Made by a program: the position numbers and the translations under genes. Source: Cladocopium goreaui (taxonomy: Eukaryota; Sar; Dinophyceae; Suessiales; Symbiodiniaceae). Taken from it: a stretch of 64,000 nucleotides of DNA. The notes below the pieces were generated by a model, which ran no database searches, was not told the origin of the DNA, and worked only from the letters and a program-made list of their open reading frames with translations. The stretch spans positions 1-64,000 of the forward strand of contig CAMXCT020001637.1 in assembly GCA_947184155.2 (NCBI GenBank). The letters run 5' to 3'. This document shows, piece after piece, positions 1 to 64,000 of the stretch (the stretch's first letter is position 1; each line of letters opens with the position of its first letter).

Positions 1-2
1 CT

Positions 3-3000
3 GACAAGCCCAAAGGTGACAAGGGAAAGCAGCAAAAGAAGCCCCAGCCGAAAGCTGAAAAGAGCAAAGGTAAGGGAAAGATGCACGAGTTGGCAGAGGA
101 GAATGGGCAGGAAGCTGCTCCAGCACAAGGTGAGGTGCTGATGCCATTGATTTCTTCAGTTGAACATTCGGGTGATGAGTGGCGATGGTGGTTGATTGAC
201 AGTGGAGCAGCTGTCTCAGTGTTGTCTGAGCAGTTCAAGGCCTACTACAAGTGCAGCGCAGAAGAGCAGGTGATGGACACCTACTATGCAGCCAATGGGT
301 CTGCAGTCACCATGAGAGGTGAAGTTCCGGTGACAGTTGCGTTTGAGACGGGATCTGGTTCCAAGAAGTCTCAGAACTTTCGTTTGAAGTGCTGCGTAGG
401 CTCCACCAGCCACAACATTGTGAGCACAACCCAGCTTGTGAAGCGTGGATGGACAGTTGTTCAGTCGCCAGGTGAGACCTATCTTTGGCATGAAGAGTTG
501 AATACCGTGATCACTGATGTGGTGTTGTGGGGAGGATGTCCCTGGCTGAGAGCCAAGAAGACAACATCTCAGGTTCCTGCTTTGAAGGATACCTACATGC
601 CGATGGAAGTTGATGTGCCAATGGAGTCAGTGAGGACCGGGCAAGGCTTGACTGTTGGTATGGTAGGTGCGGTTGAGTTGTCAACCCAGGAGAGACTGCG
701 TCAACACATCTTGAGAGGCCATTATCCGTATGACCCTCATTGTTTGGAATGTCAACAGGGCCGTGGTGTTTCCAGAGCACCCAGGCGAGATTTGAAAGAG
801 CGCTTGCTTGAGGTACAGGTTGACTTCATGTTCTTGGGAACAGTTGGATCGCAGTACAAGTTCTTGTTGTTTCGTCACTGTTTCAGTGGTTTGTTGGGTG
901 TCTGCGCTGTGAGCGAGAGTCTTGACACCACCGGCCAACATGTCCGCCAAATCTTGGCAGAGTTTGGACTGTTGTCTGGAGATCCAAAGCCGATTGACTT
1001 CAGGTCAGATGCGTCCGATGAACTTGGGACGACGTTGAGAAGAGCTGGTATTCCAAGAGAATTTACCGTCAGCAAAGCAGGTCCCCAGAACCATGATCCT
1101 GTTGGTTCAGTGGAGCGTGGAGTCCGTGAGCTGAAAGAAGGTCTTGCGGTACTGAGACTCGAATTGGGGAAAGCAGGTGTTGACGTGGTCAACAGTTTGG
1201 TTGGCTGGGAAGCCAGTTCAAGGTATGTGATTGCGATGCACAACTTGCATTCGAAGTTGGATGGCACAGGATTGAGTGGACGAGAGGTCCTGAGAAACCA
1301 GGTTGATCAGAAGAATGCTGTCACAGCGATGTTCTGTTCTAGGGTTCTTGCGGAGACACCTGACAGTGTGAACAGCATCGGGAGGTTTGTGACTGCTGGA
1401 TACCTGTATCCTGTGAGGAACTCGTTTGCACACTTTGTAGTTGCGTTGATTGAAGGTGAACTGAAATCTTTCCAAGCGAAGAGCCTGAAGCTCGTTTTTC
1501 CAATTGTGTATCCTCTGGAATTGGTTGGAAGGTTCTTGCGTGCAGTGGACTCTGCTGGACCTGCACCCGCCATCTTGGACCAGGAACCGATTGAGATCGT
1601 TCCAGAGGACTTTGCACGTCTGCCCGACAAGGTGCAACCTCCACGGCATTGGATTGATGCCCATGGACGGACCGAAGGTTGTAGTTCTTGTGCTACTCGT
1701 CAAGGTCAACACTCCAAGAAGTGCTGTGAGCGCTATTGGACATGGCTTCGGAACCAGAGATCCAAAGAAGCCGTTGTGCCTGAGAAACAACTCCCACTTG
1801 CCGAGCCCAATGACCAAGAAGTGGCGGTACCAGGACCATCACAGCCACTACCAAAGATTCCAGGTTTGCCATCTGGAATGTTGCCTACAAGGCACTGTCC
1901 GAGTTGTGAATCAGGTATGAATGCCCCTGGCACCCGCCATTCGGCTGAGTGCCGCAAGAGGCAAGGTGAGTTCTTGTCTACTCCTATCAAGCCGTCGCTT
2001 GAGGATGTGGAGCAAGCTTTGGAGCAAGCAGGTGAAGGTGAAGACGTCCCCTACTCACCATCTCTGGGTCCCGAACATGCTGATCTTGCCGATGTGGACA
2101 TGGATTTACCACTTGAGGCGAGTTCTGCACCAGCTGAGGCTGCATCCTTTTCGGAGCGAGACGCTCCAGAATTTCAATCCGAAGATGTTGAGATGGAAGT
2201 TGAACAGCCACAGACGATCCCGATGATCGATGTGTGTCTTTGCTCTGAGAGAGTCAGGATTGGATGTTTGACTTCTCCCGATCTGCTCTCCGAGGAGCGG
2301 TTCTCCGTTGAGTCTATCAGTTTTTCAGGTGGAGCTCATGACTCTGAAGTTGTTGAGCTATGTGGATCCAAGGTTCGATTGTGGAAGCCAACAGGAGCTG
2401 TTTCGGATACCACTCTTGAAGAACTGGACCCCCAAGGAACTTTCCTTGCGATGGTCAAAGAGCTCAAGGGGCTGACTCATGTGAATGCAGGTCGCGTCAT
2501 GAAGGAGAAGGAAGCCTTGCAGTTCTGCAAGAAGCACAACATCAAAGTTATCTCCTGCAGGTGGGTTACGAACAGTAAGCCTGAAGCCGACGAAGGAGTT
2601 CGTGCTCGGATAGTCGTGAAAGATTTCGCTAAAGGTCAGAAGACCGCCAGGCAGGAAGGTATCTCTTCCCCCACACCCTCGATTGAGTCGCTACGACTTC
2701 TGTTGGGAGCGGCAACGGGTATGTGGACTGGTGGAAAAGGTTTCAACCTTTATGCGGTTGACGTCAGTCAGGCGTTCATGAATTCACCGCTCACTGTGAA
2801 GGTTTGTGTCCGGCTTCCATCATCAATCAGCACACTTGACAATGAACCGGTTTTCCTTGAGGCTTACAAGGGTTTGAATGGACTTCGTATCGCAAGTTTG
2901 ACTTGGGTTCTGTTCTTTGATGGGATTGTCAAAAGCGTTGGCATCCGATCTGGTGTGGAGCCATGCTTGTACGGTGGGATGGTACGGGGTGCCCCCATCC

Positions 3001-4082
3001 TTGTCATCTGTTATGTTGATGACCTGTTGGTTGCCACGCCCAGCGAGGCTGCGTATCGTGTTCTGTTTGAAGCTCTTGAGAAGCAGGTCAAGATCCGAGA
3101 GACTGGCCGAGTGACCATGTCTGGTGGTTCATTGAAGTTTCTAGGCCGTACCATCCTCAGAGAGAAGGGAAGCTCAGGTTTGCAGTTGTTTGTCGACCAG
3201 GATTACCTGAACAGTGCGTTCGAGGAGTATGGAATCTCCAAAGGTTCCACTGCATTTCCTGATCTTCGTCCATTTTTGGAGCAGACACTGCAAGAAGAGC
3301 CTATCAGCGCTGAGGCGCACTCCAAGTTCAGGAGAGTTCTTGGACGTCTGTCATGGCTGGCACAGACCCGACAGGATATCTTGATCCTGATCGCAATGCT
3401 GTCGACTGGACAATCTTGTCCAAAGCCAGGCCATGAGAAAGCTCTGCGAGCCGTGCTTCGATTTATGTTGTTGCACATGAAGATGTCCCAGAAATTTCCC
3501 TCACCTGGACTTGAGGACCTTTCTGAGAAGGACATCGGTCTGGAAGTCTATAGTGATGCTGGATTTGCCCCTATGCAAGCTACTCAGAGGAGAAGTATCA
3601 CTGGATGTGTTATTGTTTTCCGATGTGTTGTTTTGAAGTGTTTCTCTCGACATCAGGCATCTGTGACGTTGAGTTCATGCGAGGCAGAGCTCGTTGCCGT
3701 TCAGGCAGCTGTCCAAGAAGCCATTGGTTTGCTGAGAAGTTTGAGTTTTGTCCTGCGTCGCATTCAGGTATATCCACCGTCTTTGTCCGAGGACGACAGC
3801 TTGGATTTTGTCTGTCCGATCCTCTTGTGGACTGACTCCCTGAGTGGGAAGATGCTTTTGGAAGGTTCCGACCTCCAGCGTAGGTCAAGACATATCGATA
3901 TCAAAGTGAACTGGTTGAGAGAACTTTTGGGAAAAGAAATCCTGCAAATTGGACATGTCAGAGGAACTGGAAACGTCGCTGACCATTTTACCAAATGTTT
4001 GCCGACGATCAAAGCGTTGCAGTACATGGAAATACTTGGTTTTTCGTCGTTTGAAGGTATTTTTTTTGGACTGTTTGCTTGA
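3..4082 (+). CDS. Copia Gag(end)-protease-integrase-RT-RNase H polyprotein
   Basis: Open from the window edge, so the true start is upstream. The first residues are the lysine-rich end of Gag. The aspartic protease active site reads WWLIDSGAAVSVL (about 190-230). The integrase has an HHCC zinc part (HILRGHYPYDPHCLEC, about 708-755) and a catalytic D...D...E (VDFMFLG, FRSDASDE, SVERGVREL). RT follows, with YVDDLL near 3013-3030. The copia RNase H has YSDAGF, SSCEAEL, LWTDSLSGK and ADHFTK (about 3545-4000). The frame ends at 4082 only because of one extra T near 4055; in element 2 the frame runs on into the extension. These enzymes make and integrate the cDNA of the element. The polyprotein up to RNase H is undamaged here, unlike in element 2. 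Confidence 0.9.
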   Translation, partial: DKPKGDKGKQQKKPQPKAEKSKGKGKMHELAEENGQEAAPAQGEVLMPLISSVEHSGDEWRWWLIDSGAAVSVLSEQFKAYYKCSAEEQVMDTYYAANGSAVTMRGEVPVTVAFETGSGSKKSQNFRLKCCVGSTSHNIVSTTQLVKRGWTVVQSPGETYLWHEELNTVITDVVLWGGCPWLRAKKTTSQVPALKDTYMPMEVDVPMESVRTGQGLTVGMVGAVELSTQERLRQHILRGHYPYDPHCLECQQGRGVSRAPRRDLKERLLEVQVDFMFLGTVGSQYKFLLFRHCFSGLLGVCAVSESLDTTGQHVRQILAEFGLLSGDPKPIDFRSDASDELGTTLRRAGIPREFTVSKAGPQNHDPVGSVERGVRELKEGLAVLRLELGKAGVDVVNSLVGWEASSRYVIAMHNLHSKLDGTGLSGREVLRNQVDQKNAVTAMFCSRVLAETPDSVNSIGRFVTAGYLYPVRNSFAHFVVALIEGELKSFQAKSLKLVFPIVYPLELVGRFLRAVDSAGPAPAILDQEPIEIVPEDFARLPDKVQPPRHWIDAHGRTEGCSSCATRQGQHSKKCCERYWTWLRNQRSKEAVVPEKQLPLAEPNDQEVAVPGPSQPLPKIPGLPSGMLPTRHCPSCESGMNAPGTRHSAECRKRQGEFLSTPIKPSLEDVEQALEQAGEGEDVPYSPSLGPEHADLADVDMDLPLEASSAPAEAASFSERDAPEFQSEDVEMEVEQPQTIPMIDVCLCSERVRIGCLTSPDLLSEERFSVESISFSGGAHDSEVVELCGSKVRLWKPTGAVSDTTLEELDPQGTFLAMVKELKGLTHVNAGRVMKEKEALQFCKKHNIKVISCRWVTNSKPEADEGVRARIVVKDFAKGQKTARQEGISSPTPSIESLRLLLGAATGMWTGGKGFNLYAVDVSQAFMNSPLTVKVCVRLPSSISTLDNEPVFLEAYKGLNGLRIASLTWVLFFDGIVKSVGIRSGVEPCLYGGMVRGAPILVICYVDDLLVATPSEAAYRVLFEALEKQVKIRETGRVTMSGGSLKFLGRTILREKGSSGLQLFVDQDYLNSAFEEYGISKGSTAFPDLRPFLEQTLQEEPISAEAHSKFRRVLGRLSWLAQTRQDILILIAMLSTGQSCPKPGHEKALRAVLRFMLLHMKMSQKFPSPGLEDLSEKDIGLEVYSDAGFAPMQATQRRSITGCVIVFRCVVLKCFSRHQASVTLSSCEAELVAVQAAVQEAIGLLRSLSFVLRRIQVYPPSLSEDDSLDFVCPILLWTDSLSGKMLLEGSDLQRRSRHIDIKVNWLRELLGKEILQIGHVRGTGNVADHFTKCLPTIKALQYMEILGFSSFEGIFFGLFA

Positions 4083-6861
4083 TTTTGAAATCCGCGACAA
4101 CAGTTTTTCAGGTCTTTTGTGTGCTTTTTCAACCAGAAACTGCATGTTTTGTGGAGAGTTGATTTGTGAAGAACCTGCCAATTCAACAACTTGTGAATTG
4201 TCGCCATTTCCACGTTCATGCACTCATATGATCAATGCACTTGTAGCTGTTTGCGAAAGGTTTCAAGGCGAGGGAATTGGTTCCGCTATGGCTGGACGTA
4301 TCCCTGCAGAACGAGAAGAGCCCAGAGCGCCGGACAGCCATGCGCTCCTTGGGCATCCAACAGCTGAAGGTGTCGGTGCGGCACCTGAATCTGATGATAC
4401 GGTTACCATCATAGGTGGTGAAGCCAATGCTGCGACTGTTGCGGTGACATCTGCAGAGGCAGTGGTGCCAACTGCTGAGGCAGTGCCGAAGGCAGCAGAG
4501 GCTGCAGCTCCCCCTGCCGCTACTGAAGCGGCACCAGGTGCACCAGTTGCATCAGAGACTGCAGCTGCCGAGGCTGAGGATGTTGTGAAGGTCACTCCAA
4601 AGAAAGCTCAGCCGCCGAGGCCCAAGGAGAAAGCCATGCCTACTACTCGAGGCAGACCTGAAGCGAAAGCAAGGCCGTCAGGAAGGTCTCAAGCTCCTGG
4701 ACGTGAACCTGCTGTGAAGAAAATGCCCAGGAAGCCTGGTCGCTTTGTGATTCAGGTGAAGAAAGAGGCCTGGGAGGCCACTGGTCTGCTGAAGAGACGA
4801 CGCGAGGCTGGTCGTCGTAAGGCCAAGCGTCAGGCTTGGAAGAATAGGTAGAAGGAAGCGTTTGCATACTTCGCTGCTCAGAGGAGAGAAGAGGAGTCCC
4901 GGCCAACGCCTACATATGAGGTTGTGAGAGGGTCGAGATTGCCAGGTCAGAGAAGGGTCATGCGAAGGATGTACAACCCTCAGTTGAACAAGAGAGAGGA
5001 GTTGGAGATCAACCCGAAAGCTGAGGAGGAAAAAGGACCCGCCTTTGTGAGGTCTTTCAGTGGATTCAGCTGGAAGAATCCGAAGGGTCTGAAGTGTGGT
5101 CATTGTGGAGAGAAAGGCCATATCATCTCTCAGTGCCCTGAGATGGAGCGAAGGGTGAGCCTTACTCATGGGCGTGTGACTTTGACGCCAAGAGGACAGC
5201 ACCAGCCAGACTCCACTGTGGGCGATGAGGTTGCCCCGGGTGATTCAATTTCACAGGTTGGACTAACCCAGGAGTCACTACGCATACACAACAAGAGGCT
5301 AAGAGGCCATGGTTGGTCCGAGGAGGCCCCACCAGCCGCAGGTAGCCCTCCGAGAGCCCGTCAGAGGACTGGGATGGGTCCCCCTCAGACGCCACCGAAG
5401 AGGAGCGGCCAGTTTCCGGCCAGCAGCAATGCGGCAGTGGCGATGGGTCCAAAGCCGCCTGCACATCCGCCGAAGGGGTGGGTTCCGCAAGGGCCACAGC
5501 CACCACAGGCACCACCCATCTCTGGGAAGGCCCCTCCAGCAATGCCTTCTCCAGCCCAGAGCCCTCTACCACCACCGCCAGCGCCCCCGGCGCCACCTCA
5601 GGTACCACCACCGCCGCCAGCTCCAAGAAGAGTTTCAAGTGCGCCAAAGATGCCACCCAAGACGCCTCCAAAGGCGAAATCTGGAGAGCCCACATCGCCT
5701 AAGGCGAGTCCAGGTGCAAAGGCAGCACCAACTGTGGATTTGGTTACTCCAAAGAGCCCTGAAGCGAAAGCAGCGTCGCTTGGAGGTGAGTTGCCCCATA
5801 GGCCATTCCGAGTTGGCCCAGGAGGAGCACTGGAAGCTGAGACAATTGGCCCCTCATCGGGGTACAGTATGTCTATGATTTCAAGGACCCCAGTTGCAAA
5901 GGCACCGGCCAGTGAGGCCCCGCCAGAGCCTTCTGAGACATCAGGGAGACCGCCCCAGCGTCGTATGGAAGCCTGCATAGCATGTCATGGCAGTGGAGAG
6001 CTTCCGATGCGATCGAATCGGAGGTTGTTCAGGTTGTTGACATCGTCAACAGCGTCAGCAGCAACTGCAAATGCAGCTGCTCGAGGTGGAGCAACAGCCA
6101 GTGTTTTGTCTGCAATTTCAGGTTCAAGTTCTTCAGAAGCTGATGTGACCCATTTCAAGAGTGAAAGGGGGGTAGGTCTTTTTGTTGAGCTAGCCTGCAG
6201 CAAAGCCAGTGTCTTGTCAGCTGCATGTGCTGAGAGCCGTGCTTGTTATGTTGGAGTTCATGGAAATCTTGAGAAGATAGCTACACAGAATCATGTTGCA
6301 GATCTTGTGAACCAGGTGATGGAGGAGTTGAAGATGACCAGATCAGCCTCTGATCGAGAGCTGGGAGAGGTGCATTTGTTCTGTCACGTTCACATGTCAT
6401 TACCGTGCACAGGTGGATCTCCATTGCAGAATTTTTCGGGTGGGAAAAGAGTCCCAGAGCATGAGCGAAAGTTTTTCGAACTTCTAGCCGCTTGTGAAAA
6501 GTTGTTGGATCGGTTAGTAAAAAGACATCCCGAGTTGTCTATGTCTTTTGAATTGCCAAATTCCAACAGGTATTGGACTCATCCGAAGCTGCAAGCCTTT
6601 GTTCAGGCCAGAATTCCATTCAGGTCTGTTGTCCATGCTTGTGCAATGGGAATTGAAGGACTGCCAGGATTACCCATCAAGAAAGCGTTCAGGATCATGT
6701 CAAGTTCTGAGGAGCTTAGTCAACGTCTTGAGAAGCGTTTTCATTGTGCTTGTGATTTTCACGCATCATTCAATTTTTCTGACTTTCAGTTGTCAGAGAG
6801 ATACTCCAGGAAATTTGCCAGATTCTTTGTGCGAATGCTCGCATTACTTGCCCTCAGGTGA
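4083..6861 (+). pseudogene. C-terminal extension of copia polyprotein with CCHC knuckle and methyltransferase-like domain (broken)
   Basis: This was the continuation of pol, as element 2 shows; here it is cut off by the +1 T near 4055 and interrupted by an in-frame TAG at 4849-4851 where element 2 has CAG. Order: Cys-containing start; Ala-rich, then basic Lys/Arg/Pro stretch (4290-4850); CCHC knuckle CGHCGEKGHIISQCP (about 5094-5138); Pro-rich region (5330-5960); CIACHGSGEL motif; then a globular domain (about 6160-6861). That domain has a Rossmann/SAM motif I-like LFVELACSKASVLSAAC followed by YVGV, an LPCTGGSP motif (about 6400-6423) and SFELPNSNRYW. PC near the middle and E-L-P downstream recall motifs IV and VI of cytosine methyltransferases, but the match is distant. 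Methylation activity is inference. Confidence 0.7.
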
Positions 6862-7145
6862 TCGATGGCGTCGAAGCTACGCTGATTTTATCGCCTGATC
6901 TTCCCTGAGGAAAAAGGAAGAGTCTGCTGCATGAGTGAACTTGTGAGATTCTTTTTGGATAGCTTGAACGACTTGTGAAGTCATCTGGATAGAGAAAGGT
7001 CTTTAAATGTCTAAGACATGAGGCTGAAAACTCTCTTTGATTGTTGCCCTGTGCGTTGCTTGGGTAGTCGGATCTAATTATCGAGACTTTGAGGTCTGAC
7101 GATTGCATGGTATAGTTCTGAATCCAATTTGAATTGCAAGAGTTG

Positions 7146-7293
7146 CAGAAGTCTTTAGAAGACATCGAGAGGATGATCTTTGGACTTTCTTGGTCGCAGA
7201 AGTCTTTAGAAGACATCGAGAGGATGATCTTTGGACTTTCGGAGATACAGAAGTCTTTAGAAGACATCGAGAGGATGATCTTTGGACTTTCTG
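7146..7293 (+). repeat. Three 51-bp tandem repeats upstream of the small ORF
   Basis: A 51-bp unit beginning CAGAAGTCTTTAGAAGACAT starts at 7146, 7197 and 7248. The 51 bp length keeps reading frame, so several frames stay open across it. The same array is at 16424-16570 in element 2, so it belongs to the element. It contains short inverted AGTCTTTAGAAGACA-like palindromes. Confidence 0.85.
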
Positions 7294-7420
7294 GGATTGT
7301 TTTTGGACTTTCCTTGATGGACTGTCTTTGGAATGTTTGTGGACTGCTTGGAATGGATTTCAGCATGAGCTTGATTGGATTTCCGCAGCCATTTGTGTGT
7401 GTGGGCAGGTCGCGCAAGCC

Positions 7421-7882
7421 ATGGCCACTGGAGAGATGGAAGAGCTCTACTGGCTCTTATTCTTTGTATATACACTGGGTTTTCTATCTGGTATTCTTTC
7501 AGCTTGCTGCATTACGAGATGTTGCAAAAGCCGCAATACAACTGCAAGAAATTCAGGTACAGCTATGAAGAGTCCTACAGCTTTGTCTTGTGATTCTGAC
7601 GGTGAAGGCCCAGGTACTCGTATCTATTGGAGTTTTTGCCGAGAGATGTATCACTGCAATGAGAAATGCAAGGTTTTGATTGCCGCCGCTGGTCCAAATG
7701 GACATATTCGATGCCGAGACAATTGCCAGGTTTGCCAACCGGAGACTGGACCCTTGTTGGTTGTGACTTCAACAGGATCGAAGTATCACTGTTCAGGTTG
7801 CCGTACAACGGAGAAGTCAAAGCAGATGACGCTGTTAGCATGCCCTATCTGCTACGGCATGGGAAATGTCAAGGCCGAGTGA
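7421..7882 (+). CDS. Small membrane-anchored cysteine-rich protein of the copia element
   Basis: A 153-residue protein from ATG 7421. This start is shared with element 2 (16292, minus strand), whereas sequence further upstream differs in frame. Residues 8-30 form a hydrophobic segment (YWLLFFVYTLGFLSGILSAC), probably one membrane span, followed by CCITRCC. Two cysteine clusters follow, YHCNEKC...CRDNCQVC and YHCSGC...LACPIC; both resemble a YHxxxC...CxxC zinc-ribbon-like motif. The ORF is preserved with almost no change in both copies although the polyproteins are broken. It lies between the extension and the 3' LTR, where envelope-like or accessory ORFs occur in other LTR elements. I do not recognise a family; the function is unknown. 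An upstream spliced part cannot be excluded. Confidence 0.6.
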   Translation: MATGEMEELYWLLFFVYTLGFLSGILSACCITRCCKSRNTTARNSGTAMKSPTALSCDSDGEGPGTRIYWSFCREMYHCNEKCKVLIAAAGPNGHIRCRDNCQVCQPETGPLLVVTSTGSKYHCSGCRTTEKSKQMTLLACPICYGMGNVKAE

Positions 7883-7928
7883 CTGAACTCGTTTTTTTGG
7901 ACTTGAGTCGCACAAGTTCGAAAGGGGG

Positions 7929-8473
7929 TGTGAAAAATCATCCTATGTATAGCTAGCGTAGCGATCTTGTGCTTGTACTTAGGTAGTTGTTAGTTGCTTT
8001 GTAGTTGTAGTTTGTGGACTTGCGTAGTTTGGACTCTGTTTTGTAGTTAGCAGGTGATTGTGATGTAGTTAATCGATCTCATCTCATTCCGTCACAAAGA
8101 GTTGTGACGGAGTTGCCATTTTTCGTTTGTAGTTAGCCGTTTTTAGGTTTTTTGCACGTTGTAGGTTATTCCACACGAGAACCAAACTGCACGAAACCAA
8201 TCTTAGGTTTTTGCCACGTAGAAGTTTGTTTTTTGCACGTGCCTAGATTTGTAGAATCGTTTCTGGAACTGCTATGACCCAACGTAAACGTTGGCTCAAG
8301 ACCCGCGAGTTCGAAAAGGGTGAGTGTGTCGCCGTGAGACGGCCTGGGAAAGTTGACACAGACAGAAACGCGAAACGACCACCGTTTGTTTGTGTTTTGG
8401 TTTGGGTTTACTTTGTGCACGAGAGGTTTGAAAGCGGTTTTCGCGATCTAACTTTGTGTGTCAAAGTTTTACG
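7929..8473 (+). repeat. 3' LTR of element 1
   Basis: 545 bp beginning TGTGAAAAATC just after the polypurine tract and ending TTTTACG, matched nearly base for base by both LTRs of element 2. It holds a perfect hairpin (TCCGTCACAA, loop AGAG, TTGTGACGGA) at 8088-8111. It also holds TTGGCTCAAG at 8291-8300, identical to the last 10 nt of the dinoflagellate spliced leader. The end is CG instead of the usual CA in all three copies. Confidence 0.92.
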
Positions 8474-9369
8474 GCCCCACACAGGGCCAAAGGCCTTTAG
8501 TGCCATGAGACACAATGAAGAGGGGAAATCAATGCACAACAATCACTCCAAGCACAGAGGCAAGGCAACCAGACCGTCGCCGGAAGCAACGATACCCAGA
8601 GGGAGGGACCAGTAAAACCTGGACCAAGGCGCCAAGGAGGAACATCCGAGGGGGAGTGAGGGTCACGTCAGGCAGGGAACAGTAACCACAAACCGAAAGG
8701 GACAGAAAAAGGCACCAACACCTAATGAAGCTCTGCGGATGGCAAAACCTATGGATGAGTCAGCGAATTCAAGTGCCTTGGTTGGTGGAAAGGGTGGGGG
8801 AGTGGGTGGCTAATCAAGACTACATCTGGGGACAACAACAGCATCTTCACCCATCGATGATTGTCAGGCAAAGCCTGCGAGAAAGCGAGTGCGTGCACTA
8901 AGCTTCATGGCAGAGGCAACCTTAGAACAAGCTAAGCTCTCGACGGGACAGCACATTCAGAAAGCGGGTATTACCGAAGCCATGCGGCCCGATCTGTTAT
9001 GCCTAAGCTGGCACTCGCACACAAAGCCAACTGTGGCTCCCAACTGATGGAGAGATCTGGGTTGGTTGGAGCCAGGCATGTGTCGCATGATGAGCCTAAC
9101 AATTATAAATGGGGAAACTGTGTCTCCTGCTGCATACCAGTGCACCTGTCACGTCTTTGGACAGACACACTGCGTATGAGCAGTAAACTTAAGTAGATGT
9201 GACGATTGAACCAATTAGACACGTAAGTCATCTTCCACCACCGTGATTGATGAAACACAAGCCAACCAAAGGGTGAAAACCCAGAGTGAAACAGAAAAGA
9301 GATAAGGGGAGCGGGGAGAGGGGGTAGACACACGAAGGAAAGTGTGATACTGGGGGGTTGAGCTGGGGA
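8474..9369 (-). other. Non-coding tail of helicase unit A
   Basis: About 900 bp immediately downstream (minus strand) of the helicase stop. No convincing ORF. It aligns by eye along its whole length with 28406-29428 next to copy B, with many substitutions and small indels, so it is part of the duplicated unit: a 3' UTR or the end of a larger repeat. Element 1 entered at its left end. Confidence 0.75.
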
Positions 9370-12300
9370 TCATGTCATACCTCTCGTGAAATGTTCCAGA
9401 TGGTGTTTTTTGTCTGCTGTAATGGTGTCATACCATTCATTGGTGAGCCCAAATGAAACTGGGTTCACTGCTTGCTGGGCAGTAGCACGCTGATGAAGCG
9501 CTCTGAGCGCCCTTCGATGTTCATCCAGATCTTCCGGAGGGACCCTCCGGCGGACTCGCCTGTCTGGGAAGTTTCGTTCCCGCAGGTTGGTTTGCAAGGC
9601 ATGTTCCGCTATATGGACTGCTGGTTGCTGGAATAAAACTCGCTCCGCAAATCTGTCGAGATGGACTGTCCACTCAGCAAACATGTGGCTGTGTGACAGT
9701 TGCTTCCTGAGTCGCGCTTCTGTTTGATGAAGGCTCCCATTCATATGCCACAATAGTAAAAGACTGTAGTTGGAAGGCCAGTCAAGTGGGCACAGTGTGG
9801 CTGTTTCTTTCCATTTTTCAGGGGTAAGCCCTTCTGGAGAGGGAATAATCACTTCAAGAGTAGTACGATTCGATCCAAGGGGTTGGAGACCTCGCAGCAT
9901 ACATGGTTCAACGAGCCCTGTGGTGTAGCCATTGATGAGCTCCTGGAAGCTTCCAGCCATTTGAAAGTCTTCATCCAACCCCAGGTGAAAACCAGGTAAA
10001 TTTTTAGCAACAAATTTAACTGCTTGGAGCAGCTGCTTTTCTCCTTCCAAGGGAGTCTCGTCATAGGAACGTTTCGGGCACGTGATGTTGATTTCTTGAG
10101 GTTTCTGTGCATTCTCAGGAGCATTCTCGAGGAGTTTGGGAGCAATTTTACTGGCCCAACTAGCCGGAAACCATGCCAAGAGGGCAGAGGCGCCACTCGT
10201 AAGGTCCACTAACCCAGTAGTGCGCCGATGCGGTCGATCTGTGACTAGGACTTTCACAGGGCCACTCGGCGCTCGACTCCGATTCACTTCAGAGCTCTCG
10301 CGGGCTGAGCCAATGAGTTCAGACAGGATGGGCCGAAACCAGTAAGGGGCATACAAAAGGCATTCAGTTTCTGGAGTCACCATGGATTCAGCCAATCTCA
10401 TCAACGAGCTCATCGCCTGGGCGAGCTTCTCTGCCAATCGAATTGTGAGAGCCCTAGCTGTTTGCATAAGGACATCCTCCACCTTGGCACCTTGCCCGCG
10501 CAACCACAGTTCACCGGCCACACTCAGCAAGACGCGCGCAAACTTTTCTTGGATGGCAATCAAGGACAACGTCAGTCTCGCCTGGAACCACAGCGGCGGG
10601 AGAATGCCAAGGTTTTCTGGTATGCAGAATGGGTTTCCGTCAGGTTGGATATTGTCAATTAACATTGCTAGCTTATCAGCTGCGCTCAAGATCTCGTCCT
10701 CAGAGGGATCTTCGGCTGCTTCAGGTATGGGTGGACACCATGAGATGGTAGGGTCGTCTGGATCACTTTCTCCATCGGTAGAGGCTGCTTCTTCATCCGA
10801 GGAGGGGTCACTCACTGTGTCTCTTGCACCCTCCGGGCTTGCAAGTTTCATAGTGCCTGGATCAAATTGGCGATCTAGTGTGGCCAAAAGCTCCGGTTGC
10901 AACCGATGGGCATCAAAATAATGGATACCAGGGATTACCACGAGTTGTCGATCCTGTATACCAGCATGAAAGAAAACCTTGTGACCTCTGTGTCGATGAA
11001 CGAGGGCTGGGGACCCATTGTAAGCTGCACACAGCCAGAGGGGAGATCTGTAACCATCCGCGGCGCAACCATATAGGTACTCACGATCAATTGAGCAGGG
11101 GAAAAATCCGCTGGTCGTCAGCACATGGTCACGTGTGCGGGACTCTAGCGCTGCGAGGACATTAGGGGGAAGCCGTAGCCTGTCTCTGCATGCCACTACC
11201 AGCCGATATCGTCTCCACGCTCGTGTGCCATTGGTGGTCACTATCATGGCAATAGCAAGGGGCGGTTTATCTTGGGGAGTAAAGGGCACCGATAATCCCC
11301 AGTCCAGTATGGCACATCTGTCGCTGGGGTAGTGTGTAGGGCCATGGTACTGAATGTCACGGGCTTTCAACGTGAAGTATCCGTAATGGTAAACCCCTAT
11401 TGTCTGGGCCATTCCAATCATGCCTGCCATGTCAAGAGGCGAGACAATATAGGTATGGTCAATGGCTCTTGTCAGCGCTACAGTTGCCCTTCCATAGCAG
11501 TCCTCGCGCTCGTCTGCAGTTGAATCTCTCCGTCCTCCACTGAGAAAGCCTACCCCTGTTTGAACAATGACAGCAATGCGTGCTGTCGCTCCTGCAGCAG
11601 AGGAGGTGGTGGAAACTCGCAGCCCACCATACCACTCGGTCTGAAAGCCATGTTGGAGTAGCAAATTATGTACAGCCGTACGGTTGCATAAGACAAGCAG
11701 CTGCGAGGTCGCTCCCTGTTGCAAGTTACGATAATAATTCTTCAGGTAGGTACAGAAGGCAACCACATCCTCAACTGCAGACCTGAGATCCTTAGGGGCT
11801 TTCCACAATACTGTGCGGAAGCCTCCAATGGCTACAGTGGACTCATGTGGCACGAAATGGCCAATGTAGATATGGTTGGGCTCATGGAGGACTAACTCCG
11901 GATATCGAACTGCAACGATGGCTTGGTAGGTCAGCATTGAAACTCGTGAGCTGTTAGGGAGAATGATGCCCCATCGATGAGGACAACAGAGTCCAGCTGC
12001 TTCAAGGGTCGTGGTGCACGCAGGTACCCCAAACTCCTCTGGTGCTGTGGCAATCAGCAAGACTGCGAGCACCGCTGCAATGAGGCTGCTGTGTGCATCC
12101 AACTGGCACGAAATTCGGCAGTGGAACACCCGCCTTAGGGCGACAGGCAGCTCGTAATCTTGCGGAGTGGATGTCCATGGGCCACTGTGCGGCTTGTTTG
12201 CAAGTCTCAGCAGACTGAAGAGCTCTGACTCCGGATCTTGGCTCGCATCAGGCCACAGCTGAGCTACGAGGGCTGCCATTCGTGCTGGTGGAAAATAGTC

Positions 12301-12723
12301 GCCGGACTTATCAAGCGCTCGGAGCCCCAACGGCCGTTGCAACAGTTTACGTCGATTGACAGCCGCTGCTCGGCCTTTGGATAGCCCTCCTGGAGTTTGC
12401 CTGTGGTCTCCAATAAAGACAGTCAGCATTGGCTGTTGTATGGCAGCAAGAGCTGCAATCTCATGGTAATTGCCATACTGTTGACTTTCGTCCATAAAGG
12501 CAAGCCAGGTGCGAGAAATCCAATGGCCAAAAGTGGAGTAGCGCATCGCCATTTCCGCCGTAGCTGAGCCACCTGTTGCGATGAGTATATTCTTATGTGA
12601 GATGATTCTATTACGGTCACTACATCGGACGTCAATTTTGGAGGCGTACGCCTCTCCTTTGCCCTCCTCCATGCGTCCAATTAGCCTGCCGAAGTTCTTG
12701 ATTGTGGGGGGGCGCAAGATCAC
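9370..12723 (-). pseudogene. UPF1-like SF1 helicase, copy A, motif II to C-terminus
   Basis: Minus strand, 1117 codons. It has the DEXX-type motif II MDESQQYGNYHEIAAL (about 12460-12505), motif III TVFIGDHRQTPGG (about 12390-12420) and motifs V/VI TGVGFLSGGRR...ATVALTRAIDHTY (about 11455-11560). The GFL...VALTRA arrangement is like UPF1/Dna2-type superfamily-1 helicases. A C-terminal part of some 650 residues follows, including an acidic SDPSSDEEAAS linker, and is not recognised. The frame does not join directly to the upstream part with Walker A: a run of seven C (minus strand, near 12713) puts it one base out. This suggests a pseudogene, although an intron there cannot be excluded. No HUH replication initiator is seen, arguing against Helitron. 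Copy B is a close paralogue. Confidence 0.75.
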
Positions 12724-14323
12724 TCACTTGATCCGCTAGTGCTTTGGCAGCTACATTCTCTTTAGTGTAGACGATTGCAATAAAGTCATTCAGTTCGCAG
12801 CTTAGGGCAATGAGCAGGACCGCAAGGGACCGCGTTTTGCCAGCACCAAAAACCCCTGCAATACATAAGTCAGATCTTCCAGTCATAATGGCCAACAAGA
12901 GTGCAATTGAGACTGTCAGGACATGTCCATCACCGTGTGCTGCTAGAGGAAGGAGATGTTCATGATAGTAACTGTCATGGGCCCCATCCATCGAGATCGC
13001 AGCTGGTGTCAAAAATCGGCTCAGAATTCTGACTAACGCATCAGTCAGTTGCGTTTTGCGCTCGCTAGCCATACGGCGAACAGGTATATGCGGCTGCACG
13101 ATGCCCATTGCCAATGGTAGGCGCGACTGGTTAGCTTGTGCAAACACTAAGAGTTCATGGCGGCTGCGTGTGTCTCCCAGAAAGGCCAACTCTTCCAAAA
13201 CAACGGCCATGGACGGGTGGTCTTCAATGGGTTTCAGCCAATCCTGTGCAGGATCAAAATAACTCATTGTTCTAAGATGCTGATCCAAAAGTCGCCCACA
13301 AAAGGTCCGAGCAATAGGCAGAGAGACAATAACAAGCTCTTGCATCTTTGGGCCAGTGCGCTTGAGCGCTCTTTGAACAGGGTTTTTGCTAGTTCCGCTC
13401 GACATCACCTTCTCATGTACCAATGCTATGACACAACGCTGCTGATTGTCTGGCAACTGGAATATACCCAGCAGGGCTCTGCCTGCCATCACGTTCGCTT
13501 CCAAGTTGCCCAGGTTCCCAGCTTCACAGAGAGCACGCGGCGACAGCGCTGGAACATCGGAAGGTGCACTAAATAGCAGGAGTGGGGCACCATCAGTATG
13601 TAGGTGGATGACATGAAATCCGGCATACGCCTCATATTGATAGGTAACCTGTAACCGTGTTCCAGTCTGTCCTCGCTTCTTCTGCTGAGCAAGTTCTACA
13701 CTGACCCAAGGCTGTAGATGTTGGAGCTGCCGTCCCGCATGATAGGCGTCTAATTGCGGAAGCACCATGTCCAGGAGGAAGATGAGGGTGCGTAGGGAAA
13801 AGCCACGCAGGAATTCCGCCAGTAAGTTGCGAACTAGCAATCCTCCCTCATCATGGGACCCTCCCGGTGTGGGAATCATCGCAATCAGGGCTGCTTGCAG
13901 TTCAGCTTCCGTTTCAGGCTGGCCATCCCGGATATCCCGTCCGTCAATGGGCACTGTGTGCAGTTCAGCGTTCCCTTCACCAGCTGCTACTAACAGAGAA
14001 CTTAGAGTTGTCTTGAGGTGTTCCGGAAGGTCAAAGCTAACCCATGAAAGTACACGCAGCAAACCCTCGCAACGTACCCCATGTGGAATGACTTGAGGGG
14101 TAGTGATTTGTAGTCTTTGGACTTCATGAACCCCTTCGTCAAGATCAATGAAGAGCAAGTGGCCATAGGAGTGTTTAGCACGTCCACTCCATGTGGGGTG
14201 CCCTTCTATCAGAACAATCTGATAGTTGAATTCTGTCAGAGAGTCAGGTTTCCACACACAAAGCCGGTCCTCCAGGCAGTGCACCAGTGTGACTGTGCGT
14301 TCGCCCGTGGCAAGTCGCATCAT
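12632..14323 (-). pseudogene. Helicase copy A, middle part with Walker A
   Basis: Minus strand, about 535 meaningful codons. The only clear motif is near its end: Walker A CIAGVFGAGKTRSLAVLL (about 12830-12866), then a motif Ia-like AIVYTKENVAAKALADQV, just before the frameshift near 12713. The N-terminal 480 residues are unrecognised. The frame begins ATG ATG directly after an in-frame TAG (14324-14326), and sequence upstream of the TAG is in the same frame. So this is either a separately started ORF or, more likely, a gene interrupted by a nonsense change. Confidence 0.65.
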
Positions 14324-14866
14324 CTATGGCGGCGTCGCAATCGCAGCAACTTTGGTGAGGCCAGGGAACACAGCAAACGCACTCAGGATCTCATGGACAG
14401 CAAGGCCCGTATAGGACCCTGCCGAGAAACCATGCACGTTGACATCCCTGAAACCGCTTGTAGCCGCTGTGGTGACTAACTGTGGAAAACATGACTTCAG
14501 AAATAGATGTTTGCCTTGCGGATGGTAGCAACGAAAGATTTGCATAATTGCTGTTGTCCAGGTCGGGTGTGGTGGCCTGGCATGGGCTGGCCGGATTTTC
14601 GCAGCCTCAATTAGGCGAATCGCTCGCGTGAGCAGCAGTTGTTGATCAGCGAACTGTCCAGGGAGAAAATCTCGCCAAGCTGTCCATCCTTCTGCCGTGG
14701 AGAGTAGCTGATAGATCACATATTCATGCACAGTTTTGGTGAGGCCCAACTGGGTGATATGTTCTTTCCAGTCATCTGTCATCGCAAGCGATGGGCCATA
14801 CACCTTGGTTTGCGCAAGATTTTTGCAGAAAAATATCATATTCATGCTCGCCACTAAGTGGACCAC
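14324..14866 (-). pseudogene. Helicase copy A, upstream segment ending in TAG
   Basis: Minus-strand open stretch in frame with the next piece across the TAG at 14324. It contains TKTVHEYVIYQLL and GFRDVNVHGFSAGSYTGLAV. The upstream piece (14772-15244) runs into it in another frame, around a run of C (minus strand, GGGTGG/CCACCCCC region near 14862-14872), which points to a second frameshift. No domain recognised. Confidence 0.5.
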
Positions 14867-15244
14867 CCCCTAGTCCACTGCAATGCACTTCAAGGGGTCG
14901 GTCTTGCATCGGGACGTCATCTTGCCAGACTTCAGCGAGGGAAAAGACCCAGAAGGCCCACTCTGCAGAGCCTGTGAGGGCTACGGGCAGCGCATCTGCG
15001 GGTTGGCCCCCACTGTAGTGTTGTTTGGACACTTCCCCAATATCTATGGCCTGCTCGTTGACGGTGACTTCCCACTTAGCCATCTCTCTGAAGGGTAACG
15101 GAAGACCAAACGGGAGCTGCCTGCTGCAGCGATGTACATGAAGGTTCAGATTGTTCCTTCCGGTGCCACAGTCCACACAGCAATGTGAGTTGAGCTTGGG
15201 AGAGAGGAACAGGAGGCACTTTGGCATGCAGTCGCAGACCAACC
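14772..15244 (-). pseudogene. Helicase copy A, cysteine-rich segment
   Basis: Minus-strand frame entered from the 3' LTR of element 2. Just inside the junction it shows a Cys/His cluster: VCDCMPKC, then HCCVDCG, then HVHRC. This looks like a zinc-binding module, as expected in the N-terminal half of UPF1-like proteins, though I cannot assign the type. Frameshifted relative to the following segment. The preceding part of the same gene is probably 26010-26689, on the far side of element 2. Confidence 0.5.
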
Positions 15245-15781
15245 CGTAAAACTTTGACACACAAAGTTAGATCGCGAAAACCGCTTTCAAACATCTCGTG
15301 CACAAAGTAAACCCAAACCAAAACACAAACAAACGGTGGTCGTTTCGCGTTTCTGTCTGTGTCAGCTTTCCCAGGCCGTCTCACGGCGACCCTTTTCGAA
15401 CTCGCGGGTCTTGAGCCAACGTTTACGTTGGGTCATAGCAGTTCCAGAAACGATTCTACAAATCTAGACACGTGCAGAAAACAAACTTCTACGTGGCAAA
15501 AACCTAAGATTGGTTTCGTGCAGTTTGGTTCTCGTGTGGAATAACCTACAACGCGCAAAAAACCTAAAAACGACTAACTACCAACGAAAAATGGCAACTC
15601 CGTCACAACTCTTTGTGACGGAATGAGATGAGATCGATTAACTACATCACAATCACCTGCTGACTACAAAACAAAGTCCAAACTACGCAAGTCCACAAAC
15701 TACAACTACAAAGCAACTAACAACTACCTAAGTACAAGCACAAGATCGCTACGCTAGCTATACATAGGATGATTTTTCACA
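15245..15781 (-). repeat. 3' LTR of element 2
   Basis: 537 bp, 8 bp shorter than its partner because ACACTCAC is missing near 15390. It carries the same TCCGTCACAA hairpin (15599-15622) and spliced-leader-like CTTGAGCCAA complement (15410-15419). Confidence 0.92.
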
Positions 15782-15830
15782 CCCCCTTTCGAACTTGTGC
15801 GACTCAAGTCCAAAAAAAAAACGAGTTCAG

Positions 15831-16292
15831 TCACTCGGCCTTGACATTTCCCATGCCATAGCAGATAGGGCATGCTAACAGCGTCATCTGCTTTGACTTC
15901 TCCGTTGTACGGCAACCTGAACAGTGATACTTCGATCCTGTTGAAGTCACAACCAACAAGGGTCCAGTCTCCGGTTGGCAAACCTGGCAATTGTCTCGGC
16001 ATCGAATATGTCCATTTGGACCAGCGGCGGCAATCAAAACCTTGCATTTCTCATTGCAGTGATACATCTCTCGGCAAAAACTCCAATAGATACGAGTACT
16101 TGGGCCTTCACCGTCAGAATCACAAGACAAAGCTGTAGAACTCTTCATAGCTGTACCTGAATTTCTTGCAGTTGTATTGCGGCTTTTGCAACATCTCGTA
16201 ATGCAGCAAGCTGAAAGAATACCAGATAGAAAACCCAGTGTATATACAAAGAATAAGAGCCAGTAGAGCTCTTCCATCTCTCCAGTGGCCAT
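15831..16292 (-). CDS. Small membrane-anchored cysteine-rich protein, element 2 copy
   Basis: Minus strand from ATG 16292, 153 residues, the counterpart of 7421-7882. It has the same hydrophobic span (YWLLFFVYTLGFLSGILSAC) and the two YHC..C/CxxC clusters. Only a few residues differ (for example P to S twice). Upstream, a two-base difference in a CA run changes the frame, which supports ATG 16292 as the functional start. Kept intact while the polyprotein of the same element carries two frameshifts. Confidence 0.6.
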   Translation of the reverse strand: MATGEMEELYWLLFFVYTLGFLSGILSACCITRCCKSRNTTARNSGTAMKSSTALSCDSDGEGPSTRIYWSFCREMYHCNEKCKVLIAAAGPNGHIRCRDNCQVCQPETGPLLVVTSTGSKYHCSGCRTTEKSKQMTLLACPICYGMGNVKAE

Positions 16293-16423
16293 GGCTTGCG
16301 CGACCTGCCCACACACACACAAATGGCTGCGGAAATCCAATCAAGCTCATGCTGAAATCCATTCCAAGCAGTCCACAAACATTCCAAAGACAGTCCATCA
16401 AGGAAAGTCCAAAAACGATCCCA

Positions 16424-16570
16424 GAAAGTCCAAAGATCATCCTCTAGATGCCTTCTAAAGACTTCTGTATCTCCGAAAGTCCAAAGATCATCCTCTCGAT
16501 GTCTTCTAAAGACTTCTGCGACCTAGAAAGTCCAAAGATCATCCTCTCGATGTCTTCTAAAGACTTCTGC
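16424..16570 (-). repeat. 51-bp tandem repeats, element 2 copy
   Basis: Three imperfect 51-bp units, each with AGAAGTCTTTAGAAG on the minus strand, matching the array at 7146-7293 of element 1. Confidence 0.85.
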
Positions 16571-16879
16571 AACTCTTGCAATTCAAATTGGATTCAGAAC
16601 TATACCATGCAATCGTCAGACCTCAAAGTCTCGATAATTAGATCCGACTACCCAAGCAACGCACAGGGCAACGATCAAAGAGAGTTTTCAGCCTCATGTC
16701 TTAGACATTTAAAGACCTTTCTCTATCCAGATGACTTCACAAGTCTATCAAAACTTCAAGATGACTTCACAAGTCGTTCAAGCTATCCAAAATCTCACAA
16801 GTCCACTCATGCAGCAGACTCTTCCTTTTTCCTCAGGGAAGATCAGGCGATAAAATCAGCGTAGCTTCGACGCCATCGA

Positions 16880-18170
16880 TCACCTGAGGGCAAGTAATGC
16901 GAGCATTCGCACAAAGAATCTGGCAAATTTCCTGGAGTATTTCTCTGACAACTGAAAGTCAGAAAAATTGAATGATGCGTGGAAATCACAAGCACAATGA
17001 AAACGCTTCTCAAGACGTTGACTAAGCTCCTCAGAACTTGACATGATCCTGAACGCTTTCTTGATGGGTAATCCTGGCAGTCCTTCAATTCCCATTGCAC
17101 AAGCATGGACAACAGACCTGAATGGAATTCTGGCCTGAACAAAGGCTTGCAGCTTCGGATGAGTCCAATACCTGTTGGAATTTGGCAATTCAAAAGACAT
17201 AGACAACTCGGGATGTCTTTCTACTAACCGATCCAACAACTTTTCACAAGCAGCTAAAAGTTCGAAAAACCTTCGCTCATGCTCTGGGACTCTTTTCCCA
17301 CCCGAAAAATTCTGCAATGGAGATCCACCTGTGCACGGTAATGACATGTGAACGTGACAGAACAAATGCACCTCTCCCAGCTCTCGATCAGAGGCTGATC
17401 TGGTCATCTTCAACTCCTCCATCACCTGGTTCACAAGATCTGCAACATGATTCTGTGTAGCTATCTTCTCAAGATTTCCATGAACTCCAACATAACAAGC
17501 ACGGCTCTCAGCGCATGCAGCTGACAAGACACTGGCTTTGCTGCAGGCTAGCTCAACAAAAAGACCTACCCCCCTTTCACTCTTGAAATGGGTCACATCA
17601 GCTTCTGAAGAACTTGAACCTGAAATTGCAGACAAAACACTGGCCGTTGCTCCACCTCGAGCAGCTGCATTTGCAGTTGCTGCTGACGCTGTTGACGATG
17701 TCAACAACCTGAACAACCTCCGATTCGCTCGCATCGGAAGCTCTCCACTGCCATGACATGCTATGCAGGCTTCCATACGACGCTGGGGCGGTCTCCCTGA
17801 TGTCTCAGAAGGCTCTGGCGGGGCCTCACTGGCCGGTGCCTTTGCAACTGGGGTCCTTGAAATCATAGACATACTGTACCCCGATGAAGGGCCAATTGTC
17901 TCAGCTTCCAGTGCTCCTCCTGGGCCAACTCTGAATGGCCTATGGGGCGGCTCGCCCACAAGCGACGCTGCTTTCGCTTCAGGGCTCTTTGGAGTAACCA
18001 AATCCACAGTTGGTGCTGCCTTTGCACCTGGACTCGCCTTAGGCGATGTAGGCTCTCCAGATTTCGCCTTTGGAGGCGTCTTGGGTGGCGTCTTTGGCGC
18101 ACTTGAAACTCTTCTTGGAGCTGGCGGCGGTGGTGGTACCTGAGGTGGCGCCGGGGGCGCTGGCGGTGGT
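16880..18170 (-). pseudogene. Element 2 extension: proline-rich part and methyltransferase-like domain
   Basis: Minus strand, continuing the extension in a new frame after an inserted base near 18170 (an extra T compared with element 1 in the GCCCAG...CTACCACC segment). It contains the polyproline tract, CIACHGSGEL, and the C-terminal domain with LFVELACSKASVLSAAC, LPCTGGSP and SFELPNSNRYW, all conserved with element 1. That domain differs from element 1 by only a handful of residues. Function inferred only from the weak likeness to SAM-dependent methyltransferase motifs. Confidence 0.65.
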
Positions 18171-21100
18171 GGTAAGAAGGCCCTGGGCTGGAGAAGGCAT
18201 TGCTGGAGGGGCCTTCCCAGAGATGGGTGGTGCCTGTGGTGGCTGTGGCCCTTGCGGAACCCACCCCTTCGGTGGATGTGGAGGCGGCTTTGGACCCATC
18301 GCCATTGCCGCATTGCTGCTGGCCGGAAACTGGCCGCTCCTCTTTGGTGGCGTCTGAGGGGGACCCATCCCAGTTTTGTGACGAGCTCTTGGAGGGCTAC
18401 CTGCGGCTGCTGGGGCCTCCTCGGACCAACCGTGGCCTCTCAGCCTCTTGTTGTGGATACGTAGTGACTCCTGGGTCAATCCAACCTGTGAAATCGAATC
18501 ACCCGGGGCAACCTCATCGCCCACAGTGGAGTCTGGCTGGTGCTGTCCTCTTGGCGTCAAAGTCACACGCCCATGAGTAAGGCTCACCCTTCGCTCCATC
18601 TCAGGGCACTGAGAGATGATATGGCCTTTCTCTCCACAATGACCACACTTCAGACCCTTCGGATTCTTCCAGCTGAATCCACTGAAAGACCTCACAAAGG
18701 CGGGTCCTTTTTCCTCCTCAGCTTTCGGGTTGATCTCCAACTCCTCTCTCTTGTTTAACTGAGGGTTGTACATCCTTCGCATGACCCTTCTCTGACCTGG
18801 CAGTCTCGACCCTCTCACAACCTCATATGTAGGCGTTGGCCGGGACTCCTCTTCTCTCCTCTGAGCAGCGAAGTATGCAAACGCTTCCTTCTGCCTATTC
18901 TTCCAAGCCTGACGCTTGGCCTTACGACGACCAGCCTCGCGTCGTCTCTTCAGCAGACCAGTGGCCTCCCAGGCCTCTTTCTTCACCTGAATCACAAAGC
19001 GACCAGGCTTCCTGGGCATCTTCTTCACAGCAGGTTCACGTCCAGGAGCTTGAGACCTTCCTGACGGCCTTGCTTTCGCTTCAGGTCTGCCTCGAGTAGT
19101 AGGCATGGCTTTCTCCTTGGGCCTCGGCGGCTGAGCTTTCTTTGGAGTGACCTCCACAACATCCTCAGCCTCGGCAGCTGCAGTCTCTGATGCAACTGGT
19201 GCACCTGGTGCCGCTTCAGTAGCGGCAGGGGGAGCTGCAGCCTCTGCTGCCTTCGGCACTGCCTCAGCAGCTGGCACCACTGCCTCTGCAGATGTCACCG
19301 CAACAGTCGCAGTGTTGGCTTCACCACCTATGATGGTGACCGTATCATCAGATTCAGGTGCCGCACCGACACCTTCAGCTGTTGGATGCCCAAGGAGCGC
19401 ATGGCTGTCCGGCGCTCTGGGCTCTTCTCGTTCTGCAGGGATACGTCCAGCCATAGCGGAACCGATTCCCTCGCCTTGAAACCTTTCGCAAACAGCTACA
19501 AGTGCATTGATCATATGAGTGCATGAACGTGGAAATGGCGACAATTCACAAGTTGTTGAATTTGCAGGTTCTTCACAAATCAACTCTCCACAAAACATGC
19601 AGTTCCTGGTTGAAAACGCACACAAAAGACCTGAAAAACTGTTGTCGCGGATTTCAAAATCAAGCAAACAGTCCAAAAGAATACCTTCAAACGACGAAAA
19701 ACCAAGTATTTCCATGTACTGCAACGCTTTGATCGTCGGCAAACATTTGGTAAAATGGTCAGCGACGTTTCCAGTTCCTCTGACATGTCCAATTTGCAGG
19801 ATTTCTTTTCCCAAAAGTTCTCTCAACCAGTTCACTTTGATGTCGATATGTCTTGACCTACGCTGGAGGTCGGAACCTTCCAAAAGCATCTTCCCACTCA
19901 GGGAGTCAGTCCACAAGAGGATCGGACAGACAAAATCCAAGCTGTCGTCCTCGGACAAAGACGGTGGATATACCTGAATGCGACGCAGGACAAAACTCAA
20001 ACTTCTCAGCAAACCAATGGCTTCTTGGACAGCTGCCTGAACGGCAACGAGCTCTGCCTCGCATGAACTCAACGTCACAGATGCCTGATGTCGAGAGAAA
20101 CACTTCAAAACAACACATCGGAAAACAATAACGCACCCAGTGATGCTTCTCCTCTGAGTAGCTTGCATAGGGGCAAATCCAGCATCACTATAAACTTCCA
20201 GACCGATGTCTTTCTCAGAAAGGTCCTCAAGTCCAGGTGAGGGAAATTTCTGGGACATCTTCATGTGCAACAACATAAATCGAAGCACGGCTCGCAGAGC
20301 TTTCTCATGGCCTGGCTTTGGACAGGATTGTCCAGTTGACAGCATTGCAATCAGGATCAAGATATCCTGTCGGGTCTGTGCCAGCCATGACAGACGTCCA
20401 AGAACTCTCCTGAACTTGGAGTGCGCCTCAGCGCTGATAGGCTCTTCTTGCAGTGTCTGCTCCAAAAATGGACGAAGATCAGGAAATGCAGTGGAACCTT
20501 TGGAGATTCCATACTCCTCGAACGCACTGTTCAGGTAATCCTGGTCGACAAACAACTGCAAACCTGAGCTTCCCTTCTCTCGGAGGATGGTACGGCCTAG
20601 AAACTTCAATGAACCACCAGACATGGTCACTCGGCCAGTCTCTCGGATCTTGACCTGCTTCTCAAGAGCTTCAAACAGAACACGATACGCAGCCTCGCTG
20701 GGCGTGGCAACCAACAGGTCATCAACATAACAGATGACAAGGATGGGGGCACCCCGTACCATCCCACCGTACAAGCATGGCTCCACAAGTCCAGATCGGA
20801 TGCCAACGCTTTTGACAATCCCATCAAAGAACAGAACCCAAGTCAAACTTGCGATACGAAGTCCATTCAAACCCTTGTAAGCCTCAAGGAAAACCGGTTC
20901 ATTGTCAAGTGTGCTGATTGATGATGGAAGCCGGACACAAACCTTCACAGTGAGCGGTGAATTCATGAACGCCTGACTGACGTCAATCGCATAAAGGTTG
21001 AAACCTTTTCCACCAGTCCACATACCCGTTGCCGCTCCCAACAGAAGTCGTAGCGACTCAATCGAGGGTGTGGGGGAAGAAATACCTTCCTGCCTGGCGG

Positions 21101-22355
21101 TCTTCTGACCTTTAGCGAAATCTTTCACGACTATCCGAGCACGAACTCCTTCGTCGGCTTCAGGCTTACTGTTCGTAACCCACCTGCAGGAGATAACTTT
21201 GATGTTGTGCTTCTTGCAGAACTGCAAGGCTTCCTTCTCCTTCATGATACGACCTGCCTTCACATGAGTCAATCCCTTGAGCTCTTTGACCATCGCAAGG
21301 AAAGTTCCTTGGGGGTCCAGTTCTTCAAGAGTGGTATCCGAAACAGCTCCTGTTGGCTTCCACAATCGAACCTTGGATCCACATAGCTCAACAACTTCAG
21401 AGTCATGAGCTCCACCTGAAAAACTGATAGACTCAACAGAGAACCGCTCCTCGGAGAGCAGATCGGGAGAAGTCAAACATCCAATCCTGACTCTCTCAGA
21501 GCAAAGACACACATCGATCATCGGGATCGTCTGTGGCTGTTCAACTTCCATCTCAACATCTTCGGATTGAAATTCTGGAGCGTCTCGCTCCGAAAAGGAT
21601 GCAGCCTCAGCTGGTGCAGAACTCGCCTCAAGTGGTAAGTCCATGTCCACATCGGCAAGATCAGCATGTTCGGGACCCAGAGATGGTGAGTAGGGGACGT
21701 CTCCACCTTCACCTGCTTGCTCCAAAGCTTGCTCCACATCCTCAAGCGACGGCTTGATAGGAGTAGACAAGAACTCACCTTGCCTCTTGCGGCACTCAGC
21801 CGAATGGCGGGTGCCAGGAGCATTCATACCTGATTCACAACTCGGACAGTGCCTTGTAGGCAACATTCCAGATGGCAAACCTGGAATCTTTGGTAGTGGC
21901 TGTGATGGTACTGGTACCGCCACTTCTTGGTCATTGGGCTCGGCAAGTGGGAGTTGTTTCTCAGGCACAACGGCTTCTTTGGATCTCTGGTTCCGAAGCC
22001 ATGTCCAATAGCGCTCACAGCACTTCTTGGAGTGTCGACCTTGACGAGTAGCACAAGAACTACAACCTTCGGTCCGTCCATGGGCATCAATCCAATGCCG
22101 TGGAGGTTGCACCTTGTCGGGCAGACGTGCAAAGTCCTCTGGAACGATCTCAATCGGTTCCTGGTCCAAGATGGCGGGTGCAGGTCCAGCAGAGTCCACT
22201 GCACGCAAGAACCTTCCAACCAATTCCAGAGGATACACAATTGGAAAAACGAGCTTCAGGCTCTTCGCTTGGAAAAATTTCAGTTCACCTTCAATCAACG
22301 CAACTACAAAGTGTGCAAACGAGTTCCTCACAGGATACAGGTATCCAGCAGTCAC
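18171..22355 (-). pseudogene. Element 2 RT-RNase H-extension polyprotein
   Basis: Minus strand. After the end of integrase it contains a zinc-type CSSCATRQGxHSKKCC segment, RT with YVDDLL (about 20713-20730) and copia RNase H. It then reads without interruption past the RNase H end (FSSFEGILLDCLLDFE near 19665) into the extension, through the CCHC knuckle CGHCGEKGHIISQCP, to the frameshift at about 18170. This copy shows that RNase H and the extension were one reading frame in the ancestral element. The link to the upstream gag-protease-integrase frame is lost by a one-base deletion near 22360. Confidence 0.85.
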
Positions 22356-25321
22356 AACCTTCCGATGCTGTTCACACTGTCAGGTGTCTCCGCAAGAACC
22401 CTAGAACAGAACATCGCTGTGACAGCATTCTTCTGATCAACCTGGTTTCTCAGGACCTCTCGTCCACTCAATCCTGTGCCATCCAACTTCGAATGCAAGT
22501 TGTGCATCGCAATCACATACCTTGAACTGGCTTCCCAGCCAACCAAACTGTTGACCACGTCAACACCTGCTTTCCCCAATTCGAGTCTCAGTACCGCAAG
22601 ACCTTCTTTCAGCTCACGGACTCCACGCTCCACTGAACCAACAGTATCATGGTTCTGGGGACCTGCTTTGCTGACGGTAAATTCTCTTGGAATACCAGCT
22701 CTTCTCAACGTCGTCCCGAGTTCATCGGACGCATCTGACCTGAAGTCAATCGGCTTTGGATCTCCAGACAACAGTCCAAACTCTGCCAAGATCTGGCGGA
22801 CATGTTGGCCGGTGGTGTCAAGACTCTCGCTCACAGCGCAGACACCCAACAAACCACTGAAACAGTGACGAAACAACAAGAACTTGTACTGCGATCCAAC
22901 TGTTCCCAAGAACATGAAGTCAACCTGTACCTCAAGCAAGCGCTCTTTCAAATCTCGCCTGGGTGCTCTGGAAACACCACGGCCCTGTTGACATTCCAAA
23001 CAATGAGGGTCATACGGATAATGGCCTCTCAAGATGTGTTGACGCAGTCTCTCCTGGGTTGACAACTCAACCGCACCTACCATACCAACAGTCAAGCCTT
23101 GCCCGGTCCTCACTGACTCCATTGGCACATCAACTTCCATCGGCATGTAGGTATCCTTCAAAGCAGGAACCTGAGATGTTGTCTTCTTGGCTCTCAGCCA
23201 GGGACATCCTCCCCACAACACCACATCAGTAATCACGGTATTCGACTCTTCATGCCAAAGATAGGTCTCACCTGGCGACTGAACAACTGTCCATCCACGC
23301 TTCACAAGCTGGGTTGTGCTCACAATGTTGTGGCTGGTGGAGCCTACGCAGCACTTCAAACGAAAGTTCTGAGACTTCTTGGAACCTGATCCCGTCTCAA
23401 ACACAACTGTCACCTGAACTTCACCTCTCATGGTGACTGCAGACCCATTGGCTGCATAGTAGGTGTCCATCACCTGCTCTTCTGCGCTGCACTTGTAGTA
23501 GGCCTTGAACTGCTCAGACAACACTGAGACAGCTGCTCCACTGTCAATCAACCACCATCGCCACTCATCACCCGAATGTTCAACTGAAGAAATCAATGGC
23601 ATCAGCACCTCACCTTGTGCTGGAGCAGCTTCCTGCCCATTCTCCTCTGCCAACTCGTGCATCTTTCCCTTACCTTTGCTCTTTCCAGCTTTCGGCTGGG
23701 GCTTCTTTTGCTGCTTTCCCTTGTCACCTTTGGGCTTGTCAGGGCATTGTGCCCCAATGTGACCAAACTTCGAGCAATGAAAACACTTCACCTTGCTCAG
23801 ATCGGCCTTGCATTGCTTGGCCATGTGGCCTCGCCTCCCACACAGATGACACTTCATCGTGCTCTTGGGACTTCCCTTTCCTTTGGCAACAGTAGCACTG
23901 ATCCAAACCTGTGCATCTTCGTCCCATTCCCATTGATCATCAGGATCTTCTTCCTGGGCATACTCAGAGTTGTCATAACCTTCCTGATCGTATCCCCACC
24001 ACTCTTCAGCGGTCTCGGCACTTTCAAGTGCATGCACACCTCGTGCACCTGATGAAGATGGGCCACTCAACTCAGCAAACATGCGTTGCTGCGTCTCAAA
24101 ACGCAACGCAGCAGTGCGAAGGTCGGTGTATGCATCACCTGCTGCATGTAACGTGGTGTACGAACGAACATCATGTGGCAGCGAACGTAAAAGCATGATG
24201 GTCAGATCACTTGTTTGCACCTCAAGTCCAACTCTGGACACAGTTGCAGGTAGAGTTTCAATCATCTTGCGAAACCTTGACAGTCCGACGTCAATCTGGC
24301 GAATGATGTCACTGACCTGAGTAACACCAGCAGACGCTTTGAACGTCTTTGCCAAAAACTCAGTGCGAAAGAAAGACGCTTCTGCCCTTGAACGCAAAGA
24401 AAACTCTCTTGCCAACAAACGCAAACCTTCAAAACCACTCGTACCTCTAGTTGCCAAGAACGCTCCATCAACACCAACTCCTTCAACATAAGCTTGCAGC
24501 ATGGTGTTCCCCCTTGGGAAATCCTTAAACGTCTGGATGAGGATTGCAAGAAGACGCGCGCTGCGGGTCTGTTGAGCGGGCTTCAGCACAGACATATGGA
24601 TCTCTTGTTCCCAACCAATGCACTGGGCAATCTCCCAGGCAAAGATGTCACTTCCTAAGGAAACCCAAGCACGTAGCGCCTGAACCCAGTCCGAAAATCC
24701 AAGGACTTCATCTGCACGGGTTTTCCAATTCCTGAAATCCACAGTGGGCATAGGAGGTAACCATTTCTCAGATTTACTAAAGATGTCACGACCATCTCTG
24801 TCGTCATCTTGATTCGGATTTCTCTCCCCCCTCTGGGGTGTCACTTGTGCTATACCTGGCGGCGACCCCACAGGTCGGAACGCAGGTCCTGGACTCGTGG
24901 GTGGCTGTTCACCAAACCGTGAAGGTCCACTGCTTAAACCTGAAGACAAGGATGCATCAGCCGGTCTCGCACCGTGCAAGGCTGCAGTTCCCTCTGGAAC
25001 GCGAGTCACCTGAGCTTGCAAACTGTCAAGTCTCGTACTCATCTCCCTTACGACAGGCTCAATTCCCATGCGGAAGATCTGTGCGATCTGGGTCAACTGA
25101 TCTGGCGTGAACAAAGGACCTTGCGGACCTGGACTTCCTGGCATACTAGGCTGCTCTTGGTGCGTCGGTGACGCAGGTTGCGGACTCCCCGGTCCAACTT
25201 CTCCAACAGGGTACGGTCCAGTCGGTCCACCTGCCTGAAAACCCTTACCATATCCTTTCTCTCCGCTCTGGGTACCTTGGCCGTCCATTCGAAAATGCTG
25301 TGGTTGTCCTGATTGAGACAT
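22352..25321 (-). pseudogene. Element 2 Gag-protease-integrase
   Basis: Minus strand from the first ATG in frame (25321, MSQSGQPQHF), about 130 nt after the primer site. Gly/Pro-rich start, a capsid-like region (about 24800-24050), two CCHC knuckles (CHLCGRRGHMAKQC and CFHCSKFGHIGAQC, about 23870-23745), a Lys-rich linker, protease WWLIDSGAAVSVL (about 23520-23560), and integrase with HHCC and D,D,E residues. It ends prematurely at VNSIGRL because one base is missing compared with element 1, where the frame reads on into RT. Confidence 0.88.
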
Positions 25322-25452
25322 TTCTGACACCTCGAAGTCAAACACACGACAGTCAAACGCAACTCACACCAACTTCCCTGGAACCAGGCACACACAAGAC
25401 GCACACAGGCGTGCCAGATCCTCACAGGATCTCTTGTGGAGGGAGCACACAA

Positions 25453-25464
25453 GCTCCGCTACCA
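25453..25464 (-). other. Primer binding site, element 2
   Basis: Minus strand TGGTAGCGGAGC directly after the 5' LTR end. TGG at its start pairs with the CCA end of a tRNA; the sequence is close to the initiator-Met tRNA primer site of many copia elements (TGGTATCAGAGC). The identical 12-mer is found in elements 3 and 4. Confidence 0.85.
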
Positions 25465-26009
25465 CGTAAAACTTTGACACACAAAGTTAGATCGCGAAAA
25501 CCGCTTTCAAACCTCTCGTGCACAAAGTAAACCCAAACCAAAACACAAACAAACGGTGGTCGTTTCGCGTTTCTGTCTGTGTCAGCTTTCCCAGGCCGTC
25601 TCACGGCGACACACTCACCCTTTTCGAACTCGCGGGTCTTGAGCCAACGTTTACGTTGGGTCATAGCAGTTCCAGAAACGATTCTACAAATCTAGACACG
25701 TGCAAAAAACAAACTTCTACGTGGCAAAAACCTAAGATTGGTTTCGTGCAGTTTGGTTCTCGTGTGGAATAACCTACAACGTGCAAAAAACCTAAAAACG
25801 GCTAACTACAAACGAAAAATGGCAACTCCGTCACAACTCTTTGTGACGGAATGAGATGAGATCGATTAACTACATCACAATCACCTGCTAACTACAAAAC
25901 AAAGTCCAAACTACGCAAGTCCACAAACTACAACTACAAAGCAACTAACAACTACCTAAGTACAAGCACAAGATCGCTACGCTAGCTATACATAGGATGA
26001 TTTTTCACA
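25465..26009 (-). repeat. 5' LTR of element 2
   Basis: 545 bp, TGTGAAAAATC...TTTTACG, same length as the LTR of element 1. Hairpin at 25827-25850; spliced-leader-like TTGGCTCAAG on the minus strand at 25638-25647. Confidence 0.92.
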
Positions 26010-26689
26010 TCTTCTGCTTTTCCAATTCCTGCTCCGAAAAACCTCATTCCTACAAGGATGTTTTGCATTTGTTTTTGCTGAAGGAGCTGAATTGCAGTTG
26101 GCGAAAGCTGCGATGGTGGTTTGTTGTCCATGACGCCTAGGTCGGCAGGGTGAATCTTACGGGCAGTAGGCAGCAGTTGCTTAGGAAGTACGATTGGCAT
26201 GACTGGGGTCAAGGGACCTTCGCGTGCATGAATTGGAAGTTCCGGCATTGGGTCAAGACCAATTTGCTTGGAGGAGAAATCACGGATACGTTGTTCTCGT
26301 GCCAGGGTTTGGACTTGTTCACGCAGGGCTTGATATTGAGCTCGAGCTTGTTTTGGGTGAACGACTCCGGACCATGCATGCTTGGTTGCTGTTTCAGTAG
26401 GTTCGGTAAGCCAGTCGCGTTGACGCTCAGGGTGCCCTACGGCTGCCTGGATATATTCTGGATGAAAGCTATTGCCACAATGGTTTCTAACTGTAAACTC
26501 AGTGAGCAGCGAGCGATGAGCCTGTACCCTGTCAAAATGGTTGTGTAATCCAGCTAGTTTCTCGACTTCCTCGCAGAGCAAGATTCTCATGGGTGCTTTA
26601 ATGTGGGAATGATGGAATATTGGCAGGATAGCATCTCTATCAATGGTGCTCACATTTTTTGTCGGAGAGACTGTAGGAATCGATTCCAT
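26010..26689 (-). pseudogene. Probable N-terminal part of helicase copy A, cut by element 2
   Basis: Minus-strand frame of about 226 residues ending exactly at the 5' LTR of element 2. It is hydrophilic with heptad-like stretches (RAQYQALREQVQTLAREQRI) and has no recognised domain. Its orientation and place, opposite the Cys-rich segment across element 2, suggest it is the same gene. Copy B has no surviving counterpart in the window, so this cannot be tested here. Its real start or upstream exons are not clear. Confidence 0.4.
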
Positions 26690-28405
26690 GCACGCAGGTA
26701 ATGTGGCGGCAGAGATTTCTCAAAGTCTTTTTTTTTTCTTCTGGTGTGGCCGATTCGCACTAGGCACGGTCCTTACAATTGCGTAAGCAGTGAAAAGCAG
26801 TAGTGTACAGGACTCGTGTGGTCCAAAATCTCAGGCAAATCATCACGAGAAACAAACCAAACAACAAGAACCACAACCAAAAACGACCCGCAAATCCCCC
26901 AGCCAGATTTGCGTTTCGCCACAAAGCAAGACAGCGAAGCAACAAAGAAAGGGGCAGGGCCCAACAAGAACCAAAACAAAAAACTCTCAGATTTGCCTTG
27001 GATACAGCGACCTTAGCCACTGTATCATCCTCAAAAACATGCAAACTAATTAATTGCGGCGGTGCATGAAGTGTAGTACCTGATTGCCCAGACCGTCTTA
27101 CCTGAGAACAGCAAAGAGAGTCCAATATTGTAGGCAGACTGATGTGTGGTTAGACAGAGGCCGCCTGTATGGACGATTTGTCAATAAAGCAACTTCCGCA
27201 TCGCTGCTGTTCACCCTGTATTGTTCAGCGTATGCCAGGCAGTCTGTTCCTGTCAGTATACACCACCGCAAGGGACTGTAATCTATTTCCCCCCCATAAC
27301 GGGGAGGAGAGCACTGACAGCCTGCAACATGGTGTGAGCACTTGCAGAAACCGTCACGTGACTTGTGCCCAAGACCCTAAGGCCGTGGGTGAAAAGGTGG
27401 CTAAAGGCCTGACCGGCTCAGTACGGCCATGACAGACAAAGATGTTTCGACCATAACATGGGCTCGTGAGCACTTCCAGTATAGTACTGCAGCTAGGTAT
27501 ACAAAAGTCGCATTCGCATTGCTGTAAGACTTGTTCACCAATACGATCAAAGATGAGGTGGTTCGGTGCGCCAGCACCAGATACTCAGACAGGAGTCACT
27601 AGGCGTCATCGTCCCAGCAAGTTCTGTGGAGAGGACCGGATGCACAGGAAGGCATCTGTATATTCCAGACAAAGCCACTCTCCCACCGAGTGGGCCATAT
27701 GCCAGAGCAATACAGAAAATCCGCACAACGAACCATGTGGGCAGGCTTTGCTGCACTCGGGCGCTCCAGACTGAACTGCAGGAAGCACAACTGGACAGCG
27801 CCAGTAGAGCTCACTGCAGTGCAGCCTAGTCCATGGCTCTACCGGGAATCTACCGCCCCTCAAGAAAACACACAGGAAACAAAACAGAGAGAGAAGAGCC
27901 CATCCCAATACAGCCAAAGAGGAAGCCACTTGACAAATTAAACACAAACAAACAAACGAATTCAAAAGGGGATCAACTAAAAAAGGGGGGGGACGGTGAG
28001 CAAAGGCTGTCCCACCTCGGATAAATCCTTAGTCACTACCGGATGAGATCAATGTAGCCATGGTGAAAAGATGGGTGACTGTGCAGAGCTGTAACCTCGG
28101 TATCCAGGCAACAGAGGAAGCAAAAACAACACACGCCCAAACCACACGACACCTGCCATCAAGGGGGAAGCAAAGAGGGGGGAGCGGCCAAAGTACAACC
28201 CATGCAATGCTACAAGCCAACAGAGGAAACGAGGAGAGGAGCCAGGAGGCAGCAGAGGACAGAGAGAGAGAGGACACACACGCACTAGAAGGGATACGAA
28301 CGTGCCTTAGCGGAGTCCAAGAAGGGGACAAGGATCATACAATGATGAATACCTCAGTGAGGGAGCACACAGCACCCCAACAACACAGGAAACATGGTGT
28401 AGAGG
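26690..28405. other. Intergenic stretch between helicase units
   Basis: No gene recognised. It has a run of T (26727-26737), polypurine-rich parts and only short shadow ORFs. It lies between the 5' end of unit A and the tail of unit B. It may be part of the duplicated unit, because element 1 prevents comparison beyond 8474. Confidence 0.4.
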
Positions 28406-29428
28406 GAAAGATCCCCACACAGGGCCAAGGCCTTTGTTGCCATGAGTCATAATGAGGAGGGGAAACAGTGCGCAACAAACACTCCACGCGCAGAGGCACG
28501 GCAACCAGGCCGTCGCCGGAAGCAACGATACCCAGAGGGAGGGACCAGTAAAACCTGGACCAAGGCGCCAACGAGGACCATCCGAGGGGGAGGGAGGGCT
28601 ACGGCAGGCAGGGACCAAAAAAACCAAAACAGAATCAACAACCGAGGCACTACGCCTACTGTAGCTCTGCAAATTGCAAAAACTAGGGGTAAGACGACGA
28701 ATTCACGTACCTTAACTAGTGGGAAGGGTGGGAGAGGGGTAGTCTCGTCAGTATTACGTCAGGGGATAACGAAAACAGTTGCATCATCATCTATGATTGT
28801 CAGGCACCGGCTAAGAGAGCGTGCGCTCATGCAGTAGGCTTCATGGTGTGAGGAGGCCTTAGTATGATCTAAGCTCTCGACTGGACAACACATTCTAAGC
28901 ACTAGTGCAAGGGGAAAGCATGCTGCTCGGTTTGTTATGCCTAGGCTATCACTCACACATAAAAGCACATGAGTGTGGCTACCAGCTGTTGGAGGTCTGA
29001 ATCAGTAGGGGTCAGGCATGTGGCAGAACATTTTTGACAAGTATGAATGAGGAAGAGCTGTGTCACCTACTGCACACCAGTGCACCTGTCACGTCTTTGG
29101 ACAGACACACCAGTGTGGACAGTAACCTCACAGGCATGGGTCATGAGGAACCTGACAATTATAAATGAGGAAGAGCTGTGTCCCCTACTGCATACCAATG
29201 CACCTGTCACGTCTTTGGACAGACACACCAGTATGGACAGTAACCTGAAGTAGAAGTGACGAAAGAACAAATAGTGATTGAAGTAAACTCCCACTTCCGT
29301 TGTTGATGAAACAAAAGCCAATGTTGTATGAGGGACAAAGCGGAGTGAAACAGAAATGAGACACAGGGGAGGAAGAGACATGGTGGACACAAAAAGGGGA
29401 AAAGTGAGAAGAATAGGGGTTGGAGGGA
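28406..29428 (-). other. Non-coding tail of helicase unit B
   Basis: Homologous along its length to 8474-9369, for example the shared CCGTCGCCGGAAGCAACGAT and TGCACCTGTCACGTCTTTGG. Longer than in A mainly because of a 118-bp duplication (29046-29246). No coding signal. Confidence 0.75.
29046..29246. repeat. Tandem 118-bp duplication in unit B tail
   Basis: 83-bp similar cores at 29046-29128 and 29164-29246, beginning AATGAGGAAGAGCTGTGTC and ending AGTAACCT. Unit A has one copy (about 9107-9190). Each core contains CACGTCTTTGGACAGACACA. Confidence 0.85.
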
Positions 29429-31453
29429 TCATGTCGTACCTCTCATGAAATGTTCCAAATGATGCTTCTTATCCGATGTAATAGTGTCGTTCCATTCATT
29501 GGTGAGTGCAAACGATACTGGGTTAACTGCTTGCTGAGCAATAGCTCGCTGATGTAGCGCTCGAATCGCCCGTTGATGTTCATCCAGATCTTCCGGAGGA
29601 ACCCTCCTGCGGACTTTCCTGTCTGGGAAGGTTCGTTCCCGCAGGTTGGCTTGCAAGGCATGTCTCGCTACATAGACTGCAGGTTGCTGGAATAAAACAC
29701 GCGCTGCAAATCTGTTGAAATGCACTGTCCATTCAGCAAACATATGGCTGTGCGACAGTTGAGTCCTGAGTCGCGCTACCGTTTGATGCAGGCTCCCATT
29801 GGTATGCCACAATCGCAACAGACTGTAGTTGGAAGGCCAATCAAGTGGGCACAGTGTGGCTGTTTCTTTCCATTTTTCAGGTGTAAGCCCTTCTTGAGAA
29901 GGTATGATCACTTCCAGAGTAGTGCGAGTCGGTCCCAGTGGTTGGAGACCTCGCATCATGTATGGTTCAACGAGCCCTGAGGTGTATCCATGGATGAGCT
30001 CCTGGAAGCATCCAGCCATTTGAAAGTCTTCATCCAAGCCAAGACGAAAACCAGGCACGGTTTTGGCAGCAAATTTTACTGCTTGGAGCAGCTGTTTTGC
30101 TCCTTCCACTGGAGTCTCGTCACAGGAACGTTTCGGGCACGCGATGTTGATTTCTTGTGGTTTCTGCGCATTCTCAGGGGCATTCTCAAGAAGTTTGGGA
30201 GCAATTTTGCTAGCCCAGCTAGCCGGGAACCATGCCAATAGGGCAGAGGCACCACTAGTAAGGTCCACTAGCGCAGTAGTGCGTCGATGCGGCCGATCAG
30301 TGACCAGGACTTTTACTGGGCCACTCGGCGCTCGACTCCGGTTCATCTCAGAGCTCTCTCGGGCCGAGCCGATGAGTTCAGACAGGATGGGTCGAAACCA
30401 GTACGTGGCATACAACAGGCATTCAGTTTCTGGAGTCACCATGGACTCAGCTGATCTCATCAACGTGCTCATCGCCTGGGCAAGTTTTTCTGCCAATCGA
30501 ATTGTGAGAGCCCTTGCCGTCTGCTGGAGGACATCCTCCACACTGGCAATTTGCCCGCGCAACCACAGTTCACAGGCCACACTCAGCAAGATGCGCGCAA
30601 ACTTTTCTTGGATGGCAGTCAAAGACAACGTCAATCTCGCTTGTAGCCACAGCGGCGGGAGAATCCCAAGATTTTCGGGTATGCAAAACGGGTTTCCGTT
30701 AGGTTGGACATTAGTAATCAAGATTGCTAGCTGGTCAGCTGCACTCACGATTTCGTCTTCAGATGGATCCTCAGCTGCATCAGGGATGGGTGGGCACCAC
30801 GCGACTGTAGGGTCCTCTGGATCACTCTCGGCATCGGTAGAGGCTGCTTCATCCGAGGAAGGGTCATTCACTGTGTCTCCTGCACCCTCGGGGCTTGCAA
30901 ATTTCATGGACCCTGGATCAAACTGGCGATCCAATGTGGCCAAGAGGTCCGGTTGCAACCGATGGGCATCGAAGTAGTGGATACCTGGGATTACGACGAG
31001 TTGTCGATCCTGTATGCCCACGTGAAAGAAGACCTTGTGGCCTCTATGTCGATGAACAAGTGCTGGGGACCCATTATAGGCTGCACACAGCCAGAGAGGA
31101 GATCTGTACCCGTCAGCAGCATAACCATACAAGTATTCACGATCAATCGAGCATGGGAAAAACCCGCTGGCCGTCAGCACATGATCACGCGTGCGGGATT
31201 CGAGTGCAGCAAGGACATCAGGGGGAAGACGAAGCTTGTCTCTGCATGCCACAACCAGCCGATAGCGTCGCCACACTCGTGTGCCATTGGTGGTCACTAT
31301 CATGGCAATAGCAAGGGGAGGTTTATCTTGGGAAATAAATGGAGCCACTAATCCCCAGTCCAGTATGGCACTTTTGTCACTGGGGTAGGTTGAAGGGCCA
31401 TGGTACTGAATGTCTCGGCCTTTCAGCGTGAAGTAGCCATAATGATAAACTCC
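29429..31453 (-). pseudogene. Helicase copy B, C-terminal part
   Basis: Minus strand, closely parallel to the C-terminal 650 residues of copy A, including the acidic DPSSDEAASTDAESD linker and the end HHLEHFMRG. It is out of frame with the motif V/VI segment because one A is missing near 31454: GCTCAGACATAG here, GCCCAGACAATAGG in copy A. That produces an immediate stop. Confidence 0.7.
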
Positions 31454-32505
31454 TATGTCTGAGCCATGCCAATCATGCCTGCCATATCGAGAGGCGAGAC
31501 AATATAGGTATGTTCAATGGCTCTTGTGAGCGCTACAGTTGCTCTTCCATAGCAGTCCTCACGCTCGTCTGCTGTTGCATCCCGACGTCCTCCACTTAGA
31601 AACCCGACACCTGTTTGAACAATGACCGCAATGCGTGCTGTCGCCCCTGCAGCAGAAGAAGTGGTGGAAACTCTCAGCCCGCCATACCACGCGGACTGAA
31701 AGCCATGCTGGAGCAGCAAGTTGTGCACCGCTGTACGGTTGCATAAGACAAGCAGCTGCGAGGTTGCTCCCTGTTGCAAGTTGTGATGATAATTCTTCAG
31801 GTAGGTGCAGAAGGCAACCACATCTTCAACCGCAGCTCTTAGATCTTTGGGTGCATTCCACAGTACTGTACGGAAACCTCCTTGTGCCACAGTGGCCTCA
31901 TGTGGCACGAAGTGTCCAATGTAGATGTGATTGGGCTCGTGAAGGACTAACTCAGGATATCGCACTGCAACGATCGCTTGGTAGGTCAGCATTGAGACCC
32001 GTGAGCTGTTAGGGAGAATGATACCCCATCGATGAGGACCACATAGCCCGGCTGCTTCAAGGGTTGTGGTACAATCAGGTACTCCAAACTCCTCTGGTGC
32101 TGTGGCAATCAGCAGGACTGCTAGAGCTGCTGCAATGAGGCTGCTATGTGCATCCAACTGACAAGAGATTCGGCAGTGAAACACACGCCCCAGGGCAGCA
32201 GGCAGCTCGTAATCTTGCGGAGTGGATGTCCATGGGCCACTATGCGACTTATTTGCGAGTCGCAGCAAACTGAAGAGATCAGACTCCGGATCTTGGCTCG
32301 CATCAGGCCAAAGCTGCGCTATAAGTGCTGCCATTCGTGCCGGCGGAAGATAGTCTCCTGACTTATCAAGTGCTCGGAGCCCTAACGGCCGTTGCAACAG
32401 TTTGCGACGATTGACAGCCGCTGCTCGGCCTTTTGACAGTCCGCCTGGAGTTTGCCTATGATCACCAATGAAAACAGTAAGGGTTGGTTGTTGAATAGCA
32501 GCGAG
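31453..32505 (-). pseudogene. Helicase copy B, motifs III to VI
   Basis: Minus strand. It starts at the insertion point of element 3 and has motif III TVFIGDHRQTPGG and motif VI ATVALTRAIEHTY, then stops at the frameshift near 31454. Motif II lies beyond element 3 (41199-41495). Before insertion the gene read straight across. Confidence 0.75.
32501..32505. repeat. Target site duplication, left of element 3
   Basis: GCGAG, repeated at 41194-41198. The uninterrupted sequence would be GCAGCGAGAGCTGCAA, as in copy A (GCAGCAAGAGCTGCAA near 12445). Confidence 0.93.
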
Positions 32506-33473
32506 TGTGAAAATCCAGAGACCCAAGTTACCTACGCGACGCAACGCGAAAACCCTGGGGTCGGCAGCAAGGGCGAAAAACCCAACAACACAACTAAAAA
32601 AAACCTTCCACTCAAACACACAGTCCGTCACTCACGTTCTGACTTTTGCTCCAGCGAACCGAAGGAAACAACAAGCTGTCTGTGCTGTTCCCTATGGTGC
32701 TTCTGTTGTGGCCCTACTTTGAACCAAGCTTGGCTCCTGTTGAGCCCAGTTCCCTTGAGCCAAAAAATGCGTTCACACGCACACATCTCTGAGTGGATGT
32801 TCTCTGACATCCAAGTCAAAACGTTCGCCACAGCTTCTGCTAACTAAAAACTGCTATCTCGACAAAAACACATCGAAAACTCGTTTGTACAGGTTGTTTG
32901 TTTTCGATTTGTTTCAAAAAAAACTCATTGGTTTAAAACTTGTTTCCATGCATGCAAAACCAATGTCTCATCGCTGAAATGCCCAAACTCGCATCACTTG
33001 TCCTTCCAGCATACAAAACGGTGATAAAACATCACCCAAACTCATCTGAATCTTCACAACCTCCATTGTAAAGTTCTCGAAACTCAGAGGCGATGACGCA
33101 TGTCATCAAACTCCTTTCCAGCCAAACCACAAAGTCCAAACTCCTATACAAGTATTCTTCCAGCTTGGATCTCCATGAAAACGTGGTAAAACATTGAAGT
33201 CACCAAACCATTGGTGATGAAATGTTTTCGTTTGCTCCGCTCTGATGAGCGAATCTCGTCAAACTTCCCAAAAGCGCCTGTAACAGGCAAACCTGGTCAT
33301 CACCAAATCATTGATGACGAAATTTCCCATTTGCTTCATTTTGATGAGCAAATGCTTTCAAAATGCCTATTGCAGGCAAAACCGTTGTGACTTCTCACCA
33401 TAAACACCATTGATGGTGAAAATCGCTGTCACCAAAACTGTGCAGCGGCATAAGGCGATACCATATTTCCACA
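32506..33473 (-). repeat. 3' LTR of element 3
   Basis: 968 bp. It contains TTTTGGCTCAAG (minus strand, 32754-32765; longer context GCATTTTTTGGCTCAAGG), a 12-nt match to the spliced-leader 3' end. It also holds two diverged blocks of about 100 bp (from about 33200 and 33296), each with short palindromes such as TCACCAAACCATTGGTGA and GCCTGTAACAGGC. Confidence 0.93.
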
Positions 33474-33729
33474 CCCCCACTTGCCGTGAGTTCGAAACCA
33501 GGTGAAATAGATCAGCGACATTGTGGTGATCTTCCATTCCAGTCTCAAACAAATTCATCTGAATTCCAGGAACCATAGATCGTAACGATCTTGTAGCTGC
33601 CACGGATCAAACTGATCCTCCATGCTCTTTGCCCGCCTTATTGTAAGGCTATTGTACTTGCTCCCAACCAGCTGTCATTCCATTGAAAGCCAATCCAGAG
33701 CTCATAGTGTATAGATCCCCATAGATCAC

Positions 33730-34215
33730 TCACTTGAAGCGACGTTCCACCTCCGTTCCAGGAATCAAAAGTCCCGAGTCCTTGTTGGACTTCTTTTCAT
33801 AGGCATCCCGATACTTGACAAAGTCCAGGGCGACCTTGCCAGCAGTATGGGTTGTCAGGTGGCTCTTGCACCACTTCCGATATCCTGCATACTGTGGGTC
33901 CGTCAGCACCTCATTGTAGGTGACATTGGCTTCGGCGTACTTGCCAAAGGAAATCACCGTGCGACCCCATTGTTCCAGGCTGTTGATGCCTGGCGGCATG
34001 TCCAGCTCCACACTGGTATAGTCCACCCTGAGGTGGCTCTTCTCAGTGACTTCAATCCATGGGTTGTCCATGGATCCCACTGACTCTTCATCCACATAGC
34101 GGCGCTTTGAACCATCATTCATCGCGCCCCCTTTGGCACCATTCTGAACAACCACCTTCTTGGCCATCAAGGCCTGCAGTTGCTTCTCATCTTCGATGCT
34201 CCATGACTCGGCCAT
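33730..34215 (-). CDS. Captured host-like exon inside element 3
   Basis: Minus strand, ATG 34215, 161 codons, MAESWSIEDEKQL start, probably soluble. The middle has WGRTVISFGKYAE...TYNEVL...YAGYRKWCKSH, resembling the GKYxGxxYxEV...YxxWxx pattern of exonuclease-X-C-terminus/DUF3820-like small domains (weak). Nothing like it occurs at this place in elements 1, 2 or 4. The terminal codons read AAG TGA GTG: the stop overlaps a good splice donor (AA|GTGAGT), so the segment looks like a genomic first exon plus the start of its intron, not a processed cDNA. The upstream 300 bp has no RT or RNase H similarity. Whether it is translated is unknown. Confidence 0.55.
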   Translation of the reverse strand: MAESWSIEDEKQLQALMAKKVVVQNGAKGGAMNDGSKRRYVDEESVGSMDNPWIEVTEKSHLRVDYTSVELDMPPGINSLEQWGRTVISFGKYAEANVTYNEVLTDPQYAGYRKWCKSHLTTHTAGKVALDFVKYRDAYEKKSNKDSGLLIPGTEVERRFK

Positions 34216-34542
34216 GGCTTCAGCACTTAAGACGAGGGTAAAAAGTCTCTGCTGTTGTTGCTAGGAGCGCAAGTCAGACCCTAAGTAACAGACTTCAGCG
34301 TCCAAGCTTCCGGCAAAAAAAACAATCTGCCACATGTCAAATGCTTCGCATGAGAGTGGACATGACTGCAACTGTGAAACTGTCTTTTGTTTGACTGTGC
34401 ACTGTGCTTTGCTAGAGCTCCATATAAGGTCGCGGCCATACACTAAGGTCATGACGAACAAAAAATGTGAAACTCTTGGTTCTTTTCCATTCCAAACATC
34501 TGCAAACATCCACAAACTGACCTGGTTTCCACAAAAAAACGT

Positions 34543-37500
34543 TTATCGTTTGATTTTCCCCGATTCTTTGAACCCTTCTAAACTGGAACTGTAATAAGCT
34601 TCACAAGACGTTGCCAACAGAATGTCATCTACGTACACTAACAACATGGCAATTCCCAGCTCATTCCCCTTTGAGTCCAAAACTTTTCCTTGGTAAAAAC
34701 ATGGCTCCAAAGTGTCACTCCATAACCCTTGTCCTTGAATTGTTCCTGCAAGAAGACGAAGCCAAGCTAAGGAGGCGTCTCTCAGCCCGTTCAGGGCTCT
34801 CTTCAACTTCAAAAAGGCAACTGAGCCGTCACACAGACTCACTGAAAGCGGCAATCGCAGCAGAACGATCTGATCCTCGAGGGGACTGTGCATAAAGGCA
34901 TGGGAGATGTCCAACGATCTCAAGAAAAGATTCAGCGTGGCACATAGAATCAACATCAGGTGCAAAGACTCACAAGATGGTGTAGGGCTTGAATACCCCA
35001 TCTTTCTAGCACTGGTTCCACGAGCTAGGTCTTTGGCGACAATGCGACATCTGACTCTGATTGCTGATTTAAACGCACAAACCCAACGAGCTCCAATGAC
35101 TCTGGCCGACTTGTTGACCTTCTGAACCGCCTTAGCTTCTGCTTCACTCAGCAGATCTCCAGTCTGACAGGCTTCCAAGTTGTTCACTTCTTCCTGCATG
35201 CCTTCAAAACCCAAATTGGTATCCAAGGACTCCAACGTTTGATCGTCGATGATGGTGTCTGGTTTCCAAACTCTCACCTTACCACCACCAAGTCTCACAG
35301 TAACACTTTCATGCCTAGTGTCAGGTCGAAACTGAATTGCAGAAACTGTTTCATCACTGGAAAATAATTCGGGTGAAGTAATCCATTGAAACCCATTTTC
35401 ATCTGTTTCTCCTAGATGTTGCAAAGGCTGACATGACATCGAACAACACCATTCTGGTTCCTGATGAACAAACAAACTATCCATCATCGGATCTTCCCGA
35501 ATTTGCTTTTCCAAATCTGAAACATCAACATCTGCAGTGCGTTTCCGATCATCCCCAACACTTGACGAATCCATGTCGCCCACCGGAGTGGGGCTTCCAA
35601 GTCCGACTTCGGGCATGTTTGTATCACCATCTACATCAACCCTAGTGTCCAATTCCTGTCCTTGAGTTGGAGTACCACCATCAACAGGTGCATCTACAAA
35701 TCTCTCTGGTGTGGACGGCGAATGCACTTCCGTTGAGGCACAAGGTGAAGAGACTGACTCTGGGCTATTCTGTGCTTCAAAAGCCTTCCGACGACGTTTG
35801 CACTCAGCGTTGTGACGGCTGCCAGGTGCATCCATCCCACTTTCACAAGCAGGACAACGTCTTGTTTTCTGAAAAACCCTGGAACTCTCAGCAAATGAAA
35901 CACGCTGACCCCTTTGTGAATCTGGTGACTCAACTTGCTTCCCTGTACCCCCACTTAAACTGGATTTCGGTGCAACTCCTACAGGACCTGATGAAACCTG
36001 TTGCCTTGAAGATGATCCCATTGGTTCTCTTTCTAAAACCTGTTCGTCCCCATCTTCAGGTGGTTTTATTTCATCCTGAGGTCCAGACTCAGCTGCTACA
36101 ATCCGTTTTCGTTCGGGGGATTCTCCAGTCTGATACAAAAACTCACTGCACAACTCCAAATCCCATTTCAAAGGTTCTACAACTCGTACATTCCTAGCTG
36201 TAAACCGAACCAAGGTGAGAACTCCATCCAAACGTACCTTCCCTTGCACAACTGGTCCATGAGAGGTCCCACAATGTAAAAAGGCTGCTTCAATCAGTCT
36301 CGTTTCGTTTGGAACTCTCTGTTTCACTGAATCTGGTAACTCAGCCATGACAGTTGTACAAAACAAAGAAGATGTTGGTTTGGACAGTCTCCTACCACAT
36401 GCATTCTCAAGAGGACTAAGGTCGGTACCTGGTGTCTTACTGAAATGGTTATGGCACAGCGACAGGTATGTGAGGGCGGTCTGAACCGGCTCATGTGCAA
36501 ACTTAATGTCAACTCCACACTTCGACATGTCTGCTCTCAGGATTGAAAGACTCTCTTTCAACCTTCTGACACATCTCTCAGCACCTCCTGTCGACTGGTG
36601 TTGCTGCGGATTGGAGCGGCGGACCGCGAAAGAAAACTGAGATCCTGATTTTGTGAAGAGTTCTCCAACAGCTTTCTCTGCATCCGTGTGTATCAAAACT
36701 GACGTGCTTGTTGATGAAATTCCACATTGCTGCAAGTACTGGTTGATCTGAGAGTAAATTGCATTCTTGTCTTCCCCAATGACGATGTAGCCCACATTGT
36801 TTGTGGCCAATTCCACAACAACCAAAATCTTAAGGTTCTCCTGGTTCTCCATGTGGTCCAGAACTTCCCCTTCCTTTTTGAGCCAACAGAAATCCGCCTG
36901 AAACTCAGTCGACAAACCTTTGGCTGTTCTTCGGCGGTGCTGAAAAGTTGAGTGCCCTCTTGCGCACTCACTGCAGGCTGGGTGATGGGGAGTATGACCC
37001 TGTCGTCTATGTGTGGCTAGATCGACTTGTTCTGATTTTGAAACAGGACACAAACATGATTCCGATTGTTGTGAACCCTCAGCTAAACCAGAAAGAGCAA
37101 ACTTGTGGTTCATCCAATCTTCGTCCAAACTTTTCCATGGATGCAAACGTACCCAGGGACAACCACAAAAGTATGAAACTTCCATCATGGTTGCACCGTC
37201 TTTGTGTTTCAACGAAAAACTGTCTGGTGTTTGCGAAAAATACCATCCGGACTGACACAAAAGGGTGGTTGACAGTATGTTGTGCTGAATCCTACCAACC
37301 AAAACATGCATCTTGGCCTTTTTCCAAACTGGCGGCAACCCTTGTTTTCCCTTTTCAGACACAAGCATGGACACCTGCAGACTGGCAATCCCACGCATAC
37401 CAACGTCCCCACCATTGGCAGTTTTGAAATTAGGCATTCCCACATCCAACGGCTTATCAATCCCAAACGCTCGCATGCACGACTCAGCCAGGACAGTCGC

Positions 37501-40068
37501 ACTGGCACCACTATCCAGCAACCACCAAGAGGCATCCTCATAGGTCATATGGGACAAAAGTGGAGCGACAAGCGGTGACCAAACTGACAAACGTTGAGAC
37601 AGGGAGCACGTATCATTTGCAGGAAGGTCCAAGAAGGTGGAAACTGCAGGCTTAAAAACCTGAACTCTGGCACACGCAGGAGAAACCAAAGAAACTGCGG
37701 CATCTTCAGCACCCGACAAATCCCCAACCAGTCCTGGACGGAATTTCCAAGACTCTTCAAGACCTGAAAACTTGTCACTGTCGTCCAAACCATTTTCAAA
37801 AACAGGTTGTTGTTCAAAAACATCACTGTTGTCGAATTTGTTAAAACCCTCAAACGAAATACCAGCACATGTTGAGCAAAACAAACCGTTTCCGAAAACA
37901 TCTCTGGTACAAAAAACACATGTCTGACACTCGTTTGCGTTTGTTTCTGACATCACATGCAGCATCGGTGCAAAAATCAAACTTCCAACTGTCTGTTCGT
38001 TTCCGTTTCCAGTGGGCGCATTTTCCAAGTTTTGAGGTTCATCCTCTCTATACTGTGTCCAACTTCCCATTGATTGGTTCCAGTCATAGCTATCGTCCCA
38101 AACTTGAGCTACTCCGGATTCCTGCCATCCATCTGCACCCCACCAGTCACTTTCATTCCACCACCAGGACTCCTCAGGGTCCCACTCCTCTGACGTTTCA
38201 TTGAGCTTACCCTTCTTTCCTTTGGTGGACTTGCCTTTTCCTTTTGACTTACCTTTCTTCCACTGATCTCCTTTGGAGACTCCTTTTCCTTTTCCTGTGT
38301 TCTCCTTTCCTTTGCCTTTTGGTGATCCTTTTGAAACTCCGGATCCACTTTTGTTGGGGCAGTTGACTCCTACATGGCCATACTGCGAACATCTGAAACA
38401 CCGAACCTTGCTTAGATCGACGCTACAGTCTTTCGTTTCATGTTTCTTACTGCCACATTTGGTGCATTTTCCATTTTGAACTGCGTTCATTCCATGTTCC
38501 CATGTGTCATCCCCATTAGCCATGTCAAACCATTGAGTTTCTCCATCTTGTCCAACAAACTCAACCTGGTTCAAACCTTTCACATGACCAATGTCCAAAA
38601 ATAATCTCTGTTGTTGTTCAAATCTCCGAGCAGCCTCCCGATAGGCCTGGTAACTCTCACCACTGGCATGATGTAGGGCGAAGGAGCGAGCTGAATCTGG
38701 AAGCGATCTTACCAGCATCATCAGCATATCGGCATCTGAAACCTGTAGTCCAACGGGATCCACACTCGAAGGCAAACTGCTCAGCAACCTCTGGTACTTG
38801 GCACACTCAAGCTCAATGCGGCGAATTGTATCGCTGACCATTGAGGACGGAGAGGTTTCATTGGAGGGCACAACAAAGGTCTTGGTTGCTAACGAAGTCC
38901 GAAATGCAAGAGCTTCTCCACGACTTCTCAAAGAGTATTCCCGTGACAGCTGTCTTAGAAGTTCATACCCGTTACAGTCTTGCTCTCTGGAAACTTCCGG
39001 CAAACCTGAACTCACCTGAATACCTTCCATGTAGGCATGTATGAGGTTCGACGTTCTGGGTTGACCCTGAAAACTGCTTTTCAGAATGGCTAAAAGTCTC
39101 ATCGACCTTGACCTCATTGCAATCGTCATCGAGGACCATGAAATCGAAACCGGCCACTTTCCTGCCTGAAGTATTTCTTGTCCAAATTCCAGACTTGCCT
39201 GTGAGGCCCAACTGGCCAAATCCGTATAGTATTGGGAAAATCCCAACACCTCTGATTCTCGGTTCACCCAAGTAGAGAACTGCGGTTGCGGTGGAACACC
39301 AAGCCACTTTTCCGTCCTAGAAAAGACGTCCTGAGACGCTGTCTGGTTTCCATCCATTCTCCCATCACTACGACTCAACCCTTCACACATGCCGCTCGGA
39401 AGCGGAAGACCGGCACCATGAAAGTCTGGCATGAATGGTTCTGACGGCACTCTGTCCACTTCACCAAACCTAGATGGCACAGCTTGTGCTCTTTGCCTCA
39501 CCTGCTCTTGGCACCACTGAGTCAACGCTAAGATCTGGGCACTGTCTAAGTTCGAAGCTGCACTCACAACATCTTTCAATCCTACTCCAGGAAACATATT
39601 TCCTATCGGTGGTTGATTCACCTGGGGTCCCAAACTGGTCTGCGGTGAATTCCCAAAAGGTAAACAGCCTTGTCCTGGAATCGCACTCATTGGAGGGAAC
39701 CCTGGTCTCTGAAAACATCCTTGTGGACAAAAACCTACAGCATTTCCCATCGTACCACAACATCCATGCGGTCCATTCTGAGATCCTTGCGAACATTGTC
39801 CAGTCACACTAGGTGGAACAGCTGTCATGCTTGGCCATTGTGCTAAGCCCGGTGCACAACTAAGAAACTGACTCTCAACTAAGCTCGGCGCTGCAGCTTG
39901 TGGGCACTGACCTTGTTGCATTGCTTGCTGCTGTTGTTGTGGCTGTTGTTGTTGCTGCTGTCCATGACATGAGCTAAGGTTTTGCGCAGCTTGTCTCGCG
40001 CCTAAACCTGGTAAACCCGAGCCTTCGCTTCGCTCTGGGGAACTAAGTGACGACATGCTTGGTGGCAA
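34543..40068 (-). pseudogene. Element 3 Gag-protease-integrase-RT, truncated
   Basis: Minus strand, 1,841 codons. Gln-rich start, capsid region, two knuckles (CTKCGSKKHETKDC, CFRCSQYGHVGVNC), Lys-rich linker, protease WWLLDSGASATVL (about 37505-37530), and integrase with HRRQGHTPHHPACSEC, D (FQADF), D (IHTDAEKA) and E (GGAERCVRR). RT runs to LLVYVDDILLATS (about 34610-34645), then breaks off after GFKESGKIKR. The likely original start is ATG 40177 (MQQNGPGMPQ), 37 nt after the primer site; that frame meets a stop near 40050, so a further frameshift separates it from the main frame. Confidence 0.88.
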
Positions 40069-40213
40069 CCTTGTATCCTTGCTCCATTTGTGTTGGTGAA
40101 CTTGGGTCCATACCTCTAGCCTCCCTAGTTACATCTGCTTGCGGCCCTTGGGGCATACCTGGACCGTTTTGCTGCATCCTAAACCTTCACCTGACTAGGC
40201 CTAGGAGCACACA

Positions 40214-40225
40214 GCTCCGCTACCA
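40214..40225 (-). other. Primer binding site, element 3
   Basis: Minus strand TGGTAGCGGAGC immediately after the 5' LTR CA end. Confidence 0.9.
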
Positions 40226-41193
40226 TGTGAAAATCCAGAGACCCAAGTTACCTACGCGACGCAACGCGAAAACCCTGGGGTCGGCAGCAAGGGCGAAAAG
40301 CCCAACAACACAACTAAAAAAAACCTTCCACTCAAACACACAGTCCGTCACTCACGTTCCGACTTTTGCTCCAGCGAACCGAAGGAAACAACAAGCTGTC
40401 TGTGCTGTTCCCTATGGTGCTTCTGTTGTGGCCCTACTTTGAACCAAGCTTGGCTCCTGTTGAGCCCAGTTCCCTTGAGCCAAAAAATGCGTTCACACGC
40501 ACACATCTCTGAGTGGATGTTCTCTGACATCCAAGTCAAAACGTTCGCCACAGCTTCTGCTAACTAAAAACTGCTATCTCGACAAAAACACATCGAAAAC
40601 TCGTTTGTACAGGTTATTTGTTTTCGATTTGTTTCAAAAAAAACTCATTGGTTTAAAACTTGTTTCCATGCATGCAAAACCAATGTCTCATCGCTGAAAT
40701 GCCCAAACTCGCATCACTTGTCCTTCCAGCACACAAAACGGTGATAAAACATCACCCAAACTCATCTGAATCTTCACAACCTCCATTGTAAAGTTCTCGA
40801 AACTCAGAGGCGATGACGCATGTCATCAAACTCCTTTCCAGCCAAAACCACAAAGTCCAAACTCCTATACAAGTATTCTTCCAGCTTGGATCTCCATGAA
40901 AACGTGGCAAAACATTGAAGTCACCAAACCATTGGTGATGAAATGTTTTCGTTTGCTCCGCTCTGATGAGCGAATCTCGTCAAACTTCCCAAAAGCGCCT
41001 GTAACAGGCAAACCTGGTCATCACCAAATCATTGATGACGAAATTTCCCATTTGCTTCATTTTGATGAGCAAATGCTTTCAAAATGCCTATTGCAGGCAA
41101 AACCGTTGTGACTTCTCACCATAAACACCATTGATGGTGAAAATCGCTGTCACCAAAACTGTGCAGCGGCATAAGGCGATCCATATTTCCACA
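40226..41193 (-). repeat. 5' LTR of element 3
   Basis: 968 bp, same content as 32506-33473. The spliced-leader-like site is at 40474-40485, about 700 nt into the LTR and 250 nt before the primer site, where an R/U5 boundary could be. Confidence 0.93.
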
Positions 41194-41198
41194 GCGAG
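41194..41198. repeat. Target site duplication, right of element 3
   Basis: GCGAG, partner of 32501-32505. Confidence 0.93.
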
Positions 41199-41495
41199 AG
41201 CTGCAATTTCATGGTAGTTGCCATACTGTTGACTTTCATCCATGAAGGCAAGCCAGGTGCGAGAGATCCAATGGCCAAACTGGAGTAGCGCATCGCCATT
41301 TCCGCCGTGGGAGCCACCTGTTGCAATGAGTACATTCTTGTGAGCGATGATTCTATTGCGGTCACTGCATCAGACGTCAATCTTGGAGGCATATGCTTCT
41401 CCTTTGCCTTCCTCCATGCGTCCGATTAGCCTACCAAAGCTCTTGATTGTGGGGACGCGAGATCACTTAATTGATCCGCAAGTGCTTTGGCCGCT
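41199..41495 (-). pseudogene. Helicase copy B, motif II region
   Basis: Minus-strand counterpart of 12427-12750 in copy A. It has LAFMDESQQYGNYHEIAAL (helicase motif II) next to the element 3 insertion. Small deletions near 41278 and 41310 and a two-base difference near 41455 break the frame relative to copy A. Similarity to copy A stops at AGTGCTTTGGCCGCT (41495), where element 4 begins. The Walker A region and everything upstream of copy B are missing from the window. Confidence 0.75.
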
Positions 41496-41753
41496 TGTGT
41501 GCTTTGGCCTCCCCGTGCAGGGCCACGCCAAAAGGCAAAAACCATGCAGAAGCACGGTCCTCTGCAAGCACCAGGTGTGGTGTTACCGTGTGTAACTGCT
41601 GACCTGCTGCTGGACAGACTGTGGAGTGTAAACGGAAAAGGGATCAGACTGAGCGAGACCCATTGGTTTTGACACTTCGTGAACCTTACGTTTTCGTTTT
41701 GTGTTAAGCAACTGCGCGTAAGCCTTTGACAAAATCGGTTTTGATTTTCTACG
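41496..41753 (+). repeat. Putative 5' LTR of element 4
   Basis: Begins TGTGTGCTTTGG at the point where helicase similarity ends and finishes TTTTCTACG just before the primer site. Only one copy is seen, so the left border rests on the break in similarity. Confidence 0.6.
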
Positions 41754-41765
41754 TGGTAGCGGAGC
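41754..41765 (+). other. Primer binding site, element 4
   Basis: TGGTAGCGGAGC, identical to the sites of elements 2 and 3. Confidence 0.85.
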
Positions 41766-41873
41766 GCCTACGGGGCGTCCGAAGCTGCTACACGGGACTG
41801 TGTGTGACATGGCTCGTCGGGGTCGTGACCTTGAGAGGGGTGCTATGTCGTCTCGGGTGGTGCCTGCCGATCC

Positions 41874-43545
41874 ATGGCGAATTATACTGGGACGGGACGT
41901 CAATCAGGTGCTGGTTGTGCTGTGCCAGATAATGTGCCTCCAGGTTTCTGCACTCAGGTTGTGGTCCAGGTAGTGGAGGTAGTCTTGGGACTGTACTTGT
42001 CTTGCCGGGAGATGCCACGAGAGTCAGGGTGCCGTCGAGTCCTGGTGAGTCGAGCTCTAATGGTAGACCTGTTGCTGAGGCTAGAGGTGTTGATCCGGTG
42101 TTTCAACAACAAATGCCGGTTGGTAACATGGATCCTATGAGTGTCATGATGACTCAGATGAACTAGATGATGCAAACGATGTCAAACTTTCAATCTGAGG
42201 TTTCAAACCGACTTGCTGTCTTGGAACGCCGTGAAAACCTTCAGCAAACAGTTTTGACAGGTGTTGAGAATCCCAAAGTTTTGGAGAATCTTATGGTTCG
42301 GGTCAGGGTGGAAATTTCAACCGTTTAGGGAGCCCAATACGCGAAAGACATTCCACTCGGGATGAAGTTGATGTTTTTAGTAAAAGTGAAAAGTGGTTGC
42401 CAAATCCACCAACACCTGACACCAAGTCTTGGACAACAAGAGAACGAGAGATTGAAGGTTTTACTCCTATATCCAAGCTTTGAGGTCTTGGAGTATGCTT
42501 GCATCTGAATGTCTCGCCACTGAGATTAGCCAAGCGATGAGTTGACCTGAGGAGATTATCACTTCGACATTGACTCCAGGACAACAGGCTCCAAGTGCGA
42601 AGCTCTTTGCATTACTTCGCACTGCATTTGCAGCGCATCCACGTGTGGATGCTCTCATTCGAGCTTTTGAGGCGGGAGTCCCAACACATAATTCCCCAAT
42701 GAAACCTTTCGGTTCATGTGGATTTGAGTTGTTGCGAGTCTTGGGACTAGAATTTTCATTGCGAACCCGCACAGAAGCAATTTGTTTGCGGTCTGAGGTT
42801 ATGAAGAAAGACTTTCATATAGATGCTAGGGGTATCTATGTTGTGAGTGATCTTCTTCGTGCAATGGCTGTTGAAACATCCAGGTTTGACAAGTTGATCA
42901 GTACTCTTCCTCCAACTGTACCATAGAACAGATCTCATGTTGAATGAGTCAGATCAGGCTTTGATCCTGATTAGGAACTTGCCAGCTGATGCACGCCAGT
43001 ATGTGCTGCTGCATGCCCAGGATGATGGCTTAACTGCCTTACGGGAAGCAGGGTTGAAATATGAACGTCAACAACGACTGTAGAGTGAGTTGGGTGCAGT
43101 TGCTGGGAAACTTAGACAGGTGCAGGAAGGTGAGTCGGGTGCTGAATCTGACGATGAGGGTGCTGTGGATGCCATTGGAACGGGTGACAAGTCCAAACGT
43201 TGCACTAAATGTGGGAAACGTCATGAAACGAGTAAGTGTAGAACTGGCATGAGCAACATTACTTGTTTCAAATGTGGAAAGAAAGGCCACATTGGTGCCA
43301 ATTGTAAGGTGAAATCAGCTAAGAGTTCTGATGGAAAGTCGCCCAAGGATTCTGGAAAGAATTCTGGGAAAGCTTCTCAGGACGGAAAATCATCTTCAAA
43401 GGGTTCCGGGACAGGAAAGAAAGGAAAAATGTTTGAAGTCACTGAAGGTGATGGAGAGCAGGATGGTGACGAAAACTGCAGCAGGTGGTGCAGATCAGGT
43501 TACCATGGTTCTCACTGGACCTTGCGAGATGGAGTGTACGTTTGA
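41874..43545 (+). pseudogene. Element 4 gag remnant
   Basis: Plus strand in several frames with stops (for example TAG at 42164, TAG at 42925, TAG at 43081). Recognisable pieces: NRLAVLERRENLQQ (about 42205), a capsid-like stretch (42570-42926, SAKLFALLRTAF...ELLRVLGLEFSLRTRTEA) matching the layout of Gag in elements 2 and 3, and two knuckles CTKCGKRHETSKC and CFKCGKKGHIGANC (about 43200-43308) followed by a Ser/Lys-rich linker. Confidence 0.75.
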
Positions 43546-45041
43546 GATCCTGGAAGTTGTTGCAGTGGACTCTGTATTTGGACGTTTTCAGAACACTGTT
43601 TGCAGTCGATAGGAAACAGCTGTGTTGCGGTCATCTTGTAACTGTTGTGGATTGGTTGCATGAGTGTGAGGGTGACGGACTACTGGACTGTGGTTGCACT
43701 AGGAAACACTGGACTGATCAATGGATGGGTTTTAGGAGTAAACCTCATTGGAAAGACTTGCATGGTATGCGGCTGTTGGTGGATTGCACCCTTGATGAGA
43801 CATGGCATGGGACTCCAGTGAGTATGGAGTACTGTGAAACTCCGTTGAAGGAGAAAGATTTGTTGTCTGAGGTGCCAAGCAGTGATGTTGGCATGTGTTT
43901 GCATGCTTCTGACCGAGTGTGTGCAGTGGATTGCGTTGCAGACCTCTTGACACATGACATGGTTAGGGTTGGATCGTGTTGCAGCTGTGTGGTGTGTGCA
44001 GTGGATTGCGTTGCAGACCTCTTGCCACATAGCATAGCTAGGTGCACCTGTGATGAGATGCGCGGTTGTGGAGTGTGCGCAGGGAATTGCATTGCAGATC
44101 TCTTGCCACATGATACGACTGGATGTGCCTGTGATGAGAATTTTGCTGAGGTGCACAACCGTCACTGCTTGGTAAGCGATCCGTTGTCGCCGCTTTTGAA
44201 CTCAACCGTTCAAGAAGAAACTGATTGGTGGTTGATAGATAGTGGGGCTTCGGTTAGTGTTATCTCTGAAAAGAATGTGAGAAACTATAAAATCGTCTGG
44301 AGGGAACCATATGTTTCATCTGCAGGGTTCTTTGCTGCGAATGGGCGTCCTGTAAAGATGTCAGAAAGGGTCAGAGTCAAACTTGAAGTGACTTTGCAAA
44401 CTGCGAGAAACGGTGAAACGCAAAACACCAGAGTTTTGATTGCATGTTTGGTAGGAGACACCAAAAGTAACATCCGTTCTACGGGTTCCTTGGTTAAGAA
44501 TGGATGGGCAATTCAAATGAGCTCTGAAGAGTTTTCCATGAAACATTCCAGTGGGCTTGAATGTCAACTGATCGAATGGGGTGGTTGTCCTTGGATTTCT
44601 TGTAAAGGGGTTTCAGGGGTATCACAAGTAAGTAGTGGGGAACTCAATGTGGTTCGGTATGGACTACAGTCCGATGAGCTTCATCGTGCACGTGGACATA
44701 TGCCTTATGATCCAAGCTGCAAGCATTGCGTTGCTGCGAAATCTGTTGGTCAACATCGACGGAAGAACCAGGACTCGGAAGGTGGGATCATCATGGAGTT
44801 GCATTCAGATTTCTTTTTCATTGGCAAAGAGAAGTTTTTGGTTGTTGCAGATCTATCTTCACACTTGTTTGGAGCATTGTGGATGCCCCCCAACTCTGAT
44901 GTGAACCATCGTAACCTGTCCTATTGGTTGAAAGAGTTTGGATGTATGGATGGGAATCCTCTAGGGGTACTCCATGTGTATACTGATGATGAGGTTGCAG
45001 TAGGAGCGGTTTTTCAAGACGCGAAACTGGCCCGTCCTCCA
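43485..45041 (+). pseudogene. Element 4 protease-integrase, truncated
   Basis: Plus strand. After a long linker with Cys-rich repeats comes protease WWLIDSGASVSVIS (about 44226-44267). The integrase zinc part is ELHRARGHMPYDPSCKHC (about 44680-44730), with the first two catalytic Asp in MELHSDFFFIG and VYTDDEVAVG. It stops before the third catalytic residue (Glu), at ARPPM near 45041, where RNase H sequence of another type begins. It therefore cannot be active. Confidence 0.8.
43919..44140 (+). repeat. Three coding repeats of about 75 bp in element 4
   Basis: Units beginning at about 43921, 43996 and 44074, each encoding CA(V/G)(D/N)C(V/I)ADLLxH followed by a Cys pair (CSCVVC, CTCDEM, CACDEN). 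Spacing 75-80 bp. A local expansion between knuckles and protease not seen in the other elements. Confidence 0.75.
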
Positions 45042-45543
45042 ATGCAGCTTGGTACATCCAGACTGATGCTTCCTGCGAGTCATCTGATGACTCTACCTTT
45101 GCTGGAATTGGTGCAGTTCTGTTCGAGCCTTCAGGGAAGCCAGTGAAGTTCTTCTCAAAGGCGTTGACCACCAGCATGATTCATGCTTGGAACCCAGCTG
45201 GCAAAAAGTCAGCTATATACGAGTGTGAGTTCTTTGCACTGTTCTTGCCTTTCAGGTGCTGTTGTGATTTACATTGACAACAACGCTGTCAGAGATGCTT
45301 TGATTGCTGGCCATACAGCAAACACCTTGGTGAGGAAAATTCTCATTGCTACGCTTGGTTTGGAGAGTGAGCTTCAGTTGACCCGTGGTATGCACGGGTC
45401 CCAACAGACTCTAATTTGGCCGATGGGCCATCTCGTTTGAGGTTGGAGCAGGTCTTACAACTTGGTGCTAGTGCTTGTGAGATTGACGCTTTGCAGTGTT
45501 GGGATGCGCTGTTGGCCTATGCTAGAAAGTGGGGAGAAGATCA
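45042..45543 (+). pseudogene. RNase H domain of another retroelement joined to element 4
   Basis: Plus strand in shifting frames. WYIQTDAS (first Asp), GIGAVLFEPSGKPVKFFSKAL, AIYECEFFAL (Glu), a stop near 45275, then IYIDNNAVRDALIAGHT (Asp) and, after another shift, ADGPSRLRLEQVLQLGAS. The four acidic residues of RNase H are visible, but the type is unlike the copia RNase H of element 1 (YSDAGF/SSCEAEL/ADHFTK). The junction to integrase is abrupt at 45042. Confidence 0.65.
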
Positions 45544-45699
45544 GGCCACAGTTGCATCCCATCATTGCAAAAAGGCGTAAGCGTGTTGGATTCAGCTTGT
45601 CTACATGTTGCTTGTGCATTCACTCAGATCAGCTTGTTTCAATGCATTCACCGTGTCTTCATCTTGCGCTTGGCCACCAGCGGTTCCAAGACCCATAAT
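45544..45699. repeat. 156-bp direct repeat, copy 1
   Basis: GGCCACAGTTGCATCCCATC...GTTCCAAGACCCATAAT, repeated at 45998-46156 with few differences. Copy 1 contains the last codons of the RNase H reading frame. Confidence 0.88.
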
Positions 45700-45997
45700 C
45701 AAACGGTCGTACAATGCTAGTGACTTATGTGTTGCAGGAAGAAATGGATGCATTTCAGCGGGTTGGCTCAATGTAGCGCCTTACAACTGTCATGTGACTT
45801 TGAAGTGTAACATGTCAATACAGATGCATCACAATGTTGTGACAATGGAGTGTCAACATATCTTCTTTGTTCTGTGCCTTTTCAAGTTGCCCCACCCTCA
45901 TGCCACCCTCTGGCACTTGGCAACGCACAGAACGTCCAAATGCTTGTCGTCGATCTTGTCTCATAGCCAACCCTTAGCTTGAAGAGCAGGCCACAGT

Positions 45998-46156
45998 GGC
46001 CACAGTTGCATCCCATCATTGCAAAAAGGCGTGAGCGTGTTGGACTCAGTTTGTCTACATGTTGCTTGTCGTGCATTCACTCAGATCAGCTTGTTTCAAT
46101 GCATTCACCGTGTCTTCATCTTGCGCTTGGCCACCACCGGTTCCAAGACCCACAAT
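45998..46156. repeat. 156-bp direct repeat, copy 2
   Basis: Second copy, offset 454 bp, three bases longer. Between the copies (45700-45997) no gene is seen. Confidence 0.88.
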
Positions 46157-47363
46157 GGAATGATTTTTTTCCATCGCCAACGTTCCGACACTTGTAAATC
46201 ATGATGGCAGGCCTTTACGGCACATGCGCACAAATGCATGGACCAAAATATTCACCGGCATGAGAACTATTCAACGTCATACAAACACAACTTGTTCCAC
46301 AAAAATGTCGGCTTTTGCAGAATCCTCTCTATGACACACAACCGTAACAAACGCTTCAGATGTTCAAAACCGCCATCGTGTTTCCGAACCTTTGTAGCGG
46401 AACAATTTCCCAACTTTGATTTCCCTGTCAGCACTCATCTACTCATCTCGCAGGGAAAAACCTCACAAATGGATCCCATCCCAGTGCTTGTGTTGTTTAT
46501 CGATTCGTGAACAAATTAGCCGCATACATAGCAACCTTTCTCTAAAGAATCAACAGGTCGATTTTTTTCTGAAATTTTGGTGTCTTGAACATATGACATC
46601 ATTTGCACATTCCAAAAATGGCAGGATTTTGTCGTTATGTGCATACAAACCTGGTAGCCGGTTCTTTGGAAATACTATGAACAAAATGTGTTTCCAGCAA
46701 CATCATGTGCCACAGGGGCTCAAGCGAATGGAACCATTTAGTCTTTTGCTGTTCAGCATTCATTTATTAATTGCAAATTCACTGTCTGCGTGGAATGTCC
46801 TGGATGCAATTTGAACATGATAGCGGGTCATAATGGATAAAACTCAGAGCAAATCGTGGCGATGTTACTGTATGTTTTGTACTTTGTAGAAAATTGCACC
46901 CTTTGTTTCAAACCCGCACAAAACGTCCAAAATTGATTGATGATGACTTGCCCGCGGAATGATCATCCAAGTCATGCGTTCCAAAATTTCGAATACGGTA
47001 CAGGTGAGTGGGTCTGACGAAACATGTTTGGCACCAAAATTGTCGTTTGAGTCCGCTGGTGGAAAGAAAGGTGCCGCTTTCTTCAACCACAACCTACAGC
47101 TGACAACGTCACACCCCATCGTCAGAAATAGGCAAATGGACCGATTATTTTTTGATTGTGAACCTGAAATTTGGTGAGGCATGGATTGGCATACACGCTT
47201 AACCAAATATGAACCGACAATATCGACAATGCAATCACGCAAAACCGAATGCAACTTGTAGTTTTGAGAAGCACTCGCGACTTGTTGCGATAGCGTATTG
47301 GTTGGTACTTCTTTTTCCCGAGAGCGCCTGCGAAGGGTTCTTCGTAAAAAAGCAGCCGTTATA
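46157..47363. other. No gene recognised
   Basis: Only short ORFs with no recognisable domain, conserved motif or repeat. Moderately AT-rich in parts (46500-46850). Probably decayed repeat or intergenic DNA. Confidence 0.4.
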
Positions 47364-47980
47364 CTAGATCTTCACTCCTTCACATCTGCTGATCTAGATC
47401 TTCACTCCTTCACATCTGCTGATCTAGATCTTCACTCCTTCACATCTGCGGATCTGGATCTTCACTCCTTCACATCTGCTGATCTAGATCTTCACTCCTG
47501 CACATCTGCTGATCTAGATCTTCACTCCTTCACATTCTCACTCTTCACACCTGCAGATCTAGATCTTCACACCTTCACATCTGCTGATCTAGATCTTCAC
47601 TCCTTCACATCTGCTGATCTAGATCTTCACTCCTTCACATCTGCAGATCTAGATCTTCACTCCTTCACATCTGCAGATCTAGATCTTCACACCCTCACAC
47701 CTGCAGATCTAGATCTTCACACCCTCACACCTGCAGATCTAGATCTTCACACCCTCACATCTGCAGATCTACATCTTCACACCCTCACATCTGCCGATCT
47801 AGATCTTCACACCTTCACATCTGCAGATCTAGATCTTCACACCCTCACATCTGCAGATCTAGATCTTCATACCCTCACACCTGCAGATCTAGATCTTCAC
47901 ACCCTCACACCTGCAGATCTAGATCTTCACACTCTCACATCTGCCGATCTAAATCTTCACACCTTCACATCTGCAGATCT
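47364..47980. repeat. 30-bp minisatellite
   Basis: About 20 units of CTAGATCTTCACTCCTTCAC+ATCTGCTGAT, drifting to ACACC(C/T)TCACA and CTGCAGAT variants from left to right. One unit near 47535 is irregular. The multiple-of-three unit leaves a long artificial plus-strand frame (LDLHSFTSAD repeats). Confidence 0.95.
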
Positions 47981-48042
47981 CCTCTTGCTCTTCTTCTATT
48001 CTCTCTTAAGGCGGGGGCGGTGCCGCCGGAGCGCCACGAAAC

Positions 48043-48348
48043 GCAACCCTTTCGCACGAAATGGGCGTTGGACGCCAAAAACTGAGGTAAAATTGCGATT
48101 TTACTTTGTCCATTGCAACCCTTTCGCACGAAATGGACGTTGGACGCCAAAAACTGAGGAAAAGTTGCGACTTTGAAGCGTCGCGCGCAACCCTTTCGCA
48201 CGAAATGGACGTTGGACGTCAAAAACTGATGAAAAATTGCGAGTTTACTTAGTCCCGCGCAACCCTTACGCACGAAATGGACGTTGGACGTCAAAAACTG
48301 AGGAAAAATTGCGACTTTGAGTTGTCAATCGCAACCCTTACGCACGAA
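48043..48348. repeat. 72-bp satellite running into the assembly gap
   Basis: Units start at 48043, 48115, 48187, 48259 and 48331 (GCAACCCTTTCGCACGAAAT...). The last is cut by the N run. The first half of the unit is better conserved than the second. Confidence 0.95.
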
Positions 48349-48448
48349 NNNNNNNNNNNNNNNNNNNNNNNNNNNNNNNNNNNNNNNNNNNNNNNNNNNN
48401 NNNNNNNNNNNNNNNNNNNNNNNNNNNNNNNNNNNNNNNNNNNNNNNN
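48349..48448. other. Assembly gap of exactly 100 N
   Basis: A conventional scaffold gap of unknown true size, with one satellite on the left and a different one on the right. Confidence 0.98.
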
Positions 48449-50570
48449 TCTGTGTGTAAAAGGCTCTGTGTGTAAAAGCGTCTGTGTGTAAAAGCATCTG
48501 TGTGTAAAAGAGCCTATGTGTAAAAAGCGTTTGTGTGTAAAAGTCTCTGTGTGTAAAAGCGTCTGTGTGTAAAAGCGTCTGTGTGTAAAAGCGTCTGTGT
48601 GTAAAAGCGTCTGTGTGTAAAAGCGCCTGTGTGTAAAAGCGCCTGTGTGTAAAAGCTTCTGTGTGTAAAAGCCTCTGTGTGTGAAAGTGTTGTGTGTAAA
48701 AGTGTCTGTGTGTAAAAGCGTCTGTGTGTAAAAGCGCCTGTGTGTAAAAGTCTCTGTGTGCAAAAGCATCTGTGTGTAAAAGCGTCTGTGTGTAAAAGAG
48801 TCTGTATGTAAAAGGGTCTGTGTGTAAAGCGTCTGTGTGTAAAAGGGTCTGTGTGTAAAGCGTCTGTGTGTAAAAGTGTTTGTGTGTAAAAGCTTCTGCG
48901 TGTAAAAGCGTCTGTGTGTAAAAGCGTCTGTGTGTAAAAGCGTCTGTGTGTAAAAGCGTCTGTGTGTAAAAGCGTCTGTGTGTAAAAGCGTCTGTGTGTA
49001 AAAGCGTCTGTGTGTAAAAGCGCCTGTGTGTAAAAGCTCTGTGTGTAAAAGCCTCTGTGTGTAAAAGCTGTGTATAAAAGCTAAAAGCTTCTGTGTGTAA
49101 AAGCCTCTGTGTGTGAAAGTGTTGTGTGTAAAAGCGTCTGTGTGTAAAAGCGTCTGTGTAAAAGCGTCTGTGTGTAAAAGCGTCTGTGTGTAAAAGCGTC
49201 TGTGTGTAAAAGCTTCTGTGTGTAAAAGCCCTGTGTGTAAAAGCTTCTGTGTGTAAAAGCGTCAGTGTGTGTAAAAGCGTCTGTGTGTAAAAGCGTCTGT
49301 GTGTAAAAGTGTCTGTGTGTCAAAGCGGCTGTGTGTGAAAGTGTCTGTATGTAAAAGCGACTGTGTGTAAAAGCGTCTGTGTGTAAAAGTGTTTGTGTGT
49401 AAAAGTGTTTGTGTGTAAAAGCGTCTGTGTCTAAAAGCTTCTGTGTGTAAAAGCGTCTGTGTGTAAAAGCTTCTGTGTGTAAAAGTGTCTGTGTGTCAAA
49501 GCGGCTGTGTGTGAAAGCGTCTGTGTGTAAAAGCGTCTGTGTGTAAAAGCGCCTGTGTGTAAAAGTCTCTGTGTGCAAAAGCATCTGTGTGTAAAAGCGT
49601 CTGTGTGTAAAAGAGTCTGTATGTAAAAGGGTCTGTGTGTAAAGCGTCTGTGTGTAAAAGGGTCTGTGTGTAAAGCGTCTGTGTGTAAAAGTGTTTGTGT
49701 GTAAAAGCTTCTGCGTGTAAAAGCTTCTGAGTGTAAAAGCCTCTGTGTGTAAAAGCGTCTGTGTGTAAAAGCGTCTGAATGTAAAAGCGTCTGTGTGTAA
49801 AAGCGTCTGTGTGTAAAAGCGTCTGCGTGTAAAAGTCTCTGTGTGTAAAAGCTTCTGTGTGTAAAAGCGTCTGCGTGTAAAAGTCTCTGTGTGTAAAAGC
49901 GTTTGTGTGTAAAAACGTTTGTGTGTAAAAGCGTCTGTGTGTAAAAGCGTCTGTGTGTAAAATCGTCTGTATGTAAAAGGGTCTCTGTGTAAAAGCGTCT
50001 GTGTGTAAAAGCGTTTGTGTGTAAAAGTCTCTGTCTGTAGAAGCGTCTGTGTGTAAAAGCTCCTGTGTGTAAGAGTGTTTGTGTGTAAAAGCGTCTGTGT
50101 GTAAAAGTGTTTGTGTGGAAAAGGGTTTGTATGTAAAAGCGTCTGTGTGTAAAAGCTTCTGTGTGTAAAAGTCTCTGTGTGTAAAAGTGTTTGTGTGTAA
50201 AAGTGTTTGTGTGTAAAAGCGTCTGTGTGTAAAAGCGTCTGTGTGTAAAAGCGTCTGTGTGTAAAAGCGTCTGTGTGTAAAAGTCTCTGTGTGTAAAAGC
50301 GTCTGTGTGTAAAAGCGTCTGTGTGAAAAAGCGTCTGTGTGTAAAAATATTTGTGTGTAAAAGTGTTGGTGTGTAAAAGTGTCTGTGTGTAAAAGCGTCT
50401 GTGTGTAAACGTGTTTGTGTGTAAAAGTCTCTGTGTGTATTTGCGTCTGTGTGTAAAAGCGTCTGTGTGTAAAAGCTCTGTGTGTAAAAGCGTCCGTGTG
50501 TAAAAGCCTCTCTGTGTATAATAAAAGCGTCTGTCTGTAAACAGTTCTGTGTGTAAAAGCGTCTGTCTGC
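48449..50570. repeat. 16-bp satellite array with higher-order duplication
   Basis: About 130 copies of GCGTCTGTGTGTAAAA with variants. No stop codon exists in any minus-strand frame of the unit, giving long false ORFs. Occasional 15-bp units occur. A stretch of about 200 bp with the same order of variants (CAAAAGCATC, then GAGTCTGTATG, then GGGTCTGTGTGTAAAG twice) occurs near 48711-48908 and again near 49526-49723, offset 815 bp. Confidence 0.95.
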
Positions 50571-50833
50571 AACTTTACGAAAGATACGATGCAAACTATT
50601 GTATTGTACTTGTAATATATTGTTTTGAAACTACTCTTCTCGTCTGCCTATAATACATCTTCAATATATTGTCTTGTAATTTAGTGTCTCCATACTAGCA
50701 ACAGAAGACTTTGCTCGTCTACGCTCTCGGGCCATCCGTCGTCTAGTATTTTTTCCGTCGTTGGTTTGTTTTGTGCGCGATGTTAGTTTTTGCCATGAAT
50801 GATGTTTTGTTTGTTTGTGTTTATGCCATTCAG

Positions 50834-51627
50834 GAAAAACTGTGTGCTGATCCACTTTGACGCGGACCTTGCCTCAGAAGCCCATGCCCGTCCCAACTAC
50901 CGCCCGCCACCGATGACGGAAACCCTGGCGAAGAAATTGATTTGGGGAGCTCTCAGCGGCCGCGGAGCCGTGCCCATTGGAAAAAACACGGAGGCCGATG
51001 TCCCCATTCAAGGGGACGTCTTTTGCATATTGGACGGGGGCCGTGACAGCGCCATGCTGATGAGCCCCTTCAAGCAAGGCAAAGGCAAGCTCACCGGTTA
51101 AAGACGTGTGATGTTGTCATTTTAAAAATATATATTGCCTAAATTGGCTTTTTCTATATAGTTGTTTTGCATGAAGGAATTTGTTCTTTTCCAAAACGTA
51201 CAGCTGCAAAGTTGCAGGTGGCCACATCCCGCACTACATCGAGATCAAGGACGTTCACTGCATGATCAGTGAGGACTCGATGAGGGAGAAGAAGCAGCGC
51301 AACAAGACGGCCATCAACCAGGTCATCAAGATGAGACTGCTCAGCTCCGAACCTTTGGAAAAGATCTTGCCCGAGAGAAAACGCGGCAAATACCCAGGGA
51401 CGACAAAGGGCAATGTCATTGGGTACATCGGGCTCTCACCAACCAGTGACATTTGGAAAGCTACCGTTGAAGAAAAGGCCGCGATGTATGGCCCAAGGGT
51501 CATTGGCTCAGACGCGGCTGCAGCAGAAGATGAAATCGGAGAAGCTGAGACGGAGAAGCAGCAGCCCAGGAAACCCACCAGCTATGAACCCTTCAACTTC
51601 AACTTTTTGCCTCGGACCTTCTATGCA
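50834..51627 (+). CDS. Exons 1-2 of the methyltransferase gene (unrecognised N-terminal domain)
   Basis: Two exons split by an intron at 51097-51217. The product includes LIHFDADLASEAHARPNYR, GDVFCILDGGRDSAMLMSPF, GHIPHYIEIKDVHCM and YPGTTKGNVIGYIGL, then an acidic AAAAEDEIGEAETE stretch and NFNFLPRTFYA. No catalytic motif. The layout (HFD...RPP...VFDGG...LxPFxxxxGK, then PGTTxGNVIG, then a DLTPG exon) looks like a multi-copy dinoflagellate gene family from memory, which I cannot check here. Confidence 0.55.
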
Positions 51628-54465
51628 GATTGTTTGGCAACATACTCGGTGGTGTCTTGGCTAGTTTAATTGGGTGCGGCTTTTTCAATGTATGTGTATA
51701 TACACCTTGTTATTGTGGTCGATGAGTTTTTTCAATGAATGCAGCATTCGTTAAGTGATAAGTGTATATGATATGTATTAAATCCTGCTATTTGTGTTCA
51801 AACTGCTGGTGGTTCTTGTTTTTGTTTGAGTTTGTCATGATCAATGATCCGCCCATTCTGCTGAGGTCGCTGTGTTGGATCTTACTCCGGGCCAAGGGGA
51901 GTTGTGCCGTGCAGCCGTGGAGAAGCGAATCCCTTACCTGGGGATCACTATGACTTCGCTGCATGGCGACCGCCTGCGCGAGCAGCTCACGCAATGGCTT
52001 CAGAAGCAGTCGCCCGCATTATTTAATACATTTTTTGGATGTTATATTTGTTATTATCATTATTATGGTTTCATCTGTTCGTACCATACCTCCGTTAACA
52101 ATATTGTCGCATTGTTAGTTTTTTTCCCGGTTCTTTCTTTTGGATCCTAATTTGCCGAATTTGAAATTCTATCAAGCATTGTTGAGGATGACCACGGAGG
52201 GGTCCAGCTTTTACAGTCCGGAATGGGTTCCCGCTGGAGAGAAGAAGAGAAAGAATGAAGGCGAGGATGGCAATGATGAATCTGGCAAGAAGCCCAAGCC
52301 GAAGACTGAGGCGAAGCCAAAACCTCAGAACAAGCCCAAGCAGCCCAAGCAGAAAGTGATCGTCGATTCGGACGATGACTCCAAGTCCGAGTGAGTGAGG
52401 CTGGTTCGGGGTTTGGATTCTTAGGCCAAGTACGGCCATTTTGGCACTTGGATGATTTTGGATGGAGCCTGACAAGCTGGCGGGGGAGCCGGCAGCAGGC
52501 AGCAGCACCAGGCAAAAAAATGGCATTGGACTTTCGCAGGGCAGCAGTTGGAGTTGGAGTTTAGCAGCCTTGCAGTGTTATTTCACGACAATGTTCAAGT
52601 CATTGGTTTGGTTCATCATGCAAGCTTCTGCTCAAGCTACTTTAGTCATCAACCATGATATATTTAACTAGCTCAACCAAGAAAGCATCATCAAACATGA
52701 TTTTACACACGCATATGCGCACTTACGCACATGTATGTGATTATATATTTATAGTCGTGGGAGAGACAGACTTCAGTTGAACAGATCAAACAACAAGACT
52801 TTGTGACAGCAAGTCAAAACCCGCCGGACCGACGATGATGGATGACCTGGACTTTGACAACAGCGCTACCCAAAAAAGAATGCAAGTGAAGAAGCGGAAA
52901 GCTTCGGAATCCAGTCCAGCGAAATCCAGAAATCCAAAGCCTGCGAACAATGACAAAGTGCCTGTTAAGCAGAAGCCGGAGACGCCCTGCAAAAAACCAG
53001 CAACGAATAGAACGAAACAAGCAAAGAAAGAGGCAAAAAGTGAGAAGCAGAATCAGAAGGCTGCCGAAGGGATCTTTGCAGAATTGGTTGAACTGTCCGC
53101 CCAACATCGTGACCTCATGCCCCCAAACACCATGGAGGGACAACCGATCAGAGCCTTGGATGTTTTGCTTGCGCGTTTCTCTGATGCGTGTTAAGTCATT
53201 TTTTGGTGTTATTTTCAATTTTCGTTGTTTGTCGTGCGTTTGTCATCAGGACTTGGGAGCGATTGCTGTGGTCTCAGCAGCGACTTTCTCGCTCTCAAGC
53301 TGTGCGGCATTCAAGTTGAGACCAAGTTCATGTCTGAAGTGGACGATTCAAAAATATCTATGAGCAAGGCAATGCATGCGAGATATGGATGTTCCCCGCA
53401 AGTCCACGGAGACATCACGCTGAGAAACCCCAAGGACATGGACCAAGTCGACCTGTTCGTGAGCGGGGCGCCTTGCCCAGCATATTCTACAGCAGGTCTG
53501 AAGAAGGGCATCAAAGACCTTCGGGGTTGCGTCATACTTCATAGCCTGAAATATATTGTCCTACGCCGCCCCGCCGTTGCCTGCCTCGAAAACGTGAAAG
53601 GTATGACTCACAAAAGCCACAAGCAGGTGCTTGACAAGATCATCGAAGTGCTCAAGTCGTGCAATTACAAGGTGACTGCTGCCATCCTCAATACCGCAGA
53701 CCACGGTATCCCACAGAACCGGGAGAGGCTCTACTTGGTGGCAGTGCATCGCAGCAAATTGGACAAGACAAGGGGCAATTTCAAATTCCCAGGCCCCGTT
53801 ACTATGCCAAAACTGAAACGGTTCCTTGTGCACAAGTGCCAGCAGGCAAGCGAACTCTCGGAAAGGGAGCGCGGCATGGTCAAGGCATTGAGACAGAAGA
53901 TTGGCATTGCCAGACCAGAGAAGTTGGAGGATGAAGTTGTCATGGACATTGGAGCTACGATGCAATTTGCGAACGTCATGAATGGAGTCAGTCCATGCTT
54001 GACAAAAACGAAGCTCAATTGTCAAAGATAAGTTTTTTTTTGCTGATGGATGTTTGATCTATGTTGATTCTAGGGGCCATGGTTGAATAATTTGAGATTT
54101 TGTGTAGTTCGTCAGTCTTGTTTGATTTGCTAAGGAGAAGCGCGTCTGGGGGCTACTACCTCTACACATCCCAAAGGTTTATGAACGTCTACGAGATTGG
54201 TGGTCTTCAGGGATGGCCAAAAAGTTGGGTTGACCAGCTACTGGAGGTCCAGCCCAAGTCGAAAGTTGGAGCCGGATTTGGAGATGCAATGAGTTTGAAC
54301 ATACTCATGAGGATTTTGCCAAGGGCATGTCATGCAGCAGGTTTGGTACCACCTTGCGCAGATGTCTGGGAAAGCATTCCTGAGAGAGGCCTGGGCCTGT
54401 TGCCTGGCTCGCTATATGAAAGGGAGAATCCGATGGACCCCAGATTGCAGCCCATATGGGTTTGA
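50834..54465 (+). CDS. Multi-exon gene: SAM-binding-like module plus C5-cytosine DNA methyltransferase
   Basis: Approximate exons: 50834-51096, 51218-51627, 51866-52008, 52187-52390, 52810-53187, 53259-54025, 54135-54465. They were chosen because frames join: LTG|GHIPHYIEI, LQKQ|MTTEGS, SKSD|KSKPAG, SDA|DCCGLSS. The last two exons are a C5 methyltransferase, which would transfer methyl from SAM to C5 of cytosine in nuclear DNA; earlier exons add an unrecognised domain, a TPGQGE module and a charged linker. Exon 1 is preceded by a T-rich tract and AG, so the start codon is upstream, possibly in or beyond the satellite. Donors GT (GTTAAA, GTCGCC, GTGAGT, GTGTTA) and at least one non-GT (after 51627 and after 54025) are needed; such donors are known in dinoflagellates. 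Confidence 0.65.
51866..52008 (+). CDS. Exon 3: SAM-binding-like DLTPGQGE module
   Basis: Acceptor CTGAG|GTCGCT, donor CA|GTCGCC. It encodes VAVLDLTPGQGELCRAAV and PYLGITMTSLHGDRLREQL. The hydrophobic strand, D-x-T-P-G-x-G loop and following helix resemble motif I of class I methyltransferases (nucleotide part of the SAM site), separate from the C5 domain downstream. Confidence 0.6.
52187..53187 (+). CDS. Exons 4-5: lysine-rich linker
   Basis: Exon 4 (52187-52390) ends at a consensus GTGAGT donor. Exon 5 (52810-53187) starts after GACAG, and the join is in frame. Composition is Lys/Pro/Glu-rich (KKPKPKTEAKPKPQNKPKQP, VIVDSDDDSKS, VKKRKASES), suggesting a nuclear, nucleic-acid-binding linker. 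It ends with a short globular piece (GIFAELVELSAQHRDLMPPN) just before the methyltransferase exon. The intervening 420 bp (52391-52809) has no coding sign. Confidence 0.6.
53259..54465 (+). CDS. Exons 6-7: C5-cytosine methyltransferase catalytic domain
   Basis: Exon 6 has motif I-like CCGLSSDFLALKLCGI...MSEVDD, motif IV VSGAPCPAYST with the catalytic Cys (about 53460-53495), motif VI ACLENVKGM (about 53580-53605) and motif VIII DHGIPQNRERLYLVAV (about 53700-53748). Exon 7 (after CTAAG, 54135) has motif IX/target-region end RFMNVYEIGGLQGWP and motif X-like GAGFGDAMSLNIL, and ends at TGA 54463-54465. All key residues (PC, ENV, QxRxR) are present. The target recognition region between VIII and IX is short (about 130 residues). 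The start of exon 6 could instead be 53250, but that gives a stop at the join. Confidence 0.8.
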
Positions 54466-56675
54466 TTTGGTAGCTGTCTTCATATCGTTGACATCTTGGC
54501 AGTGACAACGGCGGCGATGGAAAAAATGGCAGAAAGAAATTGGATGGGACGGGTCATTTTGAACCGAACATCATTGGGCATGTTCAAAGTTCGAAGCTTT
54601 GTTGGATGACATGTGTTGGTCACTGTTGCAGCTTAGCAGTCTCTTGGAACTTGCAGGTTTTATCGGCTCATTCAAGCACAACTGGATTTCGCAGAGTTAG
54701 AGCCATGGATTCACAGAAGATTCATGATGATCTTGAGTTCTTGGGGTGCGAGAAGATTTGCCTCTCATGCTGGTTGAACTGCATTGGCTGGTGGATAGCG
54801 GATGATGAGAAACCTGGAAAACTACTTAAATTGTTTATCTTCGTTCGCAAAAGTTTTGCTTGTTTTTCTGGAAGCTATCAGCGTTACTATGTATAGTTGT
54901 GGAAACATTTGATCATTTGATTCAATTCATTTTAGTGGTTCTGAGGAAGACAATGCGTGCACTCGCCTGCATCAGCAAGGATTGTTTGTGCGACGAAAGA
55001 AGCATTGCAGAGATCGAGAAGCTGGAGATCGAGAAGCTGGAGAAGAAGAACTCGTCTGAGATGAAGAACCGCTGAGATCATAACTTTTGAATCCTTGGAA
55101 GACTAAGATATCTTTCCAGTACAGTACCATTAGACAACAGGTCCATGGGGTATCACCAATCGCGGCCTGCAAGCATAGAAAAAACTGCAGCTCGTCGTGC
55201 GCACCTGTCATGCACTTGTAAGTCGCAATACCTTGGTTCAATGGGGCCAGGCCCGGCTAAGCCCGACTACTGGTCGGGCTTGGCTAGGCACTGGTGGATC
55301 ATAGTTTTTGAACGTTTGGAACTCGCTTGAAACTTTGTCGGGACTGCTGTGTGGTGAGTGGTAAGTGACATGCTGGTCTTGCGGGTACAACTGGTTTCTT
55401 CGCTTGCAGCTGTTCCGGGTTTACTCATGCTTACTCGACTGACCTCAGTTCGCTCAGTTCCGTTCCTCTGCTGATGCAGCCATGCCAAATGACAATGAAG
55501 CGCTGTCAGCAGCAGGCTCAACAGTATTATTCAGGGAGTGGCGTGTATCCCCAAATATCCTCAAGATGTCTAACAATAAAATGAACGCAGTCACACTGAA
55601 ACCACAAAGCAATAAGTCAGATGATTCCTCTTTAAGTTACTATTGTTTGTTTTGTAAATTTGCACACGACGACTGTTGGGATTTCCTGGTAGGGAGAAAA
55701 CCCCAGTTGGATCAATCATTATCTTGTTACTTGTGCTTTTCTAGGACGACCCGTACTTGTTTCAATTCACCCGATTCGCCCTTATGGCAGGACGCTCACT
55801 GACTGATATCTACTGAGACGTTGGCCCACACTGACGGGATTATTTTAGCGCACGGCCACGGATGCCAAGTTGAATCTTTATTCCCGACCTCAACCTCAAC
55901 CTCAAACTATGATTTCTTACATCCGGCTGATTCAACTTGCGCAGCTTAATTTCGAGCCCGTCTTTGCCTGGGTCCATTCACTGCAATTTCTTTATCGGAA
56001 GTTTGTTTGTCGTAACTCTATGCGGGTGTTTTTATTAGAACCATTGGCTGGGGTTTGGAAAGTTATGTGTCCACGACAATCACCATAGGAAAACCAGGAA
56101 ACTTGAATGGGGAGGGCAATTTTGTCCAGAAAATTCCAGGTCGGTGGACACACCGACGCGCCGCAATGGCTGAATTGACACATTGACCTGACAGCTGGCT
56201 AACCTGACTGAGCCTAAGGGAGTGTCCTAGTGTCCGCTAAAATCAACCTTTGGATCTTGCTTTAAGTTGGTTATCTACTGTTATTTGTGTATATTATATA
56301 TGACAAAAAATATGTTTGATATAATATACATATGTAATTTATATAATATATATATATTATTATAGACGACGTTTTATTGTTGAAGCTTTAGCTCCTCTCC
56401 CACGCACGACAATTCTTGAAAAATACTTTGTAAATTTCAAAACGATTTTTTAATCTGCTTACTCACATCATCACAGCTTTATTAAAAGGCAAGCAACAAA
56501 TAAAAACAAAAAATAAAAATAATGACAATTAGATTGACTGAAGAATCTGGAATCAATTGAACAATTTGTGTTTTTACACAGCTGCTGCTACTCAGTGAAA
56601 CAAAACGACTTGACAAAGGAAAAATACGGCTGATAACCCTGAAACATCTTTAACCGCTGATTTAAACAATATCCC
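54466..56675. other. Mostly non-coding stretch with one possible terminal exon
   Basis: No domain recognised. A possible last exon lies at 54980-55075 (CAGCAAG|GATTGT), encoding a Glu/Lys coiled stretch (IEKLEIEKLEKKN) and ending in TGA; it could belong to the methyltransferase gene if 54463 is read through a splice. 56285-56365 is very AT-rich with TA runs. The rest shows nothing. Confidence 0.35.
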
Positions 56676-57170
56676 ATGTATCTTTTTCTGCCTGAGGGAG
56701 GCCACAGGGATCAGGGAGGCCAAGGGCAACCAGGGCAACCAATATACAGAGGCAAGAATTGTGCAGCGCTTCAGAAACTATGGCAGCCTGCAGAAACCCA
56801 TATCGCCCAGTTGGAACTCTCGATGGTGCTCTGCGCTTTGGTCGAAAGGCCTGACCTGTTTCGAAATCGACACGGCCTCTGGTTTTTGGACAATGTCGCC
56901 GCCGTCATGACGCTAGTGAGAGGACGTTCTAGCAATGCCGACTTAGCAAAGCTAGGTCATTTGATCCACTTAGCTCTGTTTGCACTGCGAGCCCAGGGTT
57001 ACTGGGAGTACGTCCAGAGCAAGAGCAACTGGGCTGATGACATCAGTCGACTTGGAGTCGACGACCCGTGGTGGCGATGCCATGGATTCGAATTTTATGC
57101 GTCGTATCTCCCTACCATCTTTTTCCAGCTGCCTTTTGTTGCTGTCATTCTCACCTTTGAATTCCTTTAG
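56676..57170 (+). pseudogene. RNase H-like end of a retroelement polyprotein
   Basis: Open plus-strand frame with HIAQLELSMVLCALV (Glu), LWFLDNVAAVMTLVRG (Asp), ALFALRAQGYWEYV and SNWADDISRLG (Asp). This is the second half of an RNase H fold as found at the C-terminus of retroelement RTs. The first strand with its Asp and all of RT are missing. It resembles in type, but not in sequence, the RNase H at 45042-45543. Followed within 25 bp by the 211-bp direct repeat. Confidence 0.6.
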
Positions 57171-57193
57171 TGCTTTGGGAAGTTTAGTGCATT

Positions 57194-57404
57194 GGGTGAT
57201 ACCTGCAAGAGCAGGTTCCAACCTGGAATCCCAGGTAGCTGACCAGTGGCGAGACTGGTCTGAGGCTATGTACATGTCACACAGTGACGGCCCAAAGCAA
57301 ACCTGAGGATTGCAGGTGACATTGACTTAACATAGGCTTGGCTGCGAAAAAGGAAGCTGCGAGAGCGCAACCAGTATGAGTTTCATATGGCACTTTGAGA
57401 TGTA
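57194..57404. repeat. 211-bp direct repeat, copy 1
   Basis: GGGTGATACCTGCAAGAGCA...CACTTTGAGATGTA, nearly identical to 57675-57885 (offset 481). It contains short inverted pieces such as CCTGGAATCCCAGG and CCAGTGGCGAGACTGG. Confidence 0.93.
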
Positions 57405-57459
57405 CCCATGCATTGAGTTTGGCAGGCTTGGGTGTGCATGTATCATCTTTAAGTGCTCC

Positions 57460-57512
57460 AATGAATGCTATCATTTTGGCTCAAGTAAACTTGAACCAAA
57501 ATAGCATTCATT
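57460..57512. other. Long hairpin with spliced-leader-like arms
   Basis: Left arm 57460-57486 and right arm 57489-57512 are inverted copies (AATGAATGCTAT...TTGG.TCAAGT) with a 3-base insertion in the left arm. The left arm contains CATTTTGGCTCAAG (57472-57485), identical to the last 14 nt of the dinoflagellate spliced leader. The right arm, read on the minus strand, gives GCTATTTTGGTTCAAG. Upstream bases (CCGTAG) of the leader are not present. Confidence 0.6.
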
Positions 57513-57674
57513 GCTTTTTCTTTCCCCGCCCTCCCAACCCTAAGAGCCGACCTCCCGTGGAGAAGTCCGCCTATAGGTTAGGGGAGCCTGTTAGACAGGC
57601 GAGTATATAGCCTCTATTGGGGACCCTCTCTTGTGGTGACCAAGAGAGGTTTACCCTCCCTTAAGTCAAGGGAT

Positions 57675-57885
57675 GGGTGATACCTGCAAGAGCAGGTTCC
57701 AACCTGGAATCCCAGGTAGCTGACCAGTGGCGAGACTGGTCTGAGGCTATGTACATGTCACACAGAGACGGCCCAAAGCAAACCTGAGGATTGCAGGTGA
57801 CATTGACTTAACATAGGCTTGGCTGCGAAAAAGGAAGCTGCGAGAGCGCGACTAGTATGAGTTTCATATGGCACTTTGAGATGTA
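57675..57885. repeat. 211-bp direct repeat, copy 2
   Basis: Second copy. Between the copies lie the spliced-leader-like hairpin and CCTCTCTTG...CAAGAGAGG (57628-57651), a second hairpin. Confidence 0.93.
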
Positions 57886-57907
57886 TATATATATATATAT
57901 ATATATA
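57884..57907. repeat. (TA)n microsatellite
   Basis: About 12 TA units directly after repeat copy 2. Confidence 0.95.
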
Positions 57908-58723
57908 CCTGGTGCTTCAAAGGCCGTGCTAGGCGGGTGCTTTGCCTAAGCACCTCAAAAGTAGGTAACGGCCATCCCAAGTGTAACGGCCATCCCAAGT
58001 CAATAGTGGCATAAATATTCTCAGCCAGGATCCTGGATTTGCCGTTCCCGCAGGCATTTTGCCATGTATAGACCGAAATCCATGTGCATCTTGAAGATTA
58101 TGATAGCTTCTGATATCATCTCCAAGATGGAAACATAGATCCTGAAACTGGAATCATGATATAGTAAGATAGATTGATTGATTTCTATCTCTATCTCTCT
58201 CTCTCTCAAATATAAGGGTTCCTTTAAACAATTTTTTCATCTATGTCATTTAGAAACATCTAGTATAATCTCTTTTCATCATGTGAAGATGGAACACATT
58301 AAGCCATCTTCAACCCGAACCGTCCTGATATAATGTGCTACAGTGTTACCTAATCCCATGTGTCAAGATTGAAACTCCCATTTGATTGCCTCACTCCAGC
58401 CCACCACCTCGTTTTTCCACTGTCGATGCCCCGTGCACGGGGTGGGTCAGCCCGGACCCGGCTTGCTTCCAGCGGCCCCTGACTCAGGCCTGGGATCGTT
58501 TTGCTATTTCGATTAAACTTATATTTTGTCAATATTTGTTATCTCGATCTCTGGCTTTCTTAGGCATCAATGGGCGGCTCACAGGTTCGCCCTGCCTTAC
58601 CCTGCTTTGGTGTGGGATCAGTGCTGATGATTTTGTGTTGTGCCCAATCTGATCGTCCATGATTGAAACTTGAGGTTGGAACATCCAGTAACCATTTGGG
58701 CTCCTTTTCGTTTTTGGGGTATA
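57908..58723. other. No gene recognised
   Basis: It holds a duplicated GTAACGGCCATCCCAAGT (57965-58000), a CTCTCT run near 58190-58207 and short ORFs only. Confidence 0.4.
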
Positions 58724-59053
58724 ATGCCCTCGCCACCCCGTGCCAATGTCATGGCCTTGCTCAAGGATGGGAACTGGAGGTGGTGGTCAAAGGATTTGTT
58801 ATCCAATTATCCAGTACTTTGCAACTACCTAGTTCGGAATCCACTGCAGAACATTCAACTTAGCGGTCGTTTGGGGGTTCAATTGCAGGACTTCTACTTG
58901 GGAAAGGTCCGGGATGAGAACTACATGAAAACTCGTTGGCGGGAGTTGGCCAAAAGAAAATGTTTACCTGAGAAGAAACTTGAGCAGCGTTTGAAGAGTC
59001 AGCAGGCCGGTCCCATCGGGAAACTCATCTCAGCAATATCTTCAGAACAGTAG
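58724..59053 (+). CDS. Possible first exon of the second gene
   Basis: ATG 58724 opens MPSPPRANVMALLKDGNWRW, then WWSKDLLSNYPVLCNYLVRN and DFYLGKVRDENYMKTRWREL, to a TAG at 59051 unless a donor lies before it. Globular, with a high Trp content in the first 40 residues. Not recognised. This ATG was chosen because sequence before it is low in coding character. Confidence 0.45.
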   Translation: MPSPPRANVMALLKDGNWRWWSKDLLSNYPVLCNYLVRNPLQNIQLSGRLGVQLQDFYLGKVRDENYMKTRWRELAKRKCLPEKKLEQRLKSQQAGPIGKLISAISSEQ

Positions 59054-62000
59054 CATTGAACGTTAGTCCCAGAAATATCTAGCTGACATATTTTGATTTC
59101 CACCTGCCGCTCTAGGCACCATGTGATTTCTTTTTCATCAACTTGGACACCTCGTTCAACAAGGAAGATGACAGCAAAGCGGTCACTGTGGAAATGGTGG
59201 TGCCTGCATGTTTCAAAAGATCCGGAAGGTGTAAATCAATAAATCATGCGATGATGGGCGAGCATAGCTTTGAGCTCCCTATATCCCAGGGTCACGAATG
59301 ATTTTTCAGCTTGGCTCCCAGGTTGAGGATGACCACAACTACGAGTTTTTCTTGGAGTGGCTACCCCTCTTTGCAGCGGATTTACCGTGGCATTCAGAGA
59401 TGAAGGCTATACAATATCGGGAATCTAATAAATCTATTATGCATGACTTATATTATGCCATCTTGGTTGATACACATTTTTTTTTCCCATCCATTCGTCT
59501 ATCTACTCATGTGGTGACCCTGGTTGCTCGCCCGTGCCTGCAGGCCACACTCATGGAGATTCACTCGGCGGAGACACCTCTGTGCCGGCCCAAGATGAAG
59601 TCGGATTTGGAGGACACTATGGGTTGGACTTGTTCAAGTGCAACATATCGATAAAATGAGCTGTTCTGGGATTATTGATTACATGTTTGCAGGACTGGGC
59701 CTCAAATGAAGCTCAATCCCAAAAGGACCTCCAAAGTGCCATCTTGTACTTGGCAAGAAGGAATGAACATGCAAGGCTTGCCGTATATATCTACTCATAA
59801 AGTGCCTGTGTGAAATTGATGGTGTATTTCATATCTACTATCAGGGCTTAGTTTTGACTTTTTGGCAGGCCAGGGCATCAAAAGCTGGAGGATCTGAAGT
59901 TCATTGTCCGCGAATTGCGTGGCCATCTGTGGAACAAAGGCGGGTAAACAAAGAGTTTTTTGATTTTTGAGACTATGGGACTTATATGTTTATATATATA
60001 CGATCTTATGATAGCAGCCTCCTTTTTCAATATACAAATGTCATTGAAAAATATGTTATATTGAAACCTGTTTTTGATGATATTGAGAGTGATCTGACAG
60101 GAAAAACGAAAAGCAGTGACGAGGTCAAAAGTGCACAGAGCCAAGATGGGCTTGCAGGGTTTTCTGTTAGCAAAGGAGCTAGAAGAAGAGGCTGAGGCAA
60201 AACAATGTGAAAAGCCCAGAAACCCAGAGCCCCGTGAAAGTGAGAAGCTGAACCCATCTGCAGTTGAAGAGCCGGAGCAAAAACACCCGGAACACAACTA
60301 AACTCCAGAGATTTGCCCACCGACGTCAAAACCAGAGATGCCCTTTGGAGATGAGAAGCCGCAGGCAGAACAGTCTCAAAAACACAGTGGTGAGCCCAGC
60401 GCACATGAGCAGTCAAAACAAGACCCTGAAGAAACATACACCAAAGCACCGGAGCCCAGTGCAAATAGGGAAGTACAGCCAGAGGAAAAGCGTCAAGAAA
60501 ACACCAAAGCACTGGAACCCTGTGTAGATGAGAAACCGCAGCCAGCAGAGCTTGAAGCACAACATGACAAGCCTGGAGAAGCACATGGTGAAAACCCCGC
60601 AACACCAAAACATAGTAAAGACATCGTTGAGATTCAGGATGATAGCCAACAGCATGAGGTGTTTCAAGACAGCCAAACCCCACCTGAGTGGAAAGAGGAT
60701 GCGGCATTCGCCAAGTCAATGGATGAAATAAAAGAGATTGCAGATCCCAAACCAGATTCCAGCGCCACAGCAGAAGATGCCCAGCCCGTGACTCCTTGCA
60801 AACACTTGTTGAGTGAACTTGAAAGGGAGGAGGAGAGAGAGGATTTGAAGTCAGATGAGGAAGACTTGGCAAAGCGCCAAGCTTTCAAGGATTGAATTTG
60901 TACATATTTTCACATATGATTTCAGATCAACACAAATTTTGAAATTTGACTAGTATCTCAAATCCGTTGGTTAAACTAGAAAAAATTGTCCAGTCTGATC
61001 GTTGCAGGACCGGGAGCCCCTCTTCGATTTGGAGAACCTTCCAGATCTTACAGAACAACATTTCGAGGAGATTCCCGAGTTGAAAGGTATCAAAGATGAA
61101 AAGGCAAAACAAGTAATCTCGAACTTGATTTTGCAGGCAGGGTATCAAAATAATTTCGTTTTTGAACATAGCGAATCGGAACAGATTGTGCATGAATGCT
61201 GTATATGCTCGATGCATGTTCTCGTTGCAGTTGCAAAAAGATACACGAAGAGATATGAATGCAGAGAAGAGAGAAGCCCAGAAAGAACTTGATGACAAGA
61301 GGGCAAAGAAAGAGAAACAAATCCTTGGGAGAGGAAGGGGGAAAGGTCGTGGCAGAGGCCGGGGAAAGAAGGTCGAAGAAGAAGGCATTGAGGAAAAAGA
61401 ACCAGGAAAGTGTACTGACGAAGCTGCTACTTCTGTGGCGGAAGCTGGCTTGCAGAAACTGCGCGCGTCATGGCTCGAGGAGGCTGGAAGGGGGAAATTT
61501 AGAAATGGATGATGGTGTGCGGTGTGGGGTGGTGTTTTACATAATAATACATGTAGAAATTATGCACATATAAACTCTATAATATAAATTTGACATGCTT
61601 CCCCACGCGCACAGGATATCTCCTCGGACTCCGATGAAGAGGCCCCTCGCCCGAAGAGCAAGGTGTGCAATGCCATGTATTTATTCAAAATTACGTGGGA
61701 TAAAAATTAATTTCGATATGATCACATCATAATGTGCTTTTTTTTGCCAGGCGAAGGCAAAGGCAAAAAGTAAGGCGAAAGCGAACGCGAAGGACACATA
61801 TGGCTCTTTCAATCTAATTTTTTTCCTTCAGGGAACCAAATCAAATTTATTAATTCAACCATCCTGCCAGGAGCCCAAAGCAAAGCCTGGTCCAAAGCCA
61901 AGCCAGGCATCATCTCTTTTACATGAGGCATGTGCAATATATCAGGAGGGTTATCCCATATTATCCCCAAAGTATCGTGTTAAATTACGATTTAAGCCGG

Positions 62001-63657
62001 TATGCCCCTAATAAGCGGGTTGATATTACCCATTCAAACTGTTGGAGGCCAAGCAAAGGAAGAGTGCAAGCAAAAGTGCCAAGGCTGGAGAGGCCGGCAT
62101 GTACACCAAAAGCGATCAAACTATGCAGTATGTAAACCTGCAATCTGGGTTTTGATGTTCAGGGCCCAATGACTACTGAAGAAAAAGAACCTCAGGAGGA
62201 TTGTTTTTTGAATATCGATTCAATGTCCCAAGGGAATAACTATAATTGATGCTGCAGGACATGTCAGCACCGGCAACGGAAGACTCGAGAAGGCCCAAGG
62301 CCAGTCTCTGTTTGTCCGTGTGTGTGGGTAGCATAAGACACCTTAATCATCATCATCATTTGTGGAGGACGCAGCAACTCCACCGAGTGCAGCCAGTCCG
62401 GAGGAGGCCCAAAAAATATAGATCAATTGATATAATCGAACTTTGAAAGTTACCATATTCAGATATTTTCCCTCCATAAATGCTCCCTCCATAACCATCG
62501 GCGCTGGTTCTTACAGGCACGTCCGAAGCGCAGAAGGGCTCAGCGTGCAGATCCAAAGGTGCCTGGCTAGTAGTGATACTGGTGATGCCAATTCATGGGA
62601 ATGGGATCTATGGTGTTTATTTTCGGTACTGCAATGACCTGATCGATTGATTTGTTTTCTGGCTTCACCACCAATTTCAGGACAAGACAGTTCCCAGTCC
62701 TGATGATGATGATTTGGAACCAAAAAATGCTTCTGCCTTAGATTTTAGAACTGTTCTGCAAATTATTTTTTGGGAGCCATACATGCGGCGTATGAGGTCC
62801 CAAGCGAAAGCGTGGGAAGACCCCGGATGGAGAGGCCAGGATAATTATTAACCAATAAAGCTTGTTGTGCTTTAGGTAGATCGATCAATACAATCATCAC
62901 CAACTTCAAGATACAGATATATCAAGATGAAATACCATGTGCCACACCTCACCTCTTGGAAGCATTTCCATACGAAAACATGGCCATGCAGGAGGAAAAC
63001 GGTGCCAAGTTGCCCAAGCAGGGGGTGCTTGACTCAGATTTAGTCATTTAGTTGTCAAACTGATTTCACGAACAAGAGACCTGTCCCAGGCTGCAGCCAA
63101 GAATCTTTCGCAGGACTTATTTTTTTAATCCCTGAAATTCATTTGATCTCTCTTTTCCACTTTCACATTGATCGTGTATATATGTCACAGTTTTTGAACA
63201 AATGTGTAGGAACGCAAAGCTGATCAGCTCCTTCTGGTTCGTCAAGCTGCTGCCGGTTCTTTCCCAGAACTCATGCCCCCGGACGACATTGATAACCGGG
63301 TGCCAGGGTCTCAGCATCAAATGCTTTGACAATCAAATTATATAGTTGGTTTGGTTGGATTACCGCGGTGGTTCCCAAATTGGTGTGCCCCAAATCTTTG
63401 CACAAATTCACCATTATTTAATATGAGCTGTAATGCCCCATGGTCAAGCGTTTGTATCCACCGACTGTTCCTTGCTCAGGACTTGGGTTGTCAGCGCTCC
63501 TGAGATCATTCGCAAGAAGCTGAAGAAGGAGGACTCTCTGTGCAAATTGGGGGTGATCTTGCGTGGCCAAGTTTATGTCTATCGGGCTGATGCTTCCCGT
63601 GTGGACGCTGTGAACGAAACTTACATTGCACGCGGGTTCGGGTACACGCGCGCACCC
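58724..63657 (+). CDS. Second multi-exon gene (or cluster of exons) with many short charged exons
   Basis: Plus strand. A series of short open pieces each preceded by a pyrimidine tract and AG (usually AG|G): 58724-59053, about 59115-59210, 59322-59430, 59698-59757, 59868-59940, 60338-60895, 61008-61110, 61229-61440, 61615-61660, 61752-61795, 61870-61905, 62048-62110, 62161-62200, 62258-62310, 62370-62425, 62518-62570, 62682-62740, 63211-63318, 63482-63650. Downstream ones are Lys/Ala/Pro/Glu-rich (for example AKAKAKSKAKANAK, EPKAKPGPKPSQA, ARPKRRRAQRADPK), so the product would be a long basic, disordered, probably nuclear or chromatin protein with globular ends. Exon joins were not all checked for phase, and it may be more than one gene. 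No family recognised. Confidence 0.45.
59115..59430 (+). CDS. Candidate exons with FFFINLDTSF and EDDHNYEFFLEWL
   Basis: First piece: DFFFINLDTSFNKEDDSKAV from about 59115. Second piece after CTCCCAG (59322): VEDDHNYEFFLEWLPLFAAD and LPWHSEMKAIQYRES. Both are typical of ordered protein, not repeats. The phase between them is not resolved. Confidence 0.4.
60338..60895 (+). CDS. Long acidic Glu/Pro/Lys-rich exon
   Basis: Open frame of 185 codons to TGA 60893. Repeated patterns of P(E/A)xxxx(K/E)Q such as EPSANREVQPEEKRQENTKALEP suggest internal repeats of about 20 residues. The end, LLSELEREEEREDLKSDEEDLAKRQAF, is a likely coiled coil. The upstream stretch 60130-60300 has similar composition in another frame, so an intron or frameshift lies near 60300-60338. 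Confidence 0.45.
   Translation: MPFGDEKPQAEQSQKHSGEPSAHEQSKQDPEETYTKAPEPSANREVQPEEKRQENTKALEPCVDEKPQPAELEAQHDKPGEAHGENPATPKHSKDIVEIQDDSQQHEVFQDSQTPPEWKEDAAFAKSMDEIKEIADPKPDSSATAEDAQPVTPCKHLLSELEREEEREDLKSDEEDLAKRQAFKD
61008..61440 (+). CDS. Candidate exons: DREPLFDLENL and RG-rich LGRGRGKGRGRGRGKK
   Basis: 61008 follows CGTTGCAG: DREPLFDLENLPDLTEQHFE and EIPELKGIKDEK. 61229 follows CTCGTTGCAG: LQKDTRRDMNAEKREAQKEL, then a Gly/Arg repeat (about 61325-61370) of the RGG kind that binds RNA or chromatin, then an acidic tail. Confidence 0.45.
63211..63657 (+). CDS. Last two candidate exons, second overrun by repeat
   Basis: 63211 follows GTGTAG: ERKADQLLLVRQAAAGSFPE and LMPPDDIDNRVPG. 63482 follows GCTCAG: TWVVSAPEIIRKKLKKEDSL, CKLGVILRGQVYVYRADASR and VDAVNETYIARGFG, ending TGA at 63658 as the 9-bp repeat begins. 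The second piece is a well-formed alternating strand/helix pattern, so the coding part likely continued before the repeat expanded. Confidence 0.45.
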
Positions 63658-63660
63658 TGA

Positions 63661-64000
63661 AAAGCGTCAAAGCCGCAAAGCCGCCATGGAACGCTCAAGC
63701 CGCAAAGCCGCAAAGCCGCCATGGAACGCGCAAGCCGCAAAGCCGCAAAGCCGCAAAGCTGCCATGGAACGCGCAAGCCGCAAAGCCGCAAAGCCGCAAA
63801 GCCGCCCGAGCCGCAAGCTCTGCGACTCATGCGCCGCCTCCTGCGTTCATCGCCGCTGCGTTGCCACCGCCGGATCGCTGAAGCCGCAAAGCCGCAAAGC
63901 CGCAAAGCCGCCATGGAACGCGCAAGCCGCAAAGCCGCAAAGCCGCAAAGCTGCCATGGAACGCGCAAGCCGCAAAGCCGCAAAGCCGCAAAGCCGCCAA
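63661..64000. repeat. GCCGCAAA-based simple repeat at window end
   Basis: Runs of AAGCCGCAA (9 bp) with interspersed CCATGGAACGCGCAAGCCGC modules. A larger unit of about 60 bp recurs near 63700, 63760, 63900 and 63955. One unique interruption at 63805-63880. Continues past the window. Confidence 0.93.

Follow-up and report, generated by a model that had tools for sequence, protein, structure and literature searches.

Our results reveal that a Ty1/copia LTR retrotransposon family in the dinoflagellate Cladocopium goreaui extends its polyprotein by about 900 residues C-terminal to RNase H, and that the last 230 of these residues form a methyltransferase-like domain shared by many repeat families and kept under purifying selection. 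We consider it possible, with a probability of about 0.45, that this domain represents a diverged, methyltransferase-like enzyme of class I (Rossmann type) within Gag-Pol that would act on the C5 position of pyrimidines inside the particle, a reading that draws on profile similarity to m5C RNA methyltransferases and on a conserved Cys/Glu pair. The analysis covered a window, i.e., the whole stretch of 64,000 nucleotides (bases 1-64000 of contig C1637), and the genome to which it belongs (1.17 Gb in 6,202 contigs), in which the dinoflagellate spliced-leader sequence had 172 exact matches, versus 0 for the reversed control.

The window holds two copies of one Ty1/copia LTR retrotransposon family, copy A and copy B, with the following features.

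1-8474, + strand: element copy A, its 5' part cut off by the window edge, with a 3' LTR at about 7929-8474
3919-4851, + strand: copy A, first extension frame, Ala/Lys/Arg-rich (translation)
4852-6861, + strand: copy A, second extension frame, from the third CCHC knuckle to the end of the domain (translation)
5095-5136, + strand: third CCHC zinc knuckle, CGHCGEKGHIISQC, with its copy B counterpart at 18606-18647
5974-6003, + strand: CxxCxGxG motif ahead of the domain, found as a motif (Pfam DnaJ_CXXCXGXG at E 0.057 only)
6169-6858, + strand: methyltransferase-like domain of copy A, from homology across 12 aligned families and profile comparison
15242-26009, - strand: element copy B, with both LTRs (about 15242-15781 and about 25461-26009)
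16883-17572, - strand: methyltransferase-like domain of copy B, its protein 98.7% identical to that of copy A
18039-22379, - strand: copy B, RT, RNase H, and same-frame extension with the third CCHC knuckle and Pro-rich stretch (translation; RVT_2 E 1.4e-15)
22352-25363, - strand: copy B, Gag, CCHC knuckles, protease, and part of the integrase (translation; Pfam zf-CCHC E 1.7e-6; protease motif at 23519-23557)

The two copies are 98.2% identical over 8,509 aligned columns; positions 7929-8473 of copy A are 99.5% identical to the other LTR of copy B, and the paired LTRs present in copy B are 97.3% identical over 549 columns. Their RT is of the copia type (Pfam RVT_2, E 6.7e-15, and 1.4e-15 for copy B), and the motifs of copy A follow the copia order, with protease at 186, integrase-zinc at 720, RT YVDD at 3012, and RNase H at 3972.

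The extension is supported as a regular part of the polyprotein. It runs from an Ala/Lys/Arg-rich part through a third CCHC knuckle, a Pro-rich stretch, and a CxxCxGxG motif to the 230-residue domain. An earlier note on this DNA had the RNase H frame running straight into the extension; this is true of copy B, where a single minus-strand frame (18039-22379) takes in the third knuckle and enters the Pro-rich stretch, but not of copy A, for which it had been described, where the RNase H frame stops at 4082 and two frames share the extension. Ahead of the domain, copy B has a frame break (16880-18439). The Pro-rich stretch and the third knuckle that the note had described are both present, the latter (CGHCGEKGHIISQC) recovered by motif, with a Pfam zf-CCHC score of 17.6 bits that lies under the 20.8-bit cut-off. 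Likewise, the domain proved nearly unchanged between the two copies, as had been claimed, with 7 substitutions in 690 bp (4 silent and 3 amino-acid-changing). A motif similar to CxxCxGxG also occurs in one of the aligned families described below (family B, L036).

A second ORF follows the domain, ahead of the 3' LTR (7133-7882, + strand; 15831-16340, - strand), and encodes a 153-residue, Cys-rich protein with a hydrophobic stretch and no Pfam match. It was present in 29 of 30 loci of the window's family and full-length without a stop in 27 of the 30, the loci being the best protein matches. At window positions 7133-7300 (+ strand), a short repeat encodes VFRRHREDDLWTF units in the frame of this ORF.

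Genome-wide, a six-frame search recovered at least 151 matches to the domain, some of them partial, which is a lower bound, given that 150 of 2,492 candidates were scored in the first look. Among the matches listed, nearly all were 94-100% identical and two were 84% identical; 12 had an open frame of at least 2,780 aa, and the 11 of these that were stop-free inside the match had frames of 2,787-2,862 aa, six of them exactly 2,827 aa. The 30 loci fetched for the window's family as best protein matches all share the stop codon after the domain, and the upstream 1.5 kb was open in 18. Divergent relatives were sought with two gap-free codon patterns for PCTGGSP, built to leave out the codons of the window's own family, which gave 560 and 304 genome matches versus 2 and 15 for reversed controls; they were seen upon translating 30 loci per pattern plus further pieces, with one of the 30 loci retrieved by the second pattern (L086) reading as a chance match. 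The window domain was aligned with members of eleven further families (alignment A3, 12 families), and blastp within this set gave E <1e-3 in 59 of 66 pairs (E-values for a 12-sequence database), with family G linked to A, B, E, E3, and D.

The open frames of the further families range from about 1,470 to more than 6,000 aa, with many listed copies being shorter. Among the matches listed, the longest frames measured 6,125-6,162 aa, with one of 6,681 aa, in family C; about 4,400, 4,351-4,413, and 4,611-4,689 aa in D-type copies; 2,847-2,883 aa in family B; 1,471, 2,200, and 2,093 aa in E-type copies; and 2,413-2,432, 2,395-2,400, and 2,361-2,372 aa in others. For family G, 19 matches were full-length and at least 97% identical, with frames of up to 2,432 aa. 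A copia-like RNase H was recognized by eye about 55 and 85 residues upstream of the domain in families D (L045) and E (L046), respectively; Pfam on this region gave RVT_1 at E 0.023 and RVT_2 at E 0.079 for L046 and no match for L045. The same domain also occurs in families C and F2 (L034 and L061), where the flanks, about 500 residues on each side of it in family C, matched no Pfam family.

Four motif-like stretches of the domain are given here for copy A.

6181-6210, + strand: motif I-like strand and loop FVELACSKAS, which the family profile places on motif I of RsmB
6397-6423, + strand: motif IV-like SLPCTGGSP with the candidate catalytic Cys; the PC(T/S)G Cys occurs in 11 of 12 families
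6547-6576, + strand: motif VI-like FELPNSNRYW, with a Glu and a Trp invariant in 12 of 12 families
6742-6762, + strand: HCACDFH, a possible metal site, with Cys193 and His198 in 12 of 12 families

The three peptides by which the domain was originally noticed all lie between 6181 and 6576. Numbering residues from window base 6169, Pro79, Gly82, Glu128, Trp136, Cys193, His198, and Tyr212 are invariant across the 12 families, and Cys80, Gly83, and Cys158 (the last in 11 of 12) are nearly so. A Cys in motif IV combined with a Glu in motif VI is the layout of the DNA methyltransferases (DNMTs), and the pair in this domain suggests pyrimidine-C5 chemistry. RsmB catalysis, by comparison, relies on a Cys in motif VI; the corresponding TCS was not found in A3, where Glu128 is present instead in all 12 families. 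The motif-IV Cys aligns at the place of the RsmB motif-IV Cys, and Glu128 falls near the end of the motif-VI strand, in a part where the alignment is loose.

A relation of the domain to class I methyltransferases is probable but not proven, and comes through the RsmB-type m5C RNA methyltransferases (RsmB/NOP2/NSUN, Pfam family Methyltr_RsmB-F). The methyltransferase assignment of the earlier note stands to that extent, with moderate profile support via RsmB and not via DNMTs. Specifically, with hhalign, the 12-family profile, and sets of seven RsmB and nine DNMT proteins, the domain scored 28.7 against RsmB (P 0.0013, hhalign probability 18%) over 104 columns from motif I to motif IV, both of which are in register, and the RsmB PCSG is set against the PCTG/PCSG of the domain. 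Column shuffles reached this score in 0 of 60 and 0 of 300 cases (mean 12.2 and maximum 21.4 for the 300). The register was kept when any single RsmB template was omitted (scores of 23.4-31.9); it was also kept by motif I with motif IV masked (18.8; 0 of 200 shuffles, maximum 16.6) and by motif IV with motif I masked (22.8, a score without a separate null). As controls, DNMT versus RsmB, two accepted class I families, scored 33.3, and the domain scored 12.2 and 12.7 against the two halves of TrkA, 12.5 against RT, and 17.0 against Dam.

RsmB was chosen for comparison after DxC..P.GK and PCSG had been spotted by eye, and, since six target profiles were tried (DNMT, RsmB, two TrkA halves, Dam, and RT), the P of 0.0013 becomes about 0.008. 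TrkA is a Rossmann protein and no methyltransferase, and its N-terminal half scored 24.5 against RsmB and 20.4 against DNMT. The former score means that general Rossmann likeness could account for part of the 28.7, and it reduced our confidence in the main reading from 0.5 to 0.45. Subsets of the families scored 13.9 (A+B, the window's), 18.3 (D), and 18.8 (E) against RsmB, while C+F scored 27.0, but over only 29 columns around motif IV. Global hhalign gave no supportive result.

If the domain is indeed a class I-like enzyme, it would have the corresponding fold and use SAM, and it would most likely travel with Gag-Pol into the virus-like particle, where the adjoining third zinc knuckle may hold nucleic acid. 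The motif-IV Cys and motif-VI Glu would then do the catalysis, with the target being pyrimidine C5 in the RNA of the element, its tRNA primer, or new cDNA, and with some presumed benefit to the element. Against this reading count the hhalign probability of 18%, the low scores of the A+B, D, and E subsets, and the Glu in place of the RsmB motif-VI Cys, as well as the poor structure models, the lack of a convincing library hit, a CpG content like that of the surroundings, and the pN/pS of 0.44 in family B. Its catalytic part is further weakened by the missing glycine loop and by the loss of the Cys from one copy of family G (L096), although the frames of that family reach 2,432 aa. A more specific version, which we regard as rather unlikely in its entirety, is a copia-borne pyrimidine-C5 RNA (or RNA/cDNA) methyltransferase with RsmB-like motifs I-IV and a DNMT-like Cys/Glu site that would modify nucleic acid in the particle, would have spread through many long-ORF repeat families, and would escape Pfam-based surveys.

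Some of the same observations would be accommodated by a domain that is methyltransferase-derived, or otherwise of Rossmann type, and that binds nucleic acid or zinc in the particle in a structural, non-catalytic role, an alternative that we consider somewhat unlikely. The glycine-rich SAM loop of motif I is absent from the 12-family alignment, and in L096 PPSG replaces PCTG, a change that removes the candidate catalytic Cys but leaves Glu128 in place. Further, the invariant Cys193 and His198, together with Cys158, look like a metal site, and RsmB itself is somewhat like a non-methyltransferase Rossmann protein (TrkA). However, few features of the domain are as well kept as PC(T/S)G and the Glu, and this pair is not predicted by a purely structural role.

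The domain could also have nothing to do with methyltransferases and be another enzyme or fold, such as a thiol hydrolase, in which PCTGG and hydrophobic strands mimic methyltransferase motifs. No confident fold prediction speaks against such mimicry, and the profile probability is modest. AlphaFold2 models from a single sequence and from two sequences were poor (mean pLDDT 42.7 and 44.1), with a strand-helix-strand alternation in the N-terminal half of these low-confidence models that is suggestive at best, and Foldseek with the first of them returned nothing under E 0.8. Library searches gave no convincing relative of the domain: Pfam gave a best weak match of E 0.033 on one member, NCBIfam gave no match, PHROGs gave a best E of 0.018, and PDB sequence searches with one sequence and two profiles gave chance-level matches only (best E 0.29). 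Viral and prokaryotic contigs, searched with short peptide patterns and by tblastn with the first sequence only, yielded no confirmed relative. Nevertheless, two separate motifs fall in the RsmB register, each also with the other masked, and comparisons of the domain with RT and TrkA are at noise, which leaves mimicry by an unrelated fold quite improbable.

A true DNMT that marks the CpG sites of the element, as proposed for SymbioDIRS-Dnmt3, is more improbable still. Retrotransposon DNMTs do exist in Symbiodinium, according to one study (PMC5890265). The domain shares with the DNA C5 methyltransferases (PF00145, including a fragment at 53195-54028 of the window) the motif-IV Cys, a Glu after the next strand, and the motif order. 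In the best local DNMT alignment, the motifs I of the two profiles coincide, and equally good results came from 4 of 100 shuffles. In contrast to those enzymes, however, the domain lacks the glycine loop and a PF00145 match (0 of 12 family members, although the same library gives 4.8e-36 for another ORF in the window), and its profile lies near noise, with hhalign probabilities of 0.4-0.7% and 6 of 60 shuffles equally good. A forced full-length alignment matches the motif-IV Cys, but the Glu misses ENV. DNMTs as the nearest relative, our first guess, fell on these probabilities and shuffles, and the pointer to DNMTs in the earlier note gives way to the closer RsmB-type m5C RNA methyltransferases. 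The CpG content of the element, moreover, is not depleted relative to its surroundings (observed/expected of 0.63 for A and 0.67 for B, compared with 0.54-0.72 in other window stretches), and carries no signature of self-methylation by that comparison. Of the 106 substitutions that separate the copies, 27 are transitions in CpG context, a share compatible with general CpG methylation and not informative about the element in particular.

The domain is supported as being under purifying selection in families C and F2. We used Nei-Gojobori counts with uncorrected proportions on pairs of natural copies, which are not independent; loci for families C, F2, D, and B were fetched by a 20-base motif only, without protein bias, truncated and chance loci were left out, and pairs below 80% nucleotide identity were dropped. 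For the domain, the 14 copies of family C (91 of 91 pairs) gave a pN/pS of 0.07, the 29 of F2 (337 of 406 pairs, the rest being below 80% identity) 0.10, a single pair of family D 0.12, and the 5 copies of family B (9 of 10 pairs) 0.44. The region upstream gave 0.37 for 24 of the 91 pairs of C, 0.14 for 190 of the 406 of F2, 0.11 for D, and 0.65 for a single pair of B, and the downstream region gave 0.19 in C and 0.25 in F2. A value of 0.02 for family A was set aside, as its loci had been picked as best protein matches and are biased. The dN/dS check put forward with the original observation thus turned up no value near 1, and a neutral passenger acquired by chance, to which the broken state of both window copies might point, is hardly credible, given that the pN/pS values of all four families contradict neutrality and that the domain is found in 12 aligned families.

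Enzymes that modify nucleic acids have been described in other retroelements. De Mendoza and colleagues, who searched proteomes with Pfam models, report DNMTs in LINE and DIRS elements of Symbiodinium, state that copia lacks any DNMT domain, and consider methylation of RNA or cDNA for these elements (PMC5890265). The SymbioDIRS-Dnmt3 and SymbioLINE-Dnmt elements described there resemble the family reported here in being retrotransposons of dinoflagellates whose coding region includes a methyltransferase (inside Pol in the DIRS case) under purifying selection, but they are LINE and DIRS elements with PF00145 domains (PMC5890265). In orchids, Ty3/Gypsy elements carry an AlkB m6A RNA demethylase with activity in vitro, according to that report (PMC9289625). 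This is, by analogy, an earlier case of an RNA-modifying domain in LTR elements, as both cases involve an LTR retrotransposon with a fixed nucleic-acid-modification domain; the orchid enzyme differs in being an eraser encoded by an additional ORF of Gypsy elements, with its activity shown in vitro, whereas the copia domain is known from sequence alone. A review of accessory domains in retrotransposon polyproteins lists methylases in DIRS and Ty3/Gypsy elements, with the word "copia" not occurring in its accessible text (PMC6338049), and a heat-activated copia of Symbiodinium microadriaticum is the subject of a paper cited in PMC11453091. Across titles and the beginnings of abstracts, in a collection with most subscription journals outside it, no report of the domain was found. 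If the preferred reading of a class I-like modifying enzyme is true, nucleic-acid modification by retroelements in these algae would be wider than Pfam searches show, and a conserved domain missed by Pfam, NCBIfam, and PHROGs, in copia and other long-ORF families, would offer a concrete protein with which to ask why elements keep modifying enzymes.

Other features were observed in the same window. The fragment at 53195-54028 (+ strand) is a C5 DNA methyltransferase (PF00145, E 4.8e-36), with APCPAYS in motif IV and HhaI as its best PDB match, and is perhaps part of a SymbioLINE-Dnmt element. Two related sets of large ORFs at 9370-14323 and 29429-32631 (both - strand), 86-88% identical at the DNA level in parts, look by eye like a degraded helicase-type gene. 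Finally, long open frames at 48291-50647 (- strand) are built of a short repeated unit (THRRFYTQTLL-like) and are probably a tandem repeat rather than genes.
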